From Dillenia suffruticosa (Eukaryota > Streptophyta > Magnoliopsida > Dilleniales > Dilleniaceae): 64,000 nt of DNA. A program made the translations under genes and the position numbers. The notes under the pieces are model-generated. The model was not told the origin of the DNA. It saw only the letters and a program-made list of their open reading frames with translations, and searched no databases. Positions 1 through 64,000 of this stretch are shown here, in pieces (positions within the stretch are counted from its first letter, which is position 1; each line of letters begins with the position of its first letter). The stretch is from the NCBI GenBank assembly GCA_033439265.1, contig JAVTVX010000020.1, positions 17,130,001 to 17,194,000 of the forward strand, in the 5' to 3' direction.

Positions 1-795
1 GCAACATGCAATATGCATACCAAAATATAGATCTAAATGTCAGGAACTCAAATCGATAAATTTTTTGTGAAAATTCCTCCTAAATCTTAACAAATCTGGG
101 GTTTAAGTGTCGCAGTCACTATTCACGGTTTAGATTTTCAACCGGAATTTTCATGGCCTAATCGTGCTAAAAAAATTGTAAAAAAATCATATTCGTGACC
201 TACGTGACATGGTTGGTACTTTTAGATTCACGAAATTCATTCGTGATTCGAATCCCAAATTGTAAACGCTCAAAATTAAGTCCGAAAATTTGTTTTAAAA
301 TTAATCTAATCTAACTCTGATACCAATATTAGAGTATTTCATGACTCTATAATGCAGCGGAAACATTAAATAATTTCGAAATTAAAAGTTTAAGATTTTG
401 GCAATACCTCAATGAGCGATGCAATAATCTTTGGGGAACCACGAAATCCACGTCTCGATCTACCTCGTAGTCGGGATGATAATCACAGATCGGATTATCA
501 ACATAGTTCCACGACGCCTCAACTCTAGATCCGGTGATGGAAACACCGTACTACAAAATCTCTCAAGTTTTCTCTAGAGTAAATTATCAATTCTCTCTCA
601 AAAGGAATTGTGTTCATCTGAAAACCCTGATTCAGATTTTTGTCTACATTCATCCCTTCCAATATTGTTTTTGCTATTATTGGTAGGCAAATTAATTACC
701 CAGAATTGATTTGGTAGGCCACCATAATTGTGGGAATTACATCCAAGGCCTTCCTTATTTGGAAGATGCCCCACGTGGGCACATTTGACCTTTAA
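1..795 (-). mobile_element. 5' end of an LTR retrotransposon (element G): leader, primer site and LTR
   Basis: Read on the minus strand, positions 313-326 give TTGGTATCAGAG, the usual primer-binding site complementary to initiator Met-tRNA. The stretch to its right (about 327-783/795) would be the 5' LTR and the stretch to its left (1-312) the untranslated leader; coding regions would lie beyond the left edge. The LTR meets ZIP4 exon 4 at about 796, where homology stops abruptly after a Val-Cys-Lys triplet. The outer LTR end and target duplication cannot be fixed because the partner LTR is outside the window, so the family (copia or gypsy) is open. Confidence 0.5.
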
Positions 796-1096
796 CTTGC
801 AAACCTGAGTTTGTTTTTCCTCATCTGTCCCATCAGCCATGAAACTATAGAATCTTGCTGAAAATCTTAAAAGCTGCGCAAAGTCCATACTCTTTTCCAG
901 TTCTTATGCCAACATTCCATGAATTAACTGCAAACCAATTCATTTCTCGTCTTCCAACTTCCTCTTCGCCAAAGAAGTTGTCGTCTTCAAGCTCAAGTAT
1001 TTGGGTCTGAAGTTGTTTCATAAGTTTTAAGAATTTCTGGCTCATTGCCCGGTTCACGAGTGATAATTGTGATCAGGGTATGAAATACAACTGCTT
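796..1096 (-). pseudogene. ZIP4: SPO22/ZIP4-like pseudogene, exon 4 (C-terminal half of the protein)
   Basis: ZIP4/SPO22 is a tetratricopeptide-repeat scaffold of the ZMM group that promotes class I meiotic crossovers. After an acceptor TTACTTACAG the frame reads AVVFHTLITIITREPGNEPE, then GRREMNWFAVNSWNVGIR, then LLRFSARFYSF; the spacing and sequence match the plant ZIP4 segment around its conserved N-W-F-A block. These three parts are in three different frames: about 1 extra base in an A run near 1026 and about 2 lost bases near 869. The exon phase (2 bases before the first full codon) fits exon 3, which ends with 1 base over. Homology ends at about 796, where an LTR follows. Identification is by remembered family sequence, not by a search. 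Confidence 0.85.
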
Positions 1097-1370
1097 CTGT
1101 AAGTAAAAATATACCCATGAGGGACATTTTTACCATGAGTTTAAATTTATTCAAATTATTTTCAATTATGAGATGATGGGTAGTTAATTATTATCTCTAG
1201 CTCGCCAAAATTCTCTCCGTTACTCTCCCATTATTGTGTGTTAACTTCTCTAGCGTAGGAGAAGTCTTGAGACAATTGAGAATTGCCGAGAGAGAAAATG
1301 AGATATTCAAAAAGCATATATTCTATAGAGTGAAAAACAATTGAGGGCATTGAGAAAATTTTGTGTAAAA

Positions 1371-3715
1371 TGTTACACTCCGTGAGAACACGACAACTGC
1401 CACGTTACCCCAAAATACGGGTAAACCTAATTCGTACACCAAGATACTACAAAACATTCATAGATTTTCACAAAAAAAAAAAAAAACCATTCATGGATAT
1501 CCATCAATTTTCAAAAAAAAATAACAAATCCTAATAAGTTAACATGCATTCATCACACAAACAAAAGATCAGTCCGCTATTTAAAACAAGCATGCATAAG
1601 GCCATCCCAGCCATCTGTAATTCAATCACATACACAAGACCAGCCCGACTATCAATATTCAATCATGTACATCAAAAATAAAATAAGTCTCTACTCAAGA
1701 GATCCAAACCAAATTCAACAAAAATAATTGTTAAGTAAAGTTTTTGAGAAAATAAAAAAAAAAGTAAGGTCCTCAATATAAATTTACATAAGCCAATAAA
1801 ATTTAATCATCAAGAAAAAACAAAATATAGTGTCAAATATAGTTTTCAAAACAGTCACTAACATTCACCCCCACCTGAACCTCCTAATACGTAAAAAATA
1901 ATCAAAAGTCGATACTCGAAAGAGTTATCAAAATATTTCCCATCCGGTTAAAGACAAAATCTAACCTCCATGCTAAATGTTCTCTGTGAAAATGATATGA
2001 GAGAAATGAGTATGAACAATACTCAATGAGTGGAATAATATGTTATGCAATAAATCATTTTCATCATATTCAATTTCATAAATGTTATGCGTAAATATCA
2101 AAATTTTCTAACCAAAACTAGATATCACAATAAAATAAGTTTTATGCATCCAAATCATATCATAATTTTCAAATAAAGAACGAGAATTACCAAAATACTT
2201 TGTCTGATAATGGTCTACTGTGACCAATAGCGAATCCGTCCAGAGATTTTCATATAATTCACATTTATCAAGTGTCCCTAACCTTGGCGTTGGCTCGAAA
2301 CTTCTCTGGCAATGTAACCAAGTTTGCCGGATGGGACAAAAAAGACGTCTCCCAGACTCAATTAACCTCTCCATCTAATAAAACCCTAACCACGTTATCC
2401 CGTCTACCCACACCATGATAGGGAATGACTATAACCACTAATAGGGGTTCAGATTCATACCCCAAGCCAATAAATATATCATTCCATATTTAACTAATAC
2501 AACAAATGTACTAAATTTAATTCAACTATTTCTCAAATCAAATCACACTCAATACATCGTATAAAACATGACACATTATCCATTTTCAACAATTTGGATA
2601 CATAATTATATCAGATTTATGAATAAGGACATTCAACACACACAAAACATTTCAAAATTCATTTTAAAATCATTTTAAAAAAATCAAAAAAAAATATTTT
2701 ACTCGTTTAAAATATAACATAAAATTCACTCACCTCCTGATAAGGTTAACACTCCTAATTCACAATCCAAAATTAAATTAATCATTTCTAAACTTTTAAT
2801 TGTCTTAACCTAAAACAATAGATACAATTTTACCATTAATCATAAATTACATTTGAGGTTAATTATTTTTTTTTTCTAAATTTTCCTAACTCTAGATTTT
2901 CAATATTATCAAAACAATATTCAAATATTTCTAATAAATATTATAAACCTAAGGAAACAATTTTCCATTGAAAATTTCTCTCAATTTCATTATTATACAA
3001 ACTCTAATTTTTCAAAATTTATTAATCCATCATCTAATTTCATCAAATCATATCACCAATTTAGGAAAATAATTTCCCTTTCAATATTTTCCCAAATTTG
3101 AACAATATATATACCATAAGTCTAAATCTCTAAATTTTATTTTTTCAATCTCAACATAAAGTTTATATACTAGAAAAATACACTTAAATTTAAGATAAAT
3201 GAAGGAAAATTACTTTATTTGAATCACCAATTTATCTCTTGATCACGCCATCTTCAAACTTTAAAATTTTGTCTCTCTACAAAATCCCAAATCTCAACAT
3301 AAATTCAAAATTTATATAAAGATAATTAAAACCCAAGTTTAGGAAAAAATATTACCTCTATTGGAATCACGAATTTCATCTATTGTTGAACCACTTTAAA
3401 CCCTAAGTTTTTCTCTCTTTAGGAAAAACTTGAATCTCCATCTAAATTCAACCTTCTAAGGATTTTTTTAGAGAGTGTGGAGTTTAAATCTGTGGGTGTT
3501 TGGAGAAATTTGATCAAATTTGGTTGGAGAGAAGAGAGGGAGGAAGAGAGAGGGCGAGAGAGAAGAGAGGGGGCGCAGAGAAGAGATGGCGAGAGAGAAG
3601 AGGGGTTTTGGGTGAAAGAAAAAGAGAGTGAGGGAGGGGGAGAATAGGTTTTCTTTTGACTTTTCTTTCCCCCCTTTTTTTTCTTTCCTTTTTTTTTGTC
3701 TCATTCGGGGTTACA
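1371..3715 (-). repeat. 3' LTR of gypsy element A
   Basis: The plus-strand sequence starts TGTTACACTCC and ends GGGGTTACA. It aligns along its whole length with 17186-19489, for example the shared AAAATACGGG/AAAATACAGG block, the Tyr-rich centre and the GA-rich stretch at 3526-3640. The two copies differ visibly at roughly one base in five to six by eye, so this is an old insertion. A polypurine tract (minus strand, AAGGGGTTAGAAAT) lies just inside at 3716-3730. A TGAGTAT/ATACTCA inverted repeat sits at 2007-2025. Open frames inside are not credible genes. Confidence 0.85.
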
Positions 3716-3766
3716 ATTTCTAACCCCTTAAAAATTAAATTTTATCTTCAAAATTTAAAAACAAAA

Positions 3767-6700
3767 TCATGGCTCGAAGAGATAAGGGTATTGCTTTTTC
3801 AAAGTATTCTCGGACTTCCAAGTCTCTTCTTTGACCCAATCACTTTTCCATTGGACCTTAACAGTAGGGATTTATCTGTTTTCTAATCTGCTAATTTGGT
3901 TATCAAGAATAGCTATGGATTGGATTTTGAAACTCAAGTCTTCCCTTAGTTTGACCAGTGGAGTCTTTAAAACATGTGAAGGATCAAGAAAAATTCCTTT
4001 CTCATGGGGATATGAAATACATCATGGATTTTCTCCAAATCAGAGGGCAATTCTAGTCAATATGCCACTTTTCCTTAACCTCTCGAGAATCTTGAAAGGG
4101 CCAATATAGCGGGGATTCAATTTGCCCCACTCATGGAACCAGATCACACTCTTCCGAAATGATATCTTCAAAAATACCATATCTCCAATCTCAAACTCCA
4201 AAGGTTTTCTTCTTCTATTGGCGTAACTCTTTTGTTTATCATGAGCTGTCTTCATTCTTGTCCAAATCACCTTCACATTCTCTACGGTTGCTTCAATTAA
4301 CTCAACATTTCCAATCTTCCTCTTTTCTACCTCATTCCAACACAATAAAGTTCTACATTTCCTTCCGTATAGAGCCTCATGGAGTGGTATCCCAATACTT
4401 GCCTGATAATTATTATTATATGCAAACTCAACCAATGAGAGGTATTTATCCCAACTCCTTTGGAAGTCCATTACATACGCCCTAAGCATGTCTTCCAAGG
4501 TCTGAATTGTACGCTCCGATTGCCCATCAATCTGAGGGTGCAAAGATGTGCTAACTTCAATTTAGTCTCCAAGCCCTCTTATAGTTTAGGCCAAAATCAG
4601 GACATGAATCGGGGAATACGGTCAGATACAATCGACACCAAAACCTCGTGGAGCCTCATAAACTCATCAATGTAGAGTTTAGCCAATTTCTCCAAGAAAT
4701 AGGTGTTCTGAATTAGCAAGAAATGAGTTAACTTGATGAGACGGTTTACTATCATCGACATAATATCATGTCGACTCGACATGCGTGGCAATCACACTAC
4801 AAAGTCCATAGTGACGTGCTCCCATTTCCACTCAAGTATCGATAGTGGTTGTAGGGTCCCAACTGTCTTCTGATGTTTGGTCTTGATTTGTTGGCACACA
4901 AGTCACCTAGCCACATATTCAGGTATCTCCTACTTCAACCCGACCACTAATAAGTCTCCTTAATAGTTTGGTATATTTTGGTACTCCTAGGATACATCAC
5001 ATAAGTCAAGAAATATACCTCTTCAAAGATCATCACTCTTGGGAACAAAAATCCGTTTTCCATATACCACCCTGCCATCCTCCTGGATATGGAACTCACC
5101 ACCTTCACCCTTATGAACCTTCTCCATTATGCCCTTTAACTTCTCATCAGTTGTTGAAAGCTCTCTAATATGGTCCAATAAGGCTGGTCGCATTTCAAAT
5201 TTGACCAAAAGTGCACCATACTCATCATTGGCTAAATTGACTCCAAGTGCATGGAGTTCTACCAAGTATGAGAGATAAGAACTCCCATGAGATGCTGAAA
5301 AAGAAGACTTGTGACTTAGGGCATCCGCGATTACATTTGCTTTGCCTAGGTGGAAATGTATCACTAAATCATAGTTTTTGATTAATTCTATCCACTTCTA
5401 TTGCTTCAAATTTAACTCCTTTTGAGTGAGTGAGTACTTGAGACTTTTGTGATCAGTGAAAATTTTACATCTAACCCCATATAAGTAGTATCGTCATATC
5501 ATCAATGTGAATACAATGGTGGCTAGCTCCAAATCATGCGTGGGATAATTCAACTCGTGCTTTTTCTACTACCGAGAGGCATAAGCAATCACCCGTTTAT
5601 TTTGTATTAACAAACAATCCAACCCTTGTTGACTAGCACATTAAATACCATATAATCACCACCGTTAGTAGGGAGGGCAAGGATTGGAGTGGATATGAGT
5701 CTCTTCTTGAGTTCTTGAAAGCTCTCTTTATATTTGTCACTCCACTCAAATTTGACTCCCTTTCGAGTCAAGTTGGACAATGGAGTTACAATCCTAGAGA
5801 ATCCTCCGACAAATCTCCGGTAATATCCTACCAATCTGAGAAAACTCCTCACCTCGGTGACATTCTTAGGTTACTCCCACTTCAATATGGCTTCCACTTT
5901 CCTCGAGTCAACAAATATCCCATCCTCAGATACCATATGCCCCAGCCTTAACCAAAAGTCACACTTAGAGAACTTGACATACAATTTCTTCTCCTGAAGA
6001 ATTTGCAACACAACCCGAAGATGTTCCGAGTATTCCTTACCACTCTTTGAATACACCAAAATGTCATCTATGAACACAATGACATACTTGTCCAAGGAGT
6101 GGAACACCCTATTCATTAAGTCCATAAAGGTTATAGGAGCTTCTGTCAACCCAAAGGGCATTACCATAAACTCATAGTGGTCATATTGCATTCTAAACAC
6201 GGTCTTATGAATATCATCATCTTTTATCCTTAATCGATGGTACCCAGACCTCAAATCTATCTTCGAGAACACTAAAGCCCCTTGCAGTTGATCAAACATA
6301 TCATCAATCCTTGGCAAGGGTTATTTGTTCTTGATGGTCATCTTATTTACCTATCAGTAATCGATACACAATCAGAGAGAGTCATCCTTCTTCTTTACGA
6401 ATAAAATCGAAGCACCCCAGGGTGAGGTACTCAGTCGGATAAATGCCTTGTTTAATAATTTTTAGAGCTGGACCTTTAATTCCATCAAGTCTGCAAATAC
6501 CATCCTATACAGAGGGATTGAGATTGGTACTGTATCAGGAACCAAATTAATGGCAAATTCAAACTCCCAGATCGGAGTCTAACCGGGCAACTCATCTAGA
6601 AAGACATCCGAAAACTCATTCACCACCAAAACATCTTTCAAGTTAGGACCCTCAACTGTGGTGTCAATGATGTGTGCAGGTAAGCTTCACATCCCTTATG

Positions 6701-7105
6701 TACTAACTTCCTTGCCTCTATAGCCGAGATCACATAACTCGACAGAATCCGTCACTTACTAGTAAATACCACTATCGGACATCCCGATTTTCAGAATTCC
6801 ATCTCTTTCTTGAAACAATCAACAGAAACCTTGTGGAAATATAGCTAATCTATACCAAGGATGGCATCAAAATGTACCAGTATCAAGTCTGCCTCAAGAA
6901 TAGCTTCCTCAATTACCACATCAGAACCCTTGTACACCGTATTCCTAACCAACTACTCACCCAATGGAGTGATCACCAATAATTCTTCATCAAGGGGACA
7001 CAAGGGTCTATTGGTGTAATTAGCAAACACCATATTCACAAAAGAATTATTATAACCCGTATCAATAAGTAAACGAGTATCAATATCAAAAATTTTTCAT
7101 CATAC
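3767..7105 (-). pseudogene. pol: Element A pol: protease, RT, RNase H, integrase, chromodomain-like end (decayed)
   Basis: This encodes the enzymes of a Tekay/Del-type gypsy element: protease, reverse transcriptase, RNase H and integrase. The protease start near 7105-7020 reads toward D-I-D-T-R-L-L-I-D-T-G after a 1-bp A insertion. RT lies at about 6430-5650 with [17 protein letters not shown] and the catalytic FIDDILVYS. RNase H follows at 5650-5400. Integrase lies at about 5300-4040 with the [15 protein letters not shown] motif containing the catalytic Glu. A chromodomain-like tail near 3790-3990 (KVQWKSDWVKEETW) ends at a TGA at 3767-3769. Stops and frameshifts are frequent, so no enzyme can be made. 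Confidence 0.85.
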
Positions 7106-7485
7106 CTATTTAATGTAAACTATCAAGCAGTTACTAATAAATCTTCAAAATACAAACTCTACAGATGACCCCCAATATCATGATATTACACCATACTAAT
7201 CAAATGTATGTATATACAAAGACTTTAGAACTTACTGTTTTAGGCTTAAAGGTGTTATGGATTTGTAGGATTCAATACCTTTTGGCCTCAAACTAGCCGC
7301 GACTAAACCAAAAAAAAAAAACAAAGATTTTTGATTGCCATCAAGTAATCACTCATCAAGTGACACTCACTTAAAAAGTTCAACGGTTAGCTACTTAATG
7401 ACATATTTCTAACTTAGTCATCATCAATCATAGAATACTTATATTATCACTTTCAAATAACCAATGAAAAGATTAGGAGAGGTAC
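7106..7485 (-). other. Element A: decayed gag-pro intron
   Basis: On the minus strand the gag frame ends N-P-D-V-V-T and is followed by ACAG|GTACC at 7486/7485. The protease frame resumes after AAATAG|GTATG at 7106/7105. Removing 7106-7485 (380 bp) gives Val-Val-Thr-Gly-Met-Met-Lys, the same junction codon (G|GT) as in elements B, C and D; a 1-bp A insertion just downstream then shifts the frame. It is longer than in the other three, and the hairpin seen in them was not clearly found. Confidence 0.5.
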
Positions 7486-8564
7486 CTGTAACCACATCTG
7501 GGTTGGCTTAAGCTTTCTCATTTGCCATAGCATAAATTCTCGTTTGAATTCTTAGCTGAGAACATTGGGGAGGAACGGTCACCGTGTTGCTCCCGATCCC
7601 TATATGTGAAACAATATTTGTTGAATGAGTCGTGGTATTGGTTTGATCACCCTTAGATTTACTAGGTAGATCCTGACTTTGTTGGCTTCTTTGTCCGCTC
7701 ATTCCCAACTCTGGGCAATTGTTACAAAAATGCCCTTCATTCCCACATTGATAACATCTCCGCGGCGCCCTACATAACCTAAAGTAAAACTTCTTGCAAT
7801 TTGGTCAAGGGTCCTTCTTACTCTCCACCAACTTACTTCTAGAGGTGGCACTAGCTGTGGGAGCACCAAATTGAGGTGGTCATTGGCCTTGTGGAGAGCC
7901 AGCAGATCTAGAGATAGAGGTGCCACCATAGGAGCCTAAGCTCCTACTCATCTTAAAGTTTTGCTCTGATGTCAATCTGAACTTTTTCTTTTTTTCCTTC
8001 TTTGTCTCTCACCTTCCCCCTTTCTTCTACAATTTGCTCAGCTCTCAAGGCTAACTCCAAAACATTTTGGAAGGAATGGTCCTTGGTTACCGACATCTTC
8101 TCTCAAATGTTCAAGTTCAAGCCATCTTCGAACTTGAATCTCAAGTACTCCTCGGAGGCTATATCCGAAACAAAAGAAGACAGTTGCCTCAACTCATTCT
8201 TGTACTCCGTCACCATCTTATTGCCTTGGCGGAGATGAAAAAACTCTTTCCTCTTCAAATCCCAATGAAACTGAGTATAATATTTCTCATCGAATTCTTG
8301 AAGGAATTCGCTCCAAGTAATTGGTACCAGAGATCTTCCTCTCAAATTATCCCACCACACATGGGTATCTTCATCTAAAAGTTTCACAGCTACCATGAGC
8401 TTCCTCTCATCATCAAGCCCCATATCAGCCACCACTTCTCGGACACGGTTAACCCAACTTTTGGTTACTATGGCATCACAAGTTCCTAAGAAAGTGCCAC
8501 ATCTTAGTAGCCAAGCTTCCTTAAGCAGCTTAAATAACTCAACAGTTGATCGGGTGGTTGATGT
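7486..8564 (-). pseudogene. gag: Element A gag, C-terminal part
   Basis: The frame covers the capsid-like core (ITWSEFLQEFDEKYYTQF, then FFHLRQGNKMVTEYKNEL and YLRFKFEDGL), the signature of plant gypsy Gag (Retrotrans_gag family). Toward the end there is a degenerate zinc-knuckle region near 7690-7800 and the sequence N-P-D-V-V-T before the intron. A stop replaces a codon just before N-P-D-V. The N-terminal part is displaced to 16690-16934 by insertion of element B at 8564/8565. Confidence 0.8.
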
Positions 8565-11021
8565 TGTCACGCCCCGAACCGAGATCGTGAACAGCCGCCC
8601 GTTATCCTGAATGCCGGCTGTATTTTTGCAGAAAATCGGGCAGAACCTTCCCATATTTCGGAGGTTTCCCAAGTACAATTTACCATGTATAAAACACAAT
8701 TATCCTGTATTAAAATCAAATGGTCATCCCGGCCTCTCCAAAATCGACCGATCTCACAGCCGACATCTAGATAACGCAAGGCTATAAAAATTTCCAATAA
8801 CCTAGCCACAGACCTCTACTGCCATGCCCTCGTCAAAGGCATGGACAGCCGGCAGTCGCCCCTCCTGTGATTTAGAGGAGGCACCGAGCGATCCTAGAGG
8901 GCACTTCTAAGACTTGACACAACTCCAAGTACTTACACAATGAACCAGAAATACCTCAATGTAATGTTATGCAACGACATGTCCATATTTATACAGTCAT
9001 CCTAGAATTATACAATAGTCGTCTATCGATCTCATAATACATATACATCACCAATACAATTACTAACTCACGAAATTTCAGCGGAAATATACAATAACTC
9101 CTCAGATCTAGATCAAATCTCCCAATGATACTGAGCGTCCTAAAAGCAACGCTACTTGTCAAATACTATCTCTGAAACAAAAAGGGAAATGAGGGGTGAG
9201 TACTCAGGAAAGAATACTCAGTGAGTGAGTGGGTCAATGCAATCGTCAAATATGGAGTGTGAAGCTGGAGTGTCAAAACACAAGTATACAAATCATATTT
9301 CACATCATCATGCTTTTCATTTCAACAATATGTCATTTGCATGCATTATCAAATCAAATATGCATCCAAAGCACTGTCATTAAAATCATAGAGCTGCCAG
9401 TTGAAAATGTCCTGGCAGAGGTCTACCGCGACCTATGACAGGCGCACCGGGGGTGTTATATGCAAGTTTATTTAAAGTGCTTTCTACCCCAGCGTTGGCG
9501 ACGAACCTCGTCCAGGTGCTAGACTTGGAGAGGATATCAAAATCCAAATCCAAATTCTCCCCCTTTCGGGTTCAACCTGACTAGTACCGTGTCGATAATC
9601 AAATCACGACAACTCATGGGATACCCTAGGCCTAGGCATATCCGGACGCCACCAAAGCGTCTCTCACGGTGTCCTTCGTAGCTACGGAACAATACAATCC
9701 AAAGCCCTCAAGGCTAAAATCAATATCGCATAAAAAATGTGCCGAAATCAGGTTTAAAAACCAAATTCAACATCTAGCATAAAATGGCACATTATACATT
9801 TCAACCACATGGATGCATAATTTCATAATTCAACACAGTTTTTGGACACTCCATCGGTTCACAAAAATCAATTTTAAAAACAGTCAAAACATTTCAAGCA
9901 TACGACAAATCATGTTCATTCATCAAAATGTTGTAAAACAGAGTTTACATATTAAACAAAAGCATTGAAATAAATCTCACTCACAGTTTTTGGGGAGGAT
10001 AGCGCACTCCCCAATAAAACCACAATACGTAAAGCAATGCTCCCCTCAATCGAATCACCAAAATAGCTAACCTAATCAATTATCACGATTTTCATCAGAT
10101 TTTGACTATTGTCAGGGTTTATCATTTTCCTTAAATTCGTACAAACCCTAAATTCCTCAATTTATAAACATATTCCAATGTCATCAATTTCATTCTATTT
10201 ATAAGTAAATAACAAAATCAAAATCAATCTTAATTCGAATCTAAAACCAACTAATACTACCTAATTTGACAAAATTTATCCAAAGGTTGAAGAGATTTCA
10301 TTTCTCTCACCTAGGGTTTCTCGAATCTCGGATCTAGCTTTCGTTCGCCCCTTGGTTTGGTCTAAAACCTTCGCAGAGGCTCACGGATTGTCACGGGCCG
10401 TCGCGGGCTAGCGGGCTGGCGGGCTGGCGGGTCTGCGGGCCTGATGGGTCTGGTGGGCCGCGGGCCGGACTGGGCCGCAGTGGCTAGGGCTTGCGCTCGT
10501 GAGCTGGATCGAGCGCTCGAGCAATGGGTCGCGCGTTGGAGTGCTCGCGCTTGTGCTAGGGCGCGCTCGAGCAATAGATCGCGCGCTGGAGTGCGCGCTG
10601 GCTCGTGCTGGGGCGTGCTGGAGGCGCGCAAGGGCTCGGCAGAGGCGCGCAAGGGTGCGCTGGTGCTCGTGTAGGAGCGTGCAGAGGCGCGCTGGGGTCG
10701 CTCGCTGCTCGCGCGCTGGAGGTCGCGCACTGCTCGTGCTGGGCTGGCGCTAGCTCGCGCTGGGCTCGTTCTGGCTCGTGCGCTGTTGCGCGAAAGAGAG
10801 CGCAGTGGCGCTCGTGCAGGGAGGAGCTGCAGCGGCTCGCTCGCGGGAGGGAGGAGCTGCGGTGGCTGGGTGTGGTGGTGACCGGCGGTGCTGGCGGCGG
10901 CAGTGGGAGAGGAAGAGACGGAGTGAGAGAGAGAGAGGGAAGAGAGAGAGGGAGAGAGAGAGAGAGAGAGGGGGGGAAAAAGAAGAAAATTAGGGCTTTA
11001 AGCCCTAATTTTAAATTTCCC

Positions 11022-11054
<33 letters not shown>

Positions 11055-11066
11055 CTGGGTATTACA
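8565..11066 (-). repeat. 3' LTR of gypsy element B
   Basis: The plus strand runs from TGTCACGCCCC to GGGTATTACA (2502 bp). Polypurine tract AGGGGGTTAGAAAA (minus strand) follows at 11067-11080. The LTR has the same build as that of element C: TGTCACGCCCCGAA end, a TGAGTA/ATACTCA hairpin at 9197-9220, a CGTAGCTACG palindrome near 9676-9690, a very GC-rich block at 10380-10900, a GA microsatellite at 10925-10970 and a T run at 11023-11054. The partner LTR at 16492-16689 keeps only its first 198 bp. Confidence 0.9.
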
Positions 11067-11113
11067 TTTTCTAACCCCCTAAAAACAAGTCTCGCCCTCG
11101 AGACTAAAAGAAA

Positions 11114-14100
11114 CTATACAGAGAAAAGTTGGGGGTGCTGTCTTCTCATGGCTTCCTTAGGCTCCCAGGTCTGTTCCTCGATCTGGTCGCTCCTCCACAA
11201 AACTCTAACAAGATGAATCTCTTTGCTCCGTAGCTTTTTGACCTGTCGATCCAAAATAGTCACGGGCTGGACAGGTAAGCTCAACTCCTCTCGAAGCTCA
11301 ACTGGCGGAGCCTCTAAAATGTGTGAGGGATCTGGTTGATATCTCCTAAGTACTGAGACATGAAATACATCGTGAATACGCGATAGGTCTGCTGGCAGCT
11401 CCAATTTATATGCTACATTTCCGACCCTGTCAAGGATACGGAAGGGCTCAATATACCTGGGACTCAATTTCCCTCGCTGCCCAAATCGAATGACTCCCTT
11501 CAAGGGAGATATCTTTAAGATAAGAATACCATGTCTCCCATAGTAAACTCTAGAGGTCGTCGCCTACGATCTGCATAGGATTTCTGTCTATCTTGAGCGG
11601 CTTTCATCTGCATACGGATAATCTTCACTTTCTCCTTCGTCTCCTCTACCAGCTCAACATTGGTGAGTCATCGCTCACCAACCTCATCCCAGCACAACGG
11701 GGTACGACACTTCCTCCCATACAATGCCTCGTAAGGTGGCATGCCAATGCTCGCCTGATAGCTATTATTATAGGCGAACTCCACTAACGGAAGATGCCGA
11801 TCCCAACTCCCCCAGAAATCCATAACACATGCCCTAAGCATGTCCTCTAAAGTCTGAATGGTCCTCTCTGACTGACCATCTGTCTGGGAGTGATATGCTA
11901 TGCTGAAATTCAGTCTAGTACCCAAAGCCTCCTGCAGACTGGGCCAAAAACGGGATGTAAATCTGGGGTCTCGATCTAATACTATCGACACTGGAACCCC
12001 ATGCAATCTCACAATCATATCAATATATAGGCGTGCCAACGCCTCAAGTGAGTAATCACTCCTAATCGGGATGAAGTGTGCGGACTTAGTAAGTCGGTCA
12101 ACTATCACCCAAATAGCATCATGCTGTGCCGAAGTCGCGGTAATCCCACTACAAAATCCATCGTGATATGCTCCCACTTCCACTCAGGAATGGGAAGGGG
12201 CTGCAAAGTGCCAGCTGGACGCTGGTGCTCAGCCTTTATCTGCTGACATACAAGGCAACGAGCAATAAATTCTGCAATTTTCCGTTTCATACCCGACCAC
12301 CAATAACTGTCTCTGATGGTGCGGTACATTTTAGTACTACCGGGAAGTAAAGTATAGGCAAATGAATGGGCGTCCTCGAGAATAGCCCTACGAAGATCAC
12401 TATCTGCTGGTACACATACCCGATCTCGAAAAACCAACAGTCTATCCTTGCGAACTCTAAAGTCGTCAATGTCACCTCTGCTGGCTTTCTCATAAATACC
12501 TCGGAGCTCTTCATCACTCTGCTGAAGCTCCCTAATACGATCGAGCAAACTCGACCGAACCTTAAATCTGGCTAGTATAGCTCCCTGATCATCATTAGCC
12601 AACCTGACTCCCAAAGCTCGGAGTCCCAATAAACATGAGAGATAAGTACTCTCGGTAGTCTGAGAAGAGGAAGACGACTTCCGACTCAAGGCATCAGCCA
12701 CTACATTAGCCTTGCCCGGATGATAGTCAATGATGAGGTCATAATCCTTTAGCAGCTCTAACCATCTCCGCTACCTCAAATTCAGCTCCCTCTGAGTGAA
12801 CAGATACTTCAGACTCTTGTGATCTGTAAACACTCTGCATGTGACCCCATATAAATAGTGGCGCCATATCTTTAGCGCAAAGACTATGGCCGCCAACTCC
12901 AAATCGTGCGTAGGATAATTCACCTCATGCTTCTTTAGCTGTCGCGAAGCATAGGCGATAACTCTACCATCCTGCATCAATACACAGCCCAATCCCTGCC
13001 TACTGGTGTCATTGTACACCACATACTCTCGACTACTTGTGGGAAGGGCTAGAATCGGAGCGGACGTCAATTGCTATTTGAGCTCCTGAAAGCTCACTTC
13101 ACAACGATCATCCCATACAAACTTGACACCTTTTCGCGTCAATCAAGATAACGGAGCAGCAATTCGAGAAAAGCCCTCTACAAATCTGCGGTAATACCCG
13201 AATAGACCAAGAAAACTCCTGATCTCAGTCACTATCTGCGGCTGCTCCTATCTCGTAATGGCATCGACTTTCTGTGGATCGACAAAAATACCCTCCGCAG
13301 AAACTATGTGGCCAAGAAAACCAATCTGCCGCAGCTAAAATTCACACTTGGTGAACTTGGCATAAAGTTGTCTCTCACGAAGAGTCTGCAGAATCACCCT
13401 AAGGTGCTGAGCATGCTCATCATCACTCCGCGAGTAGACTAAGATATCATCAATAAAAACAATAACGAACCGGTCCAAATAATCATAAAAATTCGATTCA
13501 TCAAGTCCATGAATGCAGCGGGAGCATTAGTCAGCCCAAACGGCATGACTAGAAATTCGTAGTGCCCGTATCGAGTGCGAAAAGCTGTCTTTGGCACATC
13601 TTGACTCTTAATCCGCAACTGATGATATCCCGATCGAAAATCAATTTTTGAGAAAACTTGAGCACCTTGTAATTGATCAAATAAATCATCTATGCGAGAC
13701 AGTGGATATCTGTTCTTCACAGTCACCCGATTAAGTTGTCTGTAATCCACACACAATCTCAATGAGCCATCTTTCTTCTTTACAAACAGCACTGGAGCGC
13801 CCCAAGGGGACGTGCTAGGACGGATAAACCCCTTATCCAACAACTCCTGCAGCTGGACCTTGAGCTCCCTCAGCTCAGCCGGCGCCATCCTGTATGGCGG
13901 CATAGAGATAGGGGTAGTCCCTGGAGCTAAATCGATTTCAAAGTCAAACTCCCGAACCGGTGGTAATCCGGGTAGCTTCTCGGGGAAAATATCTGGAAAG
14001 TCCTGTACCACTGGGACATCCTCTAGTCTCGGTCCCTGAGCAGTAGTGTCAATGATATGAGCCAGGTAAGCCGTACATTCATGGCGAATCATGCGTCTGG

Positions 14101-14501
14101 CCTCCAAAATTGAAATGACACAACGGGGTAAAACTCTCCTTTCGTCCTCAAAAATTAACACTGGCTGATCGGGTTTTCGAAACTCCACCTACTTTTTAAA
14201 GCAGTCAACAGAAGCTCGATGCATATGTAGCCAATCCATCCCCAAGATGGCATCAAAATCAGTCATGGCGAGGGGGATTAGATCTGCTTTCAGCACTGTA
14301 TCCCCAACTTTGATCTCACATTCTCTATACACCGTGTCGCGCACAATCTGCTCACCCAGAGGAGTGATGACCAATAGCTCTTCGTCCAATGGTGAGAGAT
14401 CGGCCTGTCAGAATGCCAGAAGAATTGATCGCTCACATACGAATAATTAGACCCCGTGTCAATAAGGATACGAGCATCTATTCCGAAGATAGGTAGAGTA
14501 C
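11114..14501 (-). pseudogene. pol: Element B pol (protease to chromodomain-like end), broken
   Basis: The order is that of a Tekay/Del gypsy element. Protease: [19 protein letters not shown] at about 14490-14420. RT: about 13990-13430 with [20 protein letters not shown] and [17 protein letters not shown]. RNase H: 13070-12771 ([20 protein letters not shown]). Integrase: 12600-11650 with C-x2-C zinc residues, DFVVGLPR and [15 protein letters not shown]. The tail ends HPQLFSV at 11114. Frameshifts and stops interrupt it repeatedly; several stops sit where element C has Trp or Gln (for example near 12773 and 13335), as expected from C-to-T changes. Confidence 0.9.
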
Positions 14502-14747
14502 CTATCATTGAACAAAATGCACATAAACTTAAATTGATTTCAAACTTAATATGTATATATATATGTCAAAATAGTTGAGTCGCTAAGGCCTCTACAACTT
14601 CAGTGTACAAAGATGTCAGAATAGTATCATGTCGACAAAAGGGAACACAACATAAAATACCTATACAACTGATACAATGCTGACATCCTCAAAAGAAGTG
14701 AAAATACGAATAGAGATCCTATTCTACAGGATCAGAAGGAGGAGTAC
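14502..14747 (-). other. Element B: candidate gag-pro intron
   Basis: Minus-strand donor ATCATCATGG|GTACTCC at 14748/14747 and acceptor TTCAATGATAG|GTACTCTACC at 14502/14501. Joining gives Ile-Ile-Met-Gly-Thr-Leu-Pro-Ile-Phe-Gly, a continuous Gag-protease frame. Without splicing the Gag frame ends 26 bases further on at 14719-14721. A hairpin (AGTTG, bulged T, AG pairing with CTCAACT) at 14571-14600 lies about 70 nt before the acceptor, followed by a TA tract. Confidence 0.65.
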
Positions 14748-16164
14748 CCATGATGATGTCGGGGTTTGCCTGGGCGTCATGGCATAAACCCGGGCCTGAG
14801 CCCTAGGCTGCTGTCGTGCCTGAGTCTGTACTGTGTTACTCCAAGTGGTCACCCTGGGAGTAGAAGTTGCTGGCCGAGCAGGCTGCCCCTGCTGTCCCAT
14901 ACGAAGAGTACTAGTGCGGCTCAGTGAACTCTATCCTCCGAGTCCTAACTCAAGACAAGAACTCCTAATATGCCCAGACTTCCCACAGTGGAAGCAAGTG
15001 ACCGTTACTAAACAAACTCCTATCGGATGAGACCTATTGCACCTGCGGCAATAAGGATGCCGCTGAGTAGTATATTGTGAAGGGTTCGGAGCAGGCTGTC
15101 TAAACTCGTGGGAGTACTGTCCCCGTCCCAGCTCAGGAAATCCAGATCCAAATCCGTCTCTGTGTGAACTGGATCCCCTGCCCCTCTTTGAGTTTTACGC
15201 AAACTGAGACTTCTCTTTCTTTCTTTTCTGCAATCTGCTCTCTTTCTGCCTAGTCTCTGCGCGGACCAAAGCCTCCGCGCGGTGAGCAGAGTCTATCACC
15301 TCGGCCAGTGTAAACTGCGGAGTAACAGTCATATATTTCTTTATGCTGAGACTAAGACCGTCCTCAAATTTGAAGTGCAAATACTGAGGTGTAGCTAGAT
15401 CTGGTATGAATGCAGCGAGTCTCCGCATATCTGCCTCGTACTCCGAGACAGATCTGGACCCCTGTGTAAGCCATCCCAACTCTGACCTCATCCGGTCCTG
15501 CTGGTAGAGTGGGAAAAATCTGCGGTCAAACTCCCAAAGGAAGTCGTCCTACCGCAGTGGCTCTATCGCCTCATTAGTGAGGGCCTCCCACCATGAGAGG
15601 GCCTCTCCCTCTAATAATCGCTCTGCCACTTTCAGGCAGAGCTCCTCTCCAATCCCGAGATCAGTCAGAATCCTGCGGGTGCGGTTGATCCAATGCTTGG
15701 CTGCCGCAGCATCACCAAGCCTTGCAAAATCTGTGTACCCCAGCTGACGGGCCTCCTTAACCAACTGAGTCAACTCATGTACCCGTCTAAGAATAGCCGA
15801 TGTAGTCTCACTCGACTCAGACAAAGTAGAAGGACCGGCCACCGGCGGTGGAACCGGTGCCGTAGGAACTGGCGCTGCTACAGTGCAGGCGCCGCTGTAG
15901 GAGGTGGTGGGGGCAGAATCTGGACCCCATGCGAAGCGTACCACTCGTACACCTGCCGAAAGGCGTCGAGTGTGGGTACGGGAGTCTCAGCCTGAGCAGC
16001 TGGCTGAGTAGGTGCCGGTGGTGGCACGCGAGTCGAGGTACGATCCTCCGGCTCGTCTAAGTCCTCTGGTACTCGTGGGGTCTCGGGTGCCTGAGGTGCA
16101 TCTGGCACTAACAGACCCTCAATGATGCGAATCTAGCACCTCTCCTACCACGTCTAGGTGGCAT
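14748..16164 (-). pseudogene. gag: Element B gag, broken by frameshifts
   Basis: The start is a Met-Pro-Pro-Arg-Arg-Gly codon run at 16164, as in element C. A Pro/Ala-rich N-terminus is followed by the core (ELTQLVKEARQLGYTDF, WWEAL, SVSEYEADMRRLAAF, YLHFKFEDGLSLSIKKYM) and, past frameshifts, a zinc-knuckle region near 15050-14930. The end reads DAQANPDIIMG before the donor site. At least two or three frame changes (near 15900, 15500 and 14770) make it non-functional. TTGCAG directly before AATTATGCC resembles a splice acceptor just upstream of the start. Confidence 0.85.
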
Positions 16165-16491
16165 AATTCTGCAAGAGAAAGATGTTTATTAAGTATCATT
16201 AAAAGAATAGGCACGGTTCAAGAATTTTGGACCAATCATAGCATGGCTACCCTCACAAAAGAATGAAATTCTTAGTTCAATAGGAGAAGAATATAGCAAG
16301 TTAGGTTAGATACAACCGTATCTAACCCCCTAAAATAGATGAACTCATATGCCTATGACCATGCACTGGGACTTCATGACTATATGAAACTCTCATGCAT
16401 TGAGAACTTTAAAAACCAACATATTCGGGAATGTTTCCAAGACTCTCTTCCTACATAGCTCTTAACCAAGTCGCTCTGATACAAATCCAAC
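16165..16491 (-). other. Element B leader with degenerate primer-binding site
   Basis: On the minus strand TTTGTATCAGAGC (16473-16485) is a one-base-off version of the Met-tRNA primer site found in element C and lies just inside the LTR start at 16492. The rest of the leader has no frame of interest. Confidence 0.6.
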
Positions 16492-16689
16492 TGTCACACC
16501 CCGAACCGGGATCGTGAACAGCTGCCCGTTATCCTGAATACCGGCTGTATTTTTACAGAAAATCGGACAGAACCTCCCCATATTTTGGAGGTTTCCCAAG
16601 TACAATTTACCCTGTATAAAACACAATCATCCTGTATTAAAATCAAATGGTCATCCCGGCCTCTCCAAAATCGACCGATCTCACAGCCG
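16492..16689 (-). repeat. Element B 5' LTR, truncated to 198 bp
   Basis: From TGTCACACCCC it matches the first part of the LTR at 8565 (TATTTTTACAGAAAATCGG, AAATCGACCGATCTCACAG) almost base for base, then breaks off at CAGCCG and passes directly into the gag of element A. About 2.3 kb of LTR is missing, so B has lost its own promoter region and no target duplication can be identified. Confidence 0.85.
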
Positions 16690-16934
16690 GTGGGGCGACT
16701 AGAGTAGGTGGAGGTGGAACTGGTGCTTAAGGCAGAGGTTGCATGTAAGCCCTATAGGCCATCCACTACTCCATCACTTATTGGAGTATAGCAAACGGTA
16801 GGGCCAGAATCTTGGTCGGTGGAGCCGGGTGAGTAGGAGCTGAAGGAGGCACATAAGAAGACGATGTGACCTCTGGTTGAGAAGATGGTGGAGGAATCTT
16901 ATTGGTATTCCTCATTCTTCATTGGGGGAGGCAT
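16690..16934 (-). pseudogene. gag: Element A gag, N-terminal part
   Basis: A start codon at 16934 opens Met-Pro-Pro-Pro, followed after an early frameshift by a Pro/Ser/Thr-rich segment typical of Tekay Gag N-termini. The frame is cut at 16689/16690 by element B; the rest resumes at 8564. Confidence 0.6.
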
Positions 16935-17185
16935 TATGATTTTACAAAATAAAAGTTGTGCTTAGTACGTAAGATTAGGTGGAAAATCTAAATACATAAC
17001 TCCTTAAAAATAATGAAGACAACTTCCTAAAACACATTGGAGGCGTTTTAAAAAACTTTTGAAAACTTTTGAAGATTTAAAGTTTAAAATAATTTGATAA
17101 CAATTGAGAACCTTTGAAAATATTTAAAAAATCTCTTTTTTTTTATTTTACAAAATAAATGGTTAAACTCTGATACCAATAAAAT
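16935..17185 (-). other. Element A leader and primer-binding site
   Basis: TTGGTATCAGAG on the minus strand (plus positions 17168-17179) is the Met-tRNA primer site, placed a few bases inside the LTR start at 17186. The remaining 230 bases are AT-rich leader without features. Confidence 0.75.
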
Positions 17186-19489
17186 TATCATACTCCGACT
17201 CTCAAATTGAAAACGCAACAGCTACCATATAACCTCAAAATACAGGTAAACTTTACTCATACACAAGGTACCACAAGACATTTATAGATATTCATTCATT
17301 TTCGAAAAAAAAAAAATTCAACAAATCCCAATAAGTCAACATGTATTCATCACACAAATAAAGAATCAGTCTGATCCGTACTTGTTCAAAACATGTATGC
17401 ATAAGGCCATCCCATCTATCTGTAATCCAATCACATGCATAAGACTAGTTCGGCCGTCAATATCCAATCATATATATCAAATATAAAATAAGTTCATATT
17501 CAAGAGATCAAAACCAAATCCAACGAAAATAATTGACAAGTAAAGTTTTTGAGAAAGTAGAAAAAAATAATGCTCTCAATTTAAATTCACATAATCCAAT
17601 AGAATTTAATTATCAAGAAAAATCAAAATATAGAAATAGTCACTAACATTCACCTCCGTCTGAGCCTATAATACCTCAAAAATAATCAAAAACCAATACC
17701 CGAAAGAGTTATCAAAATATTTCCCCTTCGGTTAAAAATAAAAACTAACCTCCAAACTAAACGTTTTTTGTAAAATTGAAATGAGAGGAATGAGTATAAA
17801 CAATACTCAATGAGTGAAATAATTTGTATACGATGAATGAGGAGTGGGTTAGGATATATTAAATAATATTCCAAAAAAATCATTTTCATCATATTCAATA
17901 TCATAAATGTTCTGCACAAATATCAAGATTTCCCAACTAAATCTAGATATCATAATAAAATAAATTTTATGCATCCAAATCATATCATAATTTTCAAACA
18001 AAAAACGGGGATTGCCAAAATATTTTGTCTAACAATAGTTTACCGTGACTAATGACGAATCCGCTAAAAGGTTTTCATACATTTCACATTTATCAAGTGT
18101 CTCTAATCTTGGCGTTGGCTCAGAACCTTCTTGGCGGTGCAACCAAGTCTGCTCGATATGACAAAAGAGGTATCTTCCAGTCTCGACTAACCTCTCTCTC
18201 TAATAAAACTCTAATCACATTGCTCTATCAAGCCACACCGTGATAAGGAATGACTATAGTCACTAATAGGGGTTCAAGCTCACATCTCAAGCCAAATGTG
18301 CCAAATTTATTTTAACTATTTCTCAAATCAAGTCATACTCAATATGTACATTGCATAAAATATGGTACATTATCCATTTTTAATAATTTGAATACATATA
18401 TCAAATTTATATATAAGGACATTCTACATAAAATATTTCAAAATTCATTTTAAAATCATTTAAAAAAATCAAATAAAATATTTTATTCATTTAAAATATA
18501 ATATAAAATTCATTCACCTCTTGGGAGAGTCAACATTCACAATCCATAATCTAAAGTTAAATTAATCTTTTCTAAACTTTTAATTATCTCAACCTAAAAT
18601 ACTAAATACCATTTTACCATTAATCATAAATTACATTTAGTTTTAGTTGATTTTTTTTCCAAATTTTGCTAACTCTAGATTTCTAATATCATCAAAATAA
18701 CATTTAAATTCATCTAATAAATATCATAGACTTAAGAAAATAATTTTTCATTGAACATTTTTCTCAATTTTATCACTATGCAAACTCTAAGTTTTTAAAA
18801 TTTATCAATCTATTATCTAATTTTATCAAATCATATCATCAATTTATGAAAATAATTTTTCTTTCAATATTTTCCCAAATTTTAACAATATATATACACT
18901 CTAAGTTTAAATCCCTAAACTTTATTTTTCCAATCTCAAAATAAAGTTTATATAATAGAAAAATGGACTCAAATTTAAGATGATGGAAATAAAATTATCT
19001 TATTTGAACCACCAATTTGTCTCTTAATCACATCACCTTCAAACCCTAAATTTTTTTCTCTACAAAATCTCAAATCTCAACATAAATCCAAAATTTATAT
19101 AAGGATAATTAAAACTCAAGTTTAGGAAAGAGTATTACCTCTATTGAAACCACCAATTTCATTTATTGTTGAATCACTTCAAGCCCAAACTTTTTCTCTA
19201 TCTAGGAAAAACTTGAATCTCTCTCTAAATTCAACCTTTTAGGGATTTTTTTGGAGAGTTTGGAGTTTAAATCTATCGATTGATCAAATTTGGTTGGAGA
19301 GAAAAGAGAGAGGAAGATAGAGGGCAACAGAGAAGAGAGGGGGTGCAGAGAAGAGAGGGTGAGAGAGAAGAGGGGTCTTGGGTGAAAGAAAAAGAGAGAG
19401 TGAGGGAGAGGGAGAATAAGTTTTCTTTTGACTTTTCTTTTCCCCCTTTTTCTTGTTTCTTTCCTTTTTTTGTCTCATTCAGGGTTACA
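17186..19489 (-). repeat. 5' LTR of gypsy element A
   Basis: Full-length partner of 1371-3715, starting TATCATACTCC (the canonical TG mutated to TA) and ending CAGGGTTACA. It includes the GA-rich stretch at 19293-19415. No clean 5-bp target duplication is visible: TAAAA on the left and TAGAA on the right. Confidence 0.85.
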
Positions 19490-19708
19490 TAGAAAATTTT
19501 CTCCGATCATTTATGATTCACGATATTATAAATTGAGATATTGTGATATTATGGTGGTGGTTCATCTTTGTGAGATTTGTTCGAGAGACTTTGTAATTTG
19601 TATTTTTGGGAACCTATATATAGAGATACAATTCAGAAAATTCGAACCCATTCATTTTTGTGAAATAATTTTATTTCTCCAGGCTTCCATGCTGTAGAAT
19701 AAATCTAC

Positions 19709-19945
19709 CATCTTCTTTTGCGGGCATTGCCTTTCCTATGCATAATAAATGGAGGAGATTGGAAAGATCAGCAACAGCAACAGGAGGAGCATGGCAAGCA
19801 AGAGCTTCATGGGCTGAGAGAGCTAAGAATTCTTGAGTGAAGTCCAGACAGGTCATCATGGCTTGAATTTGCACGGTAGCACTGTCATATTCATTCTTTT
19901 GCAGATAGATCTTGAACTGCGTGCAAAGGATCATGTTTAAGGCTT
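19709..19945 (-). pseudogene. ZIP4: SPO22/ZIP4-like pseudogene, exon 3
   Basis: One open frame gives FKIYLQKNEYDSATVQI, then MTCLDFTQEFLALSAHEAL and GKAMPAKED, matching the plant ZIP4 stretch after the E-A-E-K block, in the same order and spacing. The donor GATG|GTAGAT is intact. The upstream acceptor is not convincing: the residues expected as Leu-Glu-Pro-Asn read Met-Glu-Ala-Leu-Asn and no AG stands in the right phase, so the 5' edge (about 19945) is approximate and the acceptor may be mutated. This is the best preserved exon. Confidence 0.88.
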
Positions 19946-20152
19946 CCATGTGTTAACGTATTGTGCAGCTTGTGCTGATCTAGTAGCACAGGAGGGACAG
20001 AATACCTTTAGGAAGGCAGAGGTTATGCTTGGTTGAAGCTGCGGAAAATAGAACCGATCAGAAGTTGTCACGTTACAAAAGGTGGCTTGGCTCAGGAATG
20101 TCTCCAGTGTTTCAGAGACCAAACTGTAGCCTGTAATGGTTATTAAGTGTAC
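19946..20152 (-). other. ZIP4 pseudogene intron 2, about 207 bp
   Basis: The donor AAAAG|GTACAC stands after the Glu-Ala-Glu-Lys codons of exon 2 at phase 0. It is the only ZIP4 intron here of ordinary plant size. Confidence 0.7.
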
Positions 20153-20341
20153 CTTTTCGGCCTCCGTGACATATTCATGGGCTTGATCAAGCTGGGAGAG
20201 GCAACGCTGCCAGAGAGATAATACTCTAAAGCCCTTGGCACGCAGTATTCCTTTTTCTACAACTGTGGAACAAAAAGCATCGACTTTTCAAACATTTCTG
20301 CACTTGCCTAATAGTCATTTGACCGAATATGATCTGCAGCA
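20153..20341 (-). pseudogene. ZIP4: SPO22/ZIP4-like pseudogene, exon 2
   Basis: The acceptor CTTACAG|T at 20342/20341 supplies one base that completes the codon begun by exon 1 (TG plus T, Cys). The frame reads A-A-D-H-I-R-S-N-D-Y, a TAG stop at 20308-20310, then ASAEMFEKSMLFVPQ. After a 1-base deletion near 20261 it continues GILRAKGFRVL and SQLDQAHEYVTEAEK. This is the TPR segment of ZIP4 around F-E-K-S-M-L and R-A-K-G-F-R-V-L. With the deletion restored the exon would be 63 codons and end at phase 0, so the exon limits are well supported although the copy is dead. Confidence 0.88.
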
Positions 20342-22158
20342 CTGTAAGAACAAAGGAATTAAATATTTTCTTTCAAAAGAAGTACTTTTTTCTTCAGTAG
20401 GAAAATATATTTCGTTCACATAAGAGGACTGGAGAGGTGAACTTCTGAAAGAACTACACAGACGGGATGTCTACAAAATCTGCTACATCTACATCCCAGA
20501 ACAAAGATTTTGAGTAGAACCAATGGTAAAGATTTAAAGAGTTCTTATAAGAGCTCGATCTCACTTTTGGAGTCAATATGGCATCAAGAAACAAAAGAAA
20601 AACACAGATATCAACATTGTCCTCCTTATCTACAAAATCGCAACATATTTCCATGAGTTTTGGATTAATTTCTTCATTTTGCTTAAAAATCCATCCTCTC
20701 ACATGCACTCTTTTGTGATCTCTGCTTCCCTGCTTATATGATGATCTAAATCCTACAAATGTAATCAGGGAGTGGCATGACTTATCGTGTAAAGATTTTC
20801 ACGGCTATAACTTTCCTGGGGAATTCTCTTTCTATCATACAATAACATTCTAGTTAAACTCTTGGAAAGAACATTTTCCTTCTTAAAATAATGTGTCACA
20901 AACTATATAGAGATTAAGAGCATAGCATGTTTCAATTCTCAAGGTAAAATTGCGATAAAGACCGGTCATAAGTGAGTCGAGTGAATTTTACCCATTTTAA
21001 ATTGGTTGCTGCAACTAATAAGCAATATATCATTGGCAACTTAATTTATCATGTCCAGATCCAGACCTTGGTTTGGGAGATTGATCTTGAAAGGAGGTTT
21101 TATAACGGAAATACAGAATTAGAACCAGAAATTGATGTTATAAGGACTCTTTTCAGAACCCTATATATGTATTCATGATTTAAAACCAAGGACACATTAT
21201 AAAGAAAGGCAGCACTCGTTGAACGCTAGCTGGGGCATGTGTCAGTATGCCACGCGGCAGATCCAATTCTCATCACTCTTTTAAGCATTGGACACTTCTA
21301 AGACACTTGCTTGACACTCTATAGATGCTTTACATTATTGATTAATAGATGTATTATTTAATATATTTAGAAGGTTCTCTTGTTACTACATAAATTGCTT
21401 ATCCTGAATTTGCTATATATAGGCAGAACTTATTACTTTGAATAACATGCATGCACACTTCTGCTGTGTTCTTGCAATGTATGTATTCTTCTTCTTTTTT
21501 TTTTTTTTGAAATTATTATTATTATTTAAGTGCCCATCTTGATGTATCTATGTCTGTTGTTCATAAGTGAGAGTACAAAGATTATCCCAAAATTCTCCTG
21601 GTTGTAAGAAGAAAATACAAAATCAATAAGTTACTTTAAAGCCATGGCATTTGACAGGAGAGAGAGTAAAAGGAAGCATTTTATGGCCCTAATCATTTGA
21701 TTTCTGCACCAGATAAGAGGATGTCTAGCCCATCACTTACATGGAAACCATGGTCTGGGAAATTATCCACCTTAGAATGGTTACACCATTCTGTATTCTA
21801 GAAAGGGAGACAGCTATAGCAACTTTATATTTACAAGAGAAGTAATTCACTGTTTTTGGTCACTTTGAATGGGATCTTTGATGTAGGGAAAAGGCCAGGA
21901 AACCAAAATTAAAAGATTAAATTAACTGAGATTCAAAATAAATTGAAACTGGAACTGAAAAAATAGGTTTAGGATTTGAAACCTCTCACTTGCAATTCTA
22001 AAAACAATACCCTAATAATGTGATTACTATTGTCCTCTTGCTAATTAGAACAAATCCTAATTCTAATCTGAAAACCTTCCAATTTCTTAAAAATTTCTAA
22101 ATAGTTAAATAGAATAGAAAAAAAAATAAACAAGAAATAACATAAATTTTTTAAATAC

Positions 22159-24764
22159 TGTAACACTGCACACAAAAAAAAAAAAAAAAAAAAAAAAGAA
22201 GGGGGCTTAAAGCCCTAATTTCCTTTTCTTTCTCACACTCTTTTATCTCTCTCTCTCTCTCTCTCTCTCCCTCCCTCTTTCCCTCTTTCTCCCTTTCTCT
22301 TCTCCGCCGTGGCCTCTCTCCCGCCACCGCACGCCGCCCACTGCTCCACCTTCCTCCCGCGATCGCGGGAGCTGCAGCGCCTCCCGCGAGCAGCTCCTTC
22401 CTCCACGCGAGCGCTGCCTCCTAGCGCGCGAGCCCAGCACGCCACAGCTCGCGATCTCCCGCGAGCCAGCGCGCGAGCCAGCGCGCCACAGCTCGCGATC
22501 TCCCGCGAGCCAGCGTCCCGCGAGCCAGCGCGCTACCCCTGCTCGACCCAGCTCGCGACTCATCGCGAGCCAGCGCGCGACCCAGCTCGCGACCCAGCGC
22601 GAGCTAGCGCACGAGCCAGCGCGCGACCCAGCCCGCGTCCCAGCACGAGCCAGCGCGCGACCCAGCTCGCGACCCAGCGCGAGCTAGCGCGCGAGCCAGC
22701 GCGCGACCCAGCTCGCGACCCAGCGCGAGCCAGCGCGCGACCCAGCTCGTGACCTAGAGCGAGCCCTAGCCCGTGAGCGGGCCAGCCCACCAGCGGCCCA
22801 AGGCCCAGTCCAGCCGCGGCCCACTGCATCCCGCGAAGCCCGCTGCGGCCAGCAAGCCGGGCTGAGAGCCCGTGAGCCACCAGCGGGCCAGCCCGCTAGC
22901 AGCCAGCCCACCGGCCCGCGAGCCCGTGACGGCCCGCGAGCCCGCGACCGGCTTTCCCCTTCGAGAGCTCACCTGCATCTTCTGTACGGCAGGTAACGAC
23001 TGTATTGATTGAAGTTCTATGGTTTGCTGTTAGAAATTTAGTGGTTTCTAATACATCTGAAGTTTGGGAAATATTACAGGTTTTAAACCAACCCGACGGG
23101 CGAACGACAGCTAGGTCTGACACCCGAGGAACCCTAGGTGAGAGATGAATAAATTTTATTGATAGAATCCCTTATTAGGGTTTTAATCGCTATAAATTTG
23201 ACGATTTGATTAGGTTTGTCTTTTGGAGAGTCGTTGAAAAATAGGGAGTGACCACCCTCCCTAGATAGGTGAGTGGGACTCTAATCTCTTGCATAAAATA
23301 GTAAAATGTATTTTCTGTCGCATTTTCGATGAAACATGCTTTGATATGCATTTGTTGACGTGTGATATTAAATTTAGAAATCTGTTTTGTGATTTTTGGA
23401 GTGTCTTGAATTATATTTACAATCACTATGCATCCATGGTTTGAAATGAAACAATAATTGTGCCATTACTTGAAAATGTATAAATTTCATTTTATACCGT
23501 TGCATTGATATGCTATTTTGAAATGAATTGAAGAGACGTATTGGCACGCAAATTTAAAATGTTTTTGATGAACTACGTGGGTTGGATGCCCACTAGTTAC
23601 GTGATGATGTGATGATACTTGTGGGACGTTGTGCCCTGGGACGTTGTGCCCTTGTGATACTATGGGACGTTGTGCCCTTGTGATATTATGATGATTCCGT
23701 AGCTACGAAGGGCGTTTGTAGAGGCACGGGTTGCCCGGATACGCTTCTGCAGGAGGTATCCGCAAACGTCATTTATTCTAAAGACTATAGGCGCGGCCGG
23801 TTGAACCCACGTAGGGGGAGGACGTGTGTGACGCCACCGTCTAGCACCGGGCGGGGTCCTATACACGTTGATGAGTTGGCCCCAGCGAGCTCATGGCCAA
23901 CGTCGGGGTAGAGAGCGTTTTAAAGTCTATGCATAATAAAAACCCCCGACGCGCCTGTCCTTGGTCACGGTTGACCTTTGCCAGGACTATTTTTGGCTCG
24001 CTCTGACATTACTTGATTTTAAATGGATGCATACATGCTTGCTATCGCGTGTTTGATTAAATGATTTCAAATTGATAAATATATCATGTTTTGTCGCGAA
24101 ATGTAAATTTTTGTTTCAAATGATGTTATTTGACACTCCAATTGTTCACCTATGCTATTTATGCTGGATATTATCCCCCTCACTCACTGAGTATCTTCCC
24201 ATGATACTCACCCCTCTATTTTCTCTCCTCAGACAGGTTTATTGTGATAGAGCGGCGTTACAGGCTCTAGTGCGGATTTGTTGTTCTGACGGTGAGATTT
24301 ATTTCTAATTTAGTTTCGACCCTGCGAGGTCTTGACATTGAGGTCCGTAGTTGGCCATGTACTTATTTTGGGATGACTGTATAGTTTAACTCTCATATTT
24401 CATTTGCATTGAGGCGATTGTACGTACTTGAACGTTACTTGGGAAATGTGATATATATTGTATAAACTTAGGTCCGCTCGATATAGCGGCTGCTCATGCT
24501 CTAGTTGGGCATGACAGTAGAGGTCTGTGGCTAGGTTTGTTTATAGCCTTGCGTTGTTCTGAATGTTGGCTGTGGTGTTTGTTGATTTTGGAGAGGCCGG
24601 GATGGCCATTTGTGTATTGTACAGGGTGATTTGGATTATACAGGTATAATTGTACATGGGAAACCTCCGATTTATGGGGAGGTTCTGCCCAATTTTCTGT
24701 AAAAATACAGCCGGCATTCAGGGGCAACGGGCGGCTGTTCACGATCCCGGTTTGGGGCGTGACA
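22159..24764 (+). repeat. 5' LTR of element C
   Basis: Begins TGTAACACTG and ends GGGCGTGACA. Parts in order: an A run (22174-22198), a palindromic GGGCTTAAAGCCC near 22204, a CT microsatellite (22246-22269), a CpG-rich block of short repeats built on CAGCTCGCGACC and GCGCGAGC (22320-22950), an AT-rich stretch with a TATAAAT at 23191-23197, the palindrome CCGTAGCTACG at 23698-23708, and the TGAGTATC/GATACTCA hairpin at 24188-24210. Which part is U3, R or U5 cannot be fixed without a transcript. The open frames in the GC-rich block on both strands are compositional. Confidence 0.97.
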
Positions 24765-25057
24765 GTTCTATTGGTATCAGAGCGTCTAGGTTTGAGAAAA
24801 GATAAAAGTTTTCCCAAGTATACGCAAAGTTCTCAATGCATTAGAGAGTTTCATACAGTCATTTAAAATCCCGTACTTGGTCATAGGCATATAAGTTCGC
24901 CTATTTTATGGAGTTGGATACATAACGCATCTAACTCATTACTTCGCATTCGAATGTTTTAAATCATAGTTCATTTATTTTTAGGGGGTTAGTTACGGAG
25001 CAACTAACCCTAAATCTTGATTTCTATCCGTTGACAATGTATTTTTTTCGCAGAATT
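24765..25057 (+). promoter_or_regulatory. Element C primer-binding site and leader
   Basis: TGGTATCAGAGC at 24772-24783, seven bases after the LTR, is complementary to the 3' end of initiator Met-tRNA, the usual minus-strand primer of plant gypsy elements. The leader runs to the gag start. Its end, a T run followed by CGCAG just before AATTATGCC, looks like a splice acceptor and recurs in element B. Confidence 0.9.
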
Positions 25058-26500
25058 ATGCCACCTAGACGTGGTAGGAGAGGTGCTAGATTCGCCTCAC
25101 TTGAGGGTCTTACAGTGCCTGATACACCTAGGGCACCTGAGGCGCCACGAGTACCAGAGGTTGCTTCCTCTACTCGAGCACGCTCACCAGCGCCACCCCC
25201 AGCACCTCCACCGGCTGCTACAGCCGAGATTCCTCCACCACCACTCGATGCCTTGAGACAATGGCAGGAGTGGTGCAGTAGATATGGGGCGCAGATGCCA
25301 CCACCTTCACTACAGACTCCAGCGACCGCACCTGCGGCCGTACCTGCTCCTTCGGCACCGATTCCTCCTTCGGTGGCCGGCCCTTCCGTGTCTACTCCGA
25401 CCGACGAGACATCGGCTACTTTGAGGCGCATCCACGAGCTCACTCAGTTGGTGAAAGAGTCACGGCAGCTCGGATGCACAGACTTTTCGGGATCCAGTGA
25501 TGCAGTAGCGGCAAAACACTGGATCAACAGGATTCGTAGGATCCTTACGGATTTGGGGTTGTCAGAGGAGCTCAGATTGCGAGTTGCTGAGAGACTCCTC
25601 GACGGAGATGCCCTCTCGTGGTGGGAGGCTATCCGTGATAGTGCCACACAGACCCTGCGGTGGGAGGACTTTCTACGAGAGTTCGACCGCAGGTATTTTA
25701 CCCCGTTCCAGCAGGACCGGATGAGGACGGAGTTCCTGCACTTACGTCAGGGGACGAGGTCAGTTTCAGAGTACGAGGCTGAGCTTAGACGACTAGTGGC
25801 CTTTGTCCCCGATATGGCTACACCAGTTCAGTTGAGGTTCAAGTTTGAAGATGGCCTCCAACTTAGCATCAGGAAATATATGACGGTGACTCCCTCTTTT
25901 ACACTATCGGAGGTGATTGATTCAGCGTATCGGGCGGAGGAGATCGTCCGAGCGGAGGCGAGACAGAGGGAGAGTCACCAGAAGAGGAAGACTGGGTCAC
26001 AGGGTGGACAGTCTTCGAAGAGGGGTAGAGGTTTTGGATATCCCGGAGGTTTTTCTAGCTTCAGACCAGCAGCACCGGGACAGGGACCTCGACCACAGGG
26101 CTTTGGGGCACCAGCCCCTAGTGTCTCTACACAGTCTACTACACAGAGACCGCCCTTCTGCCGTAGATGCAACTATCACCATGCCTTTGGGGCATGTAGA
26201 GCACCAGTTACTTGCTTCCAGTGTGGGAAGCAAGGGCACGTTAGGAGTGTCTGTCCCGATTTAGGTCGGGGAGGATCGACTTTACAGAGTCGTACTGGTA
26301 CGTCTGGTACAGGCCAGCAGGGGGCACCTGCGCACTCAGCTCTTACCGCTCCCCGGACTGCAGCCGGGAGTAATACAGTGCCAGGATCGTCGCGACAGCA
26401 GCCTAGGGCCCAGGCTCGTGTGTTTGCGATGACACAGGAGGACGCACAGGCAAACCCTGATGTTATTATGGGTAATCCTCCCGCAGACCCCTCAGTGTAG
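25058..26500 (+). CDS. gag: Element C Gag (unspliced form), 480 residues
   Basis: Structural protein that forms the particle and packages the RNA. I chose the ATG at 25058 (Met-Pro-Pro-Arg-Arg-Gly) because the same start is found in element B; an in-frame ATG at 25031 would add nine residues. A Pro/Ala-rich N-terminus (about residues 1-120) is followed by the capsid core with KHWINRIRRILTDLGL, WWEAI, FDRRYFTPFQQDRM and FKFEDGL, a basic Gly/Ser linker, and a CCHC zinc knuckle CFQCGKQGHVRSVC near residue 390. The last 10 residues and the stop (26498-26500) lie beyond the candidate donor at 26471/26472, so only unspliced RNA would use them. Confidence 0.93.
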   Translation: MPPRRGRRGARFASLEGLTVPDTPRAPEAPRVPEVASSTRARSPAPPPAPPPAATAEIPPPPLDALRQWQEWCSRYGAQMPPPSLQTPATAPAAVPAPSAPIPPSVAGPSVSTPTDETSATLRRIHELTQLVKESRQLGCTDFSGSSDAVAAKHWINRIRRILTDLGLSEELRLRVAERLLDGDALSWWEAIRDSATQTLRWEDFLREFDRRYFTPFQQDRMRTEFLHLRQGTRSVSEYEAELRRLVAFVPDMATPVQLRFKFEDGLQLSIRKYMTVTPSFTLSEVIDSAYRAEEIVRAEARQRESHQKRKTGSQGGQSSKRGRGFGYPGGFSSFRPAAPGQGPRPQGFGAPAPSVSTQSTTQRPPFCRRCNYHHAFGACRAPVTCFQCGKQGHVRSVCPDLGRGGSTLQSRTGTSGTGQQGAPAHSALTAPRTAAGSNTVPGSSRQQPRAQARVFAMTQEDAQANPDVIMGNPPADPSV

Positions 26501-26662
26501 TACTTTTGTGTACTTTCTGTATGAGCTTATTGTATATCATGATGTCGATGTACAGTTTTGACTAGTTAAAGCTTTAGAAGCTTAACTAGTTTGATATATA
26601 TATATATTCGTTCACTTTTTCTTCGCATTTTAAATGCCGTTGATCTTCTTTCTTACTTTTAG
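26472..26662 (+). other. Element C: candidate gag-pro intron, 191 bp
   Basis: Donor ATTATGG|GTAATC and acceptor TTCTTACTTTTAG|GTACC with a good pyrimidine tract. Joining gives Val-Ile-Met-Gly-Thr-Met-Arg-Ile-Phe-Gly and one continuous Gag-Pol frame (Gag is in frame 2, Pol in frame 1). Inside, ACTAGTTAAAGCTT at 26561-26574 pairs with AAGCTTAACTAGT at 26578-26590, leaving one bulged A, 72 nt before the acceptor. A TA tract follows the hairpin. Confidence 0.72.
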
Positions 26663-29600
26663 GTACCATGCGAATATTCGGTATTGATGCCCGTATTCTC
26701 ATAGATACTGGGTCAAATTTTTCCTATGTAAGCGATACGTTCGCTTGTCATTCTGATAGACCTCTCTCGCTACTTGATGCGGAGATTCTGGTAGTCACTC
26801 CTCTTGACAAGCATACCATTCGAGATACAGTCTATAGGGGCCGTGAGGTAGGAATTGGGGAGACAGTATTAGAGGCAGATCTGATTCCGCTCCCTATCAC
26901 GGATTTCGATGCCATCCTAGGGATGGATTGGCTGAGTTTACATCGGGCTTCCGTGGATTGTTTCACGAAGGAGGTTGAGTTTAGGAGGTCCGAGCAGCCA
27001 CCGTTAGTATTCCGGGGCGAGAGACGAGTGTTGCCCCGCAGTATTATCTCTGTTATGAAGGCCAGACGTTTGGTACGCCATGGTTGTGCGGCTTATCTGG
27101 CTTATGTTGTCGACACCACTGTTGAGGGACCGAGGCTTGAAGATGTCCCTGTGGTGCAAGAATTTTTAGATGTGTTCCCCGAGGAGCTTCCCGGATTACC
27201 ACCAGTTCGGGAGTTCGATTTCGAGATTGATTTAGTACCGGGGACCAATCCTATTTCTATTCCGCCATACAGAATGGCGCCTGCTGAACTGAGAGAGCTT
27301 AAAACTCAGTTACAGGAACTTCTGGACAAGGGGTTTATTCGTCCGAGCACCTCACCTTGGGGCGCTCCGGTACTGTTTGTAAAGAAGAAGGATGGTACAT
27401 TTCGGCTTTGTGTGGATTACAGGCAATTGAACAAAGCCACCATCAAGAACCGATATCCCCTGCCTCGTATCGATGACTTGTTTGATCAGCTGTAGGGAGC
27501 TAAGGTTTTCTCTAAGATTGATCTCCGTTCGGGTTATCATCAGTTGAGGATTCAGGCCGAAGATGTGCCCAAGACAGCTTTTCGCACCCGATACGGCCAT
27601 TACGAGTTTCTAGTCATGCCGTTTGGGCTGACTAATGCCCCAGCTGCTTTTATGGATCTGATGAACCGAGTTTTTCACGACTATTTGGATCGGTTCGTCA
27701 TCGTATTCATCGATGACATCTTGATATATTCACGGAGCGATGAAGATCATGTTCAGCACCTTCGGGTGGTATTACAGATACTCCGTGAGAAGCAGCTATA
27801 TGCCAAATTCTCAAAATGTGAGTTTTGGCTAAGACAAATTGGATTCTTGGGGCACATTGTCTCCGCGGAAGGTATTTATGTTGATCCGCGGAAGGTTGAG
27901 GCTATAGTGAAGTGGGAGCAGCCACAAACAGTTACCGAGATTCGTAGTTTTCTCGGTTTGGCCGGGTATTACCGCAGATTTGTAGAAGGATTCTCCCGGA
28001 TAGCTGCTCCGTTGTCGAGATTGACTCAAAAGGGGGTCAAGTTTGTTTGGGATGACCGTTGTGAGGCAAGTTTTCAGGAGCTCAAACAACGGTTAACATC
28101 CGCTCCTATTTTAGCCCTTCCCACTAGTAGTCGGGAGTATACAGTGTACAGTGATGCTAGCCGACAGGGATTGGGTTGTGTTCTGATGCAGGATGGTCGG
28201 GTTATTGCGTATGCCTCGCGACAGCTAAAGAAACACGAGGTTAACTACCCGACACATGATTTAGAGTTGGCAGCCATAGTCTTCGCGTTGAAGATATGGC
28301 GGCATTATCTTTATGGGGTAACCTGCAGGGTATTTACCGACCACAGGAGTTTGAAATATCTGTTTACCCAAAAAGAGCTGAATTTAAGACAGAGGAGATG
28401 GTTGGAGTTATTGAAAGACTATGATCTCATTATTGACTATCATTCAGGCAAGGCAAACGTTGTAGCAGATGGCTTGAGTCGGAAGTCAGCATCATCCTCA
28501 CAGTCGACAGAGAAAGCCTACCTTTCTTGTTTAGTGGGACTCCGAGCCTTAGGAGTCAGTTTGACTAACGATGATCAGGGAGGCTTATTAGTCAGATTTG
28601 AGGTCAGGCCGACTTTGTTCGACCGTATCAGGGAGCTCCAGAGTACGGATGAAGAGATCCAGGGTATTACAGATAGAGTCCGCAGAGCTGAGGGCGGAGA
28701 TTTCAGAGTCCGTGATGATGGACTCGTCGTATTCAGAGATAGAGTGTGTGTTCCGGCCGATGGTGATCTTCGACGTGCTATCCTTGAGGAAGCACATTCT
28801 TCTGCATATGCTATGCATCCCGGAGGTACGAAGATGTATCGGACCATCAGAGGTAGCTACTGGTGGTCAGGCATGAAGAGGGATATAGCAGAGTTTGTGG
28901 CACGATGCTTGGTGTGCCAGCAGGTAAAGGCCGAACATCAGCGTCCAGCGGGCACACTGCAGCCTCTTCCTATTCCTGAGTGGAAATGGGAGCATATTAC
29001 TATGGATTTCGTGATGGGGTTACCGCGGACTTCTACAAGGCATGATGCGATTTGGGTGATTGTCGATCGACTCACCAAATCTGCACATTTTATCCCTATT
29101 CGCAGTGACTATTCCTTAGAGGCGTTGTCACGCCTCTACATTGATACCATAGTTCGGCTTCACGGGGTACCTGTGTCGATTGTTTCAGATAGGGACCCCA
29201 GGTTCACATCTAGGTTTTGGCCCAAATTGCAGGAGGCATTGGGTACTAGATTGAATTTCAGTACGGCATATCACCCTCAGACGGACGGCCAGTCTGAGAG
29301 GACCATTCAGACCCTTGAGGACATGCTGAGAGCATGTGTGATGGATTTCCGGGGTAGTTGGGATCGGCACCTTCCACTAGTCGAGTTCGCATATAATAAC
29401 AGTTATCAAGCCAGTATAGGGATGCCCCCGTATGAGGCACTATATGGCAGGAAGTGCCGCACCCCGATATGCTGGGATGAGGTCGGAGAGCGACGTCTCA
29501 ACAGCGTTGAGTTGATTGAACAAACAAAGGATAAAGTTAAGGTTATCCGTGAGCGGATGAAAGCCGCCCAGGACAGACAGAAGACGTATGCTGATCGTAG

Positions 29601-30045
29601 GCGGCGACCTCTTGAGTTTGCTACGGGAGATATGGTTTTCTTGAGAATATCTCCCTGGAAGGGAGTTATACGGTTCAGGCAGCGGGGCAAGTTGAGCCCT
29701 AGATATATTGGGCCCTTCCGTATCCTTGAGAGGGTCGGGAGTGTGGCATATAGATTGGAGCTGCCAGATGAACTATCCCGTATTCACGACGTATTCCATG
29801 TCTCAGTACTCAGGAAATACTTGACCGATCCTTCTCATGTACTTGAGCCTCCACCTCTTGAGTTGCGAGAGGACCTTAGCATTCCAATTCAGCCTGTGAC
29901 TATTCTAGATCGGCAGGTTAGAAAGCTGCGGAGTAAGGAAATTTCATTAGTCAAAGTTTTATGGAGAAGTGATCAGGTCAAGGAGGAGACCTGGGAGCCC
30001 GAGGAAGCTATGAGGAGTCAATACCCCCATTTATTTACAGTGTAG
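26663..30045 (+). pseudogene. pol: Element C Pol: protease, RT, RNase H, integrase, chromodomain-like tail; one nonsense codon
   Basis: Aspartic protease motif [17 protein letters not shown] at about 26683-26733. RT spans about 27290-27960 with FIDDILIYS at 27706-27732. RNase H begins at [16 protein letters not shown] (about 28147) with [11 protein letters not shown]. Integrase has HPGGTKMY ... CLVCQQ zinc residues (28815-28926), the first catalytic Asp in [21 protein letters not shown] and the Glu motif [15 protein letters not shown]. The tail [13 protein letters not shown] ... [17 protein letters not shown] is the chromodomain-like end of Tekay/Del elements. A TAG at 27493-27495 stands in RT where elements A, B and D have CAG (Gln); it is a single base change that should abolish Pol. 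Otherwise the frame is open to the stop at 30045. Confidence 0.95.
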
Positions 30046-30076
30046 TTCTCTTTTAGTTTCGAGGACGAAACTTGAT

Positions 30077-30093
30077 TTTAGGGGGTTAGAAAA
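30077..30093 (+). promoter_or_regulatory. Element C polypurine tract
   Basis: TTTTAGGGGGTTAGAAA directly before the 3' LTR primes plus-strand DNA synthesis in reverse transcription. The same GGGGTTAG core precedes the 3' LTRs of elements A, B and D (a variant, GGGGTTAGG, in D). Confidence 0.88.
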
Positions 30094-32699
30094 TGTAACA
30101 CTGCACACACAAAAAAAAAAAAAAAAAAAAAAGAAGGGGGCTTAAAGCCCTAATTTCCTTTTCTTTCTCACACTCTTTTATCTCTCTCTCTCTCTCTCTC
30201 TCTCCCTCCCTCTTTCCCTCTTTCTCCCTTTCTCTTCTCCGCCGTGGCCTCTCTCCCGCCACCGCACGCCGCCCACTGCTCCACCTTCCTCCCGCGATCG
30301 CGGCAGCTGCAGCGCCTCCCGCGAGCAGCTCCTTCCTCCACGCGAGCGCTGCCTCCTAGCGCGCGAGCCCAGCACGCCACAGCTCGCGATCTCCCGCGAG
30401 CCAGCGCGCGAGCCAGCGCGCCACAGCTCGCGATCTCCCGCGAGCCAGCGTCCCGCGAGCCAGCGCGCTACCCCTGCTCGACCCAGCTCGCGACTCATCG
30501 CGAGCCAGCGCGCGACCCAGCTCGCGACCCAGCGCGAGCTAGCGCACGAGCCAGCGCGCGACCCAGCCCGCGTCCCAGCACGAGCCAGCGCGCGACCCAG
30601 CTCGCGACCCAGCGCGAGCTAGCGCGCGAGCCAGCGCGCGACCCAGCTCGCGACCCAGCGCGAGCCAGCGCGCGACCCAGCTCGTGACCTAGAGCGAGCC
30701 CTAGCCCGTGAGCGGGCCAGCCCACCAGCGGCCCAAGGCCCAGTCCAGCCGCGGCCCACTGCATCCCGCAAAGCCCGCTGCGGCCAGCAAGCCGGGCTGA
30801 GAGCCCGTGAGCCACCAGCGGGCCAGCCCGCTAGCAGCCAGCCCACCGGCCCGCGAGCCCGTGACGGCCCGCGAGCCCGCGACCGGCTTTCCCCTTCGAG
30901 AGCTCACCTGCATCTTCTGTACGGCAGGTAACGACTGTATTGATTGAAGTTCTATGGTTTGCTGTTAGAAATTTAGTGGTTTCTAATACATCTGAAGTTT
31001 GGGAAATATTACAGGTTTTAAACCAACCCGACGGGCGAACGACAGCTAGGTCTGACACCCGAGGAACCCTAGGTGAGAGATGAATAAATTTTATTAATAG
31101 AATCCCTTATTAGGGTTTTAATCGCTATAAATTTGACGATTTGATTAGGTTTGTCTTTTGGAGAGTCGTTGAAAAATAGGGAGTGACCACCCTCCCTAGA
31201 TAGGTGAGTGGGACTCTAATCTCTTGCATAAAATAGTAAAATGTATTTTCTGTCGCATTTTCGATGAAACATGCTTTGATATGCATTTGTTGACGTGTGA
31301 TATTAAATTTAGAAATCTGTTTTGTGATTTTTGGAGTGTCTTGAATTATATTTACAATCACTATGCATCCATGGTTTGAAATGAAACAATAATTGTGCCA
31401 TTACTTGAAAATGTATAAATTTCATTTTATACCGTTGCATTGATATGCTATTTTGAAATGAATTGAAGAGACGTATTGGCACGCAAATTTAAAATGTTTT
31501 TGATGAACTACGTGGGTTGGATGCCCACTAGTTACGTGATGATGTGATGATACTTGTGGGACGTTGTGCCCTGGGACGTTGTGCCCTTGTGATACTATGG
31601 GACGTTGTGCTCTTGTGATATTATGATGATTCCGTAGCTACGAAGGGCGTTTGTAGAGGCACAGGTTGCCCGGATACGCTTCTGCAGGAGGTATCCGCAA
31701 ACGTCATTTATTCTAAAGGCTATAGGCGCGGCCGGTTGAACCCACGTAGGGGGAGGACGTGTGTGACGCCACCGTCTAGCACCGGGCGGGGTCCTATACA
31801 CGTTGATGAGTTGGCCCCAGCGAGCTCATGGCCAACGTCGGGGTAGAGAGCGTTTTAAAGTCTATGCATAATAAAAACCCCCGACGCGCCTGTCCTTGGT
31901 CACGGTTGACCTTTGCCAGGACTATTTTTGGCTCGCTCTGACATTACTTGATTTTAAATGGATGCATACATGCTTGCTATCGCGTGTTTGATTAAATGAT
32001 TTCAAATTGATAAATATATCATGTTTTGTCGCGAAATGTAAATTTTTGTTTCAAATGATGTTATTTGACACTCCAATTGTTCACCTATGCTATTTATGCT
32101 GGATATTATCCCCCTCACTCACTGAGTATCTTCCCATGATACTCACCCCTCTATTTTCTCTCCTCAGACAGGTTTATTGTGATAGAGCGGCGTTACAGGC
32201 TCTAGTGCGGATTTGTTGTTCTGACGGTGAGATTTATTTCTAATTTAGTTTCGACCCTGCGAGGTCTTGACATTGAGGTCCGTAGTTGGCCATGTACTTA
32301 TTTTGGGATGACTGTATAGTTTAACTCTCATATTTCATTTGCATTGAGGCGATTGTACGTACTTGAACGTTACTTGGGAAATGTGATATATATTGTATAA
32401 ACTTAGGTCCGCTCGATATAGCGGCTGCTCATGCTCTAGTTGGGCATGACAGTAGAGGTCTGTGGCTAGGTTTGTTTATAGCCTTGCGTTGTTCTGAATG
32501 TTGGCTGTGGTGTTTGTTGATTTTGGAGAGGCCGGGATGGCCATTTGTGTATTGTACAGGGTGATTTGGATTATACAGGTATAATTGTACATGGGAAACC
32601 TCCGATTTATGGGGAGGTTCTGCCCAATTTTCTGTAAAAATACAGCCTGCATTCAGGGGCAACGGGCGGCTGTTCACGATCCCGGTTTGGGGCGTGACA
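30094..32699 (+). repeat. 3' LTR of element C
   Basis: Same length as the 5' LTR. Differences found by eye include A/C near the A run, G/C at 22364 versus 30304-30305, and single changes corresponding to about 22832, 23157, 23666, 23721, 23784 and 24716 of the 5' copy. That is about 0.3 percent divergence, pointing to a very recent insertion. Confidence 0.97.
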
Positions 32700-32783
32700 A
32701 ATACAAAACCTAAATAAAGAAGAAAAACTAGAAAAAAAAATAAATAAAAAAAATCTACTACAATCTATCTCATTTGAAGATGC

Positions 32784-33230
32784 TCATGCATCATTCTCCC
32801 GAAATTGAAAGATAGCTGCATCTGATGAGAAAGCTTTTGCAGCTTGTGTATATATCTCTTGATTAATTTTCTTCAATTTATCTTCTGTTATACAAGCACT
32901 TTCACTGGCCGGTTTTCCCCACCACTTAACTAAGAAGCATCTATAAGCATTTCCTCTTCTAGACCTCACCTCTTTGAGATCAAGAACTTTTTGGATGGTA
33001 TCAGATTGCTTTTCTGGAAAATGGTTAATATGTTCTACAAATGTAGTTACTGCGACATCAAAGCCCTCAAATGAATATAGATTGGAAATATTGAAAATTG
33101 GACTAATCTACGTCTAAAGTAGAAGCTCTATTAAATAAGCATTAGAGCTAATCTTCTTTAAAACCTTACAAGGTCCACATGACTACCTCGTGGAACGCCT
33201 TACATCTCTAAGAGGCATTATTTTTATGCA
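32784..33230 (-). pseudogene. 3' end of pol from another gypsy lineage, with chromodomain
   Basis: One frame reads GPCKVLKKISSNAYLIEL, then ISNLYSFEGFD, and ends in a chromodomain-like segment YRCFLVKWWGKPASESACI followed by EDKLKKINQEIY. This is the C-terminal order of integrase tail, linker and chromodomain in CRM/Reina-like chromoviruses, and it differs clearly from the Tekay-type tails of elements A-D. Stops interrupt the part before 33110. No LTR or other domain of this element is recognised nearby. Confidence 0.6.
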
Positions 33231-34560
33231 GCACCAAAGAAGAAAAAACTTGCAGGAAAGGAAAAGATAAGATTAAAAGACAAGGAAAAAAAAGACAAAG
33301 AAGAAAGGAAGCTAAAAAACAGTAGCACAGATCATGATACTGAAGAACTGTTTTAGCAAAACAAGGACTTAGTTTAAGTTATAATCAGGGATACCCGTGA
33401 CCTATTTCTAAGTATCTCAACCCCCCCCCCCCCGGGGGGAAACAATAAATAAATAAATACAGAGCCCTTCTCTCCCAAGGCACTAGCCCTCTTGTGGTAT
33501 AATCTGTAAAATGACTGGGAATGATGAAAGCTGTAAAATGCAAAGCTAAACATTATGAATGCACTTGATCCACAAAGTTGCAAAGAAAAGAAACAGTCAA
33601 GTGGCGAAAAAAATTTCTAATTTTATTGACATTTTTGCAAGATAACCACATCACTTCATATACCCCCACTCACCTCCCCCCCCCCCCCCCCCCAAAAAAA
33701 AGTTTAAACCCTTCAAGCATCCAAGAAGCATCTGATATTTGAAAATCGAATAAAGAAAGCCTAGAATATTTGAGAAGAAATTCATGTTTGACACACTCAC
33801 TACATCAACATCGCAATCCATGGCCTAGGAGAGAAGAGAAGTTGCAAAGCAGTTGATATCAAAAAGTCGGTTAACTTCTGGAGTCATAGCTCGAATAATA
33901 ATCATTAGTGCCAATACACCGGCCTTGTCAAATGAATTGTACCCAAGACTGGAGAGACATTGTAAAGATCATGCTGACATATGTAATCAACATATTAATT
34001 GTGTTGGAAAGGCCTTGGACCTACATATCTCAGAAAATACATTAAACTAATAACTTTGAGGAGAACAAGGATGGTGGGCAAGTGGTATCAGAAAAATATC
34101 CATGACCATAAGGGGCATGGATACTGCATAATGGGCGTTATGAAGATATGTGTCATGGCAGTGGCAAGGGATTCAAAATGGAACGCAAAAGCCCATATTT
34201 TTCCATGGCAGATAAGTGAGGAAGGTCTTTGAACTTGATGAAACCAGTTAGTGATTTTGAGATGAACAAATCAATAAAACAAGTCGATACCTTCTTTAAA
34301 CTAATAGGTCTTTTGAGCATCAGAGAAAGTAAGTGATTTAACTTCTCATCAAGCTATCTTCTAATGGCTTGAGAAAGCAATTACAACAGCACCATCTAAG
34401 GTAATTAATTATATGAACTTACCATTTTCAGAATATAATACCAAGTCCTAGTCTTCCAAGAATTGTAATTTTCCCTGCTCAAGATCACAATAGATGGGAA
34501 TATAAAAAGGGACCATAACATATGTACACCTGCCGTACGAAAGCAAAAGCATGTACTTAC
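33231..34560. other. Intron sequence with homopolymer runs, no gene recognised
   Basis: Contains a run of 13 C followed by 6 G (33421-33439) and a run of 18 C followed by A (33676-33700). Possible slippage or assembly-sensitive sites. No coding homology seen on either strand. Confidence 0.6.
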
Positions 34561-34887
34561 CAGTTCCACAGAACAGCATGCACTGTTCTCTCTCTTGCCG
34601 CCCCTTCGCCGGTGAACAATGCCGCAACCCACTCATCTGATACCAGCTTAGCCACTGCCTTACCTGTGATTCTCGACACATCATGAGATGTACTGCCAGA
34701 TCTATCGCCAATCACTCTATGAGCCAGTCTAATAGCCGAACCAGCACTAGCACGACACCTCTCCAAAAGGCCCCACAAACATCTTCACTGTCTCCGCACC
34801 AGCTGCTCCAGCAGCTTGAAGGTAATCCTCAATTGCCGATACCCAAACAGCCCCGGGAATTCCATTACTTAAAACCATTCCCCTGAA
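34561..34887 (-). pseudogene. ZIP4: SPO22/ZIP4-like pseudogene, exon 1 downstream half
   Basis: After the copia insertion the ZIP4 frame resumes as [11 protein letters not shown] followed by [21 protein letters not shown] 1-base insertion near 34770 shifts the frame, which continues [20 protein letters not shown] and LVSDEWVAALFTGEGAARER up to HAVLWN. The perfect donor TG|GTAAGTAC marks the exon end. Order and spacing match plant ZIP4 (A-V-W-V-S-A, A-H-R-V, L-V-S-D-E, V-L-W-N). About ten residues expected between this part and 54722 are missing at the insertion site. Confidence 0.9.
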
Positions 34888-35620
34888 TCACCGGCATGAA
34901 CAATTCAAGCTCCTTGCTTGAATTTATAAGAGCAAGCTCTTAAACACTTTACCTGGATCACTCCAAAATCAACTTCATCTTGAAGCAATTTTGAAGATTT
35001 TCTCCACAACCTGACGCAGTACTCTTTCTAGAATCCTTAACTATCTACTATTTTATCAGTTGTTGTGATTACGGTGCGTAGAGAATGAGATTTAGAATCT
35101 CTATTTATGGACTCCAATATGCTCATTATAATTACTATTACACTTATTGTAATAGTGGTTACAAGTAACATTATACTCATCATAATGAGTATTGCACTTA
35201 TTGTAACAGTGTTATAAGCACCATTATGCTCATTATAATTGCTCAATTAAATTTGAATTTAAATTCAAATTTAAATTCAAATGAAACTAATTATGTTTTC
35301 TCTTAAGAAAATAATTTAACTCGTTACACAATCATTAAGTTAGTCAAGATAATTTAATACTCTAGTATAAGATTCCTCTGGTATAAGATTCCTCTCATGT
35401 GGATTTAAATCCTACTATCGATACTTTTTAATATTTTTATATGTTTTAAAGTGTTGATACATTCTGGTCATGTATGTGCCCATGTGGCAATGGACAAATC
35501 ATGTGTGTGCCCATGCGGCAATCCATGTGTCATGATGAAATTTTGCACAATCTTATTGGATTTGGAGGATCAAATTAATCTCATAAACCCTAACATACTT
35601 TTGTGAAATTAAGGTATTCA
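34888..35620 (-). repeat. Copia 3' LTR
   Basis: Aligns with the 5' LTR at 54038-54715; both share GTGTGTGCCCATG and CTCATTGGATTTGGAG-like blocks. The plus-strand left edge lacks about the first 35 bases of the partner. Similarity fades after about 35620; a longer LTR reaching about 36388 (TGTTACA) is possible if the partner is truncated. Confidence 0.7.
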
Positions 35621-36565
35621 TGCTTGAGGAGTTGCATATGTGCGTAGGCCGTGTGACCTTAGGCATGCAATCAAACTCATCTCTTTATACTACTCTTAAG
35701 TAAAGCATGAAAGATTTCCTTTTTAAGCCATTTATGGCTTATCATAAGTGTCGATTTAAAATATTCATTCAAAATCATCTATAACTTCTAGTAAATTCGA
35801 TTTGAAATAGTTAAAATGTTTATTCAAAATCATCTATAATTTCTAGTAAATGTCGATTCGAAATAGTAATTGAGTTACCATGTTAATGATCCATCAATCA
35901 TTAACCATACCTCATGCCCTAAGATATGTTGATGCACAATTTGACTACATTCAATCCCTTCTTGTGAGTTGAAATTTATTTCAATCTCATTAATTGTAAC
36001 AAATGCAAAGTGCACTTGTTTGTTTAAGTCATCTTTATATTTGAAAGTTTATTGCTTAAAGTAATATGTTCACGTCTTTAAATTACAAATGACCATACAT
36101 CTAACACATTCTTTGCTTTTACACTAACTATTTGAAGAATCAAGACTATGTCTTCACCCAACCGGGGTTCCATCATACTATATCTCACGTAGTCATTTAG
36201 GACACACCCGTCAAAATGAGTACAATAAGCTTTATTCATCAAATATTAGTCAATAGTCATGAAGAGCGTTAAATGATCAAACATAAATGATCAAAGAATC
36301 TAATACACAAGAAGACAAGGATCATTTCTTGTTTTCTTTCTTGGTCAACTTATACATACATGATACGCACATGTGTTACAGTGTTACATTCCACTTTAAA
36401 TAATTTATGACCCCTAAGTAGGTTGTCACTCCCACTTAAATCATTTACTATAGACTTTTTCAAATTCTATTCAAGTAGACTTCTCCCACTTGAACCACGA
36501 CGACTTCAAATGAATATCTGCCACTTGACCAAGAAGACTTTTCGCACTTGTTTCTTGGAGTATAT

Positions 36566-36607
<42 letters not shown>

Positions 36608-36976
36608 GAATACTATGTAGGTCAAAATTGAACATTTTCAATTTACACTATGAATGGCACATACATGTTCGATAAATCGTTCATTACCTCATCTTAATTT
36701 TCATCAAGGTGACTATCATACTCATATATTGAAACTTCTTTCAATATTGTCATTGGAATAAATAACATATTTACTTTTTCATTTGAAAAGTTTTATTTCT
36801 ATCTTTAACCAAAAAACAAAAAAATAGAGACAAATTGTATATGTGAGAAATACAATCCTCTGATCGGATATATCTTAATAATTTGTTGTGATGTAAAATA
36901 TGTTTTGAAAAAATAATTGTATTAAACAGATAAATACAATGCATGAATACAACTTTGTGACAAATGAAAGTTTATA
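35621..36976 (-). other. Copia 3' non-coding region (or extended LTR)
   Basis: AT-rich, with a near-perfect tandem copy of ATTCAAAATCATCTATAACTT around 35762 and 35821 and a 38-base A run at 36569-36606. No coding homology and no clear polypurine tract. Confidence 0.5.
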
Positions 36977-39900
36977 TCACAATCTACGAAAACCCATTTC
37001 CATTACATGTTTGACAAATATATTAGGAGGTACTATTTTTGTTAAGAGGTCTGCACTATTTGTCTAGTAGATATGTGTTCCATTCCAACTTCCTTTTTTT
37101 CAATTGTATCTTTAATAAAGTTATATTTTATCCCTATATGGTTGGTCTTTTCATGATATTTTGGATCCTTAATATATGCCAAGCCTACCATACTATCACA
37201 ACAAATAGTAACCGACATATTATTAGGTGTTACTATATTGAAATATATGGAAGGAAGCAACCAAACCAGAAGGCTTCTTACACAACAACAACTCCTGCTA
37301 CAAATTTAGCCTCCATGGTTGACAATGTTGTACAAGTTTGCTTCTTGCTATTTCAAGAGATAGCTCCATTATAAAGCAAAAAAATATAACCTAATGTAGA
37401 CTTGTACACATCTTGATCCCCTCCCCAATCTGCATCAGTGTATCCTTTTAACTCTAAGTTACCAACTTGGTAACATAACTAACAATCTTTCATTCCCTTA
37501 CGATATCAAAAAATTCTTTTGATACACTTCCAATGTTCTATTCCAAAATTGGATGAGTAAGGGGTTAATAGACTAACAGATGGACTAATATCTGGCCTTG
37601 TACACAATATTGTATACATGAGGCTTCTAATGGCATTCAGATATCGAACCATTTCCATTTCTTTCTTCCCTTCGGGAGTGCTCGGATGCATTACTATACT
37701 AATATTACTATTTTGTGCAATATAAGCATTCATCGGTTTTGAGTGTAGCATATTAAAACATTCAAGAATCTTATCAATATAAGATTCTTGAGATAATACC
37801 AATAGCCTCTTCAACCTATCTCTCATAATCTTAATTCCAAGAATTTGATCGTTTCACCTAAATGTTTCATTTCAAATTTAGATAGCCATGTTTTGACATC
37901 ATTTACAAAACTCAAATTATTATTAACTAATAGTATGTCATCAACATATACTGACATGATTATAAACTTGTTCTTAGATTTTAGGACATACATACAATGG
38001 TCTTCATTTGGCATCTTGAATCCAAAAATCAATGCAGATTTAAGAAACTTCAAATATCATTGTCTTGAAACTTGTTTCATTCTTAAGTCTACATACTTTA
38101 TTTTCTTGACCTTTTTTAGCAAAACGATATGGTTGTTGCATGTATATCTCTTCACTCAAATTGCATTGAAGAAGGTTATATTTACATCCATTTGATGTAA
38201 TTTCAAATCCAATTTTGCAACCATTGCTAGTAGCAATCTGATGGAGGCAATCCTCACAATATGTGAGAAGGTATCTTCGTAATCAATACCCTCCTCTTGT
38301 ATATAACCCTTGGCAACCCATCCTTTTTTGTACCTTTCAATGGTACCTTCTACATTCTTTTTTATCTTGAGAACCCATTTATTTCCAATCGTCTTTCGAT
38401 CTTGAGGAAGATCAACCAAGTCCCATACTTGATTGTCATGCACCGATTTCAATTTATCTTCCATTGCAATTATCCATTTGTCATAGTCTGGTCTATTTAT
38501 TGCTTCTATGATGTTCCATGGTTCATCTTCTAAATTCGCAATGAGGCTTTCTCTATGATACATACTCTACCATTTTGGTGGTCTGGATTCTCTTCGTGAA
38601 CATCTAAGTGCAAAAATGTGAACTTGTTCTTCTTTTTGACTTTACACATTTGCATTTTCATGAAGTTCCTATGGAGAATCTTCATCCTCAACTTGTTGAT
38701 TCGTCTGTTGATCATCAAGATGAACTTTATCATCTCTGTCATTATGATCTTCGACTTGGCTCCTTCTTAAACCAACAATGATCGCAGGAGGCTCTATCAC
38801 TTCAATATTATTATTTGAACCAAATTCAATAACTTCTGATATTAAATGAGACTTGTCCCTATTTCCTTTCTCAAGAAACTCATTTTCTAAGAAAGTTTAT
38901 CCCTAGAATCGAATTCAACATTTCTACCCTTATTTTTCAAATCAATAAATACATAACCTTTAGAGAGTTCTGATTATAGAAGAAAAACACATTTCTTTCC
39001 TTTTGGCCCTAATTTCTAAATTCATGATTTAGATTATGGACATAGGCTACACAACCCCATGGTTTAAGATAACTTAAACTTGGAAGTTGTCTGATCCATA
39101 ATTTGTAAGAAGTAAACTCAATAGATTTGGATGGCACCCTATTTAAACTGTGAACAACCGTGAGTAATGTATCTCCTAAAAGGAAATGTCCAAATTGGTC
39201 TATGCCATCATGGATTTCACCATGTCTAAAAGAGTTCTATTTTTTCTCTCCACCACACCATTCTATTCAGTTGTATAAGAAATAGTTAATTGTCTTGCTA
39301 TTTCTTTTTTCATCACACCATTTCTTGAATTCATTTGACATATACTCTTCACCCCTATCAGTCTGTAATGACTTGATGGTTCTTTTTAATTGGTTTTCAA
39401 CCAATTGTGTATATATTACAAAGCAATATAATGTTTCACTTTTGTGTTTTAACAAATACACATAGATGAATCGAGTATAGTTATCTATGAATGTAATAAA
39501 ATATCTAAACCGTTGCCTATATGTTACACTCATAGGTTTGCATATATCAGAATGAATTAAATATAGTGAATATTGACTTTTTCCCCGTTTTAAATGGTTT
39601 CTTGGTTGTCTTTTTTTTTTGGTACCTTTACTTGGCCACTACCCAATATTCAGAGTTTTGTCCCAATTAATCTGGATCAACCACTAAGGGTCCACTTTGT
39701 GGGGGCGAGTCTCTCAACATTGTTTTTTTCATGCTCAGAGATATTCGAACTCCCGATCTATTTAAAGGACGAAAATGTCCATCTCACCTATGCCAACAAA
39801 TGTTGGTTGTCTTTCCAGTTATGTAATATTCACATATTGAATTATTCACATTTGATAGAGAATCGAGCAAACCCCATTTGGCTAGTTTTTTCGCTTTCTC

Positions 39901-40178
39901 TATTCCAATGTGTCCTAACCTTGCATGCCAAATATTTGCATCATTTGACTCAATCATATGACAACCATGTGACTACTACAATTTACATGATCATTTAATG
40001 CAAACAAACCATCACATAGGAGATAAGAGCAAATTTAATATTATTGCGATATATATTCAGTACATCATCATAAAAGTTCAAATGGAAGCCAAACTTCAAC
40101 AAACAAGTAACGGAGATCAAATTTCTCCTTATTTGGGGTATATAGAGAACATCTCTCAGGGACAACATGTGTCCATTA
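36977..40178 (-). pseudogene. pol: Copia pol remnant: integrase, RT, RNase H
   Basis: From high to low coordinates: the GAG-pre-integrase segment (LHARLGHIGIEKAKKL at about 39930), split by a SINE; integrase core (YFITFIDNYTRFIYVYLLKH and IKSLQTDRGEEYMSNEF at 39530-39300); RT (NKWVLKIKKNVEGTIERYKK, then SVYVDDILLVNN with catalytic YVDD near 37950); and RNase H (TICCDSMVGLAYIKDPKYHE at about 37180 and SADLLTKIVPPNIF), ending at 36977. Several frameshifts and stops. Copia domain order (integrase before RT) is clear. Confidence 0.9.
39614..39802 (-). mobile_element. tRNA-derived SINE inserted in the copia integrase region
   Basis: Read on the minus strand it starts with a tRNA-like head: an A-box-like TTGGCATAGGTGAGATGG and a B-box-like GAGTTCGAATATC about 40 bases later, the internal pol III promoter layout. 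It ends in an A run (plus-strand T run 39611-39620). Both sides carry the same 12 bases, TTGGTTGTCTTT, at 39602-39613 and 39803-39814, a typical L1-type target duplication. Removing the insert restores the copia frame across T-G-K-T-T-K-K-P-F. Confidence 0.82.
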
Positions 40179-40950
40179 TGTCACGCCCTGACCGACCCCC
40201 GGGCCGAGCACATGAGCAACCGTCGCGACACCTCAATGCACGAGCACAACCCTTCGAGACATCGAGGTATTGTAAGGCTAAAAACACATATGTCCAAATC
40301 AGTTTACAAAATCACATGAGTTCCCAAGTAATAAAAGTAAAATATCTCAATGTGTCTCAAATGCATAAATATGTAAACCCAAGATGAGAGCTACCATTTA
40401 CATGCGCCAATAGTAATATGCAGCTATCCCCAAGCAAATAAGTACAATGCTCAAACTAAATACTCCAAAATAATATAATAACCTCAAATTGAATACAGCG
40501 AAAGAAACGGCTAACCATGCCCCAACCCAGTCTCCAATATAAGTCCAACGAAGTCATGTCTCTACCATTCCCTCGATCCAAGACTATACCTGTGAAAGGG
40601 AAAGTAAGGGGTGAGTATCTATGAGAGGATACTCAGCAAGTAAGGGAATTGACATCGTGCTATCAATATCAAGTGTGAATTTGGAGTGTCAAGGCATGTA
40701 ATACAATATCAAGTGTGCGAAAAACAGCGTGTAGTTTTAACATAACTCAAGGCACACATCAAAAAATAATATATACATCCATCTATATATCAAATCACAT
40801 ATATAGAGTCGGCCGAACAAACAACCCCGGCAATAGTCTACCTCGACCAAGGACGGGCGCATTGGAGGTTTTCACAATACAAATATCAAATAATGACTCT
40901 TTACCCTAATGTTGGCCACAAGCTATTCCAACTAACCTATAAATAATAAT

Positions 40951-41012
<62 letters not shown>

Positions 41013-43520
41013 ATAAATAGTCGGCCGTGTATGATGCCTCACCCCGTGCTAGACAGAGGTAAACTCACATTCTTTCTGATGAGGGTCAACCTAGGACAAC
41101 TATACACATGACAATCTGGCGAATACCTCCGGCCGAAGTGTATCCGGGCACAAAGGGTGCCTCTACCAAATGTCATTCGTAGCTACAGAATGCTATAGGA
41201 AGCATATCGCAATATCATCAAGTCAGTCGGGCACGTAGCCCCATGCATCACATCATCACGTCGGCCGGCATATAGCACCATACATCGTATCATAACATCG
41301 GCCGGATGTATAGCCCAAATAGTACATGTAAATCCGTTTAAAACCATGTGTCAATACAGTGGGAACATTTAAAACATGTCAATATGTCAAAAAGGTGGCA
41401 CAATATCCAGTTATCAAACTTATGGATGCGTATCAATAAAATCAGTAGTTGGGACACTCCAATGGTCACAAAAACATGTATATATATACTTATCAAAATT
41501 TAAAAATTTAGTTTTCACACGTATAGAAATCATGTCGTTTGAAAATCGGTAAAACATAATTTGTCAATCAATAGGAGATATCAAAATTTCACTCACAGTA
41601 TGGAGGAGGGTAGATCACTCCCCTCAATACCACTATAACAGCAAATGGAACTCCCTCGAATCGATCATCAATCACGTCACTACAATGATCATATATGCAC
41701 ACATATGTCATTATAGGAAAATATATGTAATAAATTGCACTTAACAATTTCTTAGTGTAGGACGAAGTTGTAGGGCATCTTAAATAAATCTCTAAATGTA
41801 TTTGTACAAAAATATCAAAATTTTCAAATTTTGGTCCTATCAAAATCACTGCACGGACATCGTGCTCATGCCGCGCCCATGTCGGCCCATTGCCCGGCCC
41901 CCATGCGCACAAAGCCTATGTCCCTATATGGTAGAAATGACTTAGCTCTTTGCACACAGCTCCAAATTAAGCAAAATTTTGATATATGTTGTAGGAAATT
42001 TAGGGCCCTATAACTTTCACGTTATACATTTTCTCAAAATCTCAACGCAGAATTTCCAAAAATACTTATTTTGTTTCTGTCGCGTTCTATATTTAGATTA
42101 TGTCCTATGTTCGTGCAGAAACAATAACTTTCACCCTACTCAGTCCTATTTTCATGTTTTGAGTTTTACTCAATTATGCCGAGAATAATTCATGATCAGA
42201 ACTGTCAGGTTTCAATTGGAAATAAGGTTTCTGTCAAAACGTTTTTAGGAAAAAGGGAATAACTTTTGATTCCTTTGTGCGGATTGGCTGAAGTTTTTCC
42301 AGGCAAGGGTGATACCTACAACTTTTATATTTTGAGTTTCTCTAAAATAGGACTGAAAAAGGGTCGTTTTTGCACACTGTTTGTATGTTCCGAAACAGAA
42401 CAACTTTTTATCGTGTTTCAGGAAAAGTGTCATAACTTTTGGCACAAGTATCAGATTAAGGTGGTTCTTATTTCATTAGAAAGATGAGACTAGATCTAAA
42501 ATTTACTTAACTAGAGCATTTGCTAAGTTAGACTGTAAAATGCATCAAAACAAAGGTAAAGTCACGGATAGAACTATGAACAAAATTTAAAACAAGACAG
42601 AAATCTCTTTACCTAAAACTTGGAATTTTAAGTCCACCAATCTTCACCTCAAGGCCCTTTCTTCCTTCTTTGCAACTTGATTCGGCCTTCCTTAAAATCA
42701 TAAGACAAGGCTTAGCTTGGCTTAAATCGACATGTGCTAAAGAAAATGAAGAAAGAACATGTTCTTACCTAAGGAAGCTTGAAGAAGGGTTGCAGAAATT
42801 CCAGATTTCCTCTCTTTGAGGCTCTTGGTTTTGCTCTTGTTCTCACTAACAAGTGTTCTCTTTTGGTTCTAGCCTTGTAGTATGTTGTTCTAGGATGAGA
42901 ATAGGTGGGATTTAGGAAAGAATATGAGTGGGCTTTTGTGGAGAAAATGGAGCTTCCTCCTCCCACGGTTTGGACAAGGAAGCAACAAGGCACTTGTTGG
43001 TCATTAAACCTTAATTGCACTCAACCATGATCTAAGATCCACAAGTCTTGAACTTCTCCATGCAAAATCCCTACCCTTGATTTGCTTCCACACTTTAATC
43101 ATTGGAAAGGTCTTGTCATCCACTATCTCAATCCAAAGGCTTACATTTGCATGCAACTTCAAGCAATTTTTTACCCTTGGATCAACTTTCAAAAATTACA
43201 CATTAGACCCAAAATTGCTAACAAGTCCTTTAAATTATAAAAATTTAAATTTGCCCCCTAAAAATTTTTATAATTACACATTAGACCCAAAATTTCATGT
43301 TAGGCCTAATTAAATTTATTAAATGTGAAACTAAGGTTATTGAGTCTCTTTGAGTCAAACTGACCCAAGTTTACATTTTACCGGTAAATTTCTTGGGTCG
43401 TTTTATCGAAAAATTTCTTATTGAAAATTCATGAACGTAGTTGTGGAAACATCATATATATATATATATATATACATGAACTGGAATACACCATAGGATA
43501 TACTGAGAGTCGGTGTTATA
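40179..43520 (-). repeat. 3' LTR of element D
   Basis: Contains the TGAGTATC/GATACTCA hairpin at 40612-40635, a TA microsatellite (40954-41010) much longer than in the partner LTR, the CGTAGCTAC motif near 41188, and a series of degenerate repeats built on ATAACTTT with TTTTGAGTTT at 42000-42450. Compared with the partner it lacks about 55 bp near 42145. Polypurine tract on the minus strand (AGGGGGTTAGGAAAA) at 43521-43535. Confidence 0.93.
40954..41010. repeat. (TA)n microsatellite
   Basis: About 28 uninterrupted AT units; the matching site in the other LTR (49639-49647) has only a few units, so the expansion happened after insertion. Confidence 0.95.
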
Positions 43521-43588
43521 TTTTCCTAACCCCCTAAAAACAAGTTTCGTTCCCGAAACTAAAAGGAAACCATACAAGGAAAGGAAAA

Positions 43589-46500
43589 CTATGCAGTGAA
43601 CAACTGAGTGTACTATCTCCTCATAGTCTCTTCTGGCTCCCAGGTCTCCTCCTCGACCTGGTCGCTTCGCCACAAAACACGAACTAATGGGACTTCCTTG
43701 CTCCGCAGTTTCCTAATTTGGCAGTTAATGATGGCCACGGGCTGAACAGGTAAGGTCAAATCCTCCCGCAGCTCAACTGGTGGGGGCTCTAGCACATGTG
43801 AAGGATCTGTCATATACTTCCTAAGTATTGAGACATGGAAGACATCATGTATGCGTAATAACTCCTCGGGCAGCTCCAATCTATATACCACACTCCTGAT
43901 CCTCTCAAGGATACGGAATGGCCCAACATACCTGGGGCTCAACTTGCCTCGTTGCCTAAACCGAATCACCCCTTTTCAGGGCGAGATCTGCAAAAATACC
44001 ATGTCTCCAACCTCGAACTCAAGAGGTCTCCGCCTCCGATCTACATACATCTTCTACCGATCTTGGGCAGCCTTCATCTTCTCGCGGATGATCCTCACCT
44101 TCTCCTTCGTCTCCTCAACAAGCTCGATGCTGCTGAGTCGCCTCTCACCTACCTCATCCCAACACTGAGGAGTCCTGCATCTCCTTCCATACAAAGTCTC
44201 ATACGGTGGCATCCCAATACTCGCCTGGTAGCTATTGTTATAAGCAAACTCCACTAATGGCAAATGTCGATCCCAGCTATCATGAAAATCTATCACGCAG
44301 GCTCTCAACATACCCTCGACCGTCTGTATGGTCCTCTCTAATTGTCCATTAGTCTGAGAATGATAAGCTGTGCTGAAATTCAGTTTAGTGCCAAACGCCT
44401 CGTGCAACCGGGGCCAAAACCTAGACGCGAACCTGGGGTCTCGGTCTGAAACAATTGACATGGGTATCCTGTGCAATCAGACAATGATGTAAATGTAGAG
44501 GCGTGCCAACGCCTCCAATGAATGATCATTGCGGATGGGGATAAAATGTACAGATTTGGTGAGTTGATCGACAATCACCCAAATCGCATCGTACTGTACA
44601 GAAGTTCGCGGCAATCTCATCACGAAGTCTATAGTAATATACTCTCATTTCCACTCAGGAATGGGAAGAGGCTGTAACTTGCCTGTTGGTCTCTGATGCT
44701 CGGCTTTCACCTGTTGACATACCAAGTATCGAGCTACAAACTCTGTTATCTCCCGCTTCATACCCGAATACCAATAGCTACCTCTGATGGTTTGGTACAT
44801 CTTTGTACCCCCGGGATGCATAGCATATGCTGAAGAATGAGCCTCCTCAAGGATGGCTTGCCGAAGATCAGCCTCGGCTGGGATGCACACCCTGTCTCGA
44901 AATACCATGAGTCCATCATCACGGACTCGGAAGTCTTTGCCCTCTCCACTGCGGATCTTGTCGTAAATACCTCGGAGTTCCTCGTCAGATCCCTGAAGCT
45001 CCCTAATGCGATAGAGTAACATCGGCCGCACCTCGAACCTAGCTAGTTTACTCGTCGGTCGCACCTCGAACCTAGCTAGTAGTGCTTCCTGACTGTCGCT
45101 AGCCAAACTGACTCCTAAAGCCCGGAGTCCCACCAAGTAAGAGACATACGCACTCTCTGCTGTCTGAGAAGAAGGAGCTGAAAACGACTTCTAGCTCAAG
45201 GCATCTGCCACAACGTTCGCCTTGCCCGGGTGATAATCAATAATCAAATCATAGTCCTTCAGTAACTCTAACCATCGCCTTTGCCTGAAGTTCAACTCCC
45301 TCTAAGGGAACAAGTATTTCAAGCTCTTGTGATCAATGAAGACCCTGCAGGTTACTCCATACAGATAATGACGCCATATCTTTAATGCAAAAACTATGGC
45401 TGCCAACTCCAAATCATGAGTAGGGTAGTTCAACTCATATTTCTTCAACTGTCGAGAAGCATAAGCAATCACCCGACCATCCTACATCAAAACGTAGCCC
45501 AATCCCTGCCTGCTGGAATTGCTGTACACAACGTACTCTCAGCTACTAGTGGGGAGAGCTAAAATTGGTGTCGATATCAATCATCGTTTGAGTTCCTAAA
45601 AGCTCGTCTCACAGTAATTGTCCCGAATGAACTTAATGTCCTTCTGCGTCAATCTAGAAAGTGGAGCAGCGATCAGTGAGAATCCTTCTACGAACCGCCG
45701 GTAATACTCTGCTAGACCAAGGAAGCTCCGAACCTCAGTTACTGTCTACGGCTGCTCCCACCTCAGTATGGTCTCAACTTTCTATGGATCAACATAAATA
45801 CCCTCTACAGAAATAATATGGCCAAGAAAACCAATCTACCTCCGCCAAAATTTGCATTTAGTAAATTTGGATACAACTGTCGCTCGCAGAGAATCTGCAA
45901 GACTGCCCTAAGGTGCTGCACATACTCCTCATCGCTCTGCGAGTATATAAGGATGTCGTCAATAAATACAATGACAAACCGATCCAGAAAGTCATGGAAA
46001 ACCCGATTCATCAGATCCATAAAGGCAGCTGGTGCGTTGGTTAACCCAAACGGCATAACCAAGAACTCATAGTATCCATAGCGGGCGCGGAATATGGTCT
46101 TGGGTACATCCTCAGCCCTGATTCGCAACTGATGATAACCAGATTAAAGGTCGATCTTCGAGAAAACCTTCGCTCCTTGAAGCTGATCAAATAGGTCATC
46201 AATACATGGCATTGGATAACGATTCTTGATGGTAACCTTGTTTAGCTGCCGGTAATCTACGCACAACCGTAGGGTCCCGTCCTTCGTCTTCACGAACAAC
46301 ACCGGAGCACCCCAAGGCGAAGTGTTCGGACGGATAAAACCCTTGTCCAGCAACTCCTACAACTGGACCTTGAGGACTCTAAGCTCAGCTGGCGCCATTC
46401 TGTATGGCGGAATAGATATGGGAGTAGTCTCTAGAGTTAGATCAATCTTAAAATCAAACTCCCGAACTGGTAGAAGTCTGAGTAGCTTCTCGAGAAATAC

Positions 46501-47009
46501 ATCTGGGAACTCCTGCACCACTGGGACCTCGTCAAGCCTCGGCCCCTCCACTGTGGTGTCAATAACATGAGCCAGGTATGTCATGCACCCTTGGTGTATC
46601 AATCGCTTGGCCTTCATTACCGATACAACACAACGAGGTAACGCTCGCATCTCGCCTGAGAATCTCAACAACGGCCCCTCAGGTCTCTGAAACTCTACTT
46701 CTTTGGTGAAACAATCCACTGAAGCTCTATACATACTCAGCCAATCCATCCCCAGGATGGCATCGAAGTTCGTCATCTCGAGTAGAATCAAGTCTGCCTC
46801 AAGTACTGCATCTTTGACCATGACCTCGCTCCCACTGTAGACAGAATCTCTAAATATCTGCTCACCGAGAGGAGTGATGACCAATATCTACTCATCAAGT
46901 GGCGACAAAGGCCTACCCAACCAGTGGGCAAAAGATGTTCTCACATAAAAATAGTTCGACCCGATGTCAATAAGGACCCGAGCGTCGACTCCCCATATTT
47001 TCAAAACAC
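43589..47009 (-). pseudogene. pol: Element D pol, broken
   Basis: Protease GVDARVLIDIGSNYFYV (catalytic D-T-G changed to D-I-G) just after 47009. RT at 46360-45800 with [20 protein letters not shown] and [13 protein letters not shown]. RNase H near 45500-45300; integrase 45130-44050 with [16 protein letters not shown] and a modified DGQSERT motif. The tail [16 protein letters not shown] ends at the stop 43589-43591. Several TAG codons stand where element C has CAG (for example the K-V-Q-L-stop-E-L-L-D site near 46354). Frameshifts also occur near 45850. Confidence 0.92.
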
Positions 47010-47192
47010 CTAATGTGAGAAAATAAAAGGATCAGTTAATAAATATGAAAGAAAACACATGCCCACATATATATACATATCAAAATATATGTACAAACCA
47101 ACATAGTTAAGCCTCTAAGACTTCAACTAGTGATGGTTCTCAAAGAAAGTACATGGAAAATCTCTAAATATGGGGATCAGTGGGAGGAGCAC
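47010..47192 (-). other. Element D: candidate gag-pro intron, 183 bp
   Basis: Minus-strand donor GTGATTATTG|GTGCTCC at 47193/47192 and acceptor TTCTCACATTAG|GTGTTTTG at 47010/47009. Joining gives Val-Ile-Ile-Gly-Val-Leu-Lys-Ile. The unspliced Gag frame stops at 47164-47166. The bulged hairpin (TAGTTGA, bulged A, GTCT pairing with AGGC and TTAACTA) lies at 47101-47131, about 90 nt before the acceptor. Confidence 0.66.
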
Positions 47193-48556
47193 CAATAATC
47201 ACGTCAGGATCCGCTTGAGCGTCCTCCTATATCATCGAGTATATACGGGCCTATGTCCTTTGCTGCTGTCGGGATGGTCCTGGCACCGTATTGCTCCTGA
47301 CTGCTGTCCGTGGAGTGGTGTGACTCGAGTGCATAGGCGCTCCCTGCTGTCCTTCTCGGGGAACAATTGAGTGTCCTGAACCTGTCTGACCTCCAAATCC
47401 TAACTTAGGGCAGGTGCTCCTGATGTGCCCTAGCTTCCCATACCGGAAGCATGTAACAGGTATCCTACACTCTCCAAAAGAGTGGTGTCTACTACATCGG
47501 CGGTAAAAGGGGTGCCGCTGAGCTGAAGTCTGAGTAGTGTCTTAGGGCTGGTGCTCTGAACCCCTGAGATCGTGATCCCTGCCTAGAATATGTCTGTCTC
47601 GGCTAAGAAGGGCCTCCATGATATCCTAAAGTCCTGCCTTTCTTCGAGCCTTGGTCCATAGAAAACCCATACCTCTTCTTCCTCTGCTCTCTGCTCTCCT
47701 GTTGCTTGCCCTCGGCATGGACAATCTCCTCTGCCCGATGTGCCGAGTCCACTATATCCGTAAAGGAGAGACTAGGAGTCACTGTCATGTATCTCCTGAT
47801 ATTCAAGTTAAGGCCGTCCTCAAACATGAACCGTAGCTACTTTGGCGTCGCCAGGTCTGGAACAAAAGCAACTAGCCTTCGTAACTAGGCCTCGTACTCC
47901 GTGACCGACCTCGCACCCAGATGCAAGTGCAAAAATTCCGCCCTCTTGCGGTCTTGCTGGTACTCAAAAAAATACGTGTGATCAAACTCCCACAGGAAAT
48001 CCTCCCATCGTAAGGGCTCGGTAGCATCATCACAAATCGCCTCCCACCAAGTGAGGGTATCACCATCTAAGAGTCTCACTGCTACTCGAAGCCGATAGTC
48101 CTCGTTAAACTCCAGATCAGTCAAAATTCTATGGGTACGGTTGATCCAGTGCTTCGCTACTATGGGATCACCGGCTCCCGCGAACTCCGTGCATCCTAAC
48201 TGCCTCGCCTCCTTCACCAATTGGGTAAGCTCATGAATACGCCTCAAGGTGGAGGAGGTAGTGTCACTAGGTCCTGAAATAGTGGATGGATCAACTACCG
48301 GTGGAGGCTCCAGTATAACTGGAGGTGGTACGGCCGTAGGGGTTAGCACGGCCATCAATGGTGGTGGCATCTGAATACCATGTGTAGTGTACCATTCAAA
48401 CACCTATCTATAGGCATCCAGTGGTGGTGGTGGTGGAGCTGTGGCTGTAGTAGCTAGTGGAGTGGGTACTGGAGGTGGTGCGTGTGAAGAAGTCGCATCC
48501 TCTGGTACTCCAGTAGGTTCGGTAGGTGTAAAACGTGTACCTCGCCTAGTCGTCAT
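47193..48556 (-). pseudogene. gag: Element D gag, with stops
   Basis: Starts at 48556 with Met-Thr-Thr-Arg-Arg-Gly. The core is recognisable (ELTQLVKEARQLGCTEF, KHWINRTHRILTDLEF, WWEAI, FDHTYFFEYQQDRKRAEF, FMFEDGLNLNIRRYM), followed by a decayed zinc-knuckle region around 47440-47530. At least three in-frame TAG codons (near 48404, 47886 and 47838), two of them at positions that are Gln in element C. Ends EDAQADPDVII before the donor. Confidence 0.9.
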
Positions 48557-48842
48557 ACTTTTGTGGGGAAATAAAATCCATTAGATAAAAGGGTAAATTT
48601 TAGGGTTAACTGACCCTCTAAAATAAAGGAAACATCTGGTTTAGGAACCAATGGAAAAGATGTATTAGGTTAGATACGACCCGTATCTAACCCCTTAAAA
48701 ATGGATGAACTCATCTGCCTATGACCATGTACTGGAATTTCATGACTGTATCGTAACTCTCACATGCATTGAGAACTTTCAACACCAAGTTATTTAGGAA
48801 TATTTTCAAAATCATTTCATAAGGCATAGCTCTAAACCAAGA

Positions 48843-48856
48843 GCTCTGATACCAAC
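48843..48856 (-). promoter_or_regulatory. Element D primer-binding site
   Basis: Minus strand TTGGTATCAGAGC, complementary to initiator Met-tRNA, four bases inside the LTR. Confidence 0.88.
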
Positions 48857-48860
48857 CGAG

Positions 48861-51800
48861 TGGTCATGCCCCGACCCACCCCCGGGCCGAGCACGTGAGC
48901 AACCGCCGTGACATCTCAATGCACGGGCACAACCCTCCGAGACATCGATGCATCGTAAGGCTAAAAACACATATGTCCAAATCAGTTTACAAAATCACAT
49001 GAGTTCCCAAGTAATAAAAGTAAAATATCTCAATGTGCCTCAAATACATAAATATGTAAACCCAAGATGAGAGTTACCATTTACATGCACCAATAGTAAT
49101 ATGTAGTCATCCCCAAGCAAATAAGTACAATTATCAAACTAATACTTCAAAATAATATGATAACCTCAAATTGAATACAGCAGAAGAAACGGGTAACCAT
49201 ACCTCAGCCTAGTGTCCAATATAAGTCCAACGAAATCAAGTCTCTACCATTCCCTCGATCCAAGACTGTACCGGTGAAAGGGAAAGTGAAGGGTGAGTAT
49301 CTATGGGAGGATACTCATCAAGTGAGGGAATTGATATCGTGCTATCAATATCAAGTGTGAACTTGGAGTGTCAAGGCATGTAATACAATATCAAGTATAC
49401 GAAAAACAGCGTACAGTTTTAACATAGCTCAAGGCACACATCGAAAAATAATATATGCATCCATCCATATATCAAGTCACATATGTAGAGCCGACCGAAC
49501 AAACAACCCCACCAATAGTCTACCTCAACCAAGAACGAGCGCATTGGGGGTTTTCACAATACAAATATCAAATAATAGCTCTCTACCCCATTGTTAGCCA
49601 CAGGCTACTCCAACTAATCTGTGAATAATAATAACAATATATATATTTATATCTATAAATAGTCGGTCGTGTATGATGCCCCACCCAGTGCTGATAGAGG
49701 TAAACTCATGTCCTCCCCGATGAGGGTCAACCTAGAACAACCATACACATGACAATTTGGTAGATACTCCAGCTGAAGCGTATCCGGGCACAAGGGGTGC
49801 CTCTACCAAATGTCTTTCGTAGTTACGGAATGTTATAGGAAGCATATCACAATTTTATCAAGTCGACTAGGCACGTAGCGCCATGCATCATATCATCACG
49901 TCGGCAGGGCATACAGCCCCATACATCGTATCATAACGTCGGCTAGGCGTACAACCCAAATAGTATATGTAAATCCATTCAAAACCATGTGCCAATACAA
50001 CAGGAGCATTTAAAACATGTCAATATGTCAAAAATGTGGCACAATATCCAATTATCAAACTCATGGATGTGTATCAATAAAATCAGTAGTTGGGACACTC
50101 CAATGGTCACAAAAACATGTATATATATACTTATCAAAATCCAAAAATTTAGTTTTCACACGTATAGAAATCATGTCATTTAAAAATCGGTAAAACATAA
50201 TTTGTCAATCAATAAGAGATGTCAAAGTCCCACTCACAGTATGGAGGAGGGTAGATCACTCCCCTCAATACCACTATAACAGCAAATGGAACTCACTTGA
50301 GTCGATTATCAATCACGTCACTACAATGATCATATATGCACACATATGTCATTATAGGAAAATATATGTAATAAATTGCACTTAACAATTTCTTAGTTTA
50401 AGGCCAAGTTTTAGGGTATTTTAAATAAATCTCTAAGTGTATTTGTACAAAAATATCAAATTTTTCAAAGTTTGGTCCGGTCAAAATCACTGTAAGGACA
50501 TCGTGCTCATGCCGCGCCCATGTCGGCCCATTGCCTGGCGCCCATGCGCATAAAGCCTATGTCCCTGCATGGTAGAAATGACTTAGCTCTTTGCCCATAG
50601 CTCCAAATTAAGAGAAATGTTGATATGTTGTAGAAAATGTCGGGCCCTATAACTTTCATGTTATACATTTTCTCAAAATCTCATCACAGAATTTCCGAAA
50701 ATACTCATTTTGTTTCTGTCGCGTTCTATATTCAGATTCTGTCCTATTTTTGTGCAGAAACCATAACCTTCACTCTACTTATCTAAACTTATTGAAATTT
50801 AAATATGTTATACCTAAGACATAAATCTACAACTTTCATGTTTTGACTTTTACTCAATTATGCCAAGGAAGGGGTTGAAATAATTTATGATCAGAACTGT
50901 CTGATTTCAATTGGAAACAAGGTTTCTGTCAAAACTTCTTTAGGAAAAAGGGTATAACTTTTGATTCCCTTGTGTGGATTGACTGAACGTTTTATATGTT
51001 ATAGGCAAGGAGATATCTACAACTTTTATGTTTTGAGTTTCTCTAAAATAGGACTGGAAAAGGGTCGTTTTTGCACACTATTTTTATGTTCCGAAACAAA
51101 ACAACTTTCTGTCGCGTTTTAGGAAAAGTGTCATAACTTTTGGCACAAGTATCAGATTAAGGTAGTTCTTATCACATTGGCAAGATATGACCTAGATCTA
51201 AAATTTACTTAACTAGAGCATTTGCTAATTTAGACTGTAAGATGCATCAAAACAGAGGTAAATTCACGAATAGAACTAAGAATAGAATTTAAAACGGGAC
51301 AGAAATCTCTTTACCTAAAGCTTGGAATTTTAAGTCCACCAATCTTCACCTCAAGGCCCTTTCTTCCTTTTTTGCAACTTGATTCGGCCTTCCTTAAAAT
51401 CATGAGACAAGGCTTAGCTTGGCTTAATTCGACATGTGCTAAAGAAAATGAAGAAAGAACATGTTCTTACCTAAGGAAGCTTGAAGAAGGGTTGCTAAAA
51501 TTCCAGATTTCCTCTCTTTGAGGCTCTTGGTTTTGCTCTTGTTCTCACTAACAAGTGTTCTCTTTTGGTTTTAGCCTTGTAGTATGTTGTTCTAGGATGA
51601 GAATAGGTGGGATTTATGTAAGAATATGAGTGGGCTTTTGTGGAGAAAACGGAGCTTCCTCCTCCCACGGTTTGGACAAGGAAGGCACTTGTTGATCATT
51701 AAATCCTAATTGCACTCAACATGATCTAAGGTCCACAAATCTTGAACTTCTCCATGCAAAATCCCTACCCTTGATTTGCTTCCACACTTTAATCATTGGA

Positions 51801-52203
51801 AAGGTCTTGTCATCCACTATCTCAATCCAAGGGCTTACATTTGCATGCAACTTAAAGCAATTTCCTACCCTTGATCAACTTTCAAAAATTACACATTAGA
51901 GCCAAAATTGCTAACAAGTCCTTTAAATTATAAAAATTTAAATTTGGCCTCCAAAATTTTTTATAATTACACATTAGACCCAAAATTTCATGTTAGGCCT
52001 AATTAAATTTATTAAATGTGAAACTAAGGTTATTGAGTCTCTTTGAGTCAAACTGACCCAAGTTTACATTTTACCGGTAAATTTCTTAGGTCGTTTTATA
52101 GAAAAATTTCTTATTAAAAATTCATGAACGTAGTCGTGGAAATATCATATATATATACATGAACTGGAATACACCATAGGATATACCGAGAGTCGGTGTT
52201 ATA
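48861..52203 (-). repeat. 5' LTR of element D
   Basis: Full-length partner of 40179-43520. Hairpin TGAGTATC/GATACTCA at 49294-49317; CGTAG(C/T)TAC motif near 49820; degenerate ATAACTTT repeats around 50650-51150. Confidence 0.93.
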
Positions 52204-53263
52204 CATTATTTGTCGGAATTCTACAAGTCCCAATTCCTTTCGCCTCAATCTTCGAGTTGCCACCAACTTAAACCCATTTGGCCCCCACTGGCATCTTTCG
52301 AAAATATGTGAATAGATAACAATCCCATAAGAAATGGTCGATTGCACCTGAATTAATAACCTAGTCAGAGTTAGATCCTACCATGAAAGTACACAACAAA
52401 ACATGTACAAATGAGGTAAAAAAGGTATATACCCTTTTGGGCTCTTTGCAATCTTTTGCAAAGTGTCCTTTCTTGTCGCAATTGAAACACTTGACGTTTA
52501 TCATGTTTTTGACTTGACTTTTCCCATTCTTCTTGAACTTCTTGGATTTATTTTTGAAATCCTTTTTCTTGAATTCCCTTTTTATCTTTCCCAATATAAA
52601 AACATTCTCAGCAACATATGCTTTCAAGGAATTCTTGATATTTATGATTTCTACTTTCAAAAACAAATGTCGTGCGATATCATCAAAGGTCTTGATTTTC
52701 ACATTGTAGCGTAAATTGACCTTCATCAATTGCTACTCATCATCTAGTAAAGATTGAACAGCTTAAACTTATTGTTCCTTCGTAAGAGCTTGTCCAAATG
52801 ATTTCAAATTTGAGATCATGCATGACATTTCATGCAAATGATGACTCATTTGATGATCATTCTTCTTGGTATAATTCTCAAATCTAAGAATCATCCCTCT
52901 ACGTTTCTCTAAAAAAAATCACCAAACTTCTTCTTCATCGCATCCCATATGGCTTTGGCAGATTGAAGTATGGAAAAATCCACCATTTGCTCGTCAACCA
53001 TCATACTTAACAATATTACATGAGCTAAGGTATCCTTTCTTTTGAAGGTCTCATATGCCCTTTTTTCTTCCGCTGTGGAATCTTGAGTTGGTTCATTAAC
53101 CACTTGAGATATAGTATCGATCAATTTTTACTCAATCAAGATGAATTGAACCTTCTGTTGCCATATGGCATAATTATCTCCATCAAGTTTAATGTCTTTA
53201 TTCAATTCGGCTGCAATGCCCTTTGTGGTTGTTGCTATTTACATCATGCAATTGTGTATCCAT
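52204..53263 (-). pseudogene. gag: Copia gag and start of protease
   Basis: Start codon at 53263 (Met-Asp-Thr-Gln). Gag of the copia UBN2/gag-polypeptide type: EEKRAYETFKRKDTLAHVIL, ILQSAKAIWDAMKKKFGD, later KTFDDIARHLFLKVEI, a Lys-rich linker and the zinc knuckle CFNCDKKGHFAKDC at about 52450-52490. The protease begins V-I-N-S-G-A-I-D-H-F (normally D-S-G-A-T-D-H) near 52340, showing loss of the catalytic Asp, and is cut at 52204 by element D. Frameshifts near 52730 and 52910. Confidence 0.88.
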
Positions 53264-54037
53264 TATTAGTATATTTAATCACAACTAGACATTTTTAAAT
53301 TAATAAAACAATTTATTAATGCAAAAACAAACCAAAAACATGCAAATTGCATGTAATCAAATTCATTTATACATGAAATTGATTATTAAAAAAAAATTCT
53401 TTCATTTTAATTAATCTCTTGCAATCATACATTGATGAACAAAGTCATTAGGTTAGTTGTTCCAAATTCTGTAACAGAGAGTACTAGGTAGGTTATCAGG
53501 TATGTGATAAGTTACTTGAATCTCTTAAGTCACCAACTATCTTAGATTTATCCCTATTTTTTGATAGAACCAGCCTAGACATGCTATGTTTTTCACAATA
53601 ATGAAAACAACCTTCCTTCAAACTTTGAACGGTTTGAAAATGTTTCTCGTTTTATTCTTTACAACTCAACAAATTGAGTATCATTTTCTAATTGATTGTA
53701 GTTGATTTTTGTGATTACTTATAATTACATTTTCTAATTCAACCATAGTCAAATTTAATTAAGTTTTCCAAAAATTGACATTCAAATATATTTGAATTAA
53801 AAAAAAAAGATTTTCATGCAAAAAACATTTTGTGGTAAATTTGAATTCAAACATAAGTTCTGATATCATCCATATCCATGGAAACTCTTTCTGATGTGAA
53901 AGATTAGACTAAACCGCAATCACAGAACATATTTAGAGTAACCATGATCATTATAATATTCAAAAAATAAATTGACCAAAATCGAATTCGAACTATAAAA
54001 GAGAACGAGTACAAAATTTTCTTAGCTTTGATACCAA
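53264..54037 (-). other. Copia leader and primer-binding site
   Basis: TTGGTATCAAAGC on the minus strand (54025-54037), one base off the Met-tRNA consensus, abuts the LTR start TGTTAG. The leader has no coding feature. Confidence 0.75.
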
Positions 54038-54715
54038 TGTTAGAAAAAGGCCGTGAGGAGAGTTAAATCGCCGAAATGAACCTTCAAGCTCCTTACTTGA
54101 ATTTATAAGAACAAGCTCTTAAACACTTTGCCCGGATCACTCCAAAATCAACTTCTTCTTAAAACAACTTTGGAGATTTTCTCCGCAACCTACACACCAT
54201 TCTCTCTAGAATGCTTAACTCTCTACTATGCTATCACTTGTTGTGATTGTGGTGTATAGAGAATGAGATTTGGGGTCTCTATTTATAGGCTCGAATATGC
54301 CCATCATAATTGCTATTATATTTATTGCAATGGCGGTTACAAATACCATTATGATTATTATAATGGTTATTGCACTTATTGCAATAGTGGTTACAAGCAT
54401 TATTATGCTCATTATAATTGCCCCAATTAAATTCAAATCTAAATTCAAATGAACCCAATTATGCTTTCTCTTGAGAAAGCAATTTAGCTTATTACATAAC
54501 TATTAAGTTGGTCAAGTTGGTTTAATATTCTAGCATAAGTTTCATCTTATGTGGGTTCAAATCGAACTATCAACACACCATGTGTGTGCCCATGTGGCAG
54601 TCCACGTGTCATGATGACACTCGACACAAACTCATTGGATTTGGAGTTGCAACTTGAACTTTGATCAAGTTAATCTCATGCATCAATTGTTATATTTGTA
54701 TACTTAAATTCAAAT
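54038..54715 (-). repeat. Copia 5' LTR
   Basis: Starts (plus strand) TGTTAGAAAAAGG and merges into ZIP4 exon sequence at about 54716-54722. Contains the TATA box described separately. Confidence 0.75.
54277..54287 (-). promoter_or_regulatory. Copia LTR TATA box
   Basis: TATAAATAGAG on the minus strand is a textbook plant TATA box. The matching site in the 3' LTR (35099-35109) reads CATAAATAGAG, so only the 5' copy keeps the consensus. Confidence 0.6.
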
Positions 54716-54721
54716 ATATCC

Positions 54722-55460
54722 TACATAACCATGCCTTCGTTGTCAATACACTCAGGCTCGGATTCTGATCAGTGGCACATCCCTCAACACACTCTCAAAT
54801 TCATTTCTCTGCAAGTGCGAAGCCGCAACAAACCTGAGAATCTTCAATTTCGGATTCTTGAGCTTGCCAGTTTCGCTTGGCATCTTTGTTAGTCTCAATC
54901 CTTTCTCACAAGCCTCTAAAGCTTCATTTGTGAGGTTTAGAGCTTGATTAATCTTGGTACTCTTATTCCTAGCCAATAAACTCTTCCCAAACATATTGAT
55001 TCACTATAGTCCTATAATTCTCTCCCAATCCAAAAGGTAAATTCTTTGATCTATTCAACAAAGTAACAGCCGGATTCTGATCCAAAACCTCCCATGCCAT
55101 TCTAGATCTACTAATATTTAGATCCATCAGCGGCCTCCTCTCTTCTACAGCAGTAATTGAAGCAATCTCAATGTTCTTAGCTAGATCTGTGGCTTGATCC
55201 AAACAATTGGCGGCAACATCAAATTTGTGAAGATTGTGCCAGATCAAACCGGTCCTGCAGCAAAACAAAGCCAAATTGGCTGCTGAAGATGGAATTCTGG
55301 AGATGCCTTAGGCGAGGAATAACACGTCAGCGGTGACATGATGAAGCTCGACATTCTCTTCGTGTAGCTATGGGTGTAGAGCGTAGGGATGAGAGGAATT
55401 TGAGAGATCGACGCAGGCGTTCCAGAGATGGAAGCACCTCCCGAGAGAGAGCTTGAGAGA
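54722..55460 (-). pseudogene. ZIP4: SPO22/ZIP4-like pseudogene, exon 1 upstream half (N-terminal TPR region)
   Basis: In one frame: SLKLSLGRCFHLWNACVDL, then a TAG stop (55368-55370), V-E-L-H-H-V-T-A-D-V-L-F-L-A, a TAA stop (55308-55310), then TGLIWHNLHKFDVAANCLDQ, MDLNISRSRMAWEV and AVTLLNRSKNL. After a frameshift near 54992 it goes on FGKSLLARN, ALNLTNEALEACEKGLRL and LRFVAASHLQRNEFESV. A second shift near 54775 leads to SLSVLTTKAWL, where the copia LTR cuts it. This is the plant ZIP4 N-terminal order (W-N-A-C-V-D-L, T-G-L-x-W-H, L-L-N-R). No start codon or the usual N-terminal 60 residues are visible upstream, so the 5' end is lost or unrecognisable. Confidence 0.9.
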
Positions 55461-57821
55461 GTTGGGGAAAGGGGAGAGGAGAGGAGAGGAGGAAGAAGAG
55501 GAGAGGCTTTGGAAGGGAAGATTGAGATTGAGGTTCGTTTAGGGTTTGGTGAAGATCGGGAGATGAAAATCTCTGTGATGGTTTTCTTCTCGACTTGAAA
55601 CTATTGAGGATTTAAAGAGGCTTTTGGAGGGAAGTAATAATTAATATCTAAAAGATTTCTCTCCCTGAAACTAAGAATAATTATGAGAACAGTAATATAC
55701 ACATAAAAAGTTAGACAATTTTAGAGAAATATGTATCACAGTAAATAAAAATTAGACGTATTCAATTATGAAAAATTCATAATATTTTTAAACTTTAAGA
55801 ATAGATTACCATGTAATACAACCATAAGAATCTGTTCCCTACAATTACAAAGTCGAAATTGTAACATTTGAATATTTGAAATATATAAATAAGTTTTATA
55901 CTAATTTCATAATAGTCACATATAAAACTATTGATACCAATAATATTTTATAAGATGTTTCAATTGTTTCTATATTTTATATTTCTTTTAAAAAATTAAT
56001 GTCACGTGTTTCACTTTCATTTTTTATGTATGTTTTAACAAATTAGTATTTGATTGTATCTCAAGTATATAAAAAGGTCTGTAATACTAACTGATTTTAG
56101 TGAGACTAAACTAACATATCACAAGTTACACACAACTAAATATAAGTTGCACAGATTAGTAATTACTAACTTTTCAATTTTAAAAGGAAAAAATGCTTTT
56201 CTTTGGGGGGGGGGATTCAACGTTACACACAATCTACAAAAAAACATAACTATATGTTCTATTAAAAATTTTCATTAATTAAAAAATTATGAGTAGAATA
56301 AAATAAAGGTCAATTAAGGCAAAGTAAGTGATATATCTTATTTTGTGTATATTTTTATATGTATTTATATAACATTTATCAACTAATTACATCATTTATG
56401 GCTTAAACTTGCTTTTAATGCAATATTTCTTTCTTTTGTAGGTTAATCGTGAAAATATGAAGATTATGGAACAAAAAGAGAGAAAAAGATGAACAAGGAC
56501 CATGGAGAGCGTGCAGAGTAGAAGATATCAAGTTCATGAAAGGCTAGCAAGCCAGCATGGGTCGCACCCACAAGTAGCCCCCACCTGTGCTCGCGTGTTT
56601 TCAAGTTATCATCAAGCCAGCATCGCAGGCGCAGTGGTCCTGGAGTGCACCTCTAGTTGATTTTAAAGTAGCCTCAGCTTTCGCATGCAGTTGCGCCCAT
56701 CTTGGTTACTCCATTGCTTTTTAACAGAAGCCTGTCAGCCCCATCCTTATGGCACTCAAAGCCCCAAGCGCGGTCACGCATTGCAACAGAAGTGCAGAAC
56801 GCTTCGTGTGGCCGCACCTTGCCTAAGCACCTTACCTTAAGCTTGCGGCCATGTATTCTCTTTATTGGGCCAACACTTTGTAGCAGAAACATCTCAGCCC
56901 AACCTTGCAGGCACCCAAAATCTTTGAGCACGTCCACGCATCACTTCAGAAACCTCACAACTTCTCCGCGCGGCCAGGCAAATATGCCATCTCAGCCGCA
57001 CATGACCTAATTCTTAATAAATACATTGTTCACAACCGCAAGGCCTACGGAGCATAGTTGTGCCAACAACAGTCTAGCTCTTTAAAAATCATAATTTAAA
57101 AGCTCTTTCACATCCAAGCCCCATTATTCATTTCTAACAATAAGAGCCATCTAGAGAGAGTTGTAGAGATTAGATTAGATTAGATTGGGGTTTGATGTAA
57201 GAAATAAGGGTGACTTGGAAGAAGAAAGAGGAGATGCATTGAAGATTGAGAGATTTAACATGAAGAAGAAGGTGCAGGGGCTTCAAGGATGAGATTGTGA
57301 AAGGGTCTTGTAAAAATTTTCACCAACACGTCAGATATCATTTATCCTTCATGTTTTCCATATTTTTCTTTTTTATTTCTATTTCTTTGTCTTTGATTTT
57401 TGGAAAAACTATATATTATACTTTGAATATTTTTTTATGAATATTACATGTTTCTAAAGATTTATAACTTAGACTATTGATAATTTATGTGCTTATCATG
57501 ATTATGGGGTTGATTAATTGTTATTACATATTAGGTTTTTATATCTCATGCCTATAAATTGAATGAGTTATGATAATGCCCAGGTGGATGATTTTTGAGT
57601 CGGTTTATATGGATTTTATAGATTTCATGTACTTTTGAATTTATATATTATTCAAATATTTTTTGCTTATTTTGTAGAGAGTTTGTGGTTAAAGTATTTG
57701 ATATTATTTATTAACGATTCTTCTGATTATGGATGTTGGAGCTATCCAATGATATGATTAGATTGTTGAACATATGAAATGAATATGTTATGCTAGATAG
57801 ATGATTTACGACACATTAAAT
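55461..57821. other. Non-coding sequence upstream of the ZIP4 copy
   Basis: 55461-55560 is CT-rich on the minus strand and may be the old 5' untranslated region. 55600-56440 is AT-rich. 56480-57330 has higher GC, includes a (GATTA)n stretch near 57170-57188, and reads like a repeat of unknown type. No protein homology recognised; a run of 10 G stands at 56205-56214. Confidence 0.4.
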
Positions 57822-57899
57822 TGTTGAAGAACAAGATAATCAACCATTCAGGGCTTAAATTCAAGTCCTCGAGATTTTAGAATAAAGCCCAATTAATGA

Positions 57900-59045
57900 C
57901 ACCGTTAGAAAACAAACTTTCAGTGATGAAAAAATCTATCGCCGAAAATCCCTTTTTCGTAGCTAAAAGATATCAGTGACAGATTTTTTCCGTCACTAAA
58001 TCCGTCACAAAAAGTGACCCCGCTAATTTTCAGTGATAGATTTTTTTTCCGTCGTAAATATCAGCGTCAGATTAGCGATGGAAAAAATCCATCGCCGATA
58101 TTAGCGATGGAAAAAAATCCGTAACTGAAAAAAAAAATGAAAAAAATTTGGAAATAAATCGACGGAAAAAATTCCGTCGCTGATTTTTTAGCACATTTTT
58201 AAGCTCTCGGCAAGCTCCATGTGCTTAGCCATGTGACACCCGCCCCCCGGCCCGAGCCCGGCCCACACACCCACTCATGTGCTGACTTGCTTTATTATGC
58301 ATAAAATTCCTCTTTCACCATGTCCATCACTACCGTACACAAAGAGAAGCACAAGTACACCACAACCACCACACCACATTACACTCTCTTGTTTTTTCCT
58401 TTATTTTTTGTATTTGATCTCTTCACCACACTCTATTTAATAATAATAAAATAATTTAAAATAATTTAAAATAATATTTTATTATAAAATAATAATAAAA
58501 TATTAAAAAAATGAAATAATAAAATGATATTTATTATAAAATAATAATAATTTAAAATAAAATATTACCAAATTTTAAAAAATAAAATAATATTATTTTT
58601 TCACAAAATAAAATAAAAAGAAAAGGAAAAGGAATTATTAAATAAAAAATTAGAAATTAGAAATTAAAAAAATTAAAAACTCCGTCGGTAATCTGTCGTT
58701 AAATTTTCCGTCAGTAATCCGTCGCTAATTTTTCCGTCGCTGAAAGTTATATTTTTTTTTTATTTTTTTCACCAACCACTGTTATACTAACGGATTAGTG
58801 ACGGAAATTTTCCGTCGCTAAAAATTTCGTCGATAATCCGTCGCTGATGCGTTTCACAAATTTTTTTTTCTTCTGTGGACCACTACAGTAACGAATTAGC
58901 GACGGAATTATTTCCGTCATTAATTTCTGTCACTAATCTCTCGGTATTGATTCCGACATTAATCCGTCGCAAATCCGTCGCTATTACCGATGGATATTTT
59001 TCTATCGATAATTTTTCGTCACTGAAGCAGTGTTTTCTAGTTGTG
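57900..59045. mobile_element. Non-autonomous CACTA element 1 (1146 bp)
   Basis: Left end CACCGTTAGAAAACAAAC and right end (reverse complement) CACAACTAGAAAACACTG are CACTA-type terminal inverted repeats. The 3-bp target duplication TGA flanks it (57897-57899 and 59046-59048). Inside are many subterminal copies of TCCGTCGCTAA-like motifs in both orientations. No transposase frame. Confidence 0.88.
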
Positions 59046-59428
59046 TGACTCAAATGTTCTCATCATTCTGGAACAAAAGTGGGCGGTAACCTACCCAGAA
59101 AAATCATCACAGTGTTGTCCAAAATCTAGGCAGATTACAACCCAATTTGGTGGTATGTTTCAAACAGCAAGAAAAGCATGAAAAAGACATGGTTGAAGGG
59201 ATGAAAATCCATTAAGGGAGTTACAAAATGAAAACCCAAAGAATCCTAGAAAAGCCCAAGAAGACAAGTAAAACAGTCAAAAGGGTATTTTGGATAGAAT
59301 TTATAACGGATAGTTTTTTGTCTTTCTCTATAGACAAGTTTTTTTGTATTTACCGGCTAGTTTTTATGTTTACCAGTTATTTGAGTCTCATTCCTCTATA
59401 AGTAAGTGTCTCACCTCTCATTTGAAGC

Positions 59429-60712
59429 ATGAAGAAAAATTTAGAAATCTTGGAGAGCAATCTTCTTCCTAAAGTGGAACAATCACCTCCACAACTATCA
59501 AATAATACACCACAACAATCAAATGAGGAGAAAATAACAACACAAGAGGGAGACGCTCTGAGGACTTGTGAACAATGTGAGGAGGAAAGCACCATACACC
59601 ACAAGAAAACACACTTTCAATGACGAAAACTTATCGACGAAAAAAAAATTCATCACTAATAGCTTCAGATTTGTGACGGATTATTGTCAAACAAAATATC
59701 AAGAGATTTGCGACGGATTAGTGACGAAAATTAATGACGGAAATATTTCTGTCACTAATTCGTCGCTATAGTGATCAAATGTGAAAAAAAAAATTTATAA
59801 ACCAATCGACAGATTAGCACGACGGATTACCGACAGAAATTTTACTGATGGATTAGCGACGGATTTTTTTTAATATTTTTATTTTTTATTAAATAATTCT
59901 TTTATTTTTATTTTTATTTTATTTTGTACAAGAATAATATTATTTTATTTTTTACATTTTTTTATTATCTTATTTTAAGCTAAAATTTTATTATTTTATT
60001 ATTTTATAACAAATTATCATTTTATATTATTTTATTATTATTAAAAATTATGAGATAAAGATAATAAATAAAAAAATATATGGTTAGATGACTAACTGTG
60101 GTCTGATGATTGTGTTGCTTTGATTATTTTACGCGTGGGGGTTCGAATCACGCTGGAGGTATTGAAGCATTTTTCACAAATTAAAGGAAGCGGGCGGGCA
60201 GACGGGCTGTTAAGCAAGCTGGTGGGTGTGCGCATGCGGGGGGGTTTGCAAGCGCGAGTTTGCAGGTGCGGGCGGGTGGGCGGTGTAGGACGGGTTGTGT
60301 GCATGATAGCGCATGGGCAAATGAGGCGTGGGCGGGTCTATGCATAGGCGCATAAGGCACGGGCGGGTAACGCGTTTGTGCGTGTGCAAATGCTTGAGGG
60401 TTCCAGAATTAGAGACGAAAAAAATCCGTCACTGATATTGAATTATCAGTAGCGACAAAATTATTAGCGATAGAAAAATTCCGTCGCTAATTTATCACTG
60501 ATTTTTTTATATATTTTCTAATCAACGATAAATTAACGATAGATATTTTTAGTTACGGAAAAAATCCATGGCTAATCTATCGCTGATATCAGCGACGAAT
60601 AGTATTCCGTCGATAAAAATTAGTGGGGTAATTTTCAGCGATGGAAAAAATCCATCGCTAATACTCTTTAGCGACGGAAATTTCCGTTGTTGATACCTTA
60701 TTCCTAGTAGTG
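59429..60712 (+). other. Element E internal small open frame, interrupted by CACTA element 2
   Basis: ATG at 59429 opens Met-Lys-Lys-Asn-Leu-Glu-Ile-Leu-Glu-Ser followed by a Gln/Ser-rich stretch and T-C-E-Q-C-E-E-E-S, then runs into the CACTA element at 59597. After it (60713 on) the same frame is not clearly kept. I recognise no family; it could be a gag-like remnant or a captured fragment. Confidence 0.3.
59597..60712. mobile_element. Non-autonomous CACTA element 2 (1116 bp)
   Basis: Ends CACCACAAGAAAACACAC and, reversed, CACTACTAGGAATAAGG. Flanking triplets ATA and TTA differ by one base. Subterminal CGACGGA repeats as in element 1. The centre (60120-60390) is GC-rich and starts with GGGGGTTCGAATCACGC, a B-box-like tRNA motif. 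Confidence 0.82.
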
Positions 60713-61060
60713 TTAGAGACTAAAGGAAAAAGGAAGCAAGAGAGAGATCAACCTCAAGAAGACTCAGCTCTAGCCCAAGAGGGAGATAGGGAATCTCCAC
60801 CATCTCCTGCACCTCTCAAAAGATCGATTAGATTGCGGCTACCTCTATCGGAATGGGTGAACAAGAGAATTTACTAAACTCAAGTGCAATCACCTAACCA
60901 AGAGCAAGGAGAAGGCCACAAAATCTGATGAACTCTCTCTCTTTCCCTCATACAACAAAAGGTTCATCATTTTAAAGCCATAAAACAGCAAGAAGAATCA
61001 AAAGGTAAATTGTCCAAGAACTTTCTGATAGTTTGGCTCCATAGTCCTTTATTCGCCAAA

Positions 61061-61331
61061 CTTGAGGGGGATGTTAAAAAAGAAGACAATCAATCATTCA
61101 AGGCTCAAATCCAAGTCCTTGAATGTCATAATAAAGCCCAATTCATGACTCAAATGGTCTCATCAGTCCAGAATAAAAACAGGCAGTAAGCCGCCCAGAA
61201 AAATTATCGCAGTGTGTTATCCAAAATCTAGGCAAATTACAGCCTACTTTGGTAGCCCATTTCAAGCAGCAAGAAAAGCACAAAAAAAGGCATGGTTGAA
61301 TAGATGAAAGTCTATTAAGAGAGGTCCAAAA
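61061..61331 (+). repeat. Element E polypurine tract and start of 3' LTR
   Basis: CTTGAGGGGGA followed by TGTTAAAAAAG; parallel to 57822-57899 joined to 59046-59230. Stops at 61331 where LTR F begins. Confidence 0.75.
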
Positions 61332-64000
61332 TGTCACGCCCCGAACTGGGATCGTGAATAACCGCTCGTTGTCCCTGGATGCTGGCTGTATTTTTACAGA
61401 AAATCGGGTAGAATCTCCACATAAATTGAAGGTTTCCCATGTACAATTTCACCTGTATATCACATTCATCCTGTAAAAATAAACAATTGGCCATCCCGAC
61501 CTCTCCAAAATCAACAAATACCACAGCCAACATCCAGAACAACGCAAAGCTATAAAGTTTCTAGCAGTTCTAGCAACAGACCTCTACTGTCATGCCCAAC
61601 TAGAGCATGAGCAGCCGCCACACCGAGCGGACTTAAATTCTACGCATATATAAAATAAATTTTCAAGTTATTTTTTAATATTCACAAATGCCTCAATGCA
61701 ATGAAATAAATCAATATGAGGGTTTCATGAATAAATGTCCATAATTTATACAGTCATCCCAAAAAGTTATATAAATACATTGGTCAAACTAAAATCTCCA
61801 ATATATAACGATACCACCAATCATCGTAGCGGAAGAGGTGAAAATATCCATATCGAATCCCAGCGATATCATGTTTGCGTCACAATTATACAAATCCAAC
61901 AATACCTCCTCGATCCAACACTAATCCTATGGGAAAGAAAGCGAGGGGTGAGTATCTATGGGAGGATACTCAATAAGTGAGGGGATTGACATCATACTAT
62001 CAATATCGAGGGTGAATTTTGAGTGTCAAAGCATAAGATAAAAAAATATCCACAGTGTGCAAACCGATCATGTTATTTCAAAATCATATATAATACGCAC
62101 ACATCAGAAAGCAAGATATGCATCCAATATTTACATCAATGTCATGAAGAGCCGGCCAATGAAATATTCCCGGTAATGGTCTACCTCGACCAAGGATGGC
62201 GCATTGGGGGGTTTTTCCAAATGCAAATATTAAATAATGGCTCTTTGCCCCAATGTTGGCCACAGACTACCCCAACTAGCCTGTAAATAATAATAATATA
62301 CATATAACTAGTCGGCCGTGTATGGTACCCCCGCCTGGTGCTAGACGAAGCCGTACTCAACGTCCTCTCCGATAAGGGTCAACCTGGGACACCCATACAC
62401 ATGACGATCTGGCGGATACCTCCGGCCGAAACGTATCCGGATACAAGGGGTGCCTCTACCAGATGTCCTTCGTAGCTACAGATCACAATATCATATCGGC
62501 TGGGCACGTAGCCCCATCCATCCCATCACCATGTCGGCCGGACATATAGCCCCATGCATAATATCATAACGTCGGCCGGGCATACAGCCCAATATATAAG
62601 TAAATCCATTTAAAACCATGTGTCAATGCAGTGGAAGTATTAAAACATATCAATATGTCGAAAATGTGGCACAATATACAGTTATCAAAACTCATGGATG
62701 CATATCAATAAAGTCAGAATTTAAGACACTCCAAAGGTCACAAAATATTTCATAAAATATTCGAAAATTCTAACAATTATACATTTTGCAAAAACATGTC
62801 ATTTAAAAAGTATTTTTGAAATATGGTTTTCAATCAATAGCGAATGTCAAAATCTCACTCACAGTTCTAGAGAAGGTGGTCACTCCCTATTTTCAAAATA
62901 AATCCAAATCTGCTTCTTCGAGTCTCCAAAATAATCAACCTAATCAGATCATCAAAATTGAATATCAATTTCTCAAGCATCTTTAGGGTTTATCCAAAAG
63001 ACATGAAATGTACAATATCCTCTACTTTATGGCTCATTTCATTCCAACCCTACAACCCAGATACTTCCATGCATATTTCAAAGTTTAACTCTAAGGGAAA
63101 CTATTCAAATTAACTCGACATGATTTTATGATTCTATAATATGATTCTTTCGTATCAAACCATCTAGTTTCTGTAACATTCTATACTTTAACCTTCAAAA
63201 TCACATATAATCATTTCAGAATTTGTATTCTATTCGCATTCTACTTACACTCTAAACATATACAGAACCTTTCATCTTAGATTCAATCCTAAATTCATTC
63301 AATGTATCAGTTAGAGACGAAATCTCCTCACCTAGGGTTTTCTCAAAGCGCAGAGTCTCGTCCGAAAGTCGCTTCGGTCACTCCAAGGTCTGTAGTGTTT
63401 CCTATCAAAGCAAGATTTATTTGTTAGATCTAAACACTTAGATCAGAAGCAAAATCCTAAGTCATTTACCTGCGTGGAGGTTCGTGGGCTGTCACGGGCT
63501 CATGGGCCGTTGCGGGCCGTCGCGGGCTCGTGGGCTACAGCGGGCTCGTAGGTTCGCAGGTCAGCGGGCCAGTAGGGTTCGGCTAGCGGGCTCACGGTTT
63601 GTGGGCCAGTGGGCTAGCAGGCCGATAGGCCTACGGGCTGGTGGGCCTGCGGGCTGGCGGGCCTGCAGCTGATGGGCCTGCAGGCTAGTAGCTTGCGGGT
63701 GATGGACCTGCAAGTTGGCGGGCCGATGGGCCTGCAGCTGATGGGCCTACGGGCCGACAGTGGCTCGCGGGCCACAGTGGCTTGCGGGCTGGTGCTCGCC
63801 CGTGCACTGGTGCGCGCTCGTGCGCTGCGCTGGCTCGTGTGCGCTCGCGCGCTACTGCGCGCCCGTGCGCGCTCGTGTGCTGGGCCGCGCGCACTCGTGC
63901 GCTGGGCCACTCACGCTCGTGCGCTGGGCTGCGCGGGCTCGCTCGCGCACTTGTTCGCGCTCGCGGCCTGGCTCGCGCTCGCGGGCTCGGTCGTGTGCAA
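61332..64000 (-). repeat. LTR F: gypsy LTR of the B/C/D family group, running off the right edge
   Basis: Starts TGTCACGCCCCGAAC like B and C. Hairpin TGAGTATC/GATACTCA at 61949-61972, CGTAGCTAC near 62471, middle part (62140-62600) closest to element D, and a GC-rich block from about 63480 to the edge like B and C. Whether it belongs to a full element or is a solo LTR cannot be told here. Confidence 0.85.

Follow-up and report, generated by a model that had tools for sequence, protein, structure and literature searches.

Two plant Ty3/gypsy elements lend themselves to comparison with the locus described here: Ogre, and CRR, the centromeric chromovirus of rice. Ogre belongs to the OTA/Tat clade and is described from pea and Medicago; its polyprotein region contains an intron between GAG-PROT and RT, which is spliced in part of the transcripts (PMC6317226; this and the other sources are cited for the passages drawn on). 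CRR transcripts are also spliced, with the removal of rt and the creation of two ORFs (PMC3735527). In the passages of PMC6317226 on which we rely, the only elements said to have two ORFs with a longer stretch between them are Bianca and Ogre, and in Bianca, a Ty1/copia element, this stretch averages 172 bp. In EVD/ATCOPIA93 and BARE1, which are Ty1/copia elements as well, shGAG splicing near the gag-protease border distinguishes Gag from Gag-Pol (PMC12786077, PMC8892269, PMC3735527), and intron-retaining EVD RNA of Arabidopsis is largely nuclear (PMC8892269). Other spliced isoforms are reported from sunflower, and in the sections of that study used here the expressed set contains no Tekay member (PMC7730604).

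Here we describe a GT...AG segment between Gag and protease that is shared by four neighboring gypsy elements of one plant genome. The window, that is, the whole stretch of DNA analysed, is 64 kb long (G000:C20:17130001-17194000) and belongs to a genome of 596 Mb in 37 contigs, which was searched for further copies. Several Ty3/gypsy elements lie within the window, and those that carry the segment are named A, B, C and D.

Element C and its surroundings

Element C, on the forward strand, is bounded by a 5' LTR (22159..24764), which starts with TGTAAC and ends with GTGACA, and by the 3' LTR with which it pairs (30094..32699). The LTRs are 99.69% identical over 2606 bp, and C is the youngest of the elements as judged by LTR identity. 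It is flanked by a 5-bp target duplication, AATAC (22154-22158 and 32700-32704). The primer binding site directly after the 5' LTR (24772..24783) is an exact match to TGGTATCAGAGC, which we take to be complementary to tRNA-Met. Both LTRs contain a GC-rich, repeat-like stretch (22309-22752 and 30244-30687). Its 147-codon open frame, in which Ala, Arg, Ser and Pro are frequent, is probably non-coding.

The coding region consists of a gag exon 1 (25058..26471; Retrotrans_gag 1.4e-16, Ty3_capsid 3.2e-10), the putative phase 1 gag-pro intron of 191 bp (26472..26662) and an exon 2 (26663..30045) that encodes protease, RT, RNase H, integrase and a chromodomain-like end. The putative intron is GT...AG-bounded and U-rich, its ends are conserved, and copies without it exist. 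A Pfam search of exon 2 returned RVP_2 (1.9e-22), RVT_1, RT_RNaseH, Integrase_H2C2, rve and Chromo (3e-4). The chromodomain match (PF00385, residues 785-830, E 3e-4) reaches 21.1 bits, short of the curated cut-off (25.1 bits). The domain order, read from Pfam searches on three pieces, is gag, protease, RT, RNase H and integrase, and the Pol of C is up to 74% similar to plant proteins. This order together with the weak chromodomain fits a Tekay/Del-like chromovirus. At the nucleotide level the other elements are related to C to different degrees: identity to it is 76% for B (over 4 kb), 72% for D (over 5 kb) and 65% for A (over 3.3 kb). Exon 2 of C is broken by an in-frame stop in the RT region (27493-27495); C is young by its LTRs, yet this copy is unable to make a whole Pol.

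Other repeats are also found in the window. An LTR-like pair (1488-3715 and 17279-19489), 80% identical, surrounds A and B, and B is apparently nested in A, with LTR-like pieces of its own (8565-8762 and 16492-16689) that are 95% identical. Pieces resembling the end of the C LTR (82%) and the D LTR (73-74%) at 61329-61708 and 61908-62887 are perhaps the remains of another element. On the reverse strand, the open frames at 38156-38563 and 52361-52729 resemble, by eye, a Ty1/copia RT and a copia-type Gag with a CCHC motif.

The segment at the Gag-protease junction

The preliminary description had placed segments with GT at the start and AG at the end between the Gag and protease frames of A, B, C and D, and all four were found where it put them. 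In addition to that of C, these are the candidate introns of A (7106..7485, 380 bp), B (14502..14747, 246 bp) and D (47010..47192, 183 bp), all three on the reverse strand. From the dinucleotide frequencies of the segments, the probability that all four show GT and AG at these positions is approximately 3e-10 if independence is assumed, and the elements are not independent. The claim that the cut falls in one and the same glycine codon also holds. In B, C and D, exon 1 ends after the first base of the codon and the next frame supplies the other two (phase 1), as checked by separate translation of both sides. The phase of the junction glycine in A is the same, but the frame slips shortly downstream; the slip is not present in two A-type relatives, L114 and L115.

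In composition, the segments of B, C and D contain 42-44% T against 29-31% in their flanks, and that of A 39% against 36%. The donor sites of A-D match the plant consensus at 3-6 of 8 positions and are weak. A pyrimidine tract is clear in C and D, and in A and B pyrimidines make up only 55-60% of the acceptor tract. Branch-point-like matches are weak, with none in B.

The interiors of the segments were compared after leaving out the first 32 and the last 15 bases, with 200 dinucleotide shuffles as the null. Those of B, C and D are alike (B-C z 5.3, B-D z 4.0, C-D z 6.3, each equalled by 0 of 200 shuffles), which points to one old, orthologous intron that would be older than the split of the three elements. 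The interior of A compares with that of C at z 3.1, equalled by 4 of 200 shuffles, and shows no likeness to B (181 of 200) or D (20 of 200) in the same comparison. For A, the same site and phase are the main evidence for a shared intron.

Conservation across genomic copies

Conservation of GT and AG in further copies had been named beforehand as a point on which an intron would stand or fall, and both ends are present in all 46 C-type copies and all 27 intron-bearing B-type copies read. The C-type figure combines two samples. With a query that included the C intron, all 30 copies fetched from 40 matches, the window copy included, have GT and AG. A search with exon 1 of an intronless copy gave 39 non-self matches, part of them already read; all 16 further copies taken from these have GT...AG with segments of 189-217 bp. 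A search with exon 1 of B gave 40 matches, the window copy included; 27 of the 30 copies fetched carry the intron, 244-252 bp in length. The D-type copies were found with exon 1 of D, and the intron is present in 11 of the 12 fetched from 39 non-self matches, with GT in 11 of 11 and AG in 9 of 11. The remaining copy, L091 (G000:C20:17944224-17944823), has unrelated sequence from the donor junction on, in place of the intron. Two A-type copies were read from 39 non-self matches; L115 keeps GT and AG, and L114 is without both.

Chance occurrence of GT and AG, considered as a candidate explanation, is ruled out by their conservation in many copies. Within B alone, end conservation is weak evidence, as 153 of 255 intron columns of the B alignment are invariant and four invariant end columns would be expected by chance with a probability of approximately 0.13; the weight comes from the agreement between families and from the intronless copies. 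The lengths of the segment in B- and C-type copies represent all residues modulo 3, and a fixed programmed frameshift or readthrough is thereby ruled out.

Copies lacking exactly the segment

Reverse transcription of spliced RNA leaves copies without the intron. A probe made of 45 bases of both exon edges of C, with at most 3 mismatches, found seven places in the genome, and a reversed-pattern control found none. In all seven of these C-type copies, which are 82-98% identical to C, the exons adjoin at 26471/26663. All seven, the set to which the LTR check was applied, also have long repeats in LTR positions, the best pieces being approximately 83-97% identical. The seven are therefore LTR insertions of different ages. 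Two of them, L032 and L033 (G000:C8, approximately 17 kb apart), are near-identical, by local duplication or because intronless copies are still mobile.

In the B-type family, the segment is absent from three of the 30 copies picked by exon 1 alone. This share refers to the copies fetched, and one more of the 40 matches (C10:5263953) coincides with a match of the B junction probe, which found 38 places (control, 0). Continuous copies had originally been listed among the observations that would speak against an intron. Such copies do exist, but they lack exactly the GT...AG segment and are a minority in the unbiased sample (3 of 30 in B). Mostly being nearest, among the copies sampled, to intron-bearing ones as well, they count for splicing. 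The likeness of the intron in B, C and D marks its absence as derived, and the two families lost it separately.

A short direct repeat is common to the two ends of the segment; it measures 5 bases in A, 7 in B and 4 in both C and D, and in most D-type copies little of it is present. The edges of the loss are thus defined only to within this repeat, and a slippage deletion would yield the same in-frame product. Repeat pairs at least as long and 150-300 bases apart are, however, numerous in approximately 3 kb around the junction, with 36 in B and 1432 in C. When deletions of at least 40 bp relative to the window copies were collected, three of six in 30 B-type copies corresponded to the intron and the other three lay at three other places. 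Among 37 C-type copies seven of ten corresponded to the intron and three lay elsewhere, the seven having been picked by the probe. If one event was inherited within each family, the B evidence alone would be modest. Splicing appears the better reading because the intron was hit in both families and GT...AG is kept in nearly all other copies, and slippage between end repeats is weakened as an explanation of the intronless copies and is the less probable cause.

Number of losses

In the B tree the most parsimonious solution has three changes, and the nearest sampled copies of each intronless copy carry the intron. By the AU test, the intronless copy L077 is marginally rejected as sister of L064 (p 0.045) or of L067 (p 0.026), and grouping L064 with L067 is not rejected (p 0.37). 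Placing all three together gives p 0.056 in the trimmed tree and 0.023 in a longer, less clean alignment. In the C tree, which was built without the 16 intron-bearing copies found by exon 1 (420 bases each), one supported clade unites five of the seven intronless copies, and given this clade the C-type family may have had few losses. The intronless L032 and L033 group with the intron-bearing L015 (p-AU 0.026 against a single clade), a value touched by one badly cut row in the tree, L030 (branch 1.0). They are 99-100% identical to L015 up to the junction; at the beginning of exon 2 the identity is 97%, and L031 is equally close there (shown for L033). L032 and L033 may thus be recombinants with an intronless copy rather than products of a fresh loss.

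Reading frames and the Gag tail

Removal of the segment had been expected to restore one Gag-Pol frame. The phase of the junction fits this expectation, but the window copies are more damaged than had been thought: the Gag frame of B changes approximately ten codons upstream of the junction, and in A and D stops lie shortly before it. Among 30 C-type copies the last 400 Gag codons are open in 13, at least 270 codons of exon 2 are open in 24 and both hold in 11.

Unspliced RNA would extend Gag by a short tail. In C this tail would be NPPADPSV followed by a stop (26472..26500), used only with the intron retained. Gag had been said to end 8-10 codons into the segment, and the stop indeed follows after eight codons beyond the glycine in B, C and D, but only after 14 in A. 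Every one of the 46 C-type copies preserves the tail length and the stop, as do, in the B-type form, all 27 intron-bearing B-type copies. Both features are also kept in nine of 11 D-type copies; the D-type tail pattern matched ten junctions, nine of them with the stop, along with one further match that is not junction-like, and in L086, which is outside the pattern matches, the stop is lost (by eye). An ATG just after the start of exon 2 is present in C and A and absent from B and D, and a conserved protease start codon is ruled out on these grounds.

Relatives in other plants and the ancestral state

Of 120 proteins that resemble the Pol of C, 63 can be aligned with residues 1-130 of exon 2. 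The residue just before the start of exon 2 is glycine in 36 of 38 readable plant proteins, some of which are gene models that possibly hide introns. At the DNA level, L094, a contig of plant-like sequence in the record of a bacterial metagenome-assembled genome, is continuous through the junction and has the glycine. It is one of four plant-like stretches in such records, and the only one with the junction motif. A protein search with Gag gave one match, a Theobroma protein that stops short of this motif, and a search with part of Gag gave eight; a scan of viral contigs found no relative.

The preliminary description had proposed that the intron replaces ribosomal frameshifting. This is doubtful, as relatives in other plants have a continuous Gag-Pro frame and the ancestor was thus likely a single polyprotein. 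The simplest history would be a continuous Gag-Pro frame which an intron then entered at the codon of the junction glycine. In B (reverse strand), the first six bases of the intron, GTACTC, are also the first six bases of exon 2 (14496-14501), a possible trace of a local duplication or a substrate for slippage. Such a repeat would fit an origin of the intron by local duplication, for which it is too short to be proof.

Proposed mechanism and alternatives

The proposal of a spliceable intron is supported by conserved ends, variable length and, in two families, copies without exactly the segment. We think it quite probable that the segment is a GT-AG spliceosomal intron of a Tekay/Del-like group and that it is partly spliced, so that unspliced RNA would be both the genome and the message for Gag, and spliced RNA the message for Gag-Pol. 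Weak donor sites would lead to incomplete splicing. Unspliced RNA would enter the particle as genome and would also yield Gag, extended by the short tail that the intron encodes, and spliced RNA would be translated as Gag-Pol, both as judged from the frames alone. The intron would persist because the packaged RNA is mostly unspliced, and spliced RNA entering particles would give rise to intronless copies, splicing followed by reverse transcription being their simplest cause. From the sequence we infer that the intron has a role in making much Gag and little Gag-Pol. We lean slightly toward the broader view that this group of chromoviruses has exchanged a single Gag-Pol frame for regulated intron retention, by means of one weak intron at the Gag-protease border. 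Besides the end repeats, the clade of five C-type intronless copies and the weak branch-point matches and acceptor tracts, two further observations count against the mechanism. Nuclear retention, as seen in EVD, would leave unspliced RNA poorly suited to Gag translation if it is not exported, and splice dinucleotides have been lost in one of two A-type copies (both GT and AG) and in two of 11 D-type copies (AG).

The intron could be genuine and yet be spliced efficiently and constitutively, with the Gag tail incidental and the ratio of Gag to Gag-Pol set elsewhere, for example by protein processing. That related elements manage with a continuous Gag-Pro frame, that most groups have a single ORF in the account of PMC6317226 and that intronless copies are not rare (38 places matched by the B probe) would all agree with this. 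Near-total splicing, however, would erase the intron fast, and among copies sampled by exon 1 it is kept in 27 of 30 of the B type and 16 of 16 of the C type; as the donors are weak and a stop-ended tail of fixed length is kept besides, we find constitutive splicing distinctly unlikely. The exact position at the Gag-protease border and the conserved short in-frame tail, which are not needed for export alone, also speak against the suggestion that the intron chiefly serves the fate of the RNA (its export, its stability or keeping the Gag-Pol message out of the particle), the protein ratio being a by-product. This suggestion, which we consider unlikely, draws on EVD, where splicing alters nuclear export and translation (PMC8892269), and on BARE, which separates translated and packaged RNA pools (PMC3735527).

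It is very unlikely, in our view, that the segment is an unspliced, untranslated spacer, that the protease and Pol are reached by internal initiation or recoding and that the intronless copies are repeat deletions or a separate lineage. The repeats at the segment ends (7 bases in B, 4 in C), the ATG just after the exon 2 start in C and also in A, and the clustering of five of the seven C-type intronless copies could be taken in its favor. But the ATG is absent from B and D, and a length in all residues modulo 3 leaves no fixed frameshift. Slippage, for which 36 repeat pairs in B and 1432 in C offered the same opportunity, gives no reason why GT...AG and the frame should be matched twice. The B-type intronless copies, moreover, have intron-bearing nearest sampled copies, and the likeness of the B, C and D introns makes absence the derived state.

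If the reading as intron retention is true, the splicing efficiency of the host would set particle stoichiometry, and spliced RNA leaking into particles would keep yielding intronless offspring with a fused frame, of uncertain fitness. To our knowledge, the origin of the Gag excess in plant gypsy elements with one continuous Gag-Pol frame is poorly understood. The present case suggests that an intron at the Gag-protease border can arise and persist in an element with an RNA stage, at which introns should be lost. The natural intron losses seen here are datable. In addition, copies with and without the intron stand at many places in one genome, so that the effect of the intron on copy success is measurable. 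In annotation, such copies may be labeled as broken, having two ORFs out of frame, without being so.

Comparison with known systems

No gag-protease intron in Tekay/Del elements was found in the literature searched, which was covered by titles and the openings of abstracts, with subscription papers mostly outside. Ogre resembles the present elements in having an intron in the polyprotein region, and its partial splicing lets the whole polyprotein be made (PMC6317226); in the present elements partial splicing would be the inferred counterpart. That the Ogre intron lies at a different place was correctly anticipated, as it is found between GAG-PROT and RT and the segment described here between gag and protease. 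The present element is, moreover, chromodomain-like, and the Pfam scan of C gave no second RNase H domain, which is an Ogre trait. Bianca shares two ORFs with a spacer but belongs to the other superfamily, Ty1/copia, and the account cited assigns its spacer no part in splicing (PMC6317226). CRR is similar in that gypsy transcripts are spliced, with the difference that rt is removed there (PMC3735527), whereas here Gag would be joined to protease. EVD and BARE1 differ in that unspliced RNA codes for Gag-Pol and spliced RNA for Gag alone (PMC12786077, PMC8892269, PMC3735527), while the frames here predict the reverse and the domain order is that of gypsy. Tekay/Del-like elements of other plants have a similar Pol and the junction glycine, but their Gag-Pro is continuous, for L094 on the DNA. 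The principle is thus known, and the place of the intron, the clade in which it is found and the genomic record of its loss appear to be new within the literature searched.
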